Of a stretch of 64,000 nucleotides of DNA, positions 1-64,000 are shown one piece after another. This DNA is from Owenia fusiformis. Lineage: Eukaryota; Annelida; Polychaeta; Sabellida; Oweniidae. Location: NCBI GenBank assembly GCA_903813345.2, contig CAIIXF020000006.1, positions 27,659,936 to 27,723,935 on the forward strand. The letters run 5' to 3'. Made by a program: the position numbers and the translations under genes. A model generated the notes under the pieces. It was given only the letters and a program-made list of their open reading frames with translations, was not told the DNA's origin and did no database searches. Every line of letters begins with the position of its first letter. Position 1 is the first letter of the stretch.

Positions 1-2060
1 CACTAAAAACAAGTCTATCGATCTGTTGATCTCAATAAAATTATCATTCCATGATAACATTTGAAACTTCATGCCTTGTTTTCAGAGATATTACTAAGAA
101 CATGTATCTATCATGTCTATGTGGAATCACACCAGGAAATTTTCAGAATCCGGGGAAAAAATATGCCTAGGCCTATACAAGTAGTATAGTGGTAAAAGGC
201 CTTCATGGACATCAAATACCAGTATACAATTCAAGAATGTAATTGATAAGCACCTGATAAGACAGAAATTTCTTCCCCACAACTAAACCCATGTCAAGTG
301 AGCAATTAAACAACGCCCCATCCCCCACCCCTTCAATATGACATTAAAATAAGATATAAAAAGAACTGGATCATACAGGACTTAATCCTTCTTTCCAGAA
401 TAATAGATATAGATATATTTGCCTCAAAAAGTAGTATTTTTCTGACTCAGAAGTAAACAGAATTAGCTTTAGAAGACCTTAGAAGAATGTTTCAAGTCAA
501 ACAATTCAGAGAAAACATGTTGTCTTATGAGAACATAAACATTGGTAGTCATGTGATCAGACCAAATTATAATAGCCCAATCAAATTTAAATTTCCCACT
601 ATAATTAACATTCCTAAGTGGCTCTAAGTGAAAGGTCAACCTGCTTAATTTATGCAGCTGTTGCGTTTTAGAGTTTCCCTCCCCAAGATTTTATTTTTTA
701 TTTCAAATCTACATGGTAAAATGGGAACTGCAAACTTTATTGAAGGGGCTATGCTTATTGAAAGCAATTACTAGTATTTTTCTCAATAGATGTCTCCCTC
801 TCTCACACTAATCTGAGAACAGGAAGTTAGCAAACTTCAAAAAGTATCTTAATAATACTGTGATTTTACCTGAAAATTGCCGGTTTTTAAGACTTTATTT
901 TAGAAAATAAGAATCTGTATGGTAAGTAAACACTTTATCTTATGTTTTGAGAAGTTATAGCCTAAAAGCTGAAGTGAAAGAGGAAGAAAAGCGCTATTAC
1001 CCGACAAGTTTGACAGAACGTAATGAGCGGTGTAAGTGCACTTAAATGAACTTCTTTTGTCGAAAATATGTGTCGAGCATGTAATTTGCAACGCATGGGC
1101 TCATTGTCCTTTTTCGTGATACCCAGGGGGAATACTTATTATATATTATGCAATGCAATAGCCCACGGGTAGTTCAAAATGCGGCCTTAGTGATTAGTGG
1201 AATAAGCATGTGCCCTCTTGTAATTTGAGGTCAAACACCATGACATGTTATTTTTTCAGAATTACATGGCAGAGAAGCATCAAAATATAAGAAGTTAGAT
1301 CTACAGACTTTATGAGCCAATTCACAAGCAATCCAAGATATACATCATTCGTGTGCAATATGAATATACTGTATTTTTCAATATATTATTGCATAATAGT
1401 CTTAAGATTTCATATTGCTTAGGTTGAACTGGTTGCTTTGACAGTTGAAGCAGTGTAACAGACTGTTCTAGTATGTATCCAACAGACCGAATATAATATT
1501 CGGTCTGTTATGATTGATACCCTTGGCATGGAAATCTCGGCGATATTTTGTGCACATAAATTTCTCGTTTATTACAAGAATGTTCACCTTGAAAATTGGT
1601 GAATATGTTGAAGAGATGTTCATCTTAAACTAGAAGCAAAAATATTTGTATAAGGCAGGTACAAGTTGATATAAAATAATGAAATGTTCAGACTCACCAA
1701 AACTTCAGGATGTGTTCATAAGTAGATCGCGAAATCAATGTCAAGGACGTTTGAGTTCACGAGATCCAAACGAGATATGCAAATTTTTGAACTTTGACTT
1801 TTAACTTCAAACACATGACCACTTGATTACCTCGGCCTTCTTCATGAATATTTCCGCTCTATTTACTATAAATGACGAAAATTAATCGGGATAATGATAA
1901 TAAATGACTAGAACTAATAAATTCCCGCACAAATGGAATTTATCAATACGCTTCCGTAATGTTGCTCCGTCCGCTCCACATGTTATTTGTTTACAAATAG
2001 ACTGACGTCACTGGCTAAATCTCGTTTATCGTGAGAATTGGCATTGCCAAAATGGCTTGA
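1..2060. other. Upstream intergenic region, no gene seen
   Basis: AT-rich sequence with only short, unconvincing open frames on both strands. I see no exon with credible splice sites or protein-like composition. It may contain the distal promoter of the FKBP15 gene that starts near 2.1 kb. Confidence 0.5.
1481..1509. repeat. Perfect 14-bp-arm palindrome
   Basis: The arms AACAGACCGAATAT (1481-1494) and ATATTCGGTCTGTT (1496-1509) are perfect inverted copies around a single A. This is either a hairpin or a small foldback remnant. No function can be assigned from the sequence. Confidence 0.85.
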
Positions 2061-2145
2061 CCTAATCAATGGGTTCGCTACAAGAAGCGTCTGTACATTT
2101 TATGAATATCTTCAGTTAGAGGACAATATACGAAAAAATAATATT
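2003..2145 (+). promoter_or_regulatory. Putative FKBP15 promoter and non-coding exon 1
   Basis: A perfect CRE, TGACGTCA, lies at 2003-2010. About 135 bp downstream is a consensus splice donor, ATT|GTAAGTTC, with the GT at 2146. The first coding exon has its own acceptor at 3000-3001 (pyrimidine-rich stretch ending CCAG), so transcription probably begins near 2.05-2.1 kb in a short untranslated exon. No TATA box is obvious. The exact start site cannot be read from the sequence. Confidence 0.45.
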
Positions 2146-2279
2146 GTAAGTTCTTTATAAGGTAATCATTTTATCATTAAACAAACTTATTTGTAACATT
2201 TATACAACACCACATTTTACAATAGTTGACTTACAATCTGAATTTATTCAGACGAAGGATACAGTCTCAGACTGTTCTG

Positions 2280-2520
2280 TACAGTTGGGGACAAAAATAA
2301 ATGACAGGTCGATTTTCGATCACCATTTCCTAATTATGGTGGTCTGAAAGCCCATAATTTCCAATATTGTCTAGATACATATCCCTTAAAATTTGTATAT
2401 TTTACATTATGTATAATCTCATCCACTGATTTATGGCCTCTTGTAAATTCTCTTATTTTTAACATGGGAAATCCTCACTTCAGCAAATCCACCTGTCATT
2501 TATTTATGTCCCCAACTGTA
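2280..2520. mobile_element. Tc1/mariner-type MITE with 28-bp TIRs
   Basis: The terminal inverted repeats at 2282-2309 and 2491-2518 (starting CAGTTGGGGACA) differ at one base. Both are flanked by a TA target duplication. The 237-bp element has no coding capacity, as expected for a MITE mobilised by a Tc1/mariner transposase. It sits in the first intron of FKBP15, just downstream of the putative exon 1. Confidence 0.85.
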
Positions 2521-3020
2521 GCTCCCTTTGAACAGCACAAAAATTAATTGGAACAATCTGTAATTTAGGAACCAAACACATATTCAAACACTTTACATAT
2601 TACTTTTATACTGTTTAAACCAATGTAGGAACCGCAATTACTCACCCATGCAGCATAGAAGTCAGATATCTGGAGAAATTATGAAAGTTGCAAAATATCA
2701 AGACCCGGAAGCTCCGAATTTAAAGCTACCAGCTTATTTTCCGGTAATAAAAGTATATTTTATTTTGAATGTTTTATCTTATAAATGACATTTAAGACCT
2801 ATTCAAACAATACTTAATATTTTAATTTAATTAATTTGTATAATTTAGGTATATATTGACCAAGTTGCACCAAGATTTTAACATAAGTAATGGATTTTTA
2901 AAAATTCGAAAAAATGTTAATGAAAAAATTTAGCTCTGAATCAATGTTTAGGAAGCTAAAAAAAAGTCTTGTGACTTTTTGATATTTTCCCCATAATCCA
3001 GTAATCAAAGAGTAAACACG

Positions 3021-6000
3021 ATGTTTTTTGATGCAGATAGTGAAGATAATGACTTCCTGTCAGCAGGTGGAGGGTGAGTAGCCTGTCATACTGTAAGCTA
3101 AGGCACTCAATAAAATGAGCAGAAATTTGTAAGATTTGGGGGGTGTAGCCAAACTTGTAAAACTTGTATGAATAGTTCTACTCTCAGTAGAAATCAGCTT
3201 ATCCTCTAGTGTAGCCAGGATGAGGCGAACGATTTTTCTAAATGGCTACATCACTGTTATTAGCTTGCATGGTGAGCTATTGCTATATACTTGCAACTGT
3301 AAAATACAATCAGGGTACCCATGGCATTTTCTACCTTGAAATCTAAATCATATTAATCTATCTACATGTATATAGTAGTCATAGATACTAGTATTCCGTA
3401 ATTCCGCGGCGTGGACGGAATTTGACAAAACTTCAATTTTTTGCAGAATCCCTGATTTTCATGAAAATCCCGTGGAATTACCAGAATTTCCAGAAATTAC
3501 ATATTTTACGATCTCCTACCTTTGCGGGGTATTTGAAGAGTGTCTGTTTATGTCCAACAATCAATCATTATTGAGTACAAGTACGATTTCACTGTGAAAT
3601 TCAACATTCTATCACGTTTAAATTCGCTAAAGCGAGTTCGCTAATGACGCGCAGTTCTTACCTAGAAAGTAGCTGACTTCCGTTTCCGTTGCTACGTCAA
3701 TTTTCATCGTTTTAAAAGATTGCAGAATTTGGACTTTTTTTGAAAATTTGTACAGAATTTCGATTTTCTCCTTGCAGAATTTGCTTTTTTTCTTGCAGAA
3801 TTTTTGCAGAATTTTGATTTTTTTCATGCAGTACTAGTATCTGTGAGTAGTAGTTGAGGATTGCCTCTGATCCCCCATGAAATGAAATCCTAGACACGTG
3901 TTGTGATATCATTAGTCCACATCCAGGAAACAAATCTATTTGAGTTAGCTGTAGTTAAGGTAGCTTTATCTGCACTCGTTATAGTAAAGAGAAACCTATA
4001 AACTCACTGAGCCAGTGGGCTTATTGTTGCCAATATGATCTTTTTCCCGGGAGGTTCACTCTAAACGATTTGGATAAGTTTGTGCACCACAGTCAATTTT
4101 GACTCTGGTCAATTTAATCATGGACACTGGCCAATCTGAGAGGAAAAAAACATCGAAAAATTTTCAAAGAGAGTAACCTTTTAACCTTAAGACTGCTATG
4201 CGAGTTGTCACATGTCATGCTTATAGTGACCACTTATACATGTGAAGTGATGAAATAAGGTTTGTTTTCTCAATGTTGTTCACAAGTAAAAAATGATCTG
4301 TCACCGTCACCTTGTTTTGGTATGGCATTAATCATCTCCGTAGCAATACAGAAAATACTAGTGCAGAGGTGACAATCTCAGTAGCAATACAGATTTCATT
4401 CATGAAATAAAAGTGTCTTCTACAAAGAATGGTATTAGATTGTTTGTAATGACATGGACATCTATGAAGTTGAGAAGAATAAAATGGACTTTCATTAGTC
4501 TGAGATTAAACATGGAAATTTTCAATCCTGAGAGAAAATTGTTCAAGATCTAAATCATGATATTTAAGATTAACTGAATGTACTCACTACTGCATACACA
4601 TCTCATTGAACATTCATTATGCTCCATGCTATATGTTGATTATGTTTTCTAGGTCTAAGCTTGGAGCATTGTTTGGGATGGACAAAGCCAGTAACAAAGG
4701 TGGGAATGATTCACTGACATACACAGCCCCTAAACAACCACAGAAAGCCAAACCAGGTAGATTTTCATATACACGTGTATGTAATATTCAAATAAGCAAA
4801 ATCAGTCAGTAACTCAGTCACACAATCCTGTTATAGCTGGTCTTCAGAAATACAATGCATCAGGGTGTGCAAGTTGGTTTCTGCTTCATTTTGTGCATGA
4901 CATGACAGGTGGAATTTTACAGATTACGAGTATATGCCATATTTTTGTGTCATCGCCAGACATTTTGTTATAGTTTTCAACTTTTTTGTGGATGGTGTTC
5001 ATTGGTTGACTGTTGATGTGCATCTGTAACAAATGGCAGGTTGTATCATTTTGCATGTTAATGCCTAGTTTGTACATTTGCTACTCTTATTTTACATTGT
5101 AAGTGTTAATATCTAATATATACTTTAATTCCTTGGATTTTTTCAGCTGAGAAGCAAAGCAATCAACCACAAATACTCGGAGCAGCAGCTGTCCATGCAT
5201 ACAAATAGTAAGCGGATAAATAAGTTGTAACTGTTACTCTTTATTAGAAAAAGGTCATTGGCCAAATTGTTGTTAAAAGTCAGTGTTCAACCGACAGTCA
5301 ACTTTGAAGTAATAGATGGCCTTCAATGACAACCAGGTCACTGCACTGGATATTTGATAGCAAAATAATATTATGACTATATTTGCCATTAGCCACCTAA
5401 TTTGGACTTTGGGCTTTAACTCGCTTTATGGTTTACCAAAAGTGTCCTGATTGATGTTTTTGTGTTCTTATTTTCACATTAAGAGGTGTTCGGATTAGAG
5501 AGGTGCACGGCTGTTCACGTTTTACTGTATTTACTTTCAGCGTCAATGGTCAGTACACAAGCCAGGGAAAACTTGGTGCTGCAATTCTTGCCAACCACAC
5601 AGCATTTGATGTAAGTTGAATATTTTAAAAATCGGCAGATAAATAAATCATTAATCAAAACTGACCCCGCTGGGCTCCTTGATGAGATATGCCATTCAAA
5701 CACTTTTGAACCAGACTACCAATACTGTAGACACATTTTTTCTCAAAGACATTGAAATATCAGGGAAATGAATTTGCTGAATTCGTGCACCATGTCCGGA
5801 CCATGACATTTGATTTTGAAATGAGGCATGAAAGGATCTATGTTGTCTGCGAGTTTAGTAATGTGTCAAGTAAATTTCAGGACTTTTTTATCAGAGCTCA
5901 AAAAGTATTCATTGTATGAAAATTGATAAAAATAGCCTTTTTATTAAGGTAAAGATGAGACGTATTATGATACCTGTGTGAAGCAAAAATCTGGAAGTTA

Positions 6001-6672
6001 CAAGTAATACTTGTGCCTGGAAATGTCAAGGCATTACATTCTATTTGAATTCTTACATGTTGTAAATGTTTTATTTATATTTCAGTACAAGATACTCCTG
6101 TACGTGAGTAAACAGCAACAAGTCACCAATGCAAAGATTACTCCCGACTTCTCATTCACAGTAAGCATTTGATCACATAATATTCATGAAGAAATAATTA
6201 TTTTGGCTCTTTGTGTCCATTTATTTGGATGGAAGTATCTACTCTAAATCTGGTCGAATTTGACAGTTGGATTTCAAAAGAGAATCAGATATTTTACTAA
6301 CCATCAATCCTGGAGCCCATCTTTTTAACTACTCATGCCTGTAGCCAGCTTTTGCTACAGAGGGTTCACTCCTCAAAAATTCCAGGGGGGTCGCATTTGA
6401 CAATTTTGGCCCAAAATCACTTGAAAAACTGCATGCTTTTGAAAGAATTTTTGACAAAGGGGGAATTCGCACTAACCCCCGTTAATAACCTCCGTCATAA
6501 TAATCATAACAAAAAAGAGTAAGCCATACTATTGTATTATCTACAGAACAATCAATATATTTGTTATTTTAAGGTGCAAGCTGGGAACTATGCTAATTTT
6601 TATGATGATGCTCGTCAGAGTTGGTCCTTGATGTTTGATTCAGATGCAAATGCAATCAACTTTGCAAAACAG
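3021..6672 (+). CDS. FKBP15: FKBP15 exons 1-6: N-terminal motif and WH1 domain
   Basis: The exons are 3021-3073 (acceptor at 3000-3001), 4653-4756, 5147-5207, 5541-5610, 6086-6160 and 6574-6672. They encode residues 1-154. The start codon is preceded by an in-exon leader and matches the acidic start of other FKBP15 proteins. Residues 18-27 read like the vertebrate GGARLASLFGLD segment, followed by the conserved [11 protein letters not shown]. The WH1 (EVH1-like) domain runs from about residue 47 ([14 protein letters not shown]) through [13 protein letters not shown] to beyond residue 150. In vertebrates the domain is thought to contact WIP/N-WASP-type or endosomal actin factors. Introns 1-5 hold a MITE, a degraded repeat block at 3.38-3.84 kb and one copy of the TCACCACC repeat family, and nothing else I recognise. 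Confidence 0.93.
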
Positions 6673-9600
6673 GTAAAAAAACACTTATGTAGTATTCTCA
6701 AATGTAAAACAAAAAATTGTACAAATATATTTAAGGCTCGGGTAAAAGTTATGGTTCTAAATTTTGCTTTTTCAAATTGATGAGGAATGCAGTTTTTATG
6801 TCACCACCAAGAGTGGTGAAATATTGTTAAAATTTCCAACTTTTTTTGTGGCTGGTGTTCGGCAGTTGGTGGTTTGTGTGGTGTTTGGTATCAGTAACAA
6901 ATGGTAGGTGGTGACAATTGCATGTTTCTTTTTGTCAACCAAGTGACTGGGATAGAGGTCCACTGCCCAATGCAGACTCCTCTATACAATCTTACAATGT
7001 CATATGTACATTTTAGGTAGCTATAGCAACAGCTAACAGTGCAGCAGGGTCATTGACCTCCCTTGTCAGCCAAGATTTGTGTCTGGGGGAGGGGGGACCA
7101 TTAGAGACAGGAGACTCTGCTGAAGTGAAATATACAGGGTGGTTACATACAAACTTCACAATTGGACAGGTTAGTTCATTAGTGTTCAGTTGTTATACTA
7201 GCTCATTCTGTACAGTTTTCTAGTTGGCTTCAATGTCATGTAGTCTTTAACAATAATGGCTTACTCAGGACGTTTCGTTTGTTTGCGTATCTTACGTGTG
7301 TTCTGTTTGGACACATTCTTCATAGTTGTGTTTATATGGTTTGCAGGAGTTTGACAGCAATACCACAAAAGACAAATTGTTCAGATTCAAACTTGGAAAA
7401 GGCAAAGTCATCAAGGTAAATAACTAATCACAAATCATTCATTTTTTGATTAAAATAAAATTGAACCAAAATACCCCCTCTGCATGTATAGTAAAATGTC
7501 ACCCATTGGAATTTCACAGTTTTTGTGTGATGAAAGTTAGATATTTGAACTCATCTTAAAATTGGTGAGTACTTCATACTAACAGGGTGAAATGCTCAGC
7601 ATCAACTTTTTCTCAGCCATACTGAATGTGTTTTCAATGCTGGTGTCCTTCGTTGTCTGGAAAAGCATGTAAGCACCCGTGGATAGTTAAAAAATCAAAC
7701 ATTAAGAATAATGCACAAAAAAGAAATTAATTATATTTTGAATAAAATTTGTTATTGTAGGGTTGGGATGAAGGTGTAGTCGGAATGAAAAAAGGTGGCA
7801 AGAGATTACTTGTGGTGCCACCTATGATGGCATATGGGGCACAAGGAATGGGAGATAGGGTCCCACCAAATTCTACGCTAATTTTTGAAATTGAAGTTGT
7901 CAGGGTGAGTTATACTATTGATTTAACACTATTTTTCTTGTTTCAAACAGGCTTGTAAATTTAAGAATTTTTTTTATTAAAAAACAACCTGGAGAAAATA
8001 GCTCTGACTAATATGGAATATATATTATAAGAAGACTTCTTTATGTGAACACTTGAAAGTTCGTCTTCACTTCAGAGAGATGTTTCTATATCAAGAAATA
8101 CTGTACAAGGTCAACAATAAATGTACAGAATATTTACACATTTAGACACAAAAATGAAATGCAGTAAAACTTTTCTCTATCCGAATGCCACTAGGACTGG
8201 GCAAAAATGTTGTATATTGCAGATTGTAAAAATGGGACTGAAATAATGTTTTTACTGTATCATTATTTGGTTATTTCTATTTTGCAGGTAAAGCTGGCTA
8301 AAGAATACAAAGATTCCCCGAGTTCCAGTTCTGCCCCCTCTCCTGCTCCTACCCCCACCCCCTCTACAGAGACCAGTGCCCCTGGGGCAGATGGTGAAGA
8401 GGACTCTGTTAGGGCAAGAACACGATCCATCAATGAGCAGCTCTCCCAGGTAATTGTGAACGAGAAGTTGCATTTTTTCAATGTCAATCAAAAATGTTAA
8501 TGCATTTTATTTTAGAATTACATGTAGCATCATATCAGCTCGGTCAAAAATATTTTAGATTGTTGCAAGAACAATAAAGCCAGGCGGCAAAATGCATTTA
8601 ACGCAGTACATTATTATGACATTCTATTATATTATTCCAGTCTCCTACATCTGACAAGGCAAAGTTAATATCTCGAATGGCGAGGATGGGACAACCTATG
8701 GTGCCCCCAGTGCCTTCAGGCCATACACAGACAGACAGTGAAGATGAAGCGGTAAGTTATATGAATTTTTGATAATTTAGTTATGAACGAATTATCAATT
8801 GTTTAAAAATATTTTCTATTGTACTGATGAAGGACTATGGTAGGCTTTCAAAATGTCTATATTGATAATATTTTTTGAGAAAATTATTTATTTTACCTTT
8901 AAGGTAAGTATTATAATTTTTTAAGTTGTGAGTTGGCCTAATGTGACAATATTTAGGCCTTTTTGATTTTGCATAAAATTGCTAGTGTGCAAGTCTATAG
9001 AGTGGAAAAGTCCTGAAATATTGAATTCACATGAAGCAAAATCAAAGTACATGTAGTGAAATTCGGGGTTCATGGAAAACACATTTATAATAGATTTATA
9101 ATAGCCATTATGATAGATCATAGTTCTCAGTCATTGCTGATAGATGGAGCCATGAACTTGTGATGACTCATTTACAAGACCTACACATACAAGTATAAAA
9201 CTGTACTTAGATTCTCAAATGTGAAGTCTCTTATCTCCTTTATCTACGGTCTTAGGTTGACCCCTAGATAAGCATTTTGTTATTGTCGACAATAGTGAAA
9301 TATCATTGCCGACAGTTCTAAGACATTCAAAGCATGTGACTTTATGTAGTACATTTACATTAACAGTACAGTACCTCCTCTTTTAGTGGGATTCTTATTA
9401 ACTGTGTATCATGTGTAAAAGTAAGATTTTTATTTTTTCTATCCAACAATTCTGTTGAAACATAATTTCACATTATGAAATAAATTTGAATATAAATTAA
9501 TGATGTTGTTTACTTCATAATTTTGTGAACTTTTTATGTGTCACTATTTGTTTGAAAAGTGTAATCTTTGATAACTCAATACCAATACTCAGGGAGTTGC

Positions 9601-12600
9601 TGTTTTTCAAGCTTATTTTTAATAATTTTTTCAATGAGCAGAATGAAGATTTAGAATTGGTTTAATATTCACTTAATTTACTCTGTGTGAGTTAAGCTGT
9701 TTGATTCCAATCCTAATTATACTATGAGCACTTAAATTAGGTGTTCTATCCATAATGAATTTCTCTACCCATAATGCAATATAATCAGCAGACGACATTC
9801 TATGCTTCCAGAATCCACCAACCATACAAGGTGCTCCTGCTAGTCAGAAACCAGACATTCCAGCGAATAAACCAATTGCACAGCCTGTAGCACAACCAAT
9901 GGCACAACCAGTGTCACAACCAATGGCTGGGATGCAGCAACCGATGGCACAACCAGTTGGTATGCAGCCCATGATGCAGGGAATGCAAGGTGGGTTTACA
10001 CTTGAAATAATCTTCCATCATGAATAAATATCAGTTGCATTAGACAAAAGGCAGGTGTCTTCTCTGTGTTAGATATTACATTTGATGCCTTTCTCAATCA
10101 AATGATGAAAAGTACAGAGGGACAATTTAATGCAAATCAGTTTCTTAGGAAACACAATATTTTCACAAAATGTGCTCTGAGAAATATTTTGGACATTAGC
10201 ATACATGAAAAAAAGCTCCTGTAATTCATGAAGATTGTGCAAAAATGTGACAATCATATAAGTTATGCAGATATCACAAATGGAGTCTCAGAAATGTTTT
10301 TAAAAAGGTGATGAAAATAATTTTATTACAGGAGTGACTCCCACAAGCCAGGTGGCACTGTTTCAGCCCCAACAACAACAACAATTCCAGGTAAGTAAAC
10401 AAACAAAAAAACTTTTTAGAAAAAAGAATGTTTAAAGAAGACCACTGCACTGAAATTCATGATTTCTCAAGTCGAATCTTGCATGCTTATAGACGGACAT
10501 TTTTTATGAATAAAAAGCCTGCCTAAATTAATGTTAATGAACTTTTGGACTTAAAATATCTCCCAACAATAATATAGACCTAATGACTCATCTTCTCACA
10601 TCTTTTAAATCTCTGTAACTTGTAAAAGAGTAATAGGATTTGGTATTGGTATTGGTATTTGCTTGCCTGCCTTGTGTTTGTGTTTTAGAGATGTGGCAAT
10701 TTAATCAGACCTGTAACCAGCTTTTTCCAAGGGGCTCGTTTTTAAAAAAAAATTCAGAGGTTTGACAATTGTGGCCCTAAATCACTTGAAAAGTGCTCAA
10801 AATGGTGAAAAACTGTGTGATATAGAAATAATTTTCGGCCGTCCCCGCCTTGCTGGGGCCTGATAATATAGAGGTCTCTGGAGCATGTTTATCTTTCTTC
10901 TAGGTCTTTTACCTGGGAACTTGGTACTTAATATGTTAATTATAATATAACTATGTTCTCTATTTTAGATGTATGGTGTGAGTATAATGTATAGAATTGA
11001 GTATATTTGTGTTAGATTTGAGTTATGCATGAATAAGTAATTATCCCAATGAATGAGATACTCAAACTGACAAACCTTTTGAAACATCTTCAAATAACCC
11101 ATAATGATGTGGGTTATCATTTTGTTCATTGGGATTTGCTACTTTGTGGTGTTACCATTTCTTAGCTTCGTTAGTCTGAGAGCACATGATTAATTGCTGC
11201 TCTTGGAGGTATATGATGGAGAAAAAATCTGTGGATTTTTATGGGGTCATACTTTTGGGCTTGGGATAGAAAAAATAAATATCTTATATCTTTCAGTTTT
11301 ATATACTAGTCAGTGATCTCCCCAGCATCAAAGCAAGTGGGCGCAGCACCCACCTGAGATTTAGAAAATAGGCTTGCACCCACCTGAAAATCCATTTGCA
11401 CCCACTTGAAAATGAGAAAAATTGGCCTATTTTGACAAATTTTGGTCTAAATTGTGAAAATGAGAATTTTGCACCCACCTGAGAAAAAATCCTGGGGAGA
11501 TCACTGCTAGTGTACTGTAGTATTACTATTTTAGTTTCCTATTTATTAGCTTTAAAGCTAGAATAGTGAAATATGCCTGAGTTCTTCCAATATAGGCCGA
11601 CCTTGGGAGGCTCTATATTTGGGCAAGAACAAATGCATATTTCACGACGTAGTGACATAACTGATGTATTGCATACCTTTATTCCCATGGCTACTTTGTA
11701 TCATTGACATCATGCTATTGTCATGGTTATTAAAGAATCTAATATCAAAACGAGGTACAGGGGCTATATGGGGGTAATTGGGCAATATCAGTGGATATCA
11801 TATAGCCTGCTAACTTTCTCATTGACTTCCATACAAATGCTTCACTAGGTATGTAATACAGCTTGTTATGTCACCAACAAAAAGTGGTTATACATTGTTT
11901 TAGCCAACATTCTTGGTCACGAGCATTTAACATCAACATTTGATATCAATGAAAAATTGTTACACTGGAACTTGCAATTTGGTGGTGACATTTTGTCATG
12001 TCAATGCATTGTTTCCAAAGTACTATCATTGTAAAATGTAACTTTTTTTCGGAGTTAGTTGGTATCTAATGTGCTAACTGCATGTTTGGAATGTGATGGA
12101 ATTCTATTTTAATACTCGTTGTCTATGGCTTCTCTCATTCTAATTTAATATACTTAGGTATTGTTATTTATTTTTATAGTTTGGCTTCTTAGTGTTTTTA
12201 GGATAAGTAAATGTTTTTTGTCATATGTATTTCTGTATCATATTTTCTAACTGAGCCTGTGATGATACTGGGCCGAGCATGTTTTGGATTTGTGATTAAA
12301 TTCAGAGATAATGCACTCATACACTTAACAATACACACATTGGTAGTTTTTTTATATATATTAATGATTATTATAAATAGGAATCTCAAGCAAAAGTAAA
12401 ATTCAATGAACTACAATGATTTGTGCATTATATTTCAATCTCATTCTCCTTTGACTATTCATATCTAACAATGTACATAAATGGGGAGTGGAAAATTTAA
12501 AAGTTATTGTGCACTCACAAAACTATGCACTATTCAAAGGTTCATGTGATCCCCACATGGAAAGGGGATGGGGATTTTGACAAAATAAAAATGGGTTGTC

Positions 12601-15600
12601 AAATTCCCTATTGGATCAACTAAGTGAGTATTCTTCAACCTTGATTAAATACAAAAAAACAGTGAAAATTCCAATTACTGGGAAATGCATTTCAAAAGTC
12701 GCTACTTTTGGGATGAAGTACTCTGTCAAAATCCCACCTCCTGAGACAATACTTTGTGTCAAATTCCCAACTCCCTTTGCATGGGAGGTCTCATGTAAAC
12801 CTTTGAATGGTACATTTTAGAAAGTTTCAAGTATGTAATTAGCTGACCAAATATGATAAAATTGTAGTCAAGAAAATTCAAGAAATCAAGCCAAAAAGCT
12901 GTAGTCCAAATCAGTGTAAATCAAAGTTATGACTAAAATGTACAATGTACATGTATGCCCTTATCAGGGTATGCTATACACCTAATATACTTTTACAGTA
13001 TTATTTGACTGTTGAAATGTATTATTATTTCTAGGCTGGTTTCCAGCAACAACCTTCTCAACCAATGCAGTATCAACAACAACCCAGTGTGCCTCAGTAT
13101 AGTGGCATCTACCCACAAGCTCAAGGTAGGGAACATATACAGTAAAACATTTATGTGGTGAACACCTATGGGGCCGCATAATATTCACTGTAGATAGGTG
13201 TTCACTACAGAGAGGGGATTTTATACAAATGTGTCTTGAAGTTGTGTTCACTAAACACAGGTGATCGCTAAAGAGAGGTGTTCTCTAAGAGAGGTGTTCT
13301 CTAAGAGAGGTGTTCTCTAAGAGAGGTGTTCTCTAAGAGAGGTGTTCTCTAAGAGAGGTGTTCTCTAAGAGAGGTGTTCTCTAAGAGAGGTTTTACTGGA
13401 TTGGCTCGGTATTGTATTTCCCTTGAATTTTTTATGGATTGCTCAATTTGACTAAAATGTCCATAGACTTTGGTGATTTGTGACCATTCAGTTGTGTAAC
13501 ATATTTTTGTGTCAACATCTTTTATTTCAGTTTTTTCTCATGAAAATGTTGACTTTAAAAACATGTTATCTTTTTGAAATAATTGTATTTATTGTAATTA
13601 ATTCATTGTACAATAAAAGCTAAATATTTATTTTATATCATCCATATAACAAATTGTCAAATTGTCAACATTCTCAAGTATTACTATACCTTGAATAAAT
13701 TCTGGTCAAATCTAAACAGTAATAATGAACTCTATTTTAGCACCCCCTCCTGCCCCTGCCCCCAGCTCTAACAGTCAAGACCCCAACCTCCCTGTGCTAC
13801 TGTCCGAGACCCGCCAACAGAACACAGAAGTCAGACTCTCACTCAGTAAGCTGGCAGACAAACTAGACAGATGTATGGAAAAAGTAAGTTGTTTTGTAAT
13901 GTATGGAAAAAGTAAGTTGTTTTGTAATGTATGGAAAAAGTAAGTTGCTTTATTAATGTATGGAAAAAGTATGTTGTTTTGTAAATGTATGGAAAAAGTA
14001 AGTTGTTTTGTAAATGTAAATGTAGAGGTATAATGATTTTATACTTCTGGTACCAAATAGACGTGGCGTATCAATCTAAAGCAAATAAGCTATTCGTTAA
14101 AGTGAATTGTTTCAGAGAAACCTTGAATCACATAAATTTTAATATATGAACAAAATTCTATTAACTTGCACATGTCTCTTAATTCAGAGCTTGATAAATT
14201 CATTAATATTAGTATATAACAGTAAAGGTTGACACTTCTGGAAAAATGTGCAAGTATGAGATAAATATGTTATTTAGATGTTAATAGTGTATATTTTAAA
14301 TATCTTCTTGTAGTTAGAACAACAACAGTCCAATCAAGGCCAGTTAGCATTACATTCCAACATGCCTGGAATGGAGACTGCAGTATTGGTACACAACATA
14401 CAGAGATTAGCTCAGGTAATATTTAGAGGTTATGTCACTATCGTGGCATATATGCCCGAGGTCTCAGTGACATATGGCCCAACCTTGGGAGGGACATTGA
14501 TCTCTGAGAACCAAGGGCATATGTGCCACGATAGTGACATAAACGATTTATAACATACCTATGCTGATGTAGACTGGTCAGAGAGTACCGTTTTTTTATA
14601 GAATTGACAAACAAATGGTTTGAAAATGATTGAAATGAGTTTAGAAAAATTGCTCGCGCAGTTTTATCTTCGATTGATTGGTTATGACGTCAGCGCCTTG
14701 ACCAATCAGAAAGTTAGCGGGCGCGGGCTTTTCAAAACTTATATTGGCCCGCTGTCTTGTGTACACTTTGCACTAAGGTATGTTATAAGCTTCACTTATT
14801 GAAAAAGATTATCTGAATGCCACTGAGACCAGCCAAAAGTGTTCTGAATGGCAGGTGTTCACATAACAAGGTTTTTAACATGAGAGTCTATGGCAGATTG
14901 AAAAATGTGATTGAAAAAGCATTCACATTGAGAGGTGTTCAGATTAGAAAGGTGTTCAGATATACAGGTGTTTCTGTATTTGAATATTATAGTTTCAGCA
15001 TTTCATCAATCCCTGACTCCCTATTTAATTTCTATGAATTAAGAGCTAAATGTTTAACATGTAAAAATATTTGAAATAAAGTAATAAAAGAAATAGTTCC
15101 AGCACTTTAGAGAATCATTCATTTTATACTTTATGGAACGATGTTTGCAAACACCTTTAGAGTCTATTGACTCATCTTAAACATGTTTACATTATCTTTT
15201 TTTCAGGAAAGTGAAAGTCTTAAAAAAGAAGTATTTGAAAAAAGTTCCAAAATTGATATTCAGAATGAAAAAATCTCTGACCTTCTCATGAAGAACCAAA
15301 AGTAAGTTTTACTCCATGTAACTTCATTCTTGTCATGAATTTGAAAAAATTGGTCTAAAACAGTTGCATCATGTTAGGAACGAATTTGGTGTAGATCTGT
15401 TATTGCAAAAAAAGTGACTCATACAGTCATACCAAAAGATCGCCTGATGGTTGAACAAATAAACTGAAATTGAAAATTATTCAAATAACCTCCTCATAAT
15501 AGTTAGATCAGATGATAATGAAATCACCTCAAACAATATTTTGGAAAAGTATCCTAATTAATTTTCAGACATTTTTGTGAGAAATGATTTATTCCTTTTT

Positions 15601-18600
15601 TCTTGTTTAGATATATTGAACAAAGCAACACAATGATGGAGGAAAGGAATGCCACTTTTAAATCTACCGCTTCTCAGTCACAAGCCAGGGTACTCACCTT
15701 AGAACAAGAGAAGGTATGTTTTGCATTGTGGGAAAATTGTTGCATCATGGGAAAATATTGCATTGTGGGATAAGTGTTCCATTATGGGAAGTGTTGCATT
15801 ATGGGATTGTAAAGCATTGTCTGATAGTAGTGTGCTAATAGAATTCCACATTGAAATGTACATGTACTGCTTCAGTCATAAGCCAGAGAACTCCCTTTTA
15901 GAATAAAAGAAGGAAAGTGATGCTTTTTGTGATACTGTGCTGCATTGTGAGAGAATATTGCATTATGGGATATATAAGCATTGTGGGAAAATGTTGAAGC
16001 ATGATATTTATGCAATGCACATGAGAAACTTATATGAGTGAATGTCAGTGAACTTGTATCTCAACAACATATTAAATTTTGAGAAAACAATTTTGAAGTT
16101 TAGATGAAAGTTATTCAAAGGTCACTGTGACCAAAACTGATTATATCTCAAACAAGCATAGCAATAAAAACTTCATGTCTGGGTGTTATTCATTTTTTAT
16201 TTTTTACTGGTCATTAATCGTGGATTACTGAAATACTTTTAAATATCTTCATCTGATAAATCGTCTGATTTTTTACAGGTTCAGTTAGCAACAGACCTCA
16301 GCCAAGCGACGTCACAACTCACGACGTTACAACTAGAAGTGACATCTATAAAAAAGAAAGAGGCGGAGCTACGGCAAAGTCTGGATTCATCATTAGCAGA
16401 GGGTAACAAGCAACGAGACGAATTAGCAACTTTACGCACATCACAGGCTGGTGAGTTAATTTTTTCATAATGTTGTCTGTTTTAGTATGCAAGCATGTAA
16501 ATTTCTTAAAAGAAATCTTGCTTTATAGAAAATTAACCTTTAGTTAACTACATGACTCTGTGTTATTCCTTGCTTGGAGTCATTTTCCACTCTTTAAAAG
16601 TGTTATATGTTGTTGTGACCTTGTGCTACTGGGCATGTAGGTGGATGGGTGACACGTAACTTTTGTTATCAAAAATCCAGAAAAAACACTTTTCCATTCA
16701 ACTTGAAATATTGTCAGATTCAAGAGTGGTCTATTTCAAATGTTTGATTAGGTTTTGGGCATGCTGGGTAAATTGCATGCTCTCTAAAGTGCGATATTTA
16801 TCATTCTGTTTCTTGTTAAATATGACCAACAAGTGGAAAAAATGACATACTGTAAAACCTGTATATCTGAACACATCTATTATCTGAATCTGAATCTCTC
16901 TAATATATGAACTCTTTTTCTCTGTGCTAATCTCCCATTTAAAATCTTGTTTAAGATCCTTGAAATGCGAACACCTGCTATTCCAAACATTTTTTGGCTG
17001 GTCCCAGTGGAGTTCAGATTAGACAGATTTTAATGTATGTATAGATGCTAAAACATGTCTAAATGCATTTGTAAAACTTCAAACACTAAATTGATCAGAT
17101 AAAAGTGTTTGAGTAATAGTACAATAACATTTATAAGAGACTTAAAAATAGGAGTTGCAAAGTGTTCACATTTCAAGGTGTTTAGTTTAGACAGTTGTTT
17201 AACCCTTTCCCGACGTGAAAATAAGAGGAAAGTGTTGGCTTGGTGATGGTTAAGTAAGATCAGTTTTTAGGTAAAAACTTGAAATGACATATACCCCGGG
17301 ACCTATGGTTTAAATTTCATCACTAGAATACAATTTTTAATAAGCATTATAACATACCTATGATGATGTATCGTGTATAACTGTTCACAAGACAGCGGGC
17401 CAATATAACTTTTGAAAAGCCCACGCCCGCTAACTTTCTGATTGGTGAAGCGCTGGGACTACGTCATACATTAGGCCTAGGTCAAATTGACTCGGACTTG
17501 ATACAAACATGGGAATAAATCATCATTTCTGAACCATTGCTAGTCAATAAGATAAGAAAACGGTACTCTCTGACCAGACTAGATCATCATAGGTATGTTA
17601 TAAATCGTTTATGTCACTATAGTTGCACATATGCCCTCGGTTCTCAGTGATCAATGTCCCTCCCAAGGTCGGGTCATATATCACTGAAACCCTCGGGCAT
17701 ATATGCAACGATAGTGACATAACCTCTAATTATCACATGTGAACAACTTGTTAAAATTTGGTGTAAAAATGCTGAATAGAACTGGAGATATTGTCATTTC
17801 ATTGATGTATGTAAATGAAAATAGCGGTGCCAAAAGAAGCCTATCGTCCCATGGTTTTATTATAATATGCCTTTACAACATGATTCAACTCTTCACGCAC
17901 ATCCAAAACATAAAGTTTGAAGTGTCTCCTTCCTTTTCAAATTTTATGTCATTAATTTCTAGTGAGTTTAGGTCATTTTGACTATTTCAGATATATTCAT
18001 ATAGGTTAAACCAGACATATTTAAGCTTGGAGGTTTTCAAAAAACAGTGGATATATTATCTGCTGTTATATATTGAGGTCACAAAATGGTCAGGTCTCGA
18101 GATCTCATGTGACCATTGTTGAGCAATATTAATGCTAGAATAAAAGATACAAAGACAAAATTGCAATAATGCAAAAATAGATTTCTATAATATTCTTACC
18201 ATTGTGTGTTTTACAATGTACAGTAAATCTCCCATTGACTGAGATATTAAGAAACATTGAACACAAATTCATCCTACTAGTTTTGACCAGCAGCTTTCGA
18301 ACTTCACAGGTTTTACTGAATATTGCCATACCACTCAAAATCTACCCTGCATCATTTCAGCTAGCCTGCTTACCCTCTGAGATTTACAGATAATTTAGCA
18401 GGTTTAGTGCTTATAAGATCTTAATAATCTCCATAGAACTGCTTTCACAAATTTTTATGAAAATTTGAATGTTCAGAGGACAAACTTACCTTCAACAGGC
18501 CCATAGCTAGCTTTTGCCAAAGAGGCTTCAGTTTTCAAAAAATTCCAGGGGAAGGTTCACATTTGACAAGTTTGGCCGGCCCAATATCACTTGAAAAGTG

Positions 18601-21600
18601 CTCAGAATGGTGAAAACTGCATGATTTTGAAGGCATTTTTTGCCAGGGGGGAGGGGTTCGCTATGGGCCTGCTTTAATGACCTATTATCGAAGAGAAGGT
18701 CCTTTGCCAAGTTGAAGTGTTCAAGTGATGCTGCCAAATAGTGAAATTGCCTCCAAACAAAAATTGATAATAAATGATTGTATAAAAAGATACTCTATCA
18801 AAACATTTATGCGTGATAGAGTGGGAGTTTGTTTACATGTAACTCTACATCAAACGTTTACCTGAACAATCTATGTTGATACATGCATTGATACAAAATG
18901 CCCTAACCGTTTTATCATTAGAGCCATATACCTAACTAACCTACGCAACTCAGTGCTATTTTTATTTAACATGTAACGAAACATATTAAACAGTCAGTTA
19001 ATTAATATTCTGATCATAAACCTGGATTCAATGTCTGGTGCAATTCGTCGAGCTTGGGACTCGTTGTTCCGGACAGTTTTAGATGTGGACACACAGACAG
19101 ATGATTGTGAAAATGCCATCGAGGCTTTGGCAAACTCAGAAGGTATGATTGACTGTCTTGGAGCGATCATTGCTGTGTTGATCAATCATTAAACAATCAT
19201 CAATCATCTTTCACAGTAAAATGATCAATCATTGAAAAATCATAAACTGTTATAATTGATGAGATGTAAACAATAAAGTGGAAAAGGCAATAATCTTAAA
19301 AAGGCAAAAATCTAAAAAAGGCAATAATCTTAAAAAGGCAAAAATCTAAAAAAGGCAATAATCTTAAAAAGGCAGAAATCTAAAAAAGGCAATAATCTTT
19401 AAAGGGTTTATATAGTCCCTATATAGTTCAGGGAAAAAATCATTTCCAGCAAATTAATTTCCCTAACCTTGAAAAATCTGAGAATTTGGCGCTGCCAAAA
19501 TAACGGTCTGATCAATGGGAAAGATAAAAGATCCTTAAATAAAGATTGATTTCACATTTAAGCCTATACTGTTGAATTATTTTTTTATTAGAAGTACTCT
19601 ACATCGATTCTGATGTTATAACATGGTCTATTTAAAACTGAACTCTCCCCCTTGGCAAAGGGGAGACCCCTGGCTACGGGTCTGCTAAGTCAACATTGGT
19701 TTAGATTGTGAGGAGAGAAAATATGAGATGAGTAAATCAATTGTTTACATTAGATCAAAATATGTGAATTAAATTATTTGGATAAATAGATAGTTTTGGA
19801 GAATTTCAATTGAATGGATTAGAATAACTTCTATAGAAGGGAATTTATGCCCCCTTCTTTGTTCATCAGGGTCAAGTTAGTATTTACAAACTTATTTGGC
19901 ATCAGTATTTTCGTTTTGACTCAAAGTAAGAGGTGCTCCCTCTGTGAATGTTAACAAAACTTAATGCTTTCATCAAAATTGATCAAAATTAGCAATCAAA
20001 TAAAAAACTTCCACTTGGGAGGTGTTCCACTGACAGAGGTACATTTAACAATAAGTCAATAGGCTGCAGGACTTTGAAAAGGTTCCACTTATGGAAAGGT
20101 TTTACTGTAAATGGGTTCATAAACTCAGGCGGATGAGATACTGGGGATGTAAATAAACTGAAATGACTTCAAATAGTCTTACTTAAGTTGAAATGATAAG
20201 TAAATGCCTGATATTCATGTCAAATGCAATAGAAGAACTCCGGATATTTCCTGATAAGTGAAATCTCATTGAAATGTTGGTTTATGTTTGATATTGGAAT
20301 GATGTTCTATTCAGTTCAGGCTATAAATGTAAACAAAATCTATGTCCTTAAAAAATAAAATGTGTGCCAGTGTGTTTGGGATGGAAACTATTCAAGTGAA
20401 TCTACTTTCAATGTAAGGTACCCAGGAATGGTAAGTTTAAAATTTTGGCATAACATATACACTTACATACTAGCATATTACATTTTGCATGTACATGTAT
20501 GTGTATTTGAATATCATACAGTATATTCAGTTGACGATCATATAGGAGTTGATATTGCAATACTTAAACTGCATATAACATTGAAAGCATATGCAACGCC
20601 AATGCTTAAAAGATTCAAATACCAGGTAAATAAAATATATTAATTGTTTCAATGTTGATAAAAATGAACTGTATATGGCGTAGTAAATATTTTGATTCTT
20701 CATTCATAGTATTGGTAATGGTTTGCATGATTGGTTGTGTTATATTTATTGAAAGTGTTATATACCGTTGGAAATGCTGGTTATTGATAGTGTTCCATTG
20801 GAAATACTGGTTGTAGTCTACTTACAGTGTGAGGCTGATATCTTGTATTCAAAACTCATATGACAATTTTAAAGTGTGATAACCAATTGAAATTTGATAT
20901 ACCAATGGAAAGTCTGATATATTCTACTTGCAGAGAATGACAGAAGGATAGAAGAACTGAATTCACTTTTAAAGGCAGAAAAACAAAATAGGAAAACTAG
21001 AGACACAAAAATATCAACCTTAGAAGAAGAAATGGCGGATTTAAAAAATACTAAAGATACATTGGAAAAGGTAAATACAAACTTATATCATAAGAGAATG
21101 TTTGATATATTTTTAAAAAAGTCTACTTTGTACTTTATTCACAATATCATATTTTTGAAATTCAAATACTCTCAAAAAGACTTCAGCATTAGGGAAAAAT
21201 GATGTCATCATCATATTCTAAGTATGAACATTTTTTTTTGCACTGAGTTATGTTTTTCCAGACATTATCTGATAGAAAGAAAAAAACGGCTATTGAGCTT
21301 AAAAAATCAGAGGACGAGCTTGAAGAACTGAAGGCCCAACATGAGGTAAGTAAGAGAAAAATGCTCGCTAAATCTAACAACACAACAAATAACTGGATAC
21401 AGGAACAACTGACGTCATTCTTTGTTTTCATAAACCAAAAAATTTCACAAAGATATCCCGGGATTATTGGTCAACGTACAAGTAGTTACAAAGCAGCTAT
21501 AAATCCATTGAATGACATATTCATTTAAGCATTGTTTTTATTAAATTTTGACCATTTTCATGCCACAATTGACCATTTGCTTTATAGATGGGTAAGTAGT

Positions 21601-24600
21601 ATGTGTGTTGGTAGGGCTAAATACTTGCATTTACAATGGAAAAACTGAAGTTATTTAGTTTCTTAATATATTGAATATTTCCAAATGGATTAATAGAAAA
21701 CTCCATTGGCATCAACTAGATGATTTTTGATGTTTAAATTGCGATTTTAAACTTAAAATTGTGATCTTTAAAAGGATAAATCAACTTTCAAAGATTTTTA
21801 ACATTGTGTCAATGGAGACTAATAGACTACCTATTCCATGAACGTTCAAAATCCTTCGAAATTGAATCAAATAAATGTGACAAGAAAATCATGCACATAC
21901 ATGTTATTCATATATGTCATGAATTAGGGCTAAGTCTTCAGTGGTTAAATATGCAAAGGAGGAGGGAAAGTATCGAAACAGATTTTGGACAGTCATACGC
22001 TGGATTTTGGCTATTTTCTGAGTATTTAAACAGGTGCATACTACATATGTTAGGCCAATGCATTATCTCTAGGAAAAGCACTCATAGAGATGATAAAATA
22101 ATTTTGACTTTGAGACAGGAGAGATGCAAACACCCCCCCCCACATGTTTTTTTCTGAAATGTTGTCCTGATTTTCAACCCCTTCCACCCCTGCTTTTTCA
22201 ATTTTTTGTAGCCAAAAATCAACATATGACTGTCAGAAATCTATTGCGATACTTTCCCTCCTCTTTTCTTAAAATCTCATTCGAAAGGACACTTTAGTGA
22301 GTTTATATAGCAAAACTATGTAGCAAATGGCTACTTGACTCACAAGCCATTATGATACCTGTAATCTAACTTCTTTTTGATCATGGCATCTTCTCGGTGA
22401 CCAATGTCACTTCTACTGTAAGGTTATTTCAATACTTTGACACTTTAAACATACATGAAAAACCATAAATAAGGCATAAAAAGTATGCAGTAGGTGTTTG
22501 CTAATTCTAATTCATGAGATCAGAGGTGATGATGCGCTCGTGTTTTCTGTTTGCTACTTTATGAGAGATGTAGTTCTATAAATCTTAGTTGATCATTGAA
22601 GGTGAATATTCACATTTTATGATTTGTATTATATATAAATAGGTGCAATATAAAAATCTCTTTGCATGTATTTCTTTATAAGACAAGGAAAAATTAAGTT
22701 TGGGTGACTTTAATCAAATTATAAGGATATAAGAAACTATTTGAAAACACATACCAGATTGGAGTGAAATAATGTGATTTGCAAAAAAACATGAAATTAA
22801 GATGGCAAAATTGATGAAAATAATTGCGCTCACCAAATTGATCTGAAAAGTATTCAATATCTCAGTTCAAAGAGTGGCCAGTGTTAAAGATGTTCCTTTT
22901 GGAAGTTTGGATTTGAAAATAAAGGAATTAAAAAAAGGGACTGAACGCATATTGGGCAGTTAGAAATGGGTTGTACGTCAAGTCAGTCTGCCACAGATGT
23001 GCCTGATGATAGGAGTAAACAACCTTTAGTCCAAGATGAAGTAAGTGGTAGCAGGCCCGTAGCCAGGGAGGAGGGTTTGATGAGTTCGAGCGAACCTCCC
23101 CCCCCCCCTGGCCAAAAAATCTTTGCAGTTTGTCACCATTCTGAGCACTTTTTAAGTGATTTTGGCCATTTTTGGACCAAAATTGTCAAAATTGAACCCC
23201 CTTGGAATTTTTCAAAAAGAGAACATCCTCAACCAGCCTTCGCAAATCCTGGCTACGGTCCCGGGTAGAAATGTAGAGTGATGCATCCCACCAGATTTGT
23301 GCAATTGGGGAAATGAAAGATGATAGAATACACTCAACTCTTTTGATGATGCAAAGAGACGAAACCCGTTCCAATATTACTGATTTTTACAGATAATTGT
23401 GTATTTATTTCGTGACAAATCTTGTGGCTTACTTTATTGTCACATGTCTATAGATATTTTCAGGACATGTATTTGTAGAATCAACAAAAAGTGAAATTTT
23501 GAATGTGGTCACTACACTACCAAAGTGTCCTTTTAGGCTCAGTAACTGGTGAATAACTCAGATGCCAGTAGGCTGTAGTTACCAGTTTCACCACCAGGTG
23601 GCTTATTTGGGCCAGATAGCATAGCATTTATTAAGATATTATCAGTTATGGGTTCAATTTTCATACCATCCCCATGTATCTAATAGTTATGCAAATCAAA
23701 ATATGTCCAGTGAAAATAAAATGTTATCTGTCAAATACAAAATGGATATTTCACTTTTTGTGATATTATAACATGGGGTCTATGTTGAATCTCCCCAAAC
23801 TAGAAGTTACATTTTTCCCCAAAAATTTAATTTTCAAAGTTGATGAACAATTTTCAAAACCATATTTCTAGATGTACTTTTAGATGTTTATTTCAAATAT
23901 GACATCACTTTGACTGAATTTTGAATATTTAATGATTTAAATCAAGATTATTTCTACTCGCATCTAGTCTATTGAGTTATGACATGAGAATAAATATATA
24001 TAGATTTTTTCAACCTATATCAGGGCCCATATTCCAGTACTTATGTGCATAGCCAGATGCAAATAATTAGACAAACCCAAAGATGTCCATAGATATGTGT
24101 CAAAATAGAGTAAACCACAAGATTTCAAATAAAACAAATACAAAATCATCTATTAGTATTATGATTTTTCACTGAATTGTAAATCACGCCTAACCATCGA
24201 TAAGGTACAGTGACAAAATATACCGTAGTACACTTTAAATGTACGATGTCACTATTTAATTGATTTGAGCAAAGACAATGATGCAGGTGTGATGTTGGTT
24301 TAAAAAAATTAATCTTGGGAATTCTTTGATTAGATTAGATCTCTCAGATTATTTTTAAAACCTACATCAAACCTACGTCATTGTCTTTGCTTCAAATCGG
24401 TTAAATAGTGACATAGTACATCTAAAGTGTACTACGGTATATTTTGTCACTGTACCTTGTCGATGGTTAGGCGAAGTAAATGCTGTTTATGCTTATCAAC
24501 TAAACACTAAAAATGATGGAAAACCACTTGTCCCATTTTATTGTAGTAAATTAATGTTATTTGAATGAATTTATGAGATTTCTAAAGTAAAGAAAGAGTA

Positions 24601-27600
24601 CAACTTTGGTCAAGTGTCCACTAAGTGCTTTGATATACAACTTCAACCAAACACTGCACATATTTTAGGCTTCTTGAAAATGGGTCATTTTGGATGTTCC
24701 TTTTTTGTTACACTTTGAGCACCATTGTCCTCATGCTAACTAAGTGCAATTGTTTCTATCATTCACAGAGATAAATGTAAAAAAGCAGAGACAAATCCAT
24801 GTATTTGGAGAATTGTAACTTTGTTGTTAAACTAAGCTAACTAAGTGCAATTGTTTCTATCATTCACAGAGATAAATGGAAAAAAGCAGAGAAAAATCCA
24901 TGTATTTGGAGAATTACAACTTTGTTGTTCAACTAAGCTAAGTGCAATTGTTTCTATCATCCACTATTCTCAGTCTCCTAACACCTGATACATGTTATAC
25001 ACTCTTACATCCTTCAGTCTAGACTTTGATATGAATGTGTTATCAGAAAAACTACTTTACATCATAAAACACATGTTCAAGTACATGTACTTCAATCAAA
25101 TTATTCTTTGCACATCCCTTGTATTATTTTGTGGATTTTTGTTGATGCATTTTTGATTCAAGTTGGATTCAAGCAATATTGATATTAAAGAATAATGAGC
25201 TACGGAGGATAATCAATGATGATGGTCTGATACATCATTCATCCAAGGGTTTATTTAAAACCCTGGGCTTCGTATTTGTACCAAATGAAACTAAACAACA
25301 AGACATCCAGGGCTTAGTATTGCCTTTATTAGACGCTAAGTGGATAAGTATTGGTTGGTAGAACAGTAAACAGTAAAACGCTGAATGCCAAATACATCGA
25401 AATTGCAAATGAGGCACGTTTACCCTTGATTGAACTTAGTGCTATGGATATAGACATTCGTACTGTAATAGAAGTTGCCGCTGGGCTGATTGTGTCTGTG
25501 TTCGTTTTTGTCTATTGCAACTGGGAAAGAAGCAAAGAAAAGAACGGAGAACTTACGGTAATTCAAGTTCTTATTTTCCCAACTAAAGGACAGTTCTGAT
25601 ATACCCATATGAGCAAAAACAAAAAAGTATATGGGTGGAAAAAATAAAAACACCATGGACTTATTTTTTACATGAACATGCTTTCCCGAATGTTACACCA
25701 TGGGCTTTCAACTAGAATTGAAAGACCATGGTTACAAATAGTGGTACATGTATACCGGTTACAGGTCCGTAGCCAGGATTTGCCAAGAAGGGTTCACTTT
25801 TTGAAAAATTCCAGGGGGGTTCATTTGTGACAATTATGGTCCAAAAATGGCCAAAATCACTTAAAAAGGGCTCAGAATGGTGAAAAAATGCATTATGTTG
25901 AAAGATTTTTTGGCCAGGGGGGTTCGTTCGACCCCAACGAACCCCCCCCCCCCCCCTTCCTGGCTAGGGGCCTGCGGTTACGTCTAAAACGGTAATGTAC
26001 TTTTCAACATTGTGGCTTTCCAAGTACAAGGGCCGATCAAAAAGTTTTTTTACCATTGGCTGTCGATCTTTCAAAGTCTAAAAGTTACAGCAACTGAAAC
26101 CTTATGAATGAAGATTATGTTTGAGATGAATTGCAATTCGTAGCAGAGTTAAGACACTGTTATTCATTAATAATTTCATTAGAATCTTTGAAATTTGCAC
26201 TTTGTGCAGTATATCTACAGCCAGTTTCAATGTTAAGAGGAAGCATAGATCTAGATTCAGTGCCCTGGTTTGAATTATTGCTAATTTTGCTGAAAATTTG
26301 CTAAATCTTTTTGTTTACTTAGGTAAGTTCTAAAACAAATTATGGCCAATATTTAATGCTTAAATATTTGTGATTGTATTTTTATATTTTTTTTAAAAAA
26401 GAAATATTTTTATTTAATTTGAAAAAAAATCCATAATTGCTCAAATCAATTTTGGTGAATGAGGGAGGGAGAGTCATATAGACTAATAGGTTACATTTAA
26501 TGACAGAAGTAAAGAATTGAAGTTAAATCCCAATAATATCTATTTTAAACATCATTTAATATTGTTAATGGTCAACTTTCACACTGCTATATATCATGGC
26601 AACAGAAAAAGAATTATACCTTCAATAATTTCACTTAAAGCTGTCACAGGTTGGAGAGGTCTAAGGTGAAGTGTACCTGTAATCACATCTCTTAACTCAC
26701 CTTTACATTTGCATTAACATCAAAGGGATCCACCAACAGGTGTTGACAGGTAAAATAAAAAATAAACAACAAGGTATTTATTGTACATACGTAGGCATGG
26801 CACAAACCACTAAAATAAACTAAAATGTGAAATTGACTCGAGCAAAGCCTATTGAGTTTTAAATCTACAGGGGACCTTAATAAGGTGTACATGCTAACCA
26901 TAAACCTGGCGCTGAACTTAATATAGTCTATGCATGGCACACATCCAGTAGTGCTGCATTAACAGGGCACAAAATGCATATGCCTATGATAGATGCATAA
27001 AAAGTAAATCGTAACACATTACTTGATATTTCATTCATAATTTATTATTCAGAGATGTAATTATGATTGAACTTTGAGAGGTGCATATAGATTACAATTC
27101 TCAGCCATTGCCACTTTGGAAAAATCAATCAGGAAGTCTAACAAAAAATTGGAGTTCGGGGTATAATTTCGCAAGATTTGGAGTATAAATTAGGGGCTAT
27201 TCACAATGGAGATGATGAATAACACAGCTTGGTTTTGGACAGGGGTCGCAGCGGGCATTGGTGTCCTGTATTGCCTTAGACGATGGGGTATCATAGAGAA
27301 ACAGGTACTTAACTCGTAAAACTTGAGCTACATCTCTTGATTCATCAAATATGATTTTAATGTGATTTAAGGTGGAATATCCGACATTTATCTACTTGGA
27401 AATTCTGGCACAAAAAAAACAGAAATATATATGTATGACTAGGGATATGATACTAATTAGCATAAAAAGTCAGATATGAAATACACAAGTGTCAAATGCC
27501 AAAAATAATATTAGTCGCCATTCTGTTATTCTAATGAGTGAACCGTATAAATACAGTAAAACTTGTCGGAGGGAACACCTTTTTGTAAAGGATACCTCTG

Positions 27601-30600
27601 TGCACAAGGAACAGTTTACAAAAGAACCAAATTATTTTCCATTGACTTACATGTTATTGTACCCTCTCTGTAAGGAACACCTCATATGTATACTGTATAG
27701 TAAAACCCAACTTACAGTATCTGAATGCTACTGGCACCAGCCAAGCATAATTTGATTGGCAGGTGCTCAAGTTTTGAGGTTGTGTAACTCTGAAGTCAAT
27801 GGCATATTAAAAAACGGAATTGAAAAATGTTCACATTAAGAGGTGTTATGAAATTAGAGAAGTGTTCAAATGTGCAGGTTTTACTTTACTGTACTGTATT
27901 CATTCATTAAAGGGAATGAGCTTTTCAAGCCAATACTTAGGAGATGTTGTGTTTAAAGATATTAATGCCTTTGAGTATGAAATCAAAATTCAGCCCCCGC
28001 CCCTCCAGGAATATGACTTGTATGTTAAATGATATTTCATTGAATTATATTACATTGTTGTACTGAGTCAATGTTTACTTAAGAATTTCCACCTGAACCG
28101 TAAGAAAAATAAAATGAAATTGAAGTGTTTGCACAACTTTGCAGGTTCCAAGGTTATATGAGGCACACCCACACGACTACTTTAGTTTGTGTATATGTCT
28201 GAGTAAGATTTATATAAGTGTGCACTATCACATCCTACATCATACAGTCTCATTGTATTTTAACTATCACATATTTAATTGAATTGGCATTTCAGATTAG
28301 ATGCTGATGACTTAATACAGTTTTCTCAGTAAACCACCTTGCATAAGTGAACTAATTTGCACTTTTTGGTTGAAATTGCCTGTTAATTCAATTAAACAAA
28401 CTTTGAGAAGAGATATGTAGAAGCACTCCATCCATCAAATATTTGTTTATCTGTCTCCAGTACCAGCTAGATTAGATTCTCATCATATAGACAGGATTCT
28501 TGCTATGGATAGGATTTTTAATATGCTTGTTTGTTCAAAATGGCCCCCATTTTAGTGGAATTTGCTTCACCATTAAGTTGGTGTTTATCTCATTGTATTT
28601 TCTCATCTGGAAGTAGAATTTTGATTTTGGCCATTACTCATATTAAACCTTCTAATAAGAACAGGCCCGTAGCCAGGATTTGCCAAAGGGGGTTCACTTT
28701 TTGAGCTATTTTTTAAAAAGTGCTCAGAATGGTGAAAAACTGCATGATTTTGAAAGATTTTTTGGTTCGCTCGAACCCAGCGAACACCCCTGGCTACGGG
28801 TCGAAGAATTAATGTCTATATTTTCATTAATGAATGATTACTTGATTGTGAATGCAGCTTGTGTTTGTCCATGTGTTACAGGTTGAGGTTCAAGACTTGA
28901 AGGAAAAGTTACGCAAACAGAGGAGCTCAACAGATGTCGCCACTGCAGAGCAGGTTCGTTAACTATAAATTCATTAACAATAAATTCATAAGCATAAGTT
29001 AGGTATTATTTTGCATTAAAATTTCAAATCTACCACATTAGATGACTTTTAACTACATTGTACTAATATGGTAATAATTAATGTGTAATAATGTGTTTAC
29101 AGTTCAAATAGATACATGAAATTTGTATTTAGTTGGAAGTGTGAAAGTGTCAATTAAATACATACTCTATTATGCTCATACCACACACATTTTAAATGGT
29201 GTGTATATATTACATTCGCCATTTGCATGTGGCATTTGTGATTTTTATGACACTATCAAAAGTGGTGACATACTGTTATAGTCTCCAACATTTTTTGTTT
29301 TGTGGATGGTGTTCGACATGTGCCAGTTACCGTTCGGAGTTCAGTGTCTGTAACAAATGGCAGGTGGTGACATTTTGCATGTTAATGCCTTGTCTATAAA
29401 TGCAGCATTAACCTATTATTCCATCCCATATTTTCACCCATAATTTGCCCATTGTTTTACAGGTTTCGCAGGTGGAGGCAGAAATCACCAAAGAATGGAA
29501 GGAGAAATCAGAGCGCCAATTGTTGGCTGCAGAGGAAAAGCACAAACGTGCCCAAGCAGATTTAAATGAGGAAAAGCAACAACTTGAATCCAAACTCAAA
29601 CAACTGGAGGATAAGGTGAGTTACGTTTAACACAGGCCTGTCAACTGTCCCGCAATTTGCGTATTTGTCACGCATTTGCTGAAGAATTTGAAGTCACGCC
29701 AGTTATTTTTGCGTGACAGAAAATGTCACGCAAATACGCATTTTACCTGGTAATTGTCAAGCAAAAATATTTCTGTAGAAAAATTTCTAAAAAAGATCGT
29801 CTGCACAGCAGAAATACAAACGCCGGAAAAAAATGTACGCATTTAGTTCGGACTTTTCACGCGAATTACGTATATGTCACGCATTCCGTTCGTAAATTTT
29901 TTTCCTTCCCCCCCCCCCCCCCCCCCCCCGTTGATGGATGTTTGAAACGCGAGCGTAGCGAGCGCGAAAAATTTGAGGTGTTCAAAATTTGGCAAGATGT
30001 AATAATATGGAAACCAAGGTGTTCAAAATTTGGATAAAGGTGTTCAGATTTGGACCAAGGTGTCCACATTTTGAGGGGAGGTGTTCAACATTTCCAAGTC
30101 ACTCATGTTAGGTGTTCCCAAGTTGACAGGCCTGTTAACATGATGTGCTCCACCCACTATGGCTCATTGGCAGAGCCAGTTAATGCTTTGCCCTGGGTTC
30201 AATTCCCAGCTCAGACAAATTTGTTCGTCTGTTAAATTATTCTGGTGTTCAGGATGTTCTTTCTGTTCTTGAATTTTAAAACCATTTGAGACGTTACAAA
30301 TACATATTCATTCTTGACAATGTTGTGTAAGATATACAAAGAAAGAGGAAAGAAATCAGCCATGACTCGAGGTAAAATACCCGTTTAGTATAATATTTTC
30401 TTTTTTCACCCAGGTGGTATTACTGAAGAGTAGCCAAGGAGACAGTGGGAAGAGAATATCTGCTTTAGAAGAGGAATTAGATGAATTTAAAGTATGGAGG
30501 GATAAGGTAAGTAATCATTGAGTAATCAAGTCACTGGTGATCTGCTCGATTACACTGGTTACTGAAACGGTTCGTTTTGGTAACAAAATGTGGGAACGTC

Positions 30601-33600
30601 GAAGGTATGATTTTTCAGTGAAGTAATGAACCTCATAGAATGACACAACATAAGCTTTTACAAAATTACATCACTAGCAGAAATAGTTTTGAATATGATG
30701 CTTTATGATGCGTTCTTGCGTAACTACCAGAAACAAAGGTGAATTACATACAAATGATCTCCAGTAACTGACATTATTAATGCTTCTGGTAGAAACACAA
30801 AAACTAGAACGAGGACGATAGGTACTACACCTATCGGCAGAACTCAAAACTACATTTCTGCATTGGTTACACATAAGCCGAATGTTGCTGAATCCACAAG
30901 AACACATAGCAACATTTATATACTATCCTGACTGGAGGGAGAGGCTCTATTATGGAGAGAGAGAATAGAGCCCCTCCCCACTCAGAAGAGTACATAGATG
31001 TTGCTACATGTTCCTGTGGCTAATTCAGTTAAATATACTCTCAATTTGATCAGCTGTTTTTATTTTGTCCTTGTAATGTTTTTATCATGTATATGAAAAT
31101 AACATGATAAATGGTCCATATTTCGCTTTTATCCAGTAGATTTCAAATTCTGCGGATGCACCTTGCCTGTTTGTAATCTTAAAGCAAAGGTATGGGGTCA
31201 CAGGGGTCTAAGGTTCTAAAGGGGCTGAATAATTACTAGATATTTCAAAGGGTAGAGGTCAATAAGGGCGCACTTCAAAAGAATACAGGTTGCCATTGGA
31301 AAACTTGATGAAATAAATCTTTGATAAGAAAAAAGAAAATGGTGTAATTGTCTGTCTCTGTTTTAATTCAATAACAGGAAAACTTGTCTCGGTGGAACAC
31401 GTTTAGTACCTCTAAAAAGTGTTCCACATGTGAGGTGTTCCACTTTTAGAGGTTTGTTCCACATTAAGTCAGTTGGTCTTTTGACTCGAAAAGTGTTCCA
31501 CTTACAGAGGTTTATTTAACATTAAGTCAGTTGGTCTTGGTCTTGGGACTCTGAAAAGTTTTTCCACTAACAGAAGTGTTCCATTTCTGGGGGTGTTCCA
31601 CTTTACAGGTTTCACTGTACATTTTTCACATTTTCACATTTTTTCACATTTATTTGTTAGTATGACAAGCTATGAAAACAGGCCCAGGTTTCACTGTACA
31701 TTTATCACATTTTCACATTTTTTCACATTTATTTGTTAGTATGACAACCTACGAAAACATGCCCAGGTTTCACTGTACATTTTTCACATTTTCACATTTT
31801 TTCACATTTATTTGTTAGTATGACAAGCTACGAAAACAGGCCCAGGTTTCACTGTACATTTTTCACATTTTCACATTTTTTCACATTTATTTGTTAGTAT
31901 GACAACCTACGAAAACAAGCCCAGTCAATGAAGGAGAAATACGAGGCCAGGATATCAGATGTGGAGGCTGAGAGGGATGAAGCACAGGAAGAGTTGGAAT
32001 CACAGGAAGAAAAGACCAAGGCAGCTGTTGCTGCAGCTGTAGCCAAATCAACAGCTGCTGGATCTACTACTGCAGCACCGAGTGGAGATGCGGCTCAAGA
32101 GGTGAGATATATATAACTTATATATAACTTTTATTGACATCTTGTATCATAACATGATTACATTAGTCATAACTATGAAAAAACTAAATATCTAAACTAC
32201 AAATACTAACTAAGGCAAAAGTACAAAAATATATACGAGATATACAAAAACCCAAAATAAAGGTAGTATACATCATGATGAAAGGACAAGGTTACATTTA
32301 TAGTGTGGTGCACATACCCTGCATTCTGACTACAAATTCTTAAATGAATGATAAATGAATTTTCCAATGTGTCTTTGTAATGTTAAGTTTTTACTTGAAA
32401 TGAGATTGACAAATAAATTTTCACTATTGAGGTCAAAGTTACTTAGAATTTCACGAGCCTTAGTGTACAATAATTGTCTATGCTCATCATTCTTTGTACA
32501 AGTTAAAAGGAAATGACATTCATCCTCTATATGTTTACAGGTATTGCATAATCTTTCCTCTCTAGGTTTTGGTTTTGGCTTTGCATGTCTTCCGGTCTCA
32601 ATCGCCAATCAATGAGAACTCATTCGAAATCTACTTATCGCCAATCTATACTTTTTATTATCTAATTTTAAATATAATTCAATTCTAAAATCTTTTTTGA
32701 ACAATTTATACGTTCTCAGTATAGGATAAATGTTCAAGTCATTTTTCCATTTTTCTACAAATAATACCTTCAACTTCTTTTCTACCATGCTCACTAGATT
32801 GTCAGTATTCATAAAAGAGCCATATGACATGATTCGTAATTGAAATCCATACTGATAAAAACAGGAAAATGTCAATATCTGAATGCTTAAGTTTGACATC
32901 TTCTCTTTCTGCTACAGTACTTTACATGTAAAATAGACCGTTTGTAATCTAGAAAAGAAACTTTGTTTTCAAAAGCACTGTCGGTATTGAACTTCCCTGG
33001 TGGGATGTATAGATTAGGAAATAAAGAAAGTATGGCATAAAAGAGTCACATGCAGATCTCTGCTTCAAAAAAATCAAGTACATATATCAGGAATTGTTGA
33101 ACCCTTATAAGCTTCTACTTATTTGCCATGTTCATTTTCTTTGTTTGGATAATATGCCCAATATGGTGTCATCCCCATCTGTATCTGTTCGAAAATAAAT
33201 TAATGAAAAAAAGCTTCCCTCTACAGATTTTTAAGTATACTGTTGTCTTTGTTTACTTGTAGGTGAAGAAGGTCATGAACCAGGTCTTCCACAGTGTTAA
33301 GACAGAATTCAAACCTGATCAGACATTTACTGGGCAACAGGTTGTGCAGTCTATTCTACAGACAATCAAGGTAAGCATTCAAACCTGACCAGACATTCAC
33401 TGGGCAACAGGTTGTGCAGTCTATTCTACAGACAATCAAGGTAAGCATTCAAACCTGACTAGACATTTACTGGGCAACAGGTTGTGCAGTCTCTTCTACA
33501 GACAATCAAGGTAAGCATTCAAACCTGACTAGACATTTACTGGGCAACAGGTTGTGCAGTCTATTCTACAGACAATCAAGGTAAGCATTCAAACCTGACT

Positions 33601-36600
33601 AGACATTTACTGGGCAACAGGTTGTGCAGTCTATTCTACAGACAATCAAGGTAAGCATTCAAACCTGATCAGACATTTACTGGGCAACAGGTTGTGCAGT
33701 CTATTCTACAGACAATCAAGGTGAGCATTCAAACCTGACCAGACATTTACTGGGCAACAGGTTGTGCAGTCTATTCTACAGACAATCAATGTGAGCATTC
33801 AAGCCTGACCAGACATTTACTGGGCAACAGGTTGTGCAGTCTATTCTACAGACAATCAAGGTAAGCATTCAAACCTGATCAGACATTTACTGGTCAACAG
33901 GTTGTGCAGTCTATTCTCCAGACAATCAAGGTAAGCATTCAAACCTGACCAGACATTTACTGGTCAACAGGTTGTGCAGTCTATTCTACAGACAATCAAG
34001 GTAAGCATTCAAACCTGATCAGACATTTACTGGGCAACAGGTTGTGCAGTCTATTCTACAGACAATCAAGGTAAGCATTCAAACCTGACCAGACATTTAC
34101 TGGTCAACAGGTTGTGCAGTCTATTCTACAGACAATCAAGGTAAGCATTCAAACCTGACCAGACATTTACTGGGCAGCAGGTTGTGCAGTCTATTCTACA
34201 GACAATCAAGGTAAGCATTCAAACCTGACCAGACATTTACTGGGCAACAGGTTGTGCAGTCTATTCTACAGACAATCAAGGTAAGCATTCAAACCTCATC
34301 AGACATTCACTGGCCAACATGTTGTGCAGTCTATTCTACAGATAATCAAGGTAAGCATTCAAACCTGACCAGACATTTACTGGGCAACAGGTTGTGCAGT
34401 CTATTCTACAGACAATCAAGGTAAGCATTCAAACCTGATCAGACATTTACTGGGCAACAGGTTGTGCAGTCTATTCTACAGACAATCAAGGTAAGCATTC
34501 AAACCTGACCAGACATTTACTGGGCAGCAGGTTGTGCAGTCTATTCTACAGACAATCAAGGTAAGCATTCAAACCTGACCAGACATTTACTGGGCAACAG
34601 GTTGTGCAGTCTATTCTACAGACAATCAAGGTAAGCATTCAAACCTGATCAGACATTTACTGGGCAACAGGTTGTGCAGTCTATTCTACAGACAATCAAG
34701 GTAAGCATTCAAACCTGACTAGACATTTACTGGGCAACAGGTTGTGCAGTCTCTTCTACAGACAATCAAGGTAAGCATTCAAACCTGACTAGACATTTAC
34801 TGGGCAACAGGTTGTGCAGTCTATTCTACAGACAATCAAGGTAAGCATTCAAACCTGACTAGACATTTACTGGGCAACAGGTTGTGCAGTCTATTCTACA
34901 GACAATCAAGGTAAGCATTCAAACCTGACCAGACATTTACTGGGCAACAGGTTGTGCAGTCTATTCTACAGACAATCAATGTGAGCATTCAAGCCTGACC
35001 AGACATTTACTGGGCAACAGGTTGTGCAGTCTATTCTACAGACAATCAAGGTAAGCATTCAAACCTGACCAGACATTTACTGGGCAACAGGTTGTGCAGT
35101 CTATTCTACAGACAATCAAGGTAAGCATTCAAACCTGATCAGACATTTACTGGGCAACAGGTTGTGCAGTCTATTCTACAGACAATCAAGGTGAGCATTC
35201 AAACCTGACCAGACATTTACTGGGCAACAGGTTGTGCAGTCTATTCTACAGACAATCAATGTGAGCATTCAAGCCTGACCAGACATTTACTGGGCAACAG
35301 GTTGTGCAGTCTATTCTACAGACAATCAAGGTAAGCATTCAAACCTGACTAGACATTTACTGGTCAACAGGTTGTGCAGTCTCTTCTACAGACAATCAAG
35401 GTAAGCATTCAAACCTGACTAGACATTTACTGGGCAACAGGTTGTGCAGTCTATTCTACAGACAATCAGGGTACTATTGATATGAATACTCTAACCCTCT
35501 CAACCATTTATTTCTTTGTGATATTCCGAATTCAACTATTTTCAGATGTTGAAATATGATTCAAATGAAATTTCATTAATTGTAACACTTAACCTTCTGC
35601 ACTCCGACTTATTTCAGCAAATATATCCCACGCATCTGACTTATTTTTCAAAAATGATATGCCTGGACTAAATAATTAATATCTCAATAACTACTGAATG
35701 AATCTGGATAAAATTTTCACAAAGGGAAGATACACTAGCGTGGCTCATGAGAAAAATGTTCTCATGAATTTTTTTCGTACATAAACACGACTGGGCTTGA
35801 ATATACCATGAATACTCCTCCAGAATCCGCCGTTTCGCCCCTGGGGAGATTCAACGTCTGGTCAGAATCCAAAACTGAATTTGCAGAGATCGAATGTTCT
35901 TCTTTTCAGTTCAGAAAATATTCTAGTTTCTATTTTCGATGACCATTATCGGCTTCCAAGAGCCTAAAGAGCTCGAAATCGCAATCCATTTCCTCCACAT
36001 TTTCGTTGTGATCGTATTTGGCCGTCATTTTGTACGATTTGTTCACTAAAAACGACTTAAACACTGTTGAATTGTTGAATTGAGAAATATTTTTCGAAAC
36101 ATCGCCATTTCTAGGTCAACAGGAAGTCACCTACTAAGGACTGAATAAATCGGGCAATCTAATTGGATCATAAGAACGGCGGGAAAAAGTAAAGTTTTCA
36201 AAAGTTAGATTTGTGTCGTCCGGATCCGCCGGTGGATTCTGGGGGTAGTTTTGAATGGGCGGACGCGGTCGCCGGTGGTCTGCTAAAGGTTAAAATATTA
36301 GTAGTTATATTTGCATCTTTAACCATATTATATGGAATTAAAGTGAATCGTTACTAATTGAAAACAAATTGCTATTTTATAGATTATAAATAATAATTAA
36401 TTATTAATTTTGTAGTCTACACAATGTATCTCCAACCTTGTCTTTTCCCCACACTGTCCAAAAATAATTTAGAAAAATGCTGTGTTTATTGTGATGAGAT
36501 TTTGTTTTGTGTATGGATTTGCCACATGTTCTTCATTTAAACTCCCATGTCCAACTTTTCAATCAAAATTTACCTTAATAGAGGAGAATTTTAAAATGAC

Positions 36601-39600
36601 AGCCTTTCTATTTTTTTTTTTTTTTCATACATTTCTATTGTTTTTAAATCAAATTGCAGGAAACAACACTGAGACTTACTCAGCAAAAAGATACAGAGGA
36701 ACAAGAAGAGGAGGAAAGTGAAGAAGAAGAATCTGAAGAGGAAGAAGAAGAAGATAAAAAAGTCCCAGAGAAAATAGTTCCAGTGAAGGTAGAAGCTGTT
36801 CGTGCAGTCCAAAGTTCTGCAGGTAAAAAATATGAAATATTCAGGAAAAAATTATGTTTTTATTATATTTATGGAGGATATATGATTTTGGATAGAGTAC
36901 CAATACTTAGACAATACCAATGCTTATACAATATCAATGCTTATACAATATCAAATTAGTAAACACATGGACTGGAGTATTGATTTTATGGTAGATGGTC
37001 CATTATCCATCCATGCAATAATTCCTTTAAATTCTCCTACTTTGTACTTCATGCGTTTTAGTGTAGTTTTTTTTCCGCAATTTCGTCAATCACTTTGTAA
37101 TTCATGATTGCACAATTACAAGTGGATATGTTACATGTTGGTACATTATTTATGACTTGTTTTGCAGCTCCCAAAGTTGTAGAAGATGTGATAGAGGCCC
37201 CTGTTACTATGGTAACCACATCATCAACAGGAGGTAGAGGGAACCCTATGTATGCTGCTGAGCTTCAGAGAGCTGGTGGGTAAAAATATAGTTCACATTA
37301 CCTTTTAAACTGACATTTGATATCATCTTTTAAACTGCCATCACAAGGAAACGTCATAAGGTTCAGACAGTGCTTCTTTAAAATGGCAAAAAGACATTAA
37401 AAAGACATTAAATCTTTATTTTTTTACTTCAGCTGAAGAAGCCAGTAAACTTAAAGAAACTGAAGTGAAAGTAACTGCTGAGAAACCACTTGAACAACCA
37501 GGTATGTTGGGGTTAACTCTAAATTAAGGATCTTATTTGTATATTGAAGTCTTTGGTTTATATATAGAGTTAATCCTGTATATAGTGAACACCTATGGAG
37601 CCACAAAAAGTCACGTTTTCATCACAGGGGGCAATTTTATACAGAAGTCAGTGGAGTATGCTGAGAAGAGGTGTTCACTTGACACAGGTGTTCACTAGAG
37701 AGAAGTGTTCATTAAAGACAGGTTTTACTGTTGTGATTATGTCATAGAGTATTGTATGTTGGATTTATTCTGGGAAAGATATCATATCAAAGGAGGAACT
37801 CAATATACAATCCTGACTGAGAGATGGCCTCTTTGTACCATGATCATTTTGATATTTAGAATAGAAATAAGGCCATAAGAAGTAGGTTATTTGTTTTGGG
37901 TCATGGCAAAATCCAAATCATGCAAGGGTACAAGGAAAACAAACACAAACTCAAGAAAAAACACAAACTTGTTTATGGGCATATAAAGGGATGACATGCC
38001 AATTTGCAGTGATTACAAACACATATCTATACATCCTATACAATACATTTAAGCATAGCTATTATTCAAGGGTACAAAATAAGAAAATACACAGTGTATG
38101 CTAAAGTAATCAATAACACTGTCAATTTTGACGCACATCAAATGATCTGCCATTTCGTCCGATTCTGATTGAATGAAATGCGATGGTACTTCCAAACCCT
38201 TGTAATTGCTATTTGGATGTGTTTGTTTTTTCTGATTTACTCAAAATCGTGCAAGCAAGGGGACGCAAAACAGAGAATGTACTTCTTATGGCCTAAGCAA
38301 ATTACGCACTCAATGGTAAATGAAAATCTATCAAAGTGGAACATCAGAAGTGGAATGCTGTTTTGAGGAAGCAATAGTATTCCACTAGTACACACATTTT
38401 ACTGTATTACATCCATGCATTGTGTTACAGTTATAGTTGAAGAGAGATATACAGTTTATCAAAGTCATGTATTGTTTTACAGTAATGGTTGAAGAAGTGA
38501 TCGAGGCCCCTATGACAGTAGCCAGTGGTTATTCAACAGGGGGAGGGGGTGGTAATCCATATTATGCCGCCAAGCTTGATAAAGGTATTATGGTTTTTCA
38601 GTTTCTACAAAAATCAAGCGTCTTAAGTTTATCTCAAATTATATTATGTTGATAATTAAATGTTTATGTATTTGTATATTAGTCCTTGATCTGGACCCTC
38701 TGAAAAAAAGTTTTGTTGTCCGGTACTTTCCCACATAAAATGATTGTACCGTTTGAAAGAACAGACTTCCCTCTTAAAGAAAACACCTCTTCTATTGATG
38801 TAAACAGGGGCAAAAGGCACCAAAACGGGGTTAGACAAGGTGGCATTCTGAAGTCTCACTTTCTTGTCATCAAGATTCCAGGTAAACCATCAGACGGATT
38901 TACTTCAAATTTTCACACATGTTACATGGTAAGAAGTTCTAGAGCTGATTAACTTTGCAGCAGCCATCTTGCATTCTGGCGGCCATCTTGGAATTTTTTT
39001 CAGATAAATATTGTCATCGCGATTTCACAAAAACCACATAACAGATGTACTTCAAATGTTCACACATGTTACATGTTAAAAAGTCCTAGACCTCATTATT
39101 TTTTCGGCGGTCATCTTGCATTCTGGCAGCCATCTTGGAAGTTTTAAGATAAATCTTGTCATCACTATTTCAGGAAATCCAAACGAATTTACTTCAAATT
39201 TCCACACATGTTACATGGTAAGAAAATATAGAGGTGAATAACTTTTCGGCAGCCATCTTGCATTCTGGTGGCCATCTTGGAAATTTTGGGATAAATCTTG
39301 TCATCGTGATTCCAGGAAAACAACCTAACAGATTAACTTCAAATTTTCACACATGTTACATGGTATGAAGTTCTAGAGCTGATTAACTTTTCAGTGGCCA
39401 TCTTGCATTCTGGCAGCCATTTTGGAAGGTTTATAGATAAATCTTGTAATCACGATTCCAGAAAAAACACTTCACAGTTTTACTTCGAATTTTCACACAT
39501 GTTACAAGGTATGAAGTTCTAGAGCCGACTAATTTTTCGGTGGCCATGTTGCATTCCGTCGGCCATCTTGGAAGTTTTTAGATAAATCTTGTCATCACGA

Positions 39601-42600
39601 TTCCATGAAAACCACGTAACAGTTTTACTTCAAATTTTCACACATGTTACATGGTAAGAAGTTATAGAGCTGATTAACTTTCCGATAGCCATCTTGCATT
39701 CTGGCGGCCATCTCGGAAGTTTGTAGATAAATCTTGTCATCACGATTCCAGAAAAACCACTTTACAGATTTGCTTCAAATTTTCACACTTTATACATTTA
39801 CATTCACAATGGTCCCTTCCTGGAATATTTTTTAGGTTTTATGACTGTTAAATTCTATAGTCTTGTTAAGACCACTTTATAAACAGGTTTATTATTACTT
39901 TTATGACTGTTAAATTATATAGTCTAGTTAACAGGTTTATTATTACTGGTGTAACTAACACAACAACAAAAAATTTAATTAATTTATTTGATTTTATATA
40001 CTAGTACAGGGTGTCCTGAAAGTAAAGATACAAATGCTCTAATTTCATTAGATTTACCTGTTGTGAGATGAAATTGCTACAGATTGTAGAATGACATTGT
40101 AACAATTTATCCTGAAACTGTCATGACAAATTGTTTCAAAATAAATAAAAAGTTATGGTTGTTATGGTAACAGGAGTCACGGGTATGTGGAGCAACGTCA
40201 CAATTATGTTTTATAATTCCTTTCTCCTGTTCATATCATCTTGACGCTCCGTCGTCTGTTACAATTATGCATCAAATTATGTTCCACAGCAGCAAAGGGA
40301 TTAGTACTGTAACATTATTTAATCGTTTGACATTACTACTGTTATCCAGTATTATGTATTTTCCACCTTTATCTAAACATTCTTGATGCATTTTGACCTG
40401 AGATTCAAAGACCTGACAAAACCTTTGCTGTCAGTCTCTAAGATTGCTGATAACATTGGCTTCCAGCCGAGTCTCATTTTTATGTTGAACTTCTCACAAA
40501 TATTGCTTTAACATATTCATTAATGTAGAAGTCCAATGGGACATTATCAGGGAAATATGGGCCATTGTACAAAAAAGGTAAATGTCAAGACATTCAATTG
40601 TAAGATTTGTTTTCTTTACTTTGTGCATTGGAGCATTGCCTGTGGAGGTGCACTATTGACTTTCCTATTAATCCAGGGATCCTTTTTCTGAGCACTTATA
40701 TACCCCTTTTCTTTGATTATACTTGTGACATTACATAGTTCTGATGTATCAATGATATCGTTATACTAAAGAGAATACTATGGCAGCAAGAATACAATAT
40801 TGAACAAAGAAAAAAACTGACAAGAAATACAATAATAAACACTATTTAAAATGGTTAGATTTTAGCAATTTATCACAATTTAGCGACATCCTTGAACTGC
40901 TCTACATACCCCTCACCACCGTAACCATGACAACCATAACTTAAACACATTTAGACTATATGTTATAAAAGTTGGTAGATGTATTGTAATGTAGTTGTTC
41001 TTTAATCTGTAGCGATTTCATTACAAAAAGTCTAAATCTCTTAAAATTAGAATATTTGTATCTTTACTTTCCGGACACCCTGTAACATGAAATTATTTTT
41101 TCTTTTCGATAAAACATTGCTTATTAGAAATATATTTAGTTGAAAACTTAAGGTAAACAATCAGTTCTTCTATCACAAAGTTTAATTATTTTGGTTCAGT
41201 AGATTTTTCTATACATTATTTTTATGTCACCACCACTAGTGATTGGGTGACATATTGTAATAGCTTCGAACGTTTATCTTGACACTGTTCAGTCGTTAAT
41301 GTGTACTGTATACTTAACAAGGTGTGGTGACATTTTGCATGTTTCTGCATCGTCACTACTATTGAAAACTTTTCTTGATATTGTAGCAGTGTTTTTTAAG
41401 TTCTTTTTGTTGGTACAATTAGTTTCCAAACCCTATACTTATATCGATCTGACACACAGTTTTAGTGCAGGTTTAAGTGATTTTTGTTGATTATTAAACG
41501 CAAAGAGCACATGTGTCTCGAACTCGCAACATTGTGGATACAGAGCCCATTCACATAGTTTGACATGCTGGTCCTCTGAACCAGCTCGTTAGTTAATATC
41601 TGACTAAGAGGCAGCTTGCTTTCCCGATGAAGAAAAGTTATCTGCAGCTTTTATGAGTACTATAGTATCTACAACTATTTTTGATCTTATGAGTATTGGA
41701 TATCATTATTTTCAATTTTTCTTCAACATGTATTTAAATGACTTCAGTATGAATGGAATGTCCCTCGGAATTGTGGTCTTTGATGAGGAATTGGTCATTG
41801 AACGGTGTGGATGCTGTTTATTCCCATATTAGATTATTGTCTTGGGATATTCAGGTTTGATTTTTGTTTGCCAGTTTTACACTTTACAGTTTGCTTTTCC
41901 CACTAGGTTTTTATTATTATTATTATATCTTTTATCGACTCTTTAGATGTCATATCATGACATATTAGTCACTTAGGTAGAGCAGTTCTTCCCATAGTCG
42001 AGTTGAAGAACTGGTATCTTTATCCTGGCTAGAACCATAGACAATTCTAGCCAGCGCCAGCCTTTTATCGAGTCAGCAGCACTCTAGTAATCGCCGGTAT
42101 AGGTCAGCAGTCATAGGTCAAAGACAAATCACAAGAAGTGCTGTGACCTGGGTTTGAACCCAAGACCTCTACTTTTTCAGCATGAAGCCAGACTTCCTGC
42201 TTTTCAGACCAATGCCTTAACCACTAGGCCAACCCGGCAAATACGTGCTTTACACTTTTTTCCTTTCTCATTTGTCATTTTTTATATTTAGTAAGGATAT
42301 GATAAGCAGGTCTCTCCTTCTGTGTGATCACCTGTCCAGAAGATAATTCAACTGCATGAAGAACATTCCGTTGACATGATGCACAGTGAAAGGTTTTCCA
42401 CACATTTACATTTTCGTTTAAAAGAGCTTTAATTCCGTTATATACTCAGATCAAGGCCAATTTATTTAGCATACATTTCGCTCTCAAAAATCGCTGTGCA
42501 ATAATGGATTTCAAAGAAATGTTTGATGTTTTCAATAATCTTTTTTCTTTTTGATGAAATGTAGTTATTTATTCTAAAAATCAATCGATGTCATACACAA

Positions 42601-45600
42601 AATGCATTTAAGTGGTATAAAGTACAGAAGCAGAGTAAAAATATGTATTTTAGAATATCACCATGTGTTACCCCATTGTAGCGCCTCTTGCCCATGTTTC
42701 TATCAATATAAAACATGATATCATACACCAAATATGCATTTATGTTAAATTATGTGGTTTAAAATACAGAAAAATAGATAACATTCTCCTTAGAATACCA
42801 CCTTGTGTAACCCCACTTTACTGCCTTTTGCCCCTGTTTATATCAATATAAAAGGTAGCATGTAACCTTCCTTGTAACATGTGTAAAAGTTTCAAGAAAA
42901 TCAGTAAAGTGGTTTTCCTGGAATCACAATGACAAGATTTATCCAAAAAACTTCCAAGATGGCCGCCAGAATGCAAGATGGCCACCGAAAGGTTAATTAG
43001 CTCTAGAACTTCTTACCATGAAATATGTGTGAAAATTTGAAGTAAATCCGTTTGGTTTTCCTGAAATCGTGATGACAAGATTTATCTTTAAACTTCCAAG
43101 ATGGCTGCCAGAATGCAAGATGGCCACCGAAAAAAAATAATGAGGTCTAGGACTTTAACCATGTTACATGTGTGAACATTTGAAGTACATCTGTTATGTG
43201 GTTTTTGTGGAATCGCGATGACAATATTTATCTGAAAAAAATTCCAAGATGGCCGCCAGAATGCAAGATGGCCACCGCAAAGTTAATCAGCTCTAGAACT
43301 TCTTACCATGTAACATGTGTGAAAATTTGAAGTAAATCCGTCTAATGGTTTACCTGGAATCGTGATGACAAGAAAGTGAGACTTCAGAATGCCACCTTGT
43401 CTAACCCCGTTTTGGTGCCTTTTGCCCCTGTTTACATCAATAGAAGAGGTGTTTTCTTTAAGAGGGAAGTCTGTTCTTTCAAACGGTACAATCATTTTAT
43501 GTGGGAAAGTACCGGACAACAAAACCCCTTTTCTAGAGCCCTTTTGGAAATCAGATCGGGGACTAAACTTGATGATGATACTACATACTAAGTGTACACA
43601 TTTCTGGATATGTGTGTATTATATGTAAACATTTGTGATAGTATTTCAAGTGTACACATATTTCCAGATATTCTTGTTTCCAAGTCAGTTATAGATACAT
43701 GTTATTCTAGTGCACATAGTGATTTAATATTTTGAGTATTGTTTCATTTTAGCGAGAGAAGACAGCATTCCATCACCAGAATCCATCGAGTCAACAAGCG
43801 CAAAGCCTGATATTGTTGAAGAACCCATTGCTGCCCCAGTAGTTGCAAGTTCAACTAGCGCACCTAAAATAGAAAATATTGAACCTCCGATGATAGTAAA
43901 AGACAGTACTTCAACTGGTGGAAAAGGCAACCCATCATACCTAGCAGAACTTCAAGGTTCCAAAAAAGTCGAGGAGCCTTTAGCTGCGCCAGTAGTTGCA
44001 AGTTCAACTAGCGCACCTAAAAAAGAAAATATTGAACCTCCAATGATTGTTAAGGACAGTACTTCAACTGGTGGAAAAGGCAACCCATCGTACCTTGCCG
44101 AACTTCAAGATTCCAAGAAAGTTGAGGAGCCTTTAGCTGCGCCAGTAGTTGCAAGTTCAACAAGCGCACCTAAAATAGAAAATATTGAACCTCCAATGAT
44201 TGTAAAGGACAGTACTTCAACTGGTGGTAAAGGTAACCCATCGTACCTAGCAGAACTTCAAGATTCCAAGAAAGTCGAGGAACCATTAGCTGCGCCCGTA
44301 GTTGCAAGTTCAACTAGTGCTCCTAAAATAGAAAACATTGAACCTCCAATGATAGTTAAGGACAGTACTTCAACTGGTGGAAAAGGCAACCCATCGTACC
44401 TAGCAGAACTTCAAGATTCCAAGAAAGTCGAGGAACCATTAGCTGCGCCCGTAGTTGCAAGTACAACTAGTGCACCTAAAATAGAAAATATTGAACCTCC
44501 AATGAAAGTTAAGGACAGTACTTCAACTGGTGGAAAAGGTAACCCATCGTACCTAGCAGAACTTCAAGATTCCAAGAAAGTTGAGGAACCATTAGCTGCG
44601 CCCGTAGTTGCAAGTTCAACAAGCGCACCTAAAAAAGAAAATATTGAACCTCCAATGAAAGTTAAGGACAGTACTTCAACTGGTGGAAAAGGTAACCCAT
44701 CGTACCTAGCAGAACTTCAAGGTTCTAAGAAAGTTGAAGAGACAATGGTTGAGGCTCCAATCAATGTGGTCAGTTCTGGAGTCAGTAGTCAAAGTGGAAA
44801 TTCCTCATATCTGAAGGAGCTACAAAACACAGGTATACATATACTTGTTATCAATGTCAGAGTTTTGTACTGTACCTTGATCTATATTCTAAGAGCATAT
44901 GCACAGTATCCTGGCCTGACCAAAACCACCACTGCCATCTATTTATCCATCTTTATAGCAAGTCCTCTATTGAAAAGGTACCTTGTAAAGAAATTCATGA
45001 AAAATTGGCATATTTTTTGACTTTATGTTACAGACAAGAAGGATGAACTTGAACCACCAATCAAAGTGCAGAAAACAGAGACGGTAGAATCAGTCATAGA
45101 ACCTCCAATAGGTGTCACTCCTGCACCATCCACTGGGGGAGGAGGCAACCCAATATATGCGTCTAAGCTCCAGGCAGAACCTAAAGCGAACAAAGGTAGT
45201 ATGGTTGTTGGAATCATAAAGTTGAATACACATATTAAAATGTTGTAAGGCAAATAATGATTTGTCAGTTTTACTTAACTGGCTTGTCAAATTGATTGAA
45301 AATCTAGCATCTCAGACTTACATAGTGGCATGGCTTATTTACTTATTTCAAATGTACATTATGGCATGTCACATTTATATAGCAGCATGGCTTACATACT
45401 GGCATATTAAATGTCTGGCTCACATCATCTGGTATGCAAAAAAGCACTTATCCATGTATCCAGTTTCTACCCACCCTGGTTTGTGTTACAGTTACAACCA
45501 GAGTTGTACATATACACGGTGCATTCCAGTATATCCAGTGCAAATTTTCTGCAAATTCTGGCATGTCTAAAATCAAATACACATCCATGTATGTGAAAAG

Positions 45601-48600
45601 AACATAGCGGTTGTGTGCATAATAGCATGGCTTGTAGTTGTAGAGGAATCAGTGGTATCAGCCATAGAAGAACCTGCTATGAGTGTGACTTCCACCTCTA
45701 CTGGGGGTGGCGGTGGGAACCCTTTGTATGCTGCAGAGCTACAGAAATCTGATAAAGAAATGAGAGGTAAGTGTGGTGTTCTAACCACCAAGCTTTGTCA
45801 ATGTATTTTGTCTGTATAGTGTTTTTGAATACCTATCTTAATTGAGTTTGTACATTCCGTATCAAAATCATATGATTTGTCTCCTGCTAATCTCCTGCTC
45901 ATCTTTGTATATGAAAAAAAGCGGTTATGTACATAATAACACAGCTATTATACTAAACCAAGCTTCAAAATTTTAACTGCTATTTTGAACACCTGTCTGC
46001 CTATTGTGAACACCTACCTAAAGTAAACACCTTGAAATGTAAACACTTTTCTTGTCATATTACATTAATTTTTGTGCTTATAAAGAAATTAAATGTAAAG
46101 AAATTACATTCTGGGTAAATTTTAAGGTGGCCATTTTGGATTTTCCGTCCTAAAATCTTCACTTTCAAGACTTGTCTACAGGTTTTCAGCCAAACCATTT
46201 GAGGGATTCATCTGAAATTTTCAGGGATGTTTCTATAATTCAAAGTCAAGAACTGATTAGTTTTTGGGCATTCTGTGGAAAATTTTAAGGTGGCCATTTT
46301 GGATTTTCCGTCCTAAAATCTTTACTTTCAAGACTTGTCTACAGGTTTCCAGCCAAACCTTTTGAGGGATTCATCTGAAATTTTCAGGGATGTTTCTACA
46401 TATCAACGTCAAGAACTGATTAGTTTTTGGGCATTCTGGGTAAATTTTAAGGTGGCCATTTTGGATTTTCTGTCCTAAAATCTTCACTTTCAAGACCTGT
46501 CTACAGATTTTCAGCCAAACCATTTGAGGGATTCATCTGAAATTTTCAGGGATGTTTCTACATATCAACGTCAAGAACTGATTGGTTTTTGGGCATTCTG
46601 GGTAAATTTTAAGGTGGCCATTTTGGATTTTACATCCTAAAATCTTCACTTTCAAGACTTGTCTACAGGTTTCCAGCCAAACCATTTGAGGGATTCATCT
46701 GAAATTATCAGGGATGTTTCTACATATCAACGTCAAGAACTGATTAGTTTTTTGGCATTCTGGGTAAATGTTAAGGCTGCCATTTTAGATTTTCCGTCCT
46801 AAAATCTTGTCTATCGAGGCTTGTCTACAGGTTTCCAGCCAAACCGTTCAAACTTTTACATATGTTACACAGTGATAAGTTCTAGAGCTGATTAACTTTT
46901 CTGTGGCCATCTTGCTTTCTTGGTCAACAAGATCACAATGCTGTGTTTTAGGTACGATATTGTTCACGTCTGTGCCTTGTTAAATATCTCACAATTTTTA
47001 GAGATGAAACATGTTTCCTCAATTTCAATCTGAATCTCAAGATAAAATACCTCTAATATAGTACATTTAATATGGTGGTCACTTTTAGCTCATTCCGAAT
47101 GTGTTCACATGGGACAGGTTTTGTTGTAGTTTGTGAAATAATATAATGATTTAACAAGGCAATATATATTTTACACATAAAAATAAGGTAAGAAGACTGG
47201 AAGGAATTTTTTACCTGCTTTTTTTAATGTGCCTATCTTAAAATGAAAAAATTATACATTTGATTTATGAACTGATGCTTGTGCAAAGATAAATTCAAAG
47301 CATAAACTAACACTTAATCTGGTTGTTGATTAGAGAGTTTGAGAGCTGTGGTGGAGAATATCATAATGGCTGAGGAACAGGTCGCAGATAAGCCAGGTAT
47401 AAAGGGCGGAGTGGTGGAAGGGGAGGTTATAAGGAATACGGGGAGGTTATAAGGAATATGGGGAGGTTATAAGGAATACGGGGAGGTTATTATAAGAGAA
47501 AAGAGATTATTCTACCTCATTCTGAAAATGCATGATTCCTCAATTTTCTCTTGTTGGATGCTTTATTGTTCCAATTATTATAAGCACATTTTTTTGGCAT
47601 ACTGTTGGTGATGGGAGTATAAGCAATATGGGGAAAACATGCAGAAAACAGCATATCATAAAAATCTGAAAACACATGGTGAAGGGAATGCTTGAACCAA
47701 AATGACGGCCCAAATGCATATTAGATGTCCTGGTTTATAGGTTTATATTCTTATCCTTCCCTACATGGTAAATATATTTTATATATCCATCTGAGGTGTT
47801 AAACAGTTGATACCCAACTAATCTTGGCCATGGACATAAAATATAGGTCAAAATTATATATCAATGGAGTAAGTAGGGAGATAGGTTCATGATTTTGGTA
47901 ATTTCTTCTAACTCTTCAGGTGAGTTGTGGGTGTAATCAACTTTACTGTCCATAATACAAGTGTATAATAAAATATAATGAGTTAAGAATCAGCACATCT
48001 ACATGTACTGATGTAATTGTGTTTAACTCTTTTACTTGTCAGTTGTAACCATCTATAATTTTACACTTTTGAATCCCTTGTAAAAACCATGTTAATGACG
48101 TTCTGTACTGTCACAATATTTTAATCTTGGTTCAATTTTTTTCAGATCTGTCTCAATTTTAATCAAAAATGCTCAGAAATTCAACAAAATTCCTGCAAAA
48201 TTCTGCCTTTTCACTTGCAGAATTCATCATTTCAACTTGCTGAAAATAAGGAGGAGTGATTAAAATATGTTTGTTAAATTTAACATAATTTCAAAGAAGA
48301 AAATAAATAAACAAAACAATGTTTGTTCTTCAGCTGAATCTAGTCAAAAAACAGACGCCAAGAAAGATGATTCCAAGAAAGACGATTCCAAAAGTAAGAA
48401 GGCCGAGACAACAAAGTCAGACAAGACAGATGGTGACAAGAAACAGGATGACAAAAAGAAAGATGACAAGAAAAAGGATGACAAAAAAGCTGCAATAGAT
48501 TTCCTGAAGGGTGTACCTCCACCATTGTTTGGAGACGACTCAGATGATGATAGGTGAATTTCTTGAATTTATATTTTTGTTTTTTCTGATTTTATTTTTT

Positions 48601-50591
48601 GAGAATCATTACATGCTATGCAAATCAGTAGCAAATCAAATTACCATAGCAACTGTAAAATGTTAACTTGTAGTCGTATATACATGAAAACATTATTGTT
48701 TTAGTTAGATATGTTTGTGGAAAACTTTTTGAATGACCCTTATACATTACGAGGAGAAAAATACAGTAAGACAAATTGATATTCAGGTAAAATCCTGTAT
48801 AATGAAACTGTTTTGTGGAACTGCTTGTCTTCAAACTGTGATTTGAAATCACCTGAAGTATCGACATCTTTGTGTTTTGTCATTCTAATACCTTTTATAC
48901 AAACATGTATTTGGTTCATAATTACAAAAAAACTAATTACCAAAGTTGATACTTAAAAATGAAGTTTGATATACATGTTAACTCCTTTTTCTCTTAAAAT
49001 AAATGTTTAAAAATTCAATTGTAAAAATCTCTAAAACAACCTCACCTCTTAAGGTCCAAATCTGCACCAATTTCAAAATCATTCTTGTTCCATATTTTAT
49101 CAATTTCAAAAGTTTTTTATTTTTAATTTCTTTAGTCCTCTATTTGGCACACCTGCCAAATCCTCAACTGAGAAGTCGGAGAAGAAACCTGAAAAATCCT
49201 CTGCTGCCAACAGTTCAAAGAAACCAAATGATAAGAAGTCCGAAAAGAAGAATGAGGATGATGTAAGTGTATTTGTACTAATTGTAGCATGAGTAAAGGA
49301 TTTAAGCCCTGTACTCAATGCATTGTGTACCGAATCATTCCTCTAATGTGTTGTTTTCAAATCTTTGCATGATCGCATAGCCGAAGTGCAAAGTTTAGGA
49401 AACAATGCTTGAGTGGAACTGCACTTTGTTAATATTCTGTTCTTAGTTTCAGAGAGCATTGAAAGAACATATAACTCTCTTCTAACTTTGCGATAAGATT
49501 TGAATCGAATTAGTTTTTCATTACTGAATTCAGTAATCTATTATTTTCTTCTGATTAACATAGTATAAGTACATGTATATTCATTCCACTTATATTTTAC
49601 AAGATTATTTAATTAACACTTTCTGAGAAAAAAATATTTAAACATGTAAAGTAATTTTTATTCTGCAGTATTAATTTCTATGATTTTATTTTATTTATTT
49701 TTATACAATGCTCTCAGAAGAAAAAGGTTTGCGTTATATTGTATTTTACTTTAAATATCATTCTGAATTACTTCTTGCTATCGTTATTATTGTACTTGTT
49801 CATCTTTAACAACTACTTTGACTGGCTATGGGTTTCAGAGGAAATCCACAAGGAAATCGAAAGAAGTTAAATATGTGTTCTCATCCATGTAACTTTGGTA
49901 ACAAAAGTTTGTAACTATGGTGACAACAGTTTGTAGCTATGGTGACAACAGTTTGTAGCTATGGTAACAATAGTTTGGGGTATAACAGTAGCTTAAGTAA
50001 CTATAGTAGCATAAATTGTTGTTTAAAGCTTGGTGCCAGTTGATTTTTAATGTTTCTTTATCAGACACTGCATTTGAGATTTGGAATTTTGGTAACCATA
50101 ACGTTGCTAAATTATTTGGCTTGACAGAAGTGGTATGACTTAAATAAGGGTTATGATGACATTGTCATTTCTTAATAAAATAAACTCCCCAAAGTATTGC
50201 ATACATATAAAGTTCAATCGAAACATGTGCCGTTAAGAATAATATACACTGTACCTTGTTAAATTCTATATAATGCATTCCGATATTTATTTGGAACATT
50301 GACATAGGAAAATCTAAGTACTCTTCATTAAAAGACTGCCTTTTATTTCATATTTGGTTTTTCATAGAGACGCTTCTCGTGGAAAGAAAACTGACATATT
50401 CGGCCGTTATAACTCCCAAAGTATATCAGATGCCCTTATTCAGTTCTGTATGGTTAGCTAGGCCATCAATTTTGCACTATGTCATATCATTGATTTGTGG
50501 ATTTATATTTTTCCAGGACCTGAAACCACAACCCCCTCCCCCATTGTTCGGAGATGATGATGACGACGATGATTTGGATTGGTTAAGTTAA
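3021..50591 (+). CDS. FKBP15: FK506-binding protein 15 (WAFL), 38 coding exons
   Basis: This gene is an FKBP15 orthologue. Vertebrate FKBP15 is an endosomal protein with a WH1 domain, an FKBP domain and a long coiled coil, and is reported to associate with FAM21 of the WASH actin-nucleating complex. The model here runs from [14 protein letters not shown] at 3021 to a TAA ending at 50591. All phases agree and the coding length is 5202 nt (1733 residues, about 500 longer than the vertebrate protein). The family hallmarks are visible in order: LFGMDKAS near the start, the WH1 and FKBP domains, NIQRLAQ, the coiled coil, VKKVMNQVF, and a C-terminal [19 protein letters not shown]. The extra length is mostly lineage-specific repeats between residues 1023 and 1572. 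Exon groups are detailed in the following entries. The identification is very secure, while individual exon edges rest on splice consensus only. Confidence 0.95.
6336..6482 (+). mobile_element. MITE fragment, GCCCGTAGCCAGG family
   Basis: A diverged copy beginning GCCTGTAGCCAGCTTTTGC and containing the family's internal GGTTCACT, TTGGCC and CACTTGAAAA blocks. The 3' terminal repeat is missing. Better copies are listed at 18.5, 23.05, 25.76 and 28.66 kb. Confidence 0.6.
7017..7904 (+). CDS. FKBP15: FKBP15 exons 7-9: FKBP domain
   Basis: The exons are 7017-7169, 7347-7415 and 7761-7904, all phase 0, encoding residues 155-276. They contain one FKBP-type peptidyl-prolyl isomerase fold. Measured against FKBP12 numbering, the ligand-pocket residues are largely present: Tyr26 in VKYTGW, Phe36-Asp37 in QEFDSN, Phe46 in FRFKLG, Val55-Ile56 and Trp59 in KVIKGWDEG, Tyr82 in MAYGAQG and Phe99 in LIFEIEVV. 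His87 appears to be replaced. Vertebrate FKBP15 has lost the Tyr82 segment, so this domain may keep drug binding or isomerase activity. That is an inference from residues alone. Confidence 0.93.
8288..13125 (+). CDS. FKBP15: FKBP15 exons 10-15: Pro/Gln-rich linker
   Basis: The exons are 8288-8449, 8641-8751, 9812-9989, 10332-10390, the 9-nt microexon 10969-10977, and 13035-13125, encoding residues 277-480. The low-complexity linker holds a conserved island, [20 protein letters not shown], matching the vertebrate segment that follows the FKBP domain. After it come runs of MAQP/QQQ (exons 12-15) and FQ-MYG-AGFQQQ around the microexon. The 1-kb intron 8752-9811 shows no feature. The 2-kb intron 10978-13034 carries a 196-bp MITE and two repeat relics. 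The exon edges have good consensus except that the microexon is supported by phase and splice sites only. Confidence 0.88.
10707..10864 (+). mobile_element. MITE fragment, GCCCGTAGCCAGG family
   Basis: A degraded member starting AGACCTGTAACCAGCTTT with the internal ATCACTTGAAAAGTGCTCA block. The 3' end is rearranged. Confidence 0.55.
10969..10977 (+). CDS. FKBP15: Candidate 9-nt microexon (Met-Tyr-Gly)
   Basis: ATGTATGGT lies between a pyrimidine-rich acceptor (TGTTCTCTATTTTAG) and the donor GTGAGTAT. It is in phase 0 on both sides, between exons ending FQ and beginning AGFQQQ, so skipping or including it keeps the frame. The vertebrate protein has a Tyr-Ala-Gly segment at the equivalent place (FQPYAGMQ). 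Microexons are typical of regulated splicing, often neuronal. RNA evidence would be needed to confirm use. Confidence 0.55.
11311..11506. mobile_element. 196-bp MITE with 5-bp target duplication
   Basis: The terminal inverted repeats CAGTGATCTCCCCAG and CTGGGGAGATCACTG are perfect over 15 bp. They are flanked on both sides by CTAGT. The interior repeats GCACCCACCTGA-type motifs and has no coding capacity. The superfamily is uncertain. Confidence 0.9.
11563..12010. repeat. Relics of two dispersed repeat families
   Basis: 11563-11860 resembles the foldback element at 14.43 kb (shared CCGACCTTGGGAGG and GTAGTGACATAAC blocks) but is strongly diverged. 11866-12010 is a copy of the TATGTCACCACC family, which also appears at about 4915-5068, 6796-6945, 29244-29395, 41222-41350 and 51319-51453. 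Its hallmarks are a TGTGGATGGTG centre and a GGTGGTGACATTTTGCATG end. Confidence 0.6.
13271..13392. repeat. 16-bp minisatellite (GAGAGGTGTTCTCTAA)
   Basis: Seven to eight near-perfect 16-bp units lie in the intron between the linker and coiled-coil exons. The array grew out of a longer dispersed repeat (13140-13400) with GGTGTTCAC-type motifs. Related sequence occurs at 14815-14980, 16855-17035, 19930-20110, 27560-27900, 31380-31620 and 37570-37730. Confidence 0.9.
13741..32101 (+). CDS. FKBP15: FKBP15 exons 16-26: long coiled coil
   Basis: The exons are 13741-13883, 14314-14415, 15207-15301, 15611-15713, 16279-16450, 20934-21070, 21262-21345, 28882-28953, 29463-29615, 30414-30506 and 31898-32101, encoding about residues 481-932. 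They begin with a proline-rich stretch, then [20 protein letters not shown], which matches vertebrate TEARQHNTEIRMAVSKVADK, and continue as heptad-rich helix. Other conserved blocks are [37 protein letters not shown] and [13 protein letters not shown]. The block ends in Ala/Thr-rich [10 protein letters not shown]. This region should dimerise the protein and extend from endosomes. Two long introns, 16451-20933 and 21346-28881, hold the four candidate alternative first exons. Two of these exons carry tandemly multiplied splice sites (13.87 and 31.6 kb). Confidence 0.92.
13871..14013 (+). repeat. 5 x 28-29-bp tandem repeat across a splice donor
   Basis: The unit ATGTATGGAAAAAGTAAGTT plus GTTTTGTA starts at 13871, 13899, 13927, 13956 and 13985. 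It includes the last 13 coding bases of exon 16 (CMEK) and the donor. GT positions at 13884, 13912, 13940 and 13998 keep GTAAGT, while 13969 has GTATGT. Using a downstream copy would add non-triplet length and lead to stops, so the first donor is expected to be the productive one. Confidence 0.93.
14425..14790 (+). mobile_element. Foldback element, copy 1
   Basis: This begins with a hairpin made from TTATGTCACTATCGTGGCATAT and its inverted partner near 14520-14543, and ends in CCCGCTGTCTTGTGTACA sequence. A second copy in opposite orientation lies at 17341-17728. The element begins about ten bases after the donor of the exon at 14314-14415, so it inserted at the very edge of the intron. Confidence 0.75.
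17341..17728 (-). mobile_element. Foldback element, copy 2 (inverted)
   Basis: An inverted copy of the 14.43-kb element with the same AAGACAGCGGGCCAATAT, GCTAACTTTCTGATTGG and hairpin blocks. The two copies, about 2.6 kb apart and in opposite orientation, could pair in RNA around the exons between them. Confidence 0.75.
18496..18672 (+). mobile_element. MITE, GCCCGTAGCCAGG family
   Basis: A full-length but diverged copy running from AGGCCCATAGCTAGC to CTATGGGCCTG. It has the internal GGTTCACATTTGACAA and CACTTGAAAAGTGCTCAGAA blocks. A 45-bp fragment of the same family lies at 19640-19683. Confidence 0.75.
19031..19142 (+). CDS. FKBP15: Candidate alternative first exon A: amphipathic N-terminus
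   Basis: An ATG at 19031 opens 37 codons plus one base up to a donor (GAAG|GTATGA). The exon ends in phase 1, exactly the phase needed by the next coiled-coil exon at 20934, giving [16 protein letters not shown]. The peptide begins [19 protein letters not shown]. Hydrophobic residues I5, W9, L12, F13, V16 and L17 fall on one helix face with Arg on the other, as in membrane-binding amphipathic helices. An in-frame TAA lies upstream at 18974. The Kozak context is weak. It could instead be a cassette exon or a chance open frame. Confidence 0.5.
19286..19400. repeat. 34-bp tandem repeat
   Basis: About 3.4 units of GGCAATAATCTTAAAAAGGC plus AAAAATCTAAAAAA, shortly after candidate alternative first exon A. 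No coding capacity. Confidence 0.9.
22966..23040 (+). CDS. FKBP15: Candidate alternative first exon B: myristoylated N-terminus
   Basis: An ATG at 22966 (G at -3, G at +4) opens 25 codons ending exactly at a consensus donor, GAA|GTAAGT, in phase 0. That matches the phase-0 acceptor of the next coiled-coil exon at 28882. The peptide starts [15 protein letters not shown]. Gly2 with Ser at position 6 fits the N-myristoylation rule, and Cys3 would add palmitoylation, as in G-protein alpha and Src-family N-termini. An in-frame TGA at 22942 argues against an upstream coding extension. The predicted product would be a lipid-anchored coiled coil lacking the WH1 and FKBP domains. A MITE begins about 12 bp after the donor. 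Transcription from here is inferred, not shown. Confidence 0.6.
23052..23267 (-). mobile_element. MITE, GCCCGTAGCCAGG family (inverted)
   Basis: Full-length copy with terminal repeats GCAGGCCCGTAGCCAGG and CCTGGCTACGGTCCC, in opposite orientation to the other copies. It includes a poly-C stretch. It begins about 12 bp after the donor of candidate alternative first exon B. Confidence 0.85.
24187..24473. mobile_element. Foldback MITE with about 120-bp arms
   Basis: The left arm starts CGCCTAACCATCGATAAGG and the right arm ends CCTTGTCGATGGTTAGGCG. The arms stay complementary through TACCGTAGTACACTTTA, ATGTCACTATTTAA and CAAAGACAATGA with few mismatches. The RNA would form a long hairpin. It lies in the intron between candidate exons B and C. 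Confidence 0.9.
24739..24955. repeat. About 100-bp tandem duplication
   Basis: Units beginning TAAGTGCAATTGTTTC at 24741, 24842 and (partial) 24939, nearly identical. Non-coding intron sequence. Confidence 0.9.
25444..25557 (+). CDS. FKBP15: Candidate alternative first exon C: transmembrane N-terminus
   Basis: An ATG at 25444 (G at -3, G at +4) opens 38 codons to the donor ACG|GTAATT. This is phase 0, again matching the acceptor at 28882. After [10 protein letters not shown] comes a hydrophobic span, [17 protein letters not shown], followed by ERSKEK. Acidic residues before and basic residues after the span predict the N-terminus outside and the C-terminus in the cytosol. The coiled coil would therefore face the cytoplasm. 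The frame is open upstream only to a TAA at 25345, and the upstream DNA (25179-25361) holds another protein-like but unrecognised open frame, perhaps leader sequence. Confidence 0.58.
25763..25976 (+). mobile_element. MITE, GCCCGTAGCCAGG family
   Basis: Full-length copy from AGGTCCGTAGCCAGG to CCTGGCTAGGGGCCTG with a long internal poly-C. It is located about 200 bp after candidate alternative first exon C. Confidence 0.85.
27206..27304 (+). CDS. FKBP15: Candidate alternative first exon D: transmembrane N-terminus
   Basis: An ATG at 27206 has an excellent start context (A at -3, G at +4) and an in-frame TAG at 27191. The frame runs 33 codons to CAG|GTACTT, phase 0, compatible with the acceptor at 28882. 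The peptide MEMMNN is followed by a hydrophobic span, [18 protein letters not shown], and then RRWG. The positive-inside rule predicts a cytosolic coiled coil. TATA-like sequences lie at 27162-27166 and 27184-27190, the first at a suitable distance for a start site near 27190. The peptide differs completely from exon C but has the same architecture. Confidence 0.6.
28663..28803 (+). mobile_element. MITE, GCCCGTAGCCAGG family (short)
   Basis: A copy with an internal deletion, from AGGCCCGTAGCCAGG to CCCTGGCTACGGG, about 80 bp upstream of the exon at 28882. Confidence 0.85.
29632..30135. mobile_element. 504-bp TIR element
   Basis: The inverted termini ACAGGCCTGTCAACT and AGTTGACAGGCCTGT are flanked on both sides by TAAC. 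The interior has GTCACGCA-type repeats, a poly-C run and GGTGTTCA motifs, and no coding capacity. Confidence 0.8.
30145..30235 (+). mobile_element. tRNA-derived SINE fragment
   Basis: ATGGCTCATTGGCAGAGCC resembles an RNA polymerase III A box region, and GGGTTCAATTCCC a B box with its paired stem. The order and spacing suit a tRNA head. It abuts the TIR element above. I do not see an intact tRNA gene. Confidence 0.5.
31606..31921 (+). repeat. 4 x 79-bp tandem repeat across a splice acceptor
   Basis: Units start at 31606, 31685, 31764 and 31843, spaced exactly 79 bp. Each contains the intron's pyrimidine-rich TTTTCACATTT stretch, the acceptor TTTGTTAG and the first 27 coding bases of exon 26 (YDNLRKQAQ). 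The last unit is the true exon start (31898). The first copy has a stop (YDKL then TGA). Copies 2 and 3 stay open for nine codons and end CAG|GTTTCA, so they could in principle act as 27-nt in-frame exons. Confidence 0.93.
32330..32899 (-). pseudogene. Non-LTR retrotransposon RT C-terminal remnant
   Basis: The - strand frame reads [19 protein letters not shown], a TGA at 32609-32611, then [33 protein letters not shown] and [11 protein letters not shown]. The arrangement (RFR-S-H-LAIETGR, then a CxxC...H...C cluster) is the familiar C-terminal end of LINE-type reverse transcriptase proteins of aquatic invertebrates. One in-frame stop interrupts an otherwise open 190-codon stretch. The 5' part (RT core, endonuclease) is not in the window. 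It lies antisense in the intron after FKBP15 exon 26. Confidence 0.75.
33263..36822 (+). CDS. FKBP15: FKBP15 exons 27-28: VKKVMNQVF block and acidic stretch
   Basis: The exons are 33263-33370 (phase 0 to 0) and 36660-36822 (ends in phase 1), residues 933-1022. The first encodes [19 protein letters not shown], conserved as VKKIMNQVFQSLRREF in vertebrates and predicted to be helical. The second starts ETTLRLTQQ and becomes a Glu-rich run ([17 protein letters not shown]), which is also acidic in vertebrates. The 3' half of exon 27 and its donor have been copied 30 more times directly downstream (33371-35470). Read-through into the array meets an in-frame stop (KVSIQT then TGA), so normal splicing must use the first donor or remove the array. 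Confidence 0.92.
33307..35470 (+). repeat. 30 x 70-bp tandem array copying an exon end and its donor
   Basis: After exon 27 ends at 33370, exactly 2100 bp follow as thirty 70-bp units (33371-35470). Each is a near-identical copy of the donor and first intron bases plus the last 60 or so bases of the exon. The exon itself supplies the founding copy (33307-33370). Nearly every unit has the strong donor AAG|GTAAGC (a few read AAT|GTGAGC). Shared variants (TCTCTTCTACA at about 33491, 34751 and 35381; the AAT-GTGAGC form at about 33790, 34980 and 35260) show that blocks of units were duplicated together. The unit is not a multiple of three and carries a stop. Confidence 0.95.
35589..36293. mobile_element. 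piggyBac-like MITE with TTAA target sites
   Basis: TTAA flanks both ends (35589-35592 and 36290-36293). The inner termini CCTTCTGCACTCC and its counterpart CCTTTAGCAGACC (reverse complement of the right end) are similar. TTAA duplication is the piggyBac signature. The 697-bp interior has no open transposase frame. It inserted about 120 bp after the 70-bp donor array. Confidence 0.7.
37168..45766 (+). CDS. FKBP15: FKBP15 exons 29-34: lineage-specific repeat region
   Basis: The exons are 37168-37275, 37433-37501, 38483-38584, 43753-44832, 45034-45195 and 45638-45766, all phase 1 to 1 (residues 1023-1572). Exons 29, 31, 33 and 34 each encode one copy of a module made of an acidic-hydrophobic lead (such as [12 protein letters not shown] or [13 protein letters not shown]), a Ser/Thr spacer and the signature [14 protein letters not shown]. 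Exon 32 carries the same module multiplied. Because every exon is symmetrical, modules can be added or skipped without breaking the frame. I know no named domain for it. It looks like disordered sequence with a repeated short motif, perhaps a multivalent binding peptide. The large intron 38585-43752 is filled with transposon and repeat sequence. Confidence 0.88.
38401..38482 (+). repeat. Duplicated splice acceptor before exon 31
   Basis: The segment CATTGTGTTACAG, TTATAGTTGAAGAG (acceptor at 38429-38430) is a diverged copy of TATTGTTTTACAG, TAATGGTTGAAGAAG at the true exon start (acceptor 38481-38482). Use of the upstream copy runs into a TGA, so it is probably a decaying duplicate. Confidence 0.65.
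38868..39830. repeat. About 145-bp tandem units, left arm
   Basis: Six units with GGCCATCTTGCATTCTGG cores near 38962, 39110, 39251, 39397, 39542 and 39690. Each also contains TTCACACATGTTACATGG and TAGATAAATCTTGTCATC. The inverted set is at 42860-43380. Similar wording (ATCTTGC, GTTCTAGAGCTGATTAAC) recurs at 46860-46925. Confidence 0.85.
40007..41082. mobile_element. Tc1/mariner-like element, 1.08 kb
   Basis: Near-identical inverted ends, CAGGGTGTCCTGAAAGTAAA and CAGGGTGTCCGGAAAGTAAA (reverse complement of the right end), continue through GATACAAAT. TA flanks both sides. The interior holds a decayed transposase on the - strand (next entry). The element is nested in the large inverted-repeat element. 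Confidence 0.88.
40330..40600 (-). pseudogene. Decayed mariner-like transposase fragment
   Basis: The - strand can be read in pieces resembling the C-terminal part of mariner-family transposases: a [11 protein letters not shown] stretch in place of the usual SPDLSPLDFFLW, followed by [14 protein letters not shown] in the place of the final conserved helix. Frameshifts and stops separate the pieces. It is not functional. Confidence 0.5.
41908..42237 (-). mobile_element. tRNA-derived SINE
   Basis: On the - strand, GGGTTGGCCTAGTGGTTAAGG forms an A box and GGTCTTGGGTTCAAACCCAGG forms a B box with its stem, about 60 bases apart, as in a tRNA with a variable arm. A tRNA-unrelated body follows, ending in a TAA-type microsatellite (TTATTATTATTATTA at 41909-41925 on the + strand). 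The tRNA head itself is unlikely to be a functional gene. Confidence 0.8.
43815..44732 (+). repeat. Six tandem 153-bp (51-aa) coding repeats
   Basis: Units start at 43815, 43968, 44121, 44274, 44427 and 44580, spaced exactly 153 bp. A diverged partial seventh unit follows from 44733. Each encodes [18 protein letters not shown], then [11 protein letters not shown], then [17 protein letters not shown] and a short DSKK-type link. Differences between units are few and often silent, which points to recent expansion or gene conversion inside a single 1080-bp exon. Length polymorphism between individuals is likely. Confidence 0.95.
46110..46925. repeat. 162-bp tandem repeat, five units
   Basis: Units with GGTGGCCATTTTGGATTTTC start at 46126, 46289, 46451, 46613 and 46775. 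The last degenerates into sequence shared with the 38.9-kb units. It fills most of the intron between exons 34 and 35. Confidence 0.92.
47334..50591 (+). CDS. FKBP15: FKBP15 exons 35-38: Lys/Asp tail and terminal LFGDD motif
   Basis: The exons are 47334-47396, 48334-48553, 49136-49262 and 50517-50591 with the TAA stop, residues 1573-1733. Exon 36 is a charged KKDDSKKDD-type run ending [15 protein letters not shown]. Exon 37 opens [11 protein letters not shown] and continues Lys/Ser-rich. Exon 38 encodes [22 protein letters not shown] plus a final Leu-Ser. The last motif is nearly identical to the end of vertebrate FKBP15, which anchors the whole identification. LFG followed by acidic residues also resembles the LFa motifs of FAM21 that bind retromer and CapZ partners, so the tail may bind endosomal machinery. 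Three PLFG motifs are present where the vertebrate protein has one. Confidence 0.92.
47420..47490. repeat. 20-bp tandem repeat
   Basis: Four units of GGGGAGGTTATAAGGAATAC, starting 24 bp after the donor of exon 35. It is probably slippage-derived. Confidence 0.9.
49718..49726 (+). CDS. FKBP15: Candidate 9-nt microexon (Lys-Lys-Lys)
   Basis: AAGAAAAAG sits after the acceptor CTCTCAG and before GTTTGC, in phase 0 between exon 37 (ends 49262, phase 0) and the last exon. Inclusion would add three lysines. The donor is weak, so this is tentative. Together with the next entry it could make a strongly basic alternative segment. Confidence 0.3.
49839..49892 (+). CDS. FKBP15: Candidate alternative basic 3' exon
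   Basis: Behind the acceptor GGTTTCAG, a phase-0 frame reads [17 protein letters not shown] and stops with TAA at 49890. Spliced after exon 37 (with or without the KKK microexon) it would replace the acidic LFGDD end with a basic, nuclear-localisation-like end. A weak internal donor, GAA|GTTAAA, would instead allow RKSTRKSKE to be inserted in frame before the last exon. Neither use is proven. Confidence 0.3.
   Translation, partial: RKSTRKSKEVKYVFSSM
49905..49980. repeat. 24-bp tandem repeat
   Basis: About three units of GTTTGTAGCTATGGTGACAA plus CA, immediately after the candidate alternative basic 3' exon. Confidence 0.8.
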
Positions 50592-51785
50592 ATGTGACAC
50601 TGATTCTGATTGGCTGGGCTAATTGTGATGCTCAGCTCTGATTCGTCAGGGATATCAACATGACAACTGATTGGCTGAGTTAATTTTGATGCTTAATTCT
50701 GATTGGCTGAGCTGATTTTGATGCTAGTTTTGATAAAGTATATCCAAGGGTCAAGGAAACAGTATAGCAACTATCTCAGACCCTACCTGCTGATGACGTA
50801 TCCTGGAACAAATACATTAAAAGATGCCAAATAGGCTACTCTATTTGGTGATACTACAAAGTGAACAAAAATAATATATATTGACAATTGTCATAAATAA
50901 GGATATAATCTAATTGGATGTAACTGGTACATATCACTGGAGACTAATAAACAAATATTACATAAATCTGTATATTCAATGTTTTTGAAATATCGATGCT
51001 ATATAATTTTGCTCATTGCAATTGGTGCCCATATATGGTATACTTAATACAAGATAATGTGATCATTCATTCCATCAAATATTTTTTGTATGCCCGTTGT
51101 ATGTGTTCATATTTTGCATAGTACAACGTCTTTTGCTCATAACTGCTTCCAACCCATCATGAATATATTTTATGATGAGTTAAACGTGTTTTGTTAATTC
51201 TTGCTTCTGCTCAAGCAGTATTTCATGACTAAAAATCTGACATGGACGCATTTCAAAAAACTGATACACAGGAACAAGGTAGTCTATTAAAAAAAATGTC
51301 ACTTACTACCAATTGATTTTTATGTCACCACCAAAAATGGTGACATGTTGTTATAGTCTCCACCTTTTTGTGGATGGCAGTTAGGGTTTGGTGGTTGGTG
51401 TTTGGTATTTGTAACAAATGTCAGGTGGTTACATTTTGCACGTTAATGCCTCATTTTCATTTTAATCCAATTTGTAGAAATTGTGAAGAGTTAGCATATT
51501 TTTGTTAGCAGGCTCTATTTTTGTTGTAAATAGTGTATATTTAGTCTGTATATTATGTCAATGTATACTGTATAATAACATATTACTACCGCATCATAAA
51601 TGCTTCATAAATGTGATTTAGTCAAATATGCAATCATGATCAATGTATTATTTTTGTATTCAGCATAAATGGAAATGGGATAATTAAATAACAGCTATTT
51701 ATATATAAATTGTAAGCAAAAACAACATTAATGCAATATTATGTAACACATTAAGTGTTGAAATAAAATATATATAAAATATTAT
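50592..51785 (+). other. FKBP15: FKBP15 3' UTR with poly(A) signals
   Basis: The AT-rich tail after the stop codon contains a canonical AATAAA at 51762-51767, followed by an AT-rich cleavage region. An earlier AATAAA occurs near 50947, so a short 3' UTR of about 0.4 kb and a long one of about 1.2 kb are both possible. A copy of the TCACCACC repeat family (51319-51453) lies inside the long form. Confidence 0.55.
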
Positions 51786-52674
51786 GATTGTATTTTTCTG
51801 TTATTCGGATATTAAAGAGAGAATCAGATCTAGCTAGCAGTCCAACAAAAAATTGTTTCAATTTTAGAATATTTCTGGCTCATGTCATTCCTTTTCATGT
51901 CTATTTTCTTAAAATCACCAAATCAATAAGTGCATCTTTTATTTCAGGAAAACTAAAGATATTTACAATAACGTATTATTTTTCTTTAAGAATGGTTACT
52001 ATTCTTATTATTTGGGAGAATTTAAACATTTTTACTTATTTTTGCACTTAGAATCCATTATAACTTCACCAATTTATAATATAGCGTGAATCTTTTGGGA
52101 GATATTGTATTTGAGATTGTAAGGAATAGATCGGTAGGTCAATTGTACATGTTGATTGTAATTTTTTCACCCCATAGATCTGATTCTGCCTTTAAGGTCC
52201 TTACTGTTGGAGTTTCGTTATGATTTATATGTTTGAGCAAAAACATTGTTTAAAATATCCTGGGGTTGAGCTAGGTTCAATTTTCAATTCTTTTTCAATT
52301 TCAATTTATTTCATAATTTTGGATATGATTTTATTAATTAGATGTATGTTAATGAGTGTAGTTGGTAAAAATGGCATTACGGACCAGTTGCCTTGTCATT
52401 TTCGTATACCTACTGAAATATCAACTGGTCCATTTAAACCTGTCAATGACCAGTAGACAGGTCCTTAGCTCAAGCCCTGATTACATCTGGAGAATGTGAA
52501 TTTGAATATTTCATTTTTGGACATTTTATGAGATTTTAAAGGGTATAATTCTTGTGCTGGATTTCCAAATTCTCATTTAATATGTGGATTATTTACCTTT
52601 TAAAATTGAAGCAAGTGCCAATCTCATCCTTCAAGCTCAATATGGAAAGAATTAAAATATCCTTTGACCAAGAA
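51786..52674. other. Convergent intergenic region
   Basis: AT-rich sequence between the FKBP15 poly(A) signal and the satellite at 52.68 kb. I see no credible gene. A short + strand open frame (52220-52456) has no recognisable content. Confidence 0.5.
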
Positions 52675-52812
52675 TGGCCCTAACGTGATCAAGGAAGGCC
52701 CTAACGTGACCAAGGATGGCCTTAATGTGACCAAGGATGGCCCTAACGTGACCAAGGATGGCCTTAATGTGACCAAGGATGGCCCTAACGTGACCAAGGA
52801 TGGCCCTAACGT
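52675..52812. repeat. 21-bp minisatellite
   Basis: Six to seven units of GACCAAGGATGGCCCTAACGT with C/T variants. It lies between the two convergent gene ends. Confidence 0.92.
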
Positions 52813-53021
52813 TTAATTTGGGGAAATTGAAGATGGCCGAGATTGCATGAGAGTTATGTAATGTAAACTGATCTCAATAATCTCTATTGAACCTACATAT
52901 CATATTTCAAAACAAATCCCATTGCTCAGCCTTCATGAAATTGTGATACCATATTTCATGTTTTTCGTTCCCAGTAAAAAAAAAACTCAACACAACGCAG
53001 TTTTCCACTAAAATCCCAAGT

Positions 53022-53027
53022 TTTATT
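53022..53027 (-). terminator. Candidate poly(A) signal of the - strand gene
   Basis: TTTATT on the + strand gives AATAAA on the - strand, in a GTGAAATAAAACTTGGG context followed by T/G-rich sequence. It is the best-placed signal for the gene whose last coding exons lie at 56.97-57.74 kb, which would give a 3' UTR of about 4 kb. Confidence 0.4.
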
Positions 53028-53439
53028 TCACATGTCTGGACTAGAGCTACACGAGCTAGTAACCATGGTTACAGTATAGATATAAACACACCCCATCATA
53101 TAAAGAACTGATCTAGATCAAATACATTGTCTAGAACAAATTTACTACCTAACAGATAGAATATTGTGTCAATCCAACATGTAATGATAAAAATATATAT
53201 AGGCTATAATTCAATCTCTAGATAAAAGATTTTCTATGTCATTATCTAGGCCAAATATCATTGATCTAGCGTAGTTCTTTACATAGATGAAGTTTAACTT
53301 AACTATAAAGAAATTCATCACCAAAACCAGCTTTTTCTATTTTTTACATGAGTTGAAATTTTATCAATTTAAGCCAATTTTTACATTATGGGTCAAATTT
53401 AAAAACCCATAAATTAACATATGAAACAAAACCTGTCTG

Positions 53440-53643
53440 CTATTCACATATGATTTCACAAATCATGACATCACCATGGGAATATTCCTCACTTAAAATT
53501 GTGCCACTTTGAAAAAATATGAAATTCCCGTCACCCGTAGCATCCAGCCTGAGGAAATATTCACCATGACGTAGGTCATGACGTCTCATTGGCATATTAT
53601 CATGGGATAGATAGAGGCAATCAGAATCTAGAAGAACCCGCAT
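53440..53643 (-). other. Unrecognised 67-codon open frame
   Basis: The - strand reads MRVLLDSDCLYLSHDNMPMR through HGEYFLRLDATGDGNFIFF to a TAG. Composition is protein-like and richer in GC than the flanks. An acceptor-like AACAG lies just upstream, but a TAA directly follows it in this frame. It may be a decayed exon or a chance frame in the 3' UTR. I cannot name a family. Confidence 0.3.
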
Positions 53644-53811
53644 GTGTTACTGTTTTATCAAAAAATAAAATTTGATTTGAGATGGTGGAGATCTTAAGAT
53701 ATTATTCAATTAAATACTGCGAAAATTACATGCTTATATATCAAACATACAACAAAGACCCATCCTTTAAAATAGCTTTATGCTAAAATCATAATTGAGA
53801 GAAAATACAAC

Positions 53812-54290
53812 ATGATCCGGTACATCTGGCAGGTACAGGGTGACCCAGTACACATAGACCATACAGGGTGATCGAGCACACATGGAAGGTACAGGGTCAC
53901 CCAGTACATATACATCATACAGGGTGACCCAGTACATATAAACCATACAGGGTGATCAAGCACACATGGAGGGTACAGGGTGACCCAGTACATATAGAAG
54001 ATACAGGGTGACCCAGTACATATAGACCATACAGGGTGATCGAGCACACATGGAAGGTACAGGGTCATCCAGTACATAAACATCATACAGGGTGACCCAG
54101 TACATATAAACCATACAGGGTGATCAAGCACACATGGAGGGTACAGGGTGACCCAGTACATATAGACCATACAGGGTGATCGAGCACACATGGAAGGTAC
54201 AGGGTGACCCAGTACATATAGACCATACAGGGTGATCGAGCACACATGGAGGGTACAGGGTGACCCAGTACATATAGAAGTAAAGGGCGA
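53812..54290. repeat. 28-bp alternating satellite
   Basis: Two related half-units alternate: ACAGGGTGACCCAGTACATA plus TAGACCAT, and ACAGGGTGATCGAGCACACA plus TGGAAGGT, about 16 in all. The 155-codon - strand frame across it is a by-product of the repeat length and is not a gene. Confidence 0.95.
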
Positions 54291-54649
54291 GCCAGAACAT
54301 ATTTTACATTCTTCTAGATTCTGAGGCCATATATATGTATATTTTATTGCACATTAATTCACTAACAACACCATATCAGCTTTATTCAGTCAATCAGTTT
54401 ACCCACTTATACATATATTCAGTCTCTATATATATATATATTATATTATATATAATTATGTTTTATATTCCCAGATTCCCATAGGTGTGAATGTATTGTA
54501 CAAATTCTGAAGGATCACATGTGGATCATAAACCTGATTTATATGGTTGATTTGTTGAAATAATTAACAATGAATCAAATTCTAGTGTTGATAATGTCAA
54601 ATGTCACAAAATGCAAATCCAATAAATGAAGTCCCATAATGCAATCAAC

Positions 54650-55015
54650 AGAGATACACATACATGTTAATAATGGATCACATACATGTAAATTATAGAT
54701 CACATACATGTAAATTATGGATCACATACTTGTAAATTATGGATCACAGACATGTAAATTATGGATCACAGACATGTAAATAATGCATAACATACATATA
54801 AATAATGTATTACATACATGTAAATAACGCATCAAATACATGTTAATAATGCATCACATACATGTTAATAATGGATCACATACATGTAAATTATGGATCA
54901 CATACATGTTAATAATGGGTCACATACATGTAAATTATGGATCACATACATGTTAATAATGGATCACATACATGTAAATAATGCATCACATACATGTAAA
55001 TAATGGATCAGACTG
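54650..55015. repeat. 22-bp satellite
   Basis: About 16 units of ATGGATCACATACATGTAAA plus TT with variants. AT-rich, non-coding, probably inside the 3' UTR of the - strand gene. Confidence 0.95.
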
Positions 55016-56971
55016 ACTGATTGATACATGAGCTTCATTTGATGGATCCATAACCGAGTATTTACTTATATTTCTTAATATTTCCTAGCCTGGAAGAGTG
55101 AATATTTTAAGCAATATCATTGTACATATCAGTATCTAGTTCCCAGCTGTCCTTGATTCATGTTAATTCTAGACAAACTATATTGTGCTTTAACTTGTAT
55201 AATATTTCCATTAACATGTATATATACAGCATATAGGCTAGCAGCAAAGTAAGGCAGCAAAGATTCTTGTAATAAAAATATATTTAGACATTTTCAGATT
55301 TATACATATTATTTCTTCAGCTGCTTTGGAGTTGAGAATGAAATGAAGCCATGTTACTATGGAAACAAAACCCTACTTTTTATCAGATATTACATATTTC
55401 CACTTTTACTTTGCTCATAATTTATTCATATGTTAACTCTTACTCAAAATTCACTCACATCCAAACTAATTTTTACCTAATAATTTAATTCTATTTAAAA
55501 AGATTTCTAATCATTTACTCAAATTTTACTCATAATTTTTAAAGGAATTACCTAATACATACTTTACTCAATTTGGAATGTTACAATTCGGAATTTCACT
55601 GTTTTTTATATCAGACAATGTATATTTGTCTAAAGTCTTTGATAACCAGTATCAATATATGACTCAAGAAATAAATAAAGAGAAAATATTTTGGGAACTT
55701 GACAAACACACTGGCCTTTCTATTTTTTAATGAGGGAATGAGGACATTTTTTTTATAGAAATGAATATCATACCCTAAAAGATACCAACAAGTATAGCTT
55801 CATAAGTTTCTATTGCATTAAAAGCAGTTGATTCACTCCTACTTTGTTTCCATATTTGGTCATATTTCCATATTTGGTCATGCATGCATTTCCATATTTG
55901 GACATGCAAAAATGTCCATATTCAAACGTCTCATGCCATTGGTAAAATTTGAAAAGTTCCCAAACTACAAGCAAGCTCAGAATATATTAATATTATAGGT
56001 TACGATCATTACAATTAATGTGAAGTGTAATTATTAAGTATAACTGATTCTTGTCACTATATATACACTAACATGTATGTACACTATACAATTACTGCTA
56101 ATTTCTTGTCACAAATCTAAGCAATTTACCTAAACTCCTAAATAAATGCAATTTTGTGTATTTCAGACTAACATACTTGTGACCTGTTATTGCACCCTAA
56201 CAACATCGTAAAACTCGAACTTCACCAAAATGAGTAAAATGCTTAGAAGTGTAAGATTGTATATATCTTTGGTAATTAATACCTATACTTTAAATATGGT
56301 GGAGCACACGATATAATGAAAACACAGAGCCAGAAGAAAATATGTTTCGAGTATTTTGAAAGTAAAATGTCTTCGAGATAGTTTTAAACAAGTTGAAAAG
56401 TCCATATGGTCACTAATCGTCCATATGATCACTAATCGACAAATGATTGAATTAAACATTTTTTTTAAATATGAAGTTTTTTGACAAATGATTTCCTGCA
56501 CCTACATGTGTACATGAAAAGTTCTCGAGTATGTGCGACTATAAACAACAATACAATAGCCCACACAGTGTAATAAAGTGCATATGCTAGTATATAATAT
56601 ACCCAACTATATCATATACCACTTAACAAGCATCATTGTCTCCAACTTAAAATAAACAACCATAATAAACGAAAACATTTTGATTTACCTCAGGAACTAA
56701 CATTTTTGTTGTAATTATGTCTCCTCGTTGAAAAATAATCATCAATTCATATATAATTTGAAAATAAATATTTAGGAAATTTTATATTTACATCGACTCA
56801 GTTGCGATTTAATTACGGCAACATAACAAAATGTAACAATATATACTGCATTACATATAGTCGCTCATTGCTTATTGCGCCATCTATAGTACATTCCCCA
56901 CTATGAATCTTCCAAATTGCTGTAGTTTATTCACGTGAATTTGTCTGAACCATGGAAAACTCCAGAAAAGT
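55016..56971 (-). other. Probable 3' UTR of the - strand gene
   Basis: AT-rich sequence with no exon-like open frame on either strand, lying between the - strand stop codon (56972-56974) and the satellites. A small TTTCCATATTTGG repeat is present at 55847-55915. Assignment to the UTR is inferred from position only. Confidence 0.4.
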
Positions 56972-57736
56972 TTATTTTTCAGTCCTCTCGTCTCCTGAAG
57001 GTGGCGCTGGTGCAGGGTCATCATTAAATAATGGATTTTTCACTTCCATATCTCCCGTCTGAAATTGAAAATCATGATTTGACAGTTCATACAGTGTTTA
57101 ATAACAATGAGATATATATTTCATTTTGAATACAAAGGTAATGCATTAACACAAATTCTCATTTTTTAGGCTTTTAATCTAAGGCGTAGTGAGATTTTAT
57201 TAAATAGCCTATGCCTGTATGAATCATTTTTTATGATCATTTAATTATAGACCTGTGGAATACAAATGAAACATTAATTAATAATTTATATTTTCCCCTA
57301 AGATATCCCTCATCTTTTAACTTTCAGTATGTTTTGCATGTTGTATACAAGTACACTATGTAGACACTATGCATCCAGAATTTCATACATAAACACCATT
57401 CCTGACAGCTATGCCATCTATTGAACCTGATAATATTAATACACTAAAATTGGCACCAATGTTCTTATTAAAAAACTATTGCAATTATTGCTTGTATATT
57501 TTGGTTAACTGTAAGGATAAACCTTGTTGAACAAAATTTTCTGAAACATGCAGCCAATTTTTAAAAATGAAAAATTCACTTGTTTTGAACCTCTTTTCCC
57601 CAAGTATATTGTGAAAAATGAGAAGTGTGTACTTACTGGTGCCAGCCCTGGGCATTCATAGACAGTGTAGTCTCCCTCTTCATTTTCCTCGTCACTGTCC
57701 TCATCACTAGCATCATGCTTCATCTCACCATTAGCC
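56972..57736 (-). CDS. Last two coding exons of an unidentified gene (acidic NPLF tail)
   Basis: On the - strand, an exon at 57737-boundary to 57637 (acceptor TTTTTCAG, donor CCA|GTAAGT) encodes ANGEMKHDASDEDSDEENEE then GDYTVYECPGLAP. It joins in phase 0 to 57058-56972 (acceptor CAATTTCAG), which encodes TGDMEVKNPLFNDDPAPAPP, SGDERTEK and TAA. The peptide is hydrophilic and acidic and carries an NPLF motif, like cytoplasmic tails with NPxF/NPxY endocytic or PTB-binding signals. The upstream exons, which should end in phase 2, were not found in the window. I do not recognise the family. It could be a membrane protein's tail. Confidence 0.75.
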
Positions 57737-57848
57737 CTGAAAAACATAGAGAATATAATGTAATGTGAATGATATTTAAACATGTACTGTATATAACAGT
57801 ACGCATCACTAGCATCATGCTTCATCTCACCATTAGCCCTGAAAAACA
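57702..57848 (-). repeat. 102-bp duplication copying an exon start and acceptor
   Basis: The first 35 coding bases of the exon above and its acceptor (57702-57746) recur at 57804-57848, offset 102 bp. The frame stays open between the two copies, so use of the outer acceptor would insert 34 residues in frame (ANGEMKHDASD, then AYCYIQYMF and further hydrophobic sequence). Flanking intron bases are duplicated too. Confidence 0.85.
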
Positions 57849-57859
57849 GAGAGGATACA

Positions 57860-59230
57860 ATCGATGTAATGTAAAATATATATATATATATATACATGAA
57901 CTGTATAAAACACACATAATATCATGAACATTTGCCCTGAAAAGAGATATATACAGCGCATATGTACTTTATATTACATAAAGGACAAAATAAAAATAGA
58001 AGATACATAATGCGGAGAATATAACATAGAGGACACATTTCTGTCCTTACAATCCAGTAATGATTCAAACTTGATATGATAAAAATGTAGAGTTGAATAC
58101 ATATTTCGTGTAACTAATGGATAGCTATGATCCTCTGTTCAATGTACGGGATGTCTTCAAAAATAGATCAAAATCAGTCAAGAAGATCTAAGAGCTAGAG
58201 TAGATCTAGAAGAATAATGTTTATCTATAAGAAGATACTATTGATCAGGCTCTTATCTAGCTCTGGGATTAAACAAGACAAATGATACATTGATATAAGA
58301 GAGATGTATTATTACCGCTGATTGCAGGATGTTCTCAATACGAAGGATAGAGTTAGAGACACATTATATATCCTATCTGACTATATTGCTTCCGTTTCCA
58401 TCAATGCACTCACATAAAGCAAGTATATGTAAAGAGACAGAAATACTAAGATAAGACATTTCTTAAAGATATTGGGATTCATGTAACTGAAGATTTAACT
58501 GTAATAGTAGATGGTACCAATTTTTACCCAGAATCCCTAAAGGCAATTATCAATTATTAGACTGGATGCCAGATGAAAAAATCTAAATTTTTAAAAATGT
58601 TCAAAATTAAATCAAAATGCAAATATAATATAAAAAATAACATTTCATACGGCAGCATTCGCTTCAATTGCAATCGAAATTCAAGTCAAGTTCAGCCGGA
58701 ATGTCGTAAAAAGCCGATATGATTTGATGAAGAGACATTTGCTCTAGGATGTAAGCTGCTAGCCTGCTATTATGCTGATGAAAATATCATTTTACATTGG
58801 TCAATTATACTGGAAATGAATCTTATTGTCAGGCTCGTAATTGGGTAACATTATATCCTGGCTATAGATTGCCCATGGATTTTTTATCATTTATACAAGG
58901 TTCCATCAATCCTCGTTCCCACACTGTGGCTCAATTCACATACCTTGGTTAAGGATTGACATATATGAAGGCAAATATGAATATCTTATCTCTAGCTCTG
59001 AAAAAGAAAATAATATTTTTGGGTTCCATCAATGAAAACATTGCCTCGTTTCTACTTTGTGTATCAATCCATATGCCTTGGGTAAGGATTATATTAGGCA
59101 CCATGTATGAAGGCAAATGTAGATCTCTAGCTCTGAAAAAGTAAATAATATTTTTGATGATCTTCAAGAATTTTGTTTAACAGAAATACAGAGTAGAGTA
59201 TATCATTCTGATTCAACCCAACTTCATTGC
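57860..59230. other. Intron or intergenic sequence, with a tandem duplication
   Basis: No credible exon was found. About 58928-59030 and 59071-59155 are diverged direct copies sharing ATGAAGGCAAAT, TCTCTAGCTCTGAAAAAG and TAATATTTTTG. On the - strand each contains an acceptor-like CTTTTTCAG followed by AGCTAGAGAT, but no matching donor. Confidence 0.5.
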
Positions 59231-60374
59231 AATATCACAAGGGGAAAGAGTACCCGTATATATACAAACTACCGCCGAGCAAAGACCCGAAGATGTCTGA
59301 AAATGTAGGGGGTGAGTTATAAACTTTTGTTTATATCTTGAATTTCTCAATATGAGAAACAGATAAAACACAGAATTGTGTGTAACTGATAAAGTTATTG
59401 TTCCAGGCACTCATGTTTGCAAAATAATGAGTACTTAGCGCAATGTTTACTATCCAATCGCTAAATTCAACTTTTAAATATTTGAATGATGATTTACATC
59501 TTGAATAAGTAACAACCATGGCTGTCTTTACTTCATTCGATTCAAAGATACAATAGGTGTAAATGTATCATATTTATTTCACTGCCATACGTTGCATATC
59601 ATTGAAATCACCGGTGAAAGTTGAAAATGAAAGACCCGATTATGTCACGAGTACGATTATATAGGACCCGAAGCTACCACCGAGCTATTCCGACTATACC
59701 GTGAGTAGAACCCAATGAGGTAGTGAGCAAGCTTTCGAATGAGCATATAATATCATGACGATTCCTTTTTATTTATCATATACTCCTGGCACCGGGATAT
59801 AATATAATATGATATAATTCCCGCAGCACTATACGTCAACGTCTGTTTCCGGCAAAGTTCTTTAAAACATTGAATTCATGCTTACACTTGAATCACCATA
59901 ATTTCCTATGTTAATTTCCTATGGTAAGAGTGCAACCCAAAAACATTTAATTCTGCATTGCAAGCGCCATTCTACTCAAAGAACGCAACTTGAAGAATCC
60001 CAAGCTTCACAAGCTTCATATCCTCGAAACGAAAATTACCGTGATCTTTCTTTGATAATACAATACCATAGTCAAAAACATTGTAAATCCATTTTTTGCC
60101 ATTTAACTCAGGCACATTAACTTTATTACTCAGTAATGGATGGTGTAGTCATATAAATCCGACCGTTGTATGCTGTTCTTCGATATTCCTTGTTCTTATT
60201 TGGATATTTATTTTTTATCATTTTCTTTGCATACACGGTCGTAGATATTATATGGAACAAATTGTGGTAAACGCTTTTCTGGCCTGTCTTGGTAACCATA
60301 GTTACCATACTAACCAAAGTCACACAAATTATCACGTAATTATTTAGCTCCAAAATCAAAGTGTTAAATCTTAC

Positions 60375-60447
60375 CTTAGACATGTAAAACGCTTGATAAT
60401 TGACGAAATATAATCAATTGGATTATATTTTCATTATCGCCCGCCAT
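60375..60447 (-). other. Possible 5' exon on the - strand
   Basis: The - strand shows AACATGGCGGGCGATAATG, a strong start context, and 70 bases later a good donor, TCTAAG|GTAAGA. The frame from this ATG (MAGDNENIIQLIIF) meets TAA across the donor boundary, so it cannot be a simple coding exon in that frame. It may be an untranslated leader exon with a short upstream frame. It could belong to the gene ending at 57 kb, but the link is unproven. Confidence 0.25.
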
Positions 60448-60780
60448 GTTGCTGAATGTTGTTTCCGGTAGTCTAAATGTATAACATGTATCGAAACGGA
60501 ATCATAATTATTTATTACACAGAGATCGATTCCAAAGCCAATCTCTGCTACTTATTACTTTTCTCATTTTGAAACAATAACCTTTCCAAATAACTTCCCT
60601 CCTTAACGACAATGCTTCCCTTTCAACTGAATCTTCGTGTAACAAATACTTGATTTCGTTTAATATAGTTTTACATCTAGACTATCAGATTAACCCGGAA
60701 GTGACCTTGGTAGGCAAAATGAGAAAATTTTAAAATTTAGCAGCGTGCTTGTATTTCTTCAATTACCAAGCGTTTTACGT

Positions 60781-61587
60781 GCCTAACCCCACTATCACAC
60801 CAAACTAGTTCTCACTACGTTCTCGAAAACGGGCTTCAACTGTGTACGAACGGAATGGACCTACTAAGAACCGTTTGGGATCTATTTACAAACTTCATCG
60901 AACGTACTCGAACGGATAGGTCCTTTAGAACTTAGACAATGCTCAAAATGTTCTCGTGGTCGTCACGTTCTACAATTAGAACGAGTGACAACGTACTAAC
61001 GACGAGCTGGACGTACTACGAACGGAACCGTCGCACTTCAATCCTACTAGGGACGTTTTAACAACGAGTTGAACTGTCTGAGGACGTGTTGAGAACGAGA
61101 TAGAACTAATTGCAAACGGGTTTAAACTGATTAAGAACGTATTAAACACTGCTTGTGAACGAGTTAGCAAAAATATAGCTATCACACCAAACAAGTTGCC
61201 AATGCGTTCTTCAAAACTGGTTTTAAACTGTGTGCGAACGGAATGAACGTAGCTGCAACTTTCTAAGGTCTATTTACGAACTTTATGAACGTTCTCAGAC
61301 GGGAATGTGATTTTAGAATTTTGAATCGATTCAAAATTCGATGGCGACCATACCGTCCTGTAATCAGGTCATGTTGACCTTCTAGACTGAGGGACGCGTT
61401 CTACGACGTTGCACACCGACGTGGTGCGACCTGAATGAACTGCGAACGAGATGGACGTATTGAAGACTGTTTAAGAACGTAGAAGCTAATTATTTCAGAC
61501 ATATTTCCCGACCACAGCCAGATTGAGCCCGTTTTACGACGTTTTCGTAACGGGTAAGAACTAGTTTGGTGTGATAGGGGGGTTAGG
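60781..61587. mobile_element. 807-bp TIR element
   Basis: The left end CCTAACCCCACTATCACACC continues AAACTAGTTCT. The right end is its inverted copy (CCTAACCCCCCTATCACACC when reversed). A second internal ACTATCACACCAAACAAGTT at about 61180 shows a head-to-tail partial duplication. The inside is rich in GAACG/CGTTC words and has no coding frame. Confidence 0.85.
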
Positions 61588-64000
61588 TAAGATTAAATAC
61601 TTTATAGTTGAAGCAAAGAAATTAATTTATCATTTGTGTGAATTTGGTTGGGTAGACATGCCAGGAAAGCAATTCCCGCAATATATAAGCGCTAGTGTGT
61701 ATGACCCTCGTATGCAAGAAAATAAGAAAAAATAAATCTCCAAATCAGAAAAAATAACAACAAATAACATCATACGAGGGTCAGATTTATATGACTATGG
61801 ATGGTGCTGACTGAAGTGGACCACAAAATCATCCATCTCGTGTGATTTATAACTACAGTGGAAGCATTTGTACCGAGGACCTGAAATACAATGTTTCGAT
61901 GTGCAGTGGTAACTGGTGATAGCCATATTTTTTTCAGTTTCATTTATTGTTCACAACAAAATGATTCACATGAATGATGCAGATTGTATGTTTATTATTT
62001 TTTCATCAGCACGTCATAAACTCGACGATATAATCGGATCTCAACAGATTTTACTCAAGTAATGTTCGAATTCTGAGATCCTTTACTCAAGATATTTTCG
62101 GATCTTTATAATATTACTCGTCGATCACATCGGGTCCGATGTCCGATAACCTCGGATCTTTTAGGACAAAGTTTAAGTGAAGATTTTGCTGTTCAAAAGT
62201 GCTATTTTGACCTAATATTTTGACACTTAATATATTATGCATATGCACATCCATTTACCGACCCAAGTATGTCTTATGTATGGCTCATTATCAATTAAAG
62301 CGAGTATGAATGAGAAAAACAAATCGAAAACTATTGTACGTTTACCTTATCTCTTAATTTGGACATAAAAATATATTTCAACTATAATTCTAGGCCAATT
62401 GCGCCTGCTAGAACATCTTAGTAACAACTCTAACCATCCAAAGGAATTGTTAGTGACATTATATTACCTTTATTGTCCATTTTCCTATGAGATGACATTA
62501 TCAAACATTTGCTCGGCGGTATGTGCGTGTCTTGCTCGGCGGTAGGTTGTATATACACGGGTACTCTTTCCCCTCGTGAATATTCAAACAAAAAAACAAT
62601 AAAATGAACATGATCACCTTGTTCTTTTGTCAACTTATCTGACATTTAACTTATCAAGGCTTTAAAGGTATAAGAAGAGTGACCATAGCGAGATCACGAC
62701 ACTCAAATCCCAAACCTCTTAACATCAAAGGCTGCTCTAAGTTTGATGCATCAACACCATAGACAACTCGGCCAAATCCACAAACCCAACAATACAGATT
62801 ATTTTATCAGAAGTTGACTTGTCTGAAAGGGGACCAAAGCAGATCAATCCACATTCCTGTCATGCGTTCAACTCAGGAGTGATCATCTACTTAAGCAATT
62901 GTAATAATGTTAAAACATTCAGTAGAGGCAATCTCAGTAAATGTCAATGTCCGCCAGTTAATTTGACTTATTATAAACCAACCACTCCACACTGTAGAGG
63001 GGCCATGATAGACGCTCATAATAACTCATTTTATCTTTTGTGTTATTGATATAACAGGGGTATAGTCCAGACAAAAAATTAATTGAATTAAACAAAAATG
63101 GCATCGTAATAACCCTTTGTTTTGATCTTTCCTACATGACAGGTAAGAGGAGAGTCTGGTAAATCAGAATGCAAGAATAGTAAAAGACAAACTCCTAACT
63201 TCGGGAAATTAAATAGTTTAATATATGTAATCTACTGAATACTGAAATATATGCATATTAAGCAATTGGAGTTATACATTTCATCTAATGCTTATTTCAT
63301 TTTTCAGGAACAATTCTTTTTATGAAAATCCAGCACTGTTTAAGATTCAGCACTAAAAAATAAAAAAATTTTCAGCAATGAAATAAATTAAACAAAAACA
63401 AAGCCTCGACACCACAATGATGACAACGTTGATAATATCAATATTTACAAACAAACAAAACTTGCCTTTATCCTCTAAGCTAAATAGGATTATATCATTA
63501 TACTGTGAACACTGCAGTCCTACACACTCCCTTAATTACATGATATAATATAAAGCACTTTATTTATGGTGTATAATGGCGGGTGGGTGTAATAGGGTAT
63601 AATTTCCCTAGTAGGGAACGGAGAGTAGTAATCAGTCTTATCTCGTGACATTTCATTTGCCAGATGAATTATCAACTATGCAGCCATACCAGGCTTCGCT
63701 TTGGGTTAATGTTTGATCTTTATTAAAAGCTTAAAGATGCATTATGCCATAGGTTTCTCCCCCAGACAATCAATGATGTCCTATTGTTATTGCTCATATA
63801 ATATCTCACATACCATGGATATATCTTGAGAATAACTTTTTGGTATATTATTGCCGAAATATCGGAAAAATTAAACGGAACAACCAAACTCCAGAATTAA
63901 ACACAATCGATTCCTCGGCTAGCGAGGGGAATCCCCATTAAGTCACACAAGCGCCTTGAACCAGGCAGCCAATCAGGTTTATGATAAACAAATTCAACGA
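61588..64000. other. Distal region, no gene seen
   Basis: Mixed AT-rich sequence with the right member of the 3.3-kb inverted repeat at 62.5 kb. A few short frames exist on both strands (for example 62430-62645 - strand and 62819-63049 + strand) but none looks like a spliced exon or a known family. Confidence 0.45.

Follow-up and report, generated by a model that had tools for sequence, protein, structure and literature searches.

Candidate alternative first exons with anchor-like N-termini in two introns of an annelid FKBP15 gene

Does the FKBP15 gene of the annelid Owenia fusiformis have, besides the start of its long coding chain, further starts within its coiled-coil introns, from which short and membrane-anchored products could be made? 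The window, which is the whole stretch of 64,000 nucleotides analysed here, holds a real FKBP15 gene, with an FKBP domain, the FKBP15 coiled-coil domain and the LFGDD tail. In a profile scan the FKBP-type isomerase domain matched PF00254 with 107.5 bits (E 4.4e-31). The FKBP15-like coiled coil matched PF23649 with 168 bits (E 3.3e-49) over profile positions 3-222 of 224, which correspond to residues 74-293, and no net gap occurs at the junctions of 16450 with 20934 and of 21345 with 28882. The main chain is in phase 1 after 16450 and in phase 0 after 21345, and the 23 constitutive exons, when translated together, stay open for 850 residues. At the 5' side the exons 4653-6672 give an open N-terminal reading; the first coding exon was not found. 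The acidic LFGDD C-terminus, which we take to be a mark of the FKBP15 family, is present in the gene sequence as a 12-aa and a terminal 19-aa stretch. The parts of the gene that matter here are:

7017-7169, 7347-7415 and 7761-7904 (span 7017..7904), + strand: FKBP domain exons (PF00254), not part of the predicted short isoforms
16279..16450, + strand: constitutive coiled-coil exon preceding the first intron, 3' end in phase 1
20934..21070, + strand: constitutive coiled-coil exon, target of candidate exon 1, PF23649 aligned over the junction without net gap
21262..21345, + strand: constitutive coiled-coil exon preceding the second intron, 3' end in phase 0
28882..28953, + strand: constitutive coiled-coil exon, target of candidate exons 2-4
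48334..48553 (approximate limits), + strand: tail exon with the LFGDD-type motif (12 aa, from the sequence), retained in the predicted isoforms
50516..50591 (approximate), + strand: end of the last coding exon (19 aa, then stop, from the sequence)

An earlier note on this DNA had pointed to four ATG-led frames in the two introns. All four, with their donors and target acceptors, were found again at the same positions and in phases that agree with the main chain:

19031..19142, + strand: candidate first exon 1, 37 aa plus 1 base, phase 1, joins 20934-21070, amphipathic N-terminal helix
22966..23040, + strand: candidate first exon 2, 25 aa, phase 0, joins 28882-28953, N-myristoylation motif plus Cys3
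25444..25557, + strand: candidate first exon 3, 38 aa, phase 0, joins 28882-28953, transmembrane-like segment
27206..27304, + strand: candidate first exon 4, 33 aa, phase 0, joins 28882-28953, short hydrophobic segment and then RR, marginal as a membrane span

In exon 1 the ATG at 19031 leads to a donor after 19142 (AGAAG/GTATGA), and its phase fits 20934. Exons 2-4, with ATGs at 22966, 25444 and 27206 and donors after 23040, 25557 and 27304, all fit 28882. As open frames only, three ATG exons in phase 0 share the acceptor at 28882, and a single one in phase 1 belongs to that at 20934. The frames do not stop exactly at the donors, as had been claimed, but remain open past them: from ATG to the first in-frame stop they measure 53, 100, 51 and 37 codons for exons 1-4, with a continuation of 4-75 codons beyond the donors.

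The most serious rival to a biological role is chance. Introns of 12 kb that are rich in A and T are also rich in ATG-to-donor frames, from which attractive ones could have been picked; we consider this unlikely. At a donor score of >=2.1 and a length of >=20 aa, the two introns contain 13 such frames, eight in the right and five in the wrong phase. The probability of 1 in 81 given before for four matching phases is therefore unfair when taken alone, since the named frames are four out of eight right-phase frames. In composition these two sets differ: exons 1-4 score 9.4, 6.1, 3.3 and 5.7 bits versus -6.4, -12.8, -4.4 and -2.5 bits for the other four, which look like chance and to this extent favour it. 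No further right-phase frame reaches a composition of 0, even when the thresholds are relaxed to donor 0.5 and length 15 aa. Against the 4 right-phase protein-like frames observed, one simulation on the introns' own base statistics yielded 0.069 per 12 kb per phase, and none of its 450 stretches held even two; across donor thresholds of 0.5-2.1 and lengths of 15-25 aa, the number expected was 0.04-0.21. Taking the rate from neighbouring genomic DNA, which includes real genes, 0.44 would be expected versus 4 (P about 0.001). With the same composition cut-off, which was chosen after seeing the four frames, no frame was found in any phase of the other 27 intron stretches listed, 0-1 in the wrong phases and 0-1 when the two introns were read in antisense.

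Such post hoc thresholds speak for chance, and so does clustering in real DNA: in a set of 60 single-phase control blocks of 10 kb, three such frames occurred together in one block and two in each of three others. With the composition cut-off lowered to 0, the number expected rises to 0.24-1.35 for donor thresholds of 0.5-2.1, and 3-9 frames are present in the other introns. If all sense introns and phases are taken together, the genomic control rate predicts about 4, equal to the number observed; in this comparison the excess resides in phase and intron. The splice-site weights and the amino-acid and hydrophobicity scales behind these scores are approximate.

The signals at the exon borders point in both directions. 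Strong start contexts (RnnATGG) in exons 2, 3 and 4 argue against chance; that of exon 1 is poor. Such a context is thus present in three of the four named frames; the figures for comparison are 10 of 121 in control frames, 443 of 4750 among ATGs in general and 0 of 4 in the other right-phase frames. The donors of exons 3 and 4 are weak (2.1 and 2.3), which speaks for chance, only two of the 23 constitutive donors being weaker (0.9 and 1.7), and at a donor threshold of 3.0 exons 1 and 2 alone survive.

What would the encoded N-termini do? Three of the four, exons 1-3, satisfy a set of fixed anchor rules in which one cut-off was taken from exon 1 itself; among control frames, 9 of 162 do so. 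An amphipathic moment as high as that of exon 1 (0.58) is seen in 2 of 162 control frames, and the myristoylation motif of exon 2 occurs likewise in 2 of 162, and in 6 of 1342 simulated peptides. Both the amphipathic helix and the MGC lipidation signal, as named in the earlier note, can be seen as sequence features. Its two transmembrane spans turn out to be a single one in exon 3 and another in exon 4; on our home-made insertion score, which uses an approximate scale, the first is good (-0.17) and the second marginal (+1.48). Exon 4 also misses the hydropathy rule (1.16 versus a cut-off of 1.5). Hydrophobic stretches are found in controls as well, where 14 of 162 frames reach this cut-off, which leaves some room for chance; the rarity of the anchor features among controls speaks against it. 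Altogether, the N-termini of the four frames look like membrane anchors, and the sequence signal of the frames lies well above chance.

Because a chance origin of the four frames is very unlikely and the N-termini resemble anchors, alternative first exons are the best reading. Probably, the two introns carry first exons with promoters of their own, giving rise to membrane-anchored short FKBP15 isoforms that lack the FKBP domain. The proposal that we started from is in part supported. Each intronic first exon would be driven by its own promoter and spliced onto the next coiled-coil exon, and the products would be without the N-terminal and FKBP domains and keep the LFGDD tail and what remains of the coiled coil. 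With exon 1 the product would begin with an amphipathic helix and retain a portion of the conserved FKBP15 domain; exon 2 would supply a myristoylated/palmitoylated start; and the transmembrane segments from exons 3 and 4 would act as N-terminal signal anchors that leave the coil on the cytosolic side. In this way the short isoforms might hold coil and tail on chosen membranes, with the full-length form reaching endosomes through retromer. That the anchors would be interchangeable and lead to different membranes is what we infer.

Exon 1 is the weakest of the four as a first exon, because its start context is poor, its synonymous codon score lies below those of 21 real exons and an in-frame acceptor with a score of 2.1, inside the constitutive range, exists at 19077. 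It may be a cassette exon. A more general version of this idea, internal cassette exons joined in frame into the coil without a new promoter, is most plausible for exon 1 as 19077-19142 (23 aa, phase 1 to phase 1), for which this acceptor and the poor ATG context speak; for the set as a whole we regard it as improbable. When 19077-19142 is inserted into the chain, the PF23649 score falls from 168 bits to 145; therefore this segment is not constitutive, and exon 1 was rejected as such. The in-frame acceptors available to exons 2-4 reach at best -1.3, -7.2 and -2.6, which is not decisive, as 3 of 21 constitutive acceptors are low too (-4.2, -1.7 and -1.5), and a membrane span within a coiled coil makes little sense. 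Finally, that the frames belong, as first exons or as remnants, to separate short genes within the introns and are not spliced to FKBP15, as the open continuation past the donors could suggest, is highly improbable, since all four donors agree in phase with the FKBP15 exon that follows, the wrong phases are nearly empty at the composition cut-off and a convincing paralogue was not found in the assembly.

Synonymous codon use, tried as a coding test and rejected, gave no support, with -3.3, 1.2, -1.6 and 0.8 bits for exons 1-4; exon 1, the lowest, falls under each of the 21 real exons scored, whose minimum is -1.6, although the codon model was trained on these same exons. CpG content per 100 bases, which we left out of the argument, places exons 1 and 3 near the top tenth of controls, unlike exons 2 and 4.

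The general design of swapped N-terminal anchors is already known from the KChIP genes (KCNIP1-4). Variable N-terminal exons there place myristoyl, palmitoyl or transmembrane anchors before a common core and shift its location, and DPP6 and DPP10 are named as genes with alternative first exons (PMC3973911). The likeness to the candidate first exons in FKBP15 is that there, too, the choice of N-terminal exon would set the membrane anchor of a shared core. In contrast, the KChIP classes are spread over four genes, with the myristoylated one in KChIP1 and the transmembrane one in KChIP2-4, and the variants, unlike the candidate exons of FKBP15, are reported as expressed. KChIP is also an EF-hand channel subunit, a protein unrelated to FKBP15, and the candidate FKBP15 start exons lie in the middle of the gene, so their products would lose folded N-terminal domains. 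Alternative first exons or N-termini likewise swap membrane targeting in AKAP1, small ankyrin-1 and junctin/junctate, proteins that differ from FKBP15. LAMTOR1 (p18) starts with MGC, continues with an acidic Ser-rich stretch and is anchored to the late endosome by it; this N-terminus resembles exon 2.

With its FKBP domain, PF23649 coiled coil and LFGDD-type tail, the gene in the window is the same as FKBP15 (WAFL, FKBP133). The mammalian protein comes down together with retromer and the WASH complex in co-precipitation, and it is retromer that brings it to endosomes (PMC4024763). Among the literature matches listed, we met no report of FKBP15 forms that are anchored, or shortened at the N-terminus, through promoters in introns; the earlier note, too, knew of no such array. 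If the short isoforms exist, the placement of FKBP15 in the cell would not depend on retromer alone, and coil and tail would also serve where the FKBP domain is absent. The KChIP-like design, where the membrane address follows from which N-terminal exon is used, would then extend to an unrelated gene, and this would be an example of a scaffold with its anchor swapped mid-gene. More tentatively, FKBP15 might in this animal lineage amount to two genes: a long FKBP scaffold recruited by retromer, and a set of short FKBP-less scaffolds from at least four internal promoters, in which a single kind of coil and LFGDD tail sits on lipid, amphipathic or transmembrane anchors and promoter choice decides which organelle receives the machinery that binds the tail.

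In an assembly search that skips very common words, exons 1, 2 and 4 had one match each, and no second copy was found; nor was one found for exon 3, whose other matches consist of its upstream flank and at most its first 3 bases. No convincing paralogue or haplotype copy of the exons was seen in the assembly, with two weak matches (E 0.29 and 1.97). A scan of viral contigs for FKBP15 relatives gave 23 pattern matches, none of them a relative, and the 25-aa peptide of exon 2 had no match among solved structures. The upstream flank of exon 3 contains an element that could have been its promoter source:

25241..25421, + strand: old dispersed repeat upstream of exon 3, present in at least 7 other places, 69-89% identical in the aligned parts

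FKBP15 is a plus-strand gene at about 4.6-50.6 kb of the window, in an assembly of 498 Mb and 525 contigs. The 23 exons rebuilt between 4653 and 30506 are open over 850 residues (the 3' exons were left out of the join), and no first coding exon was found in this rebuild. They encode the FKBP domain (PF00254, E 4.4e-31) and the FKBP15 coiled-coil domain (PF23649, 168 bits); the 3' exons hold Ser/Thr-Gly-rich repeats, then LFGDD-type acidic motifs at the end. One long exon (43815-44737) carries a 153-bp (51-aa) in-frame repeat six times, and variants of its TGG-GNP-Y core lie in open frames near 37168, 38470, 45021 and 45636. At 13871-14018 a 29-bp unit occurs about five times in tandem; it contains the end of exon 13720-13883 with its donor, so that GGAAAAA|GTAAGT is repeated along the intron start. 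At 31606-31924 the 3' part of an intron, its acceptor and the opening codons of the next exon, which ends at 32101, are present as four tandem copies (79 bp, 96% matches), either a duplicated acceptor or a microexon array.

Within two introns that split the coil, the earlier note had proposed four first exons giving FKBP15 interchangeable membrane anchors. The features are:

16451-20933, plus strand, first intron splitting the coil
21346-28881, plus strand, second intron splitting the coil
19031-19142, plus strand, exon 1, candidate first exon, phase 1, would join the constitutive exon starting at 20934
22966-23040, plus strand, exon 2, candidate first exon, phase 0, target 28882
25444-25557, plus strand, exon 3, candidate first exon, phase 0, target 28882
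27206-27304, plus strand, exon 4, candidate first exon, phase 0, target 28882
16552, 17769, 19847 and 25672, further frames in the right phase, i.e. that of the next constitutive coiled-coil exon

PF23649 aligns 220 residues to 220 profile positions, hence without net gap over either intron, and its score falls to 145 bits when the downstream part of exon 1 is added as a cassette. Therefore, the gene is ordinarily joined at 16450|20934 and 21345|28882, with the candidate frames extra to these.

Each candidate is open between its ATG and a right-phase donor, as claimed, but they are only four of eight such frames; another five are in a wrong phase, making 13 in both introns (donor score at least 2.1, length at least 20 aa). 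The further four resemble random AT-rich translation in protein-like composition (-2.5 to -12.8 bits), unlike the candidates (+3.3 to +9.4 bits); a score of +3.25 is reached by 18 of 21 real exons scored identically.

Across 100 kb of the same chromosome, read on both strands in three phases (600 kb-phase), 22 frames score at or above the lowest of the four. This control includes real genes, and some of its frames share an ATG. The rate predicts 0.44 frames for the two introns in one phase versus 4 observed (Poisson P about 0.001); among 60 blocks, one had three matches and three had two. A fourth-order Markov simulation, trained on FKBP15 introns with the four exons masked, gave 0.069 expected and never more than one frame in 450 stretches. 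Across donor thresholds of 0.5-2.1 and lengths of 15-25 aa, 0.04-0.21 were expected against a constant 4, and 0.24-1.35 against 4 at the laxer composition cut-off of 0 (donor 0.5-2.1); at a donor threshold of 3.0 exons 1 and 2 alone survive, versus 0.03-0.06 expected. At the same composition cut-off, the wrong phases and the antisense strand of the two introns each yield 0-1 frames, the antisense strand of all 29 FKBP15 intron stretches one, and the 27 other stretches (26.3 kb, all phases) none. For all sense introns and phases (38.4 kb) the genomic rate predicts about 4 (by hand), the number observed. The excess over the genomic control is located in phase and intron; as the threshold was set after the frames had been seen, the P values are guides.

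An RnnATGG start context is present in exons 2, 3 and 4 (binomial near 0.002, by hand, for at least three of four). Among control frames the count is 10 of 121, among ATGs 443 of 4750, and among the other right-phase frames 0 of 4. Under fixed rules for anchor-like N-termini, which 9 of 162 control frames satisfy, exons 1-3 pass and exon 4 does not. Exon 2 has a myristoylation pattern and Cys3; the pattern recurs in 2/162 controls (one ORF, two lengths) and 6/1342 simulated peptides. In exon 3 a hydrophobic segment is clear, with K/R after it. Exon 4 reaches a hydropathy of 1.16 versus the required 1.5 and is marginal on a second, home-made score, equalled by 11/162 controls (4/162 with two K/R afterwards). 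Exon 1 passes because the cut-off for the hydrophobic moment is its own value, which 2/162 controls reach. The donors of exons 3 (2.1) and 4 (2.3) are weak, although two of the 23 constitutive donors score lower still. The four exons gain no support from codon choice, exon 1 being lowest, below all 21 real exons. Since exon 1 furthermore has a poor start context and contains a normal-strength, in-frame acceptor at 19077, an internal cassette exon (19077-19142) is a live alternative to a first exon there.

If used as first exons, exons 2-4 would each put an anchor ahead of a 13-residue stretch, after which come the last part of PF23649, the rest of the coil and the tail; exon 1 would retain more of this domain. 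In mammals, retromer recruits FKBP15 to endosomes, and the protein also associates with the WASH complex (PMC4024763). An anchored coil and tail could keep these same partners on membranes that the N-terminus selects; alternatively, the short form might act as a dominant competitor of long FKBP15. Choice of an N-terminal exon would place an anchor on a common core, as is known for KChIP genes, whose variable N-terminal exons supply myristoyl, palmitoyl or transmembrane anchors (PMC3973911), so the principle itself is not new. For FKBP15, no such array is reported among the literature matches listed, from a collection with few subscription papers. The one paper containing both FKBP15 and "first exon" applies the phrase to huntingtin.

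Searching the assembly with the DNA around each candidate exon (very common words skipped) revealed no second copy. An old, diverged dispersed repeat at 25241-25421, with at least seven other copies in the assembly, lies upstream of exon 3 and is a possible source of a promoter. Mutually related copies of a dispersed repeat (cccgtagccagg...ctggctacggg) were seen by eye in the introns at 18500-18680, 23050-23270, 25755-25975 and 28660-28805, one copy starting directly 3' of the exon 2 donor.
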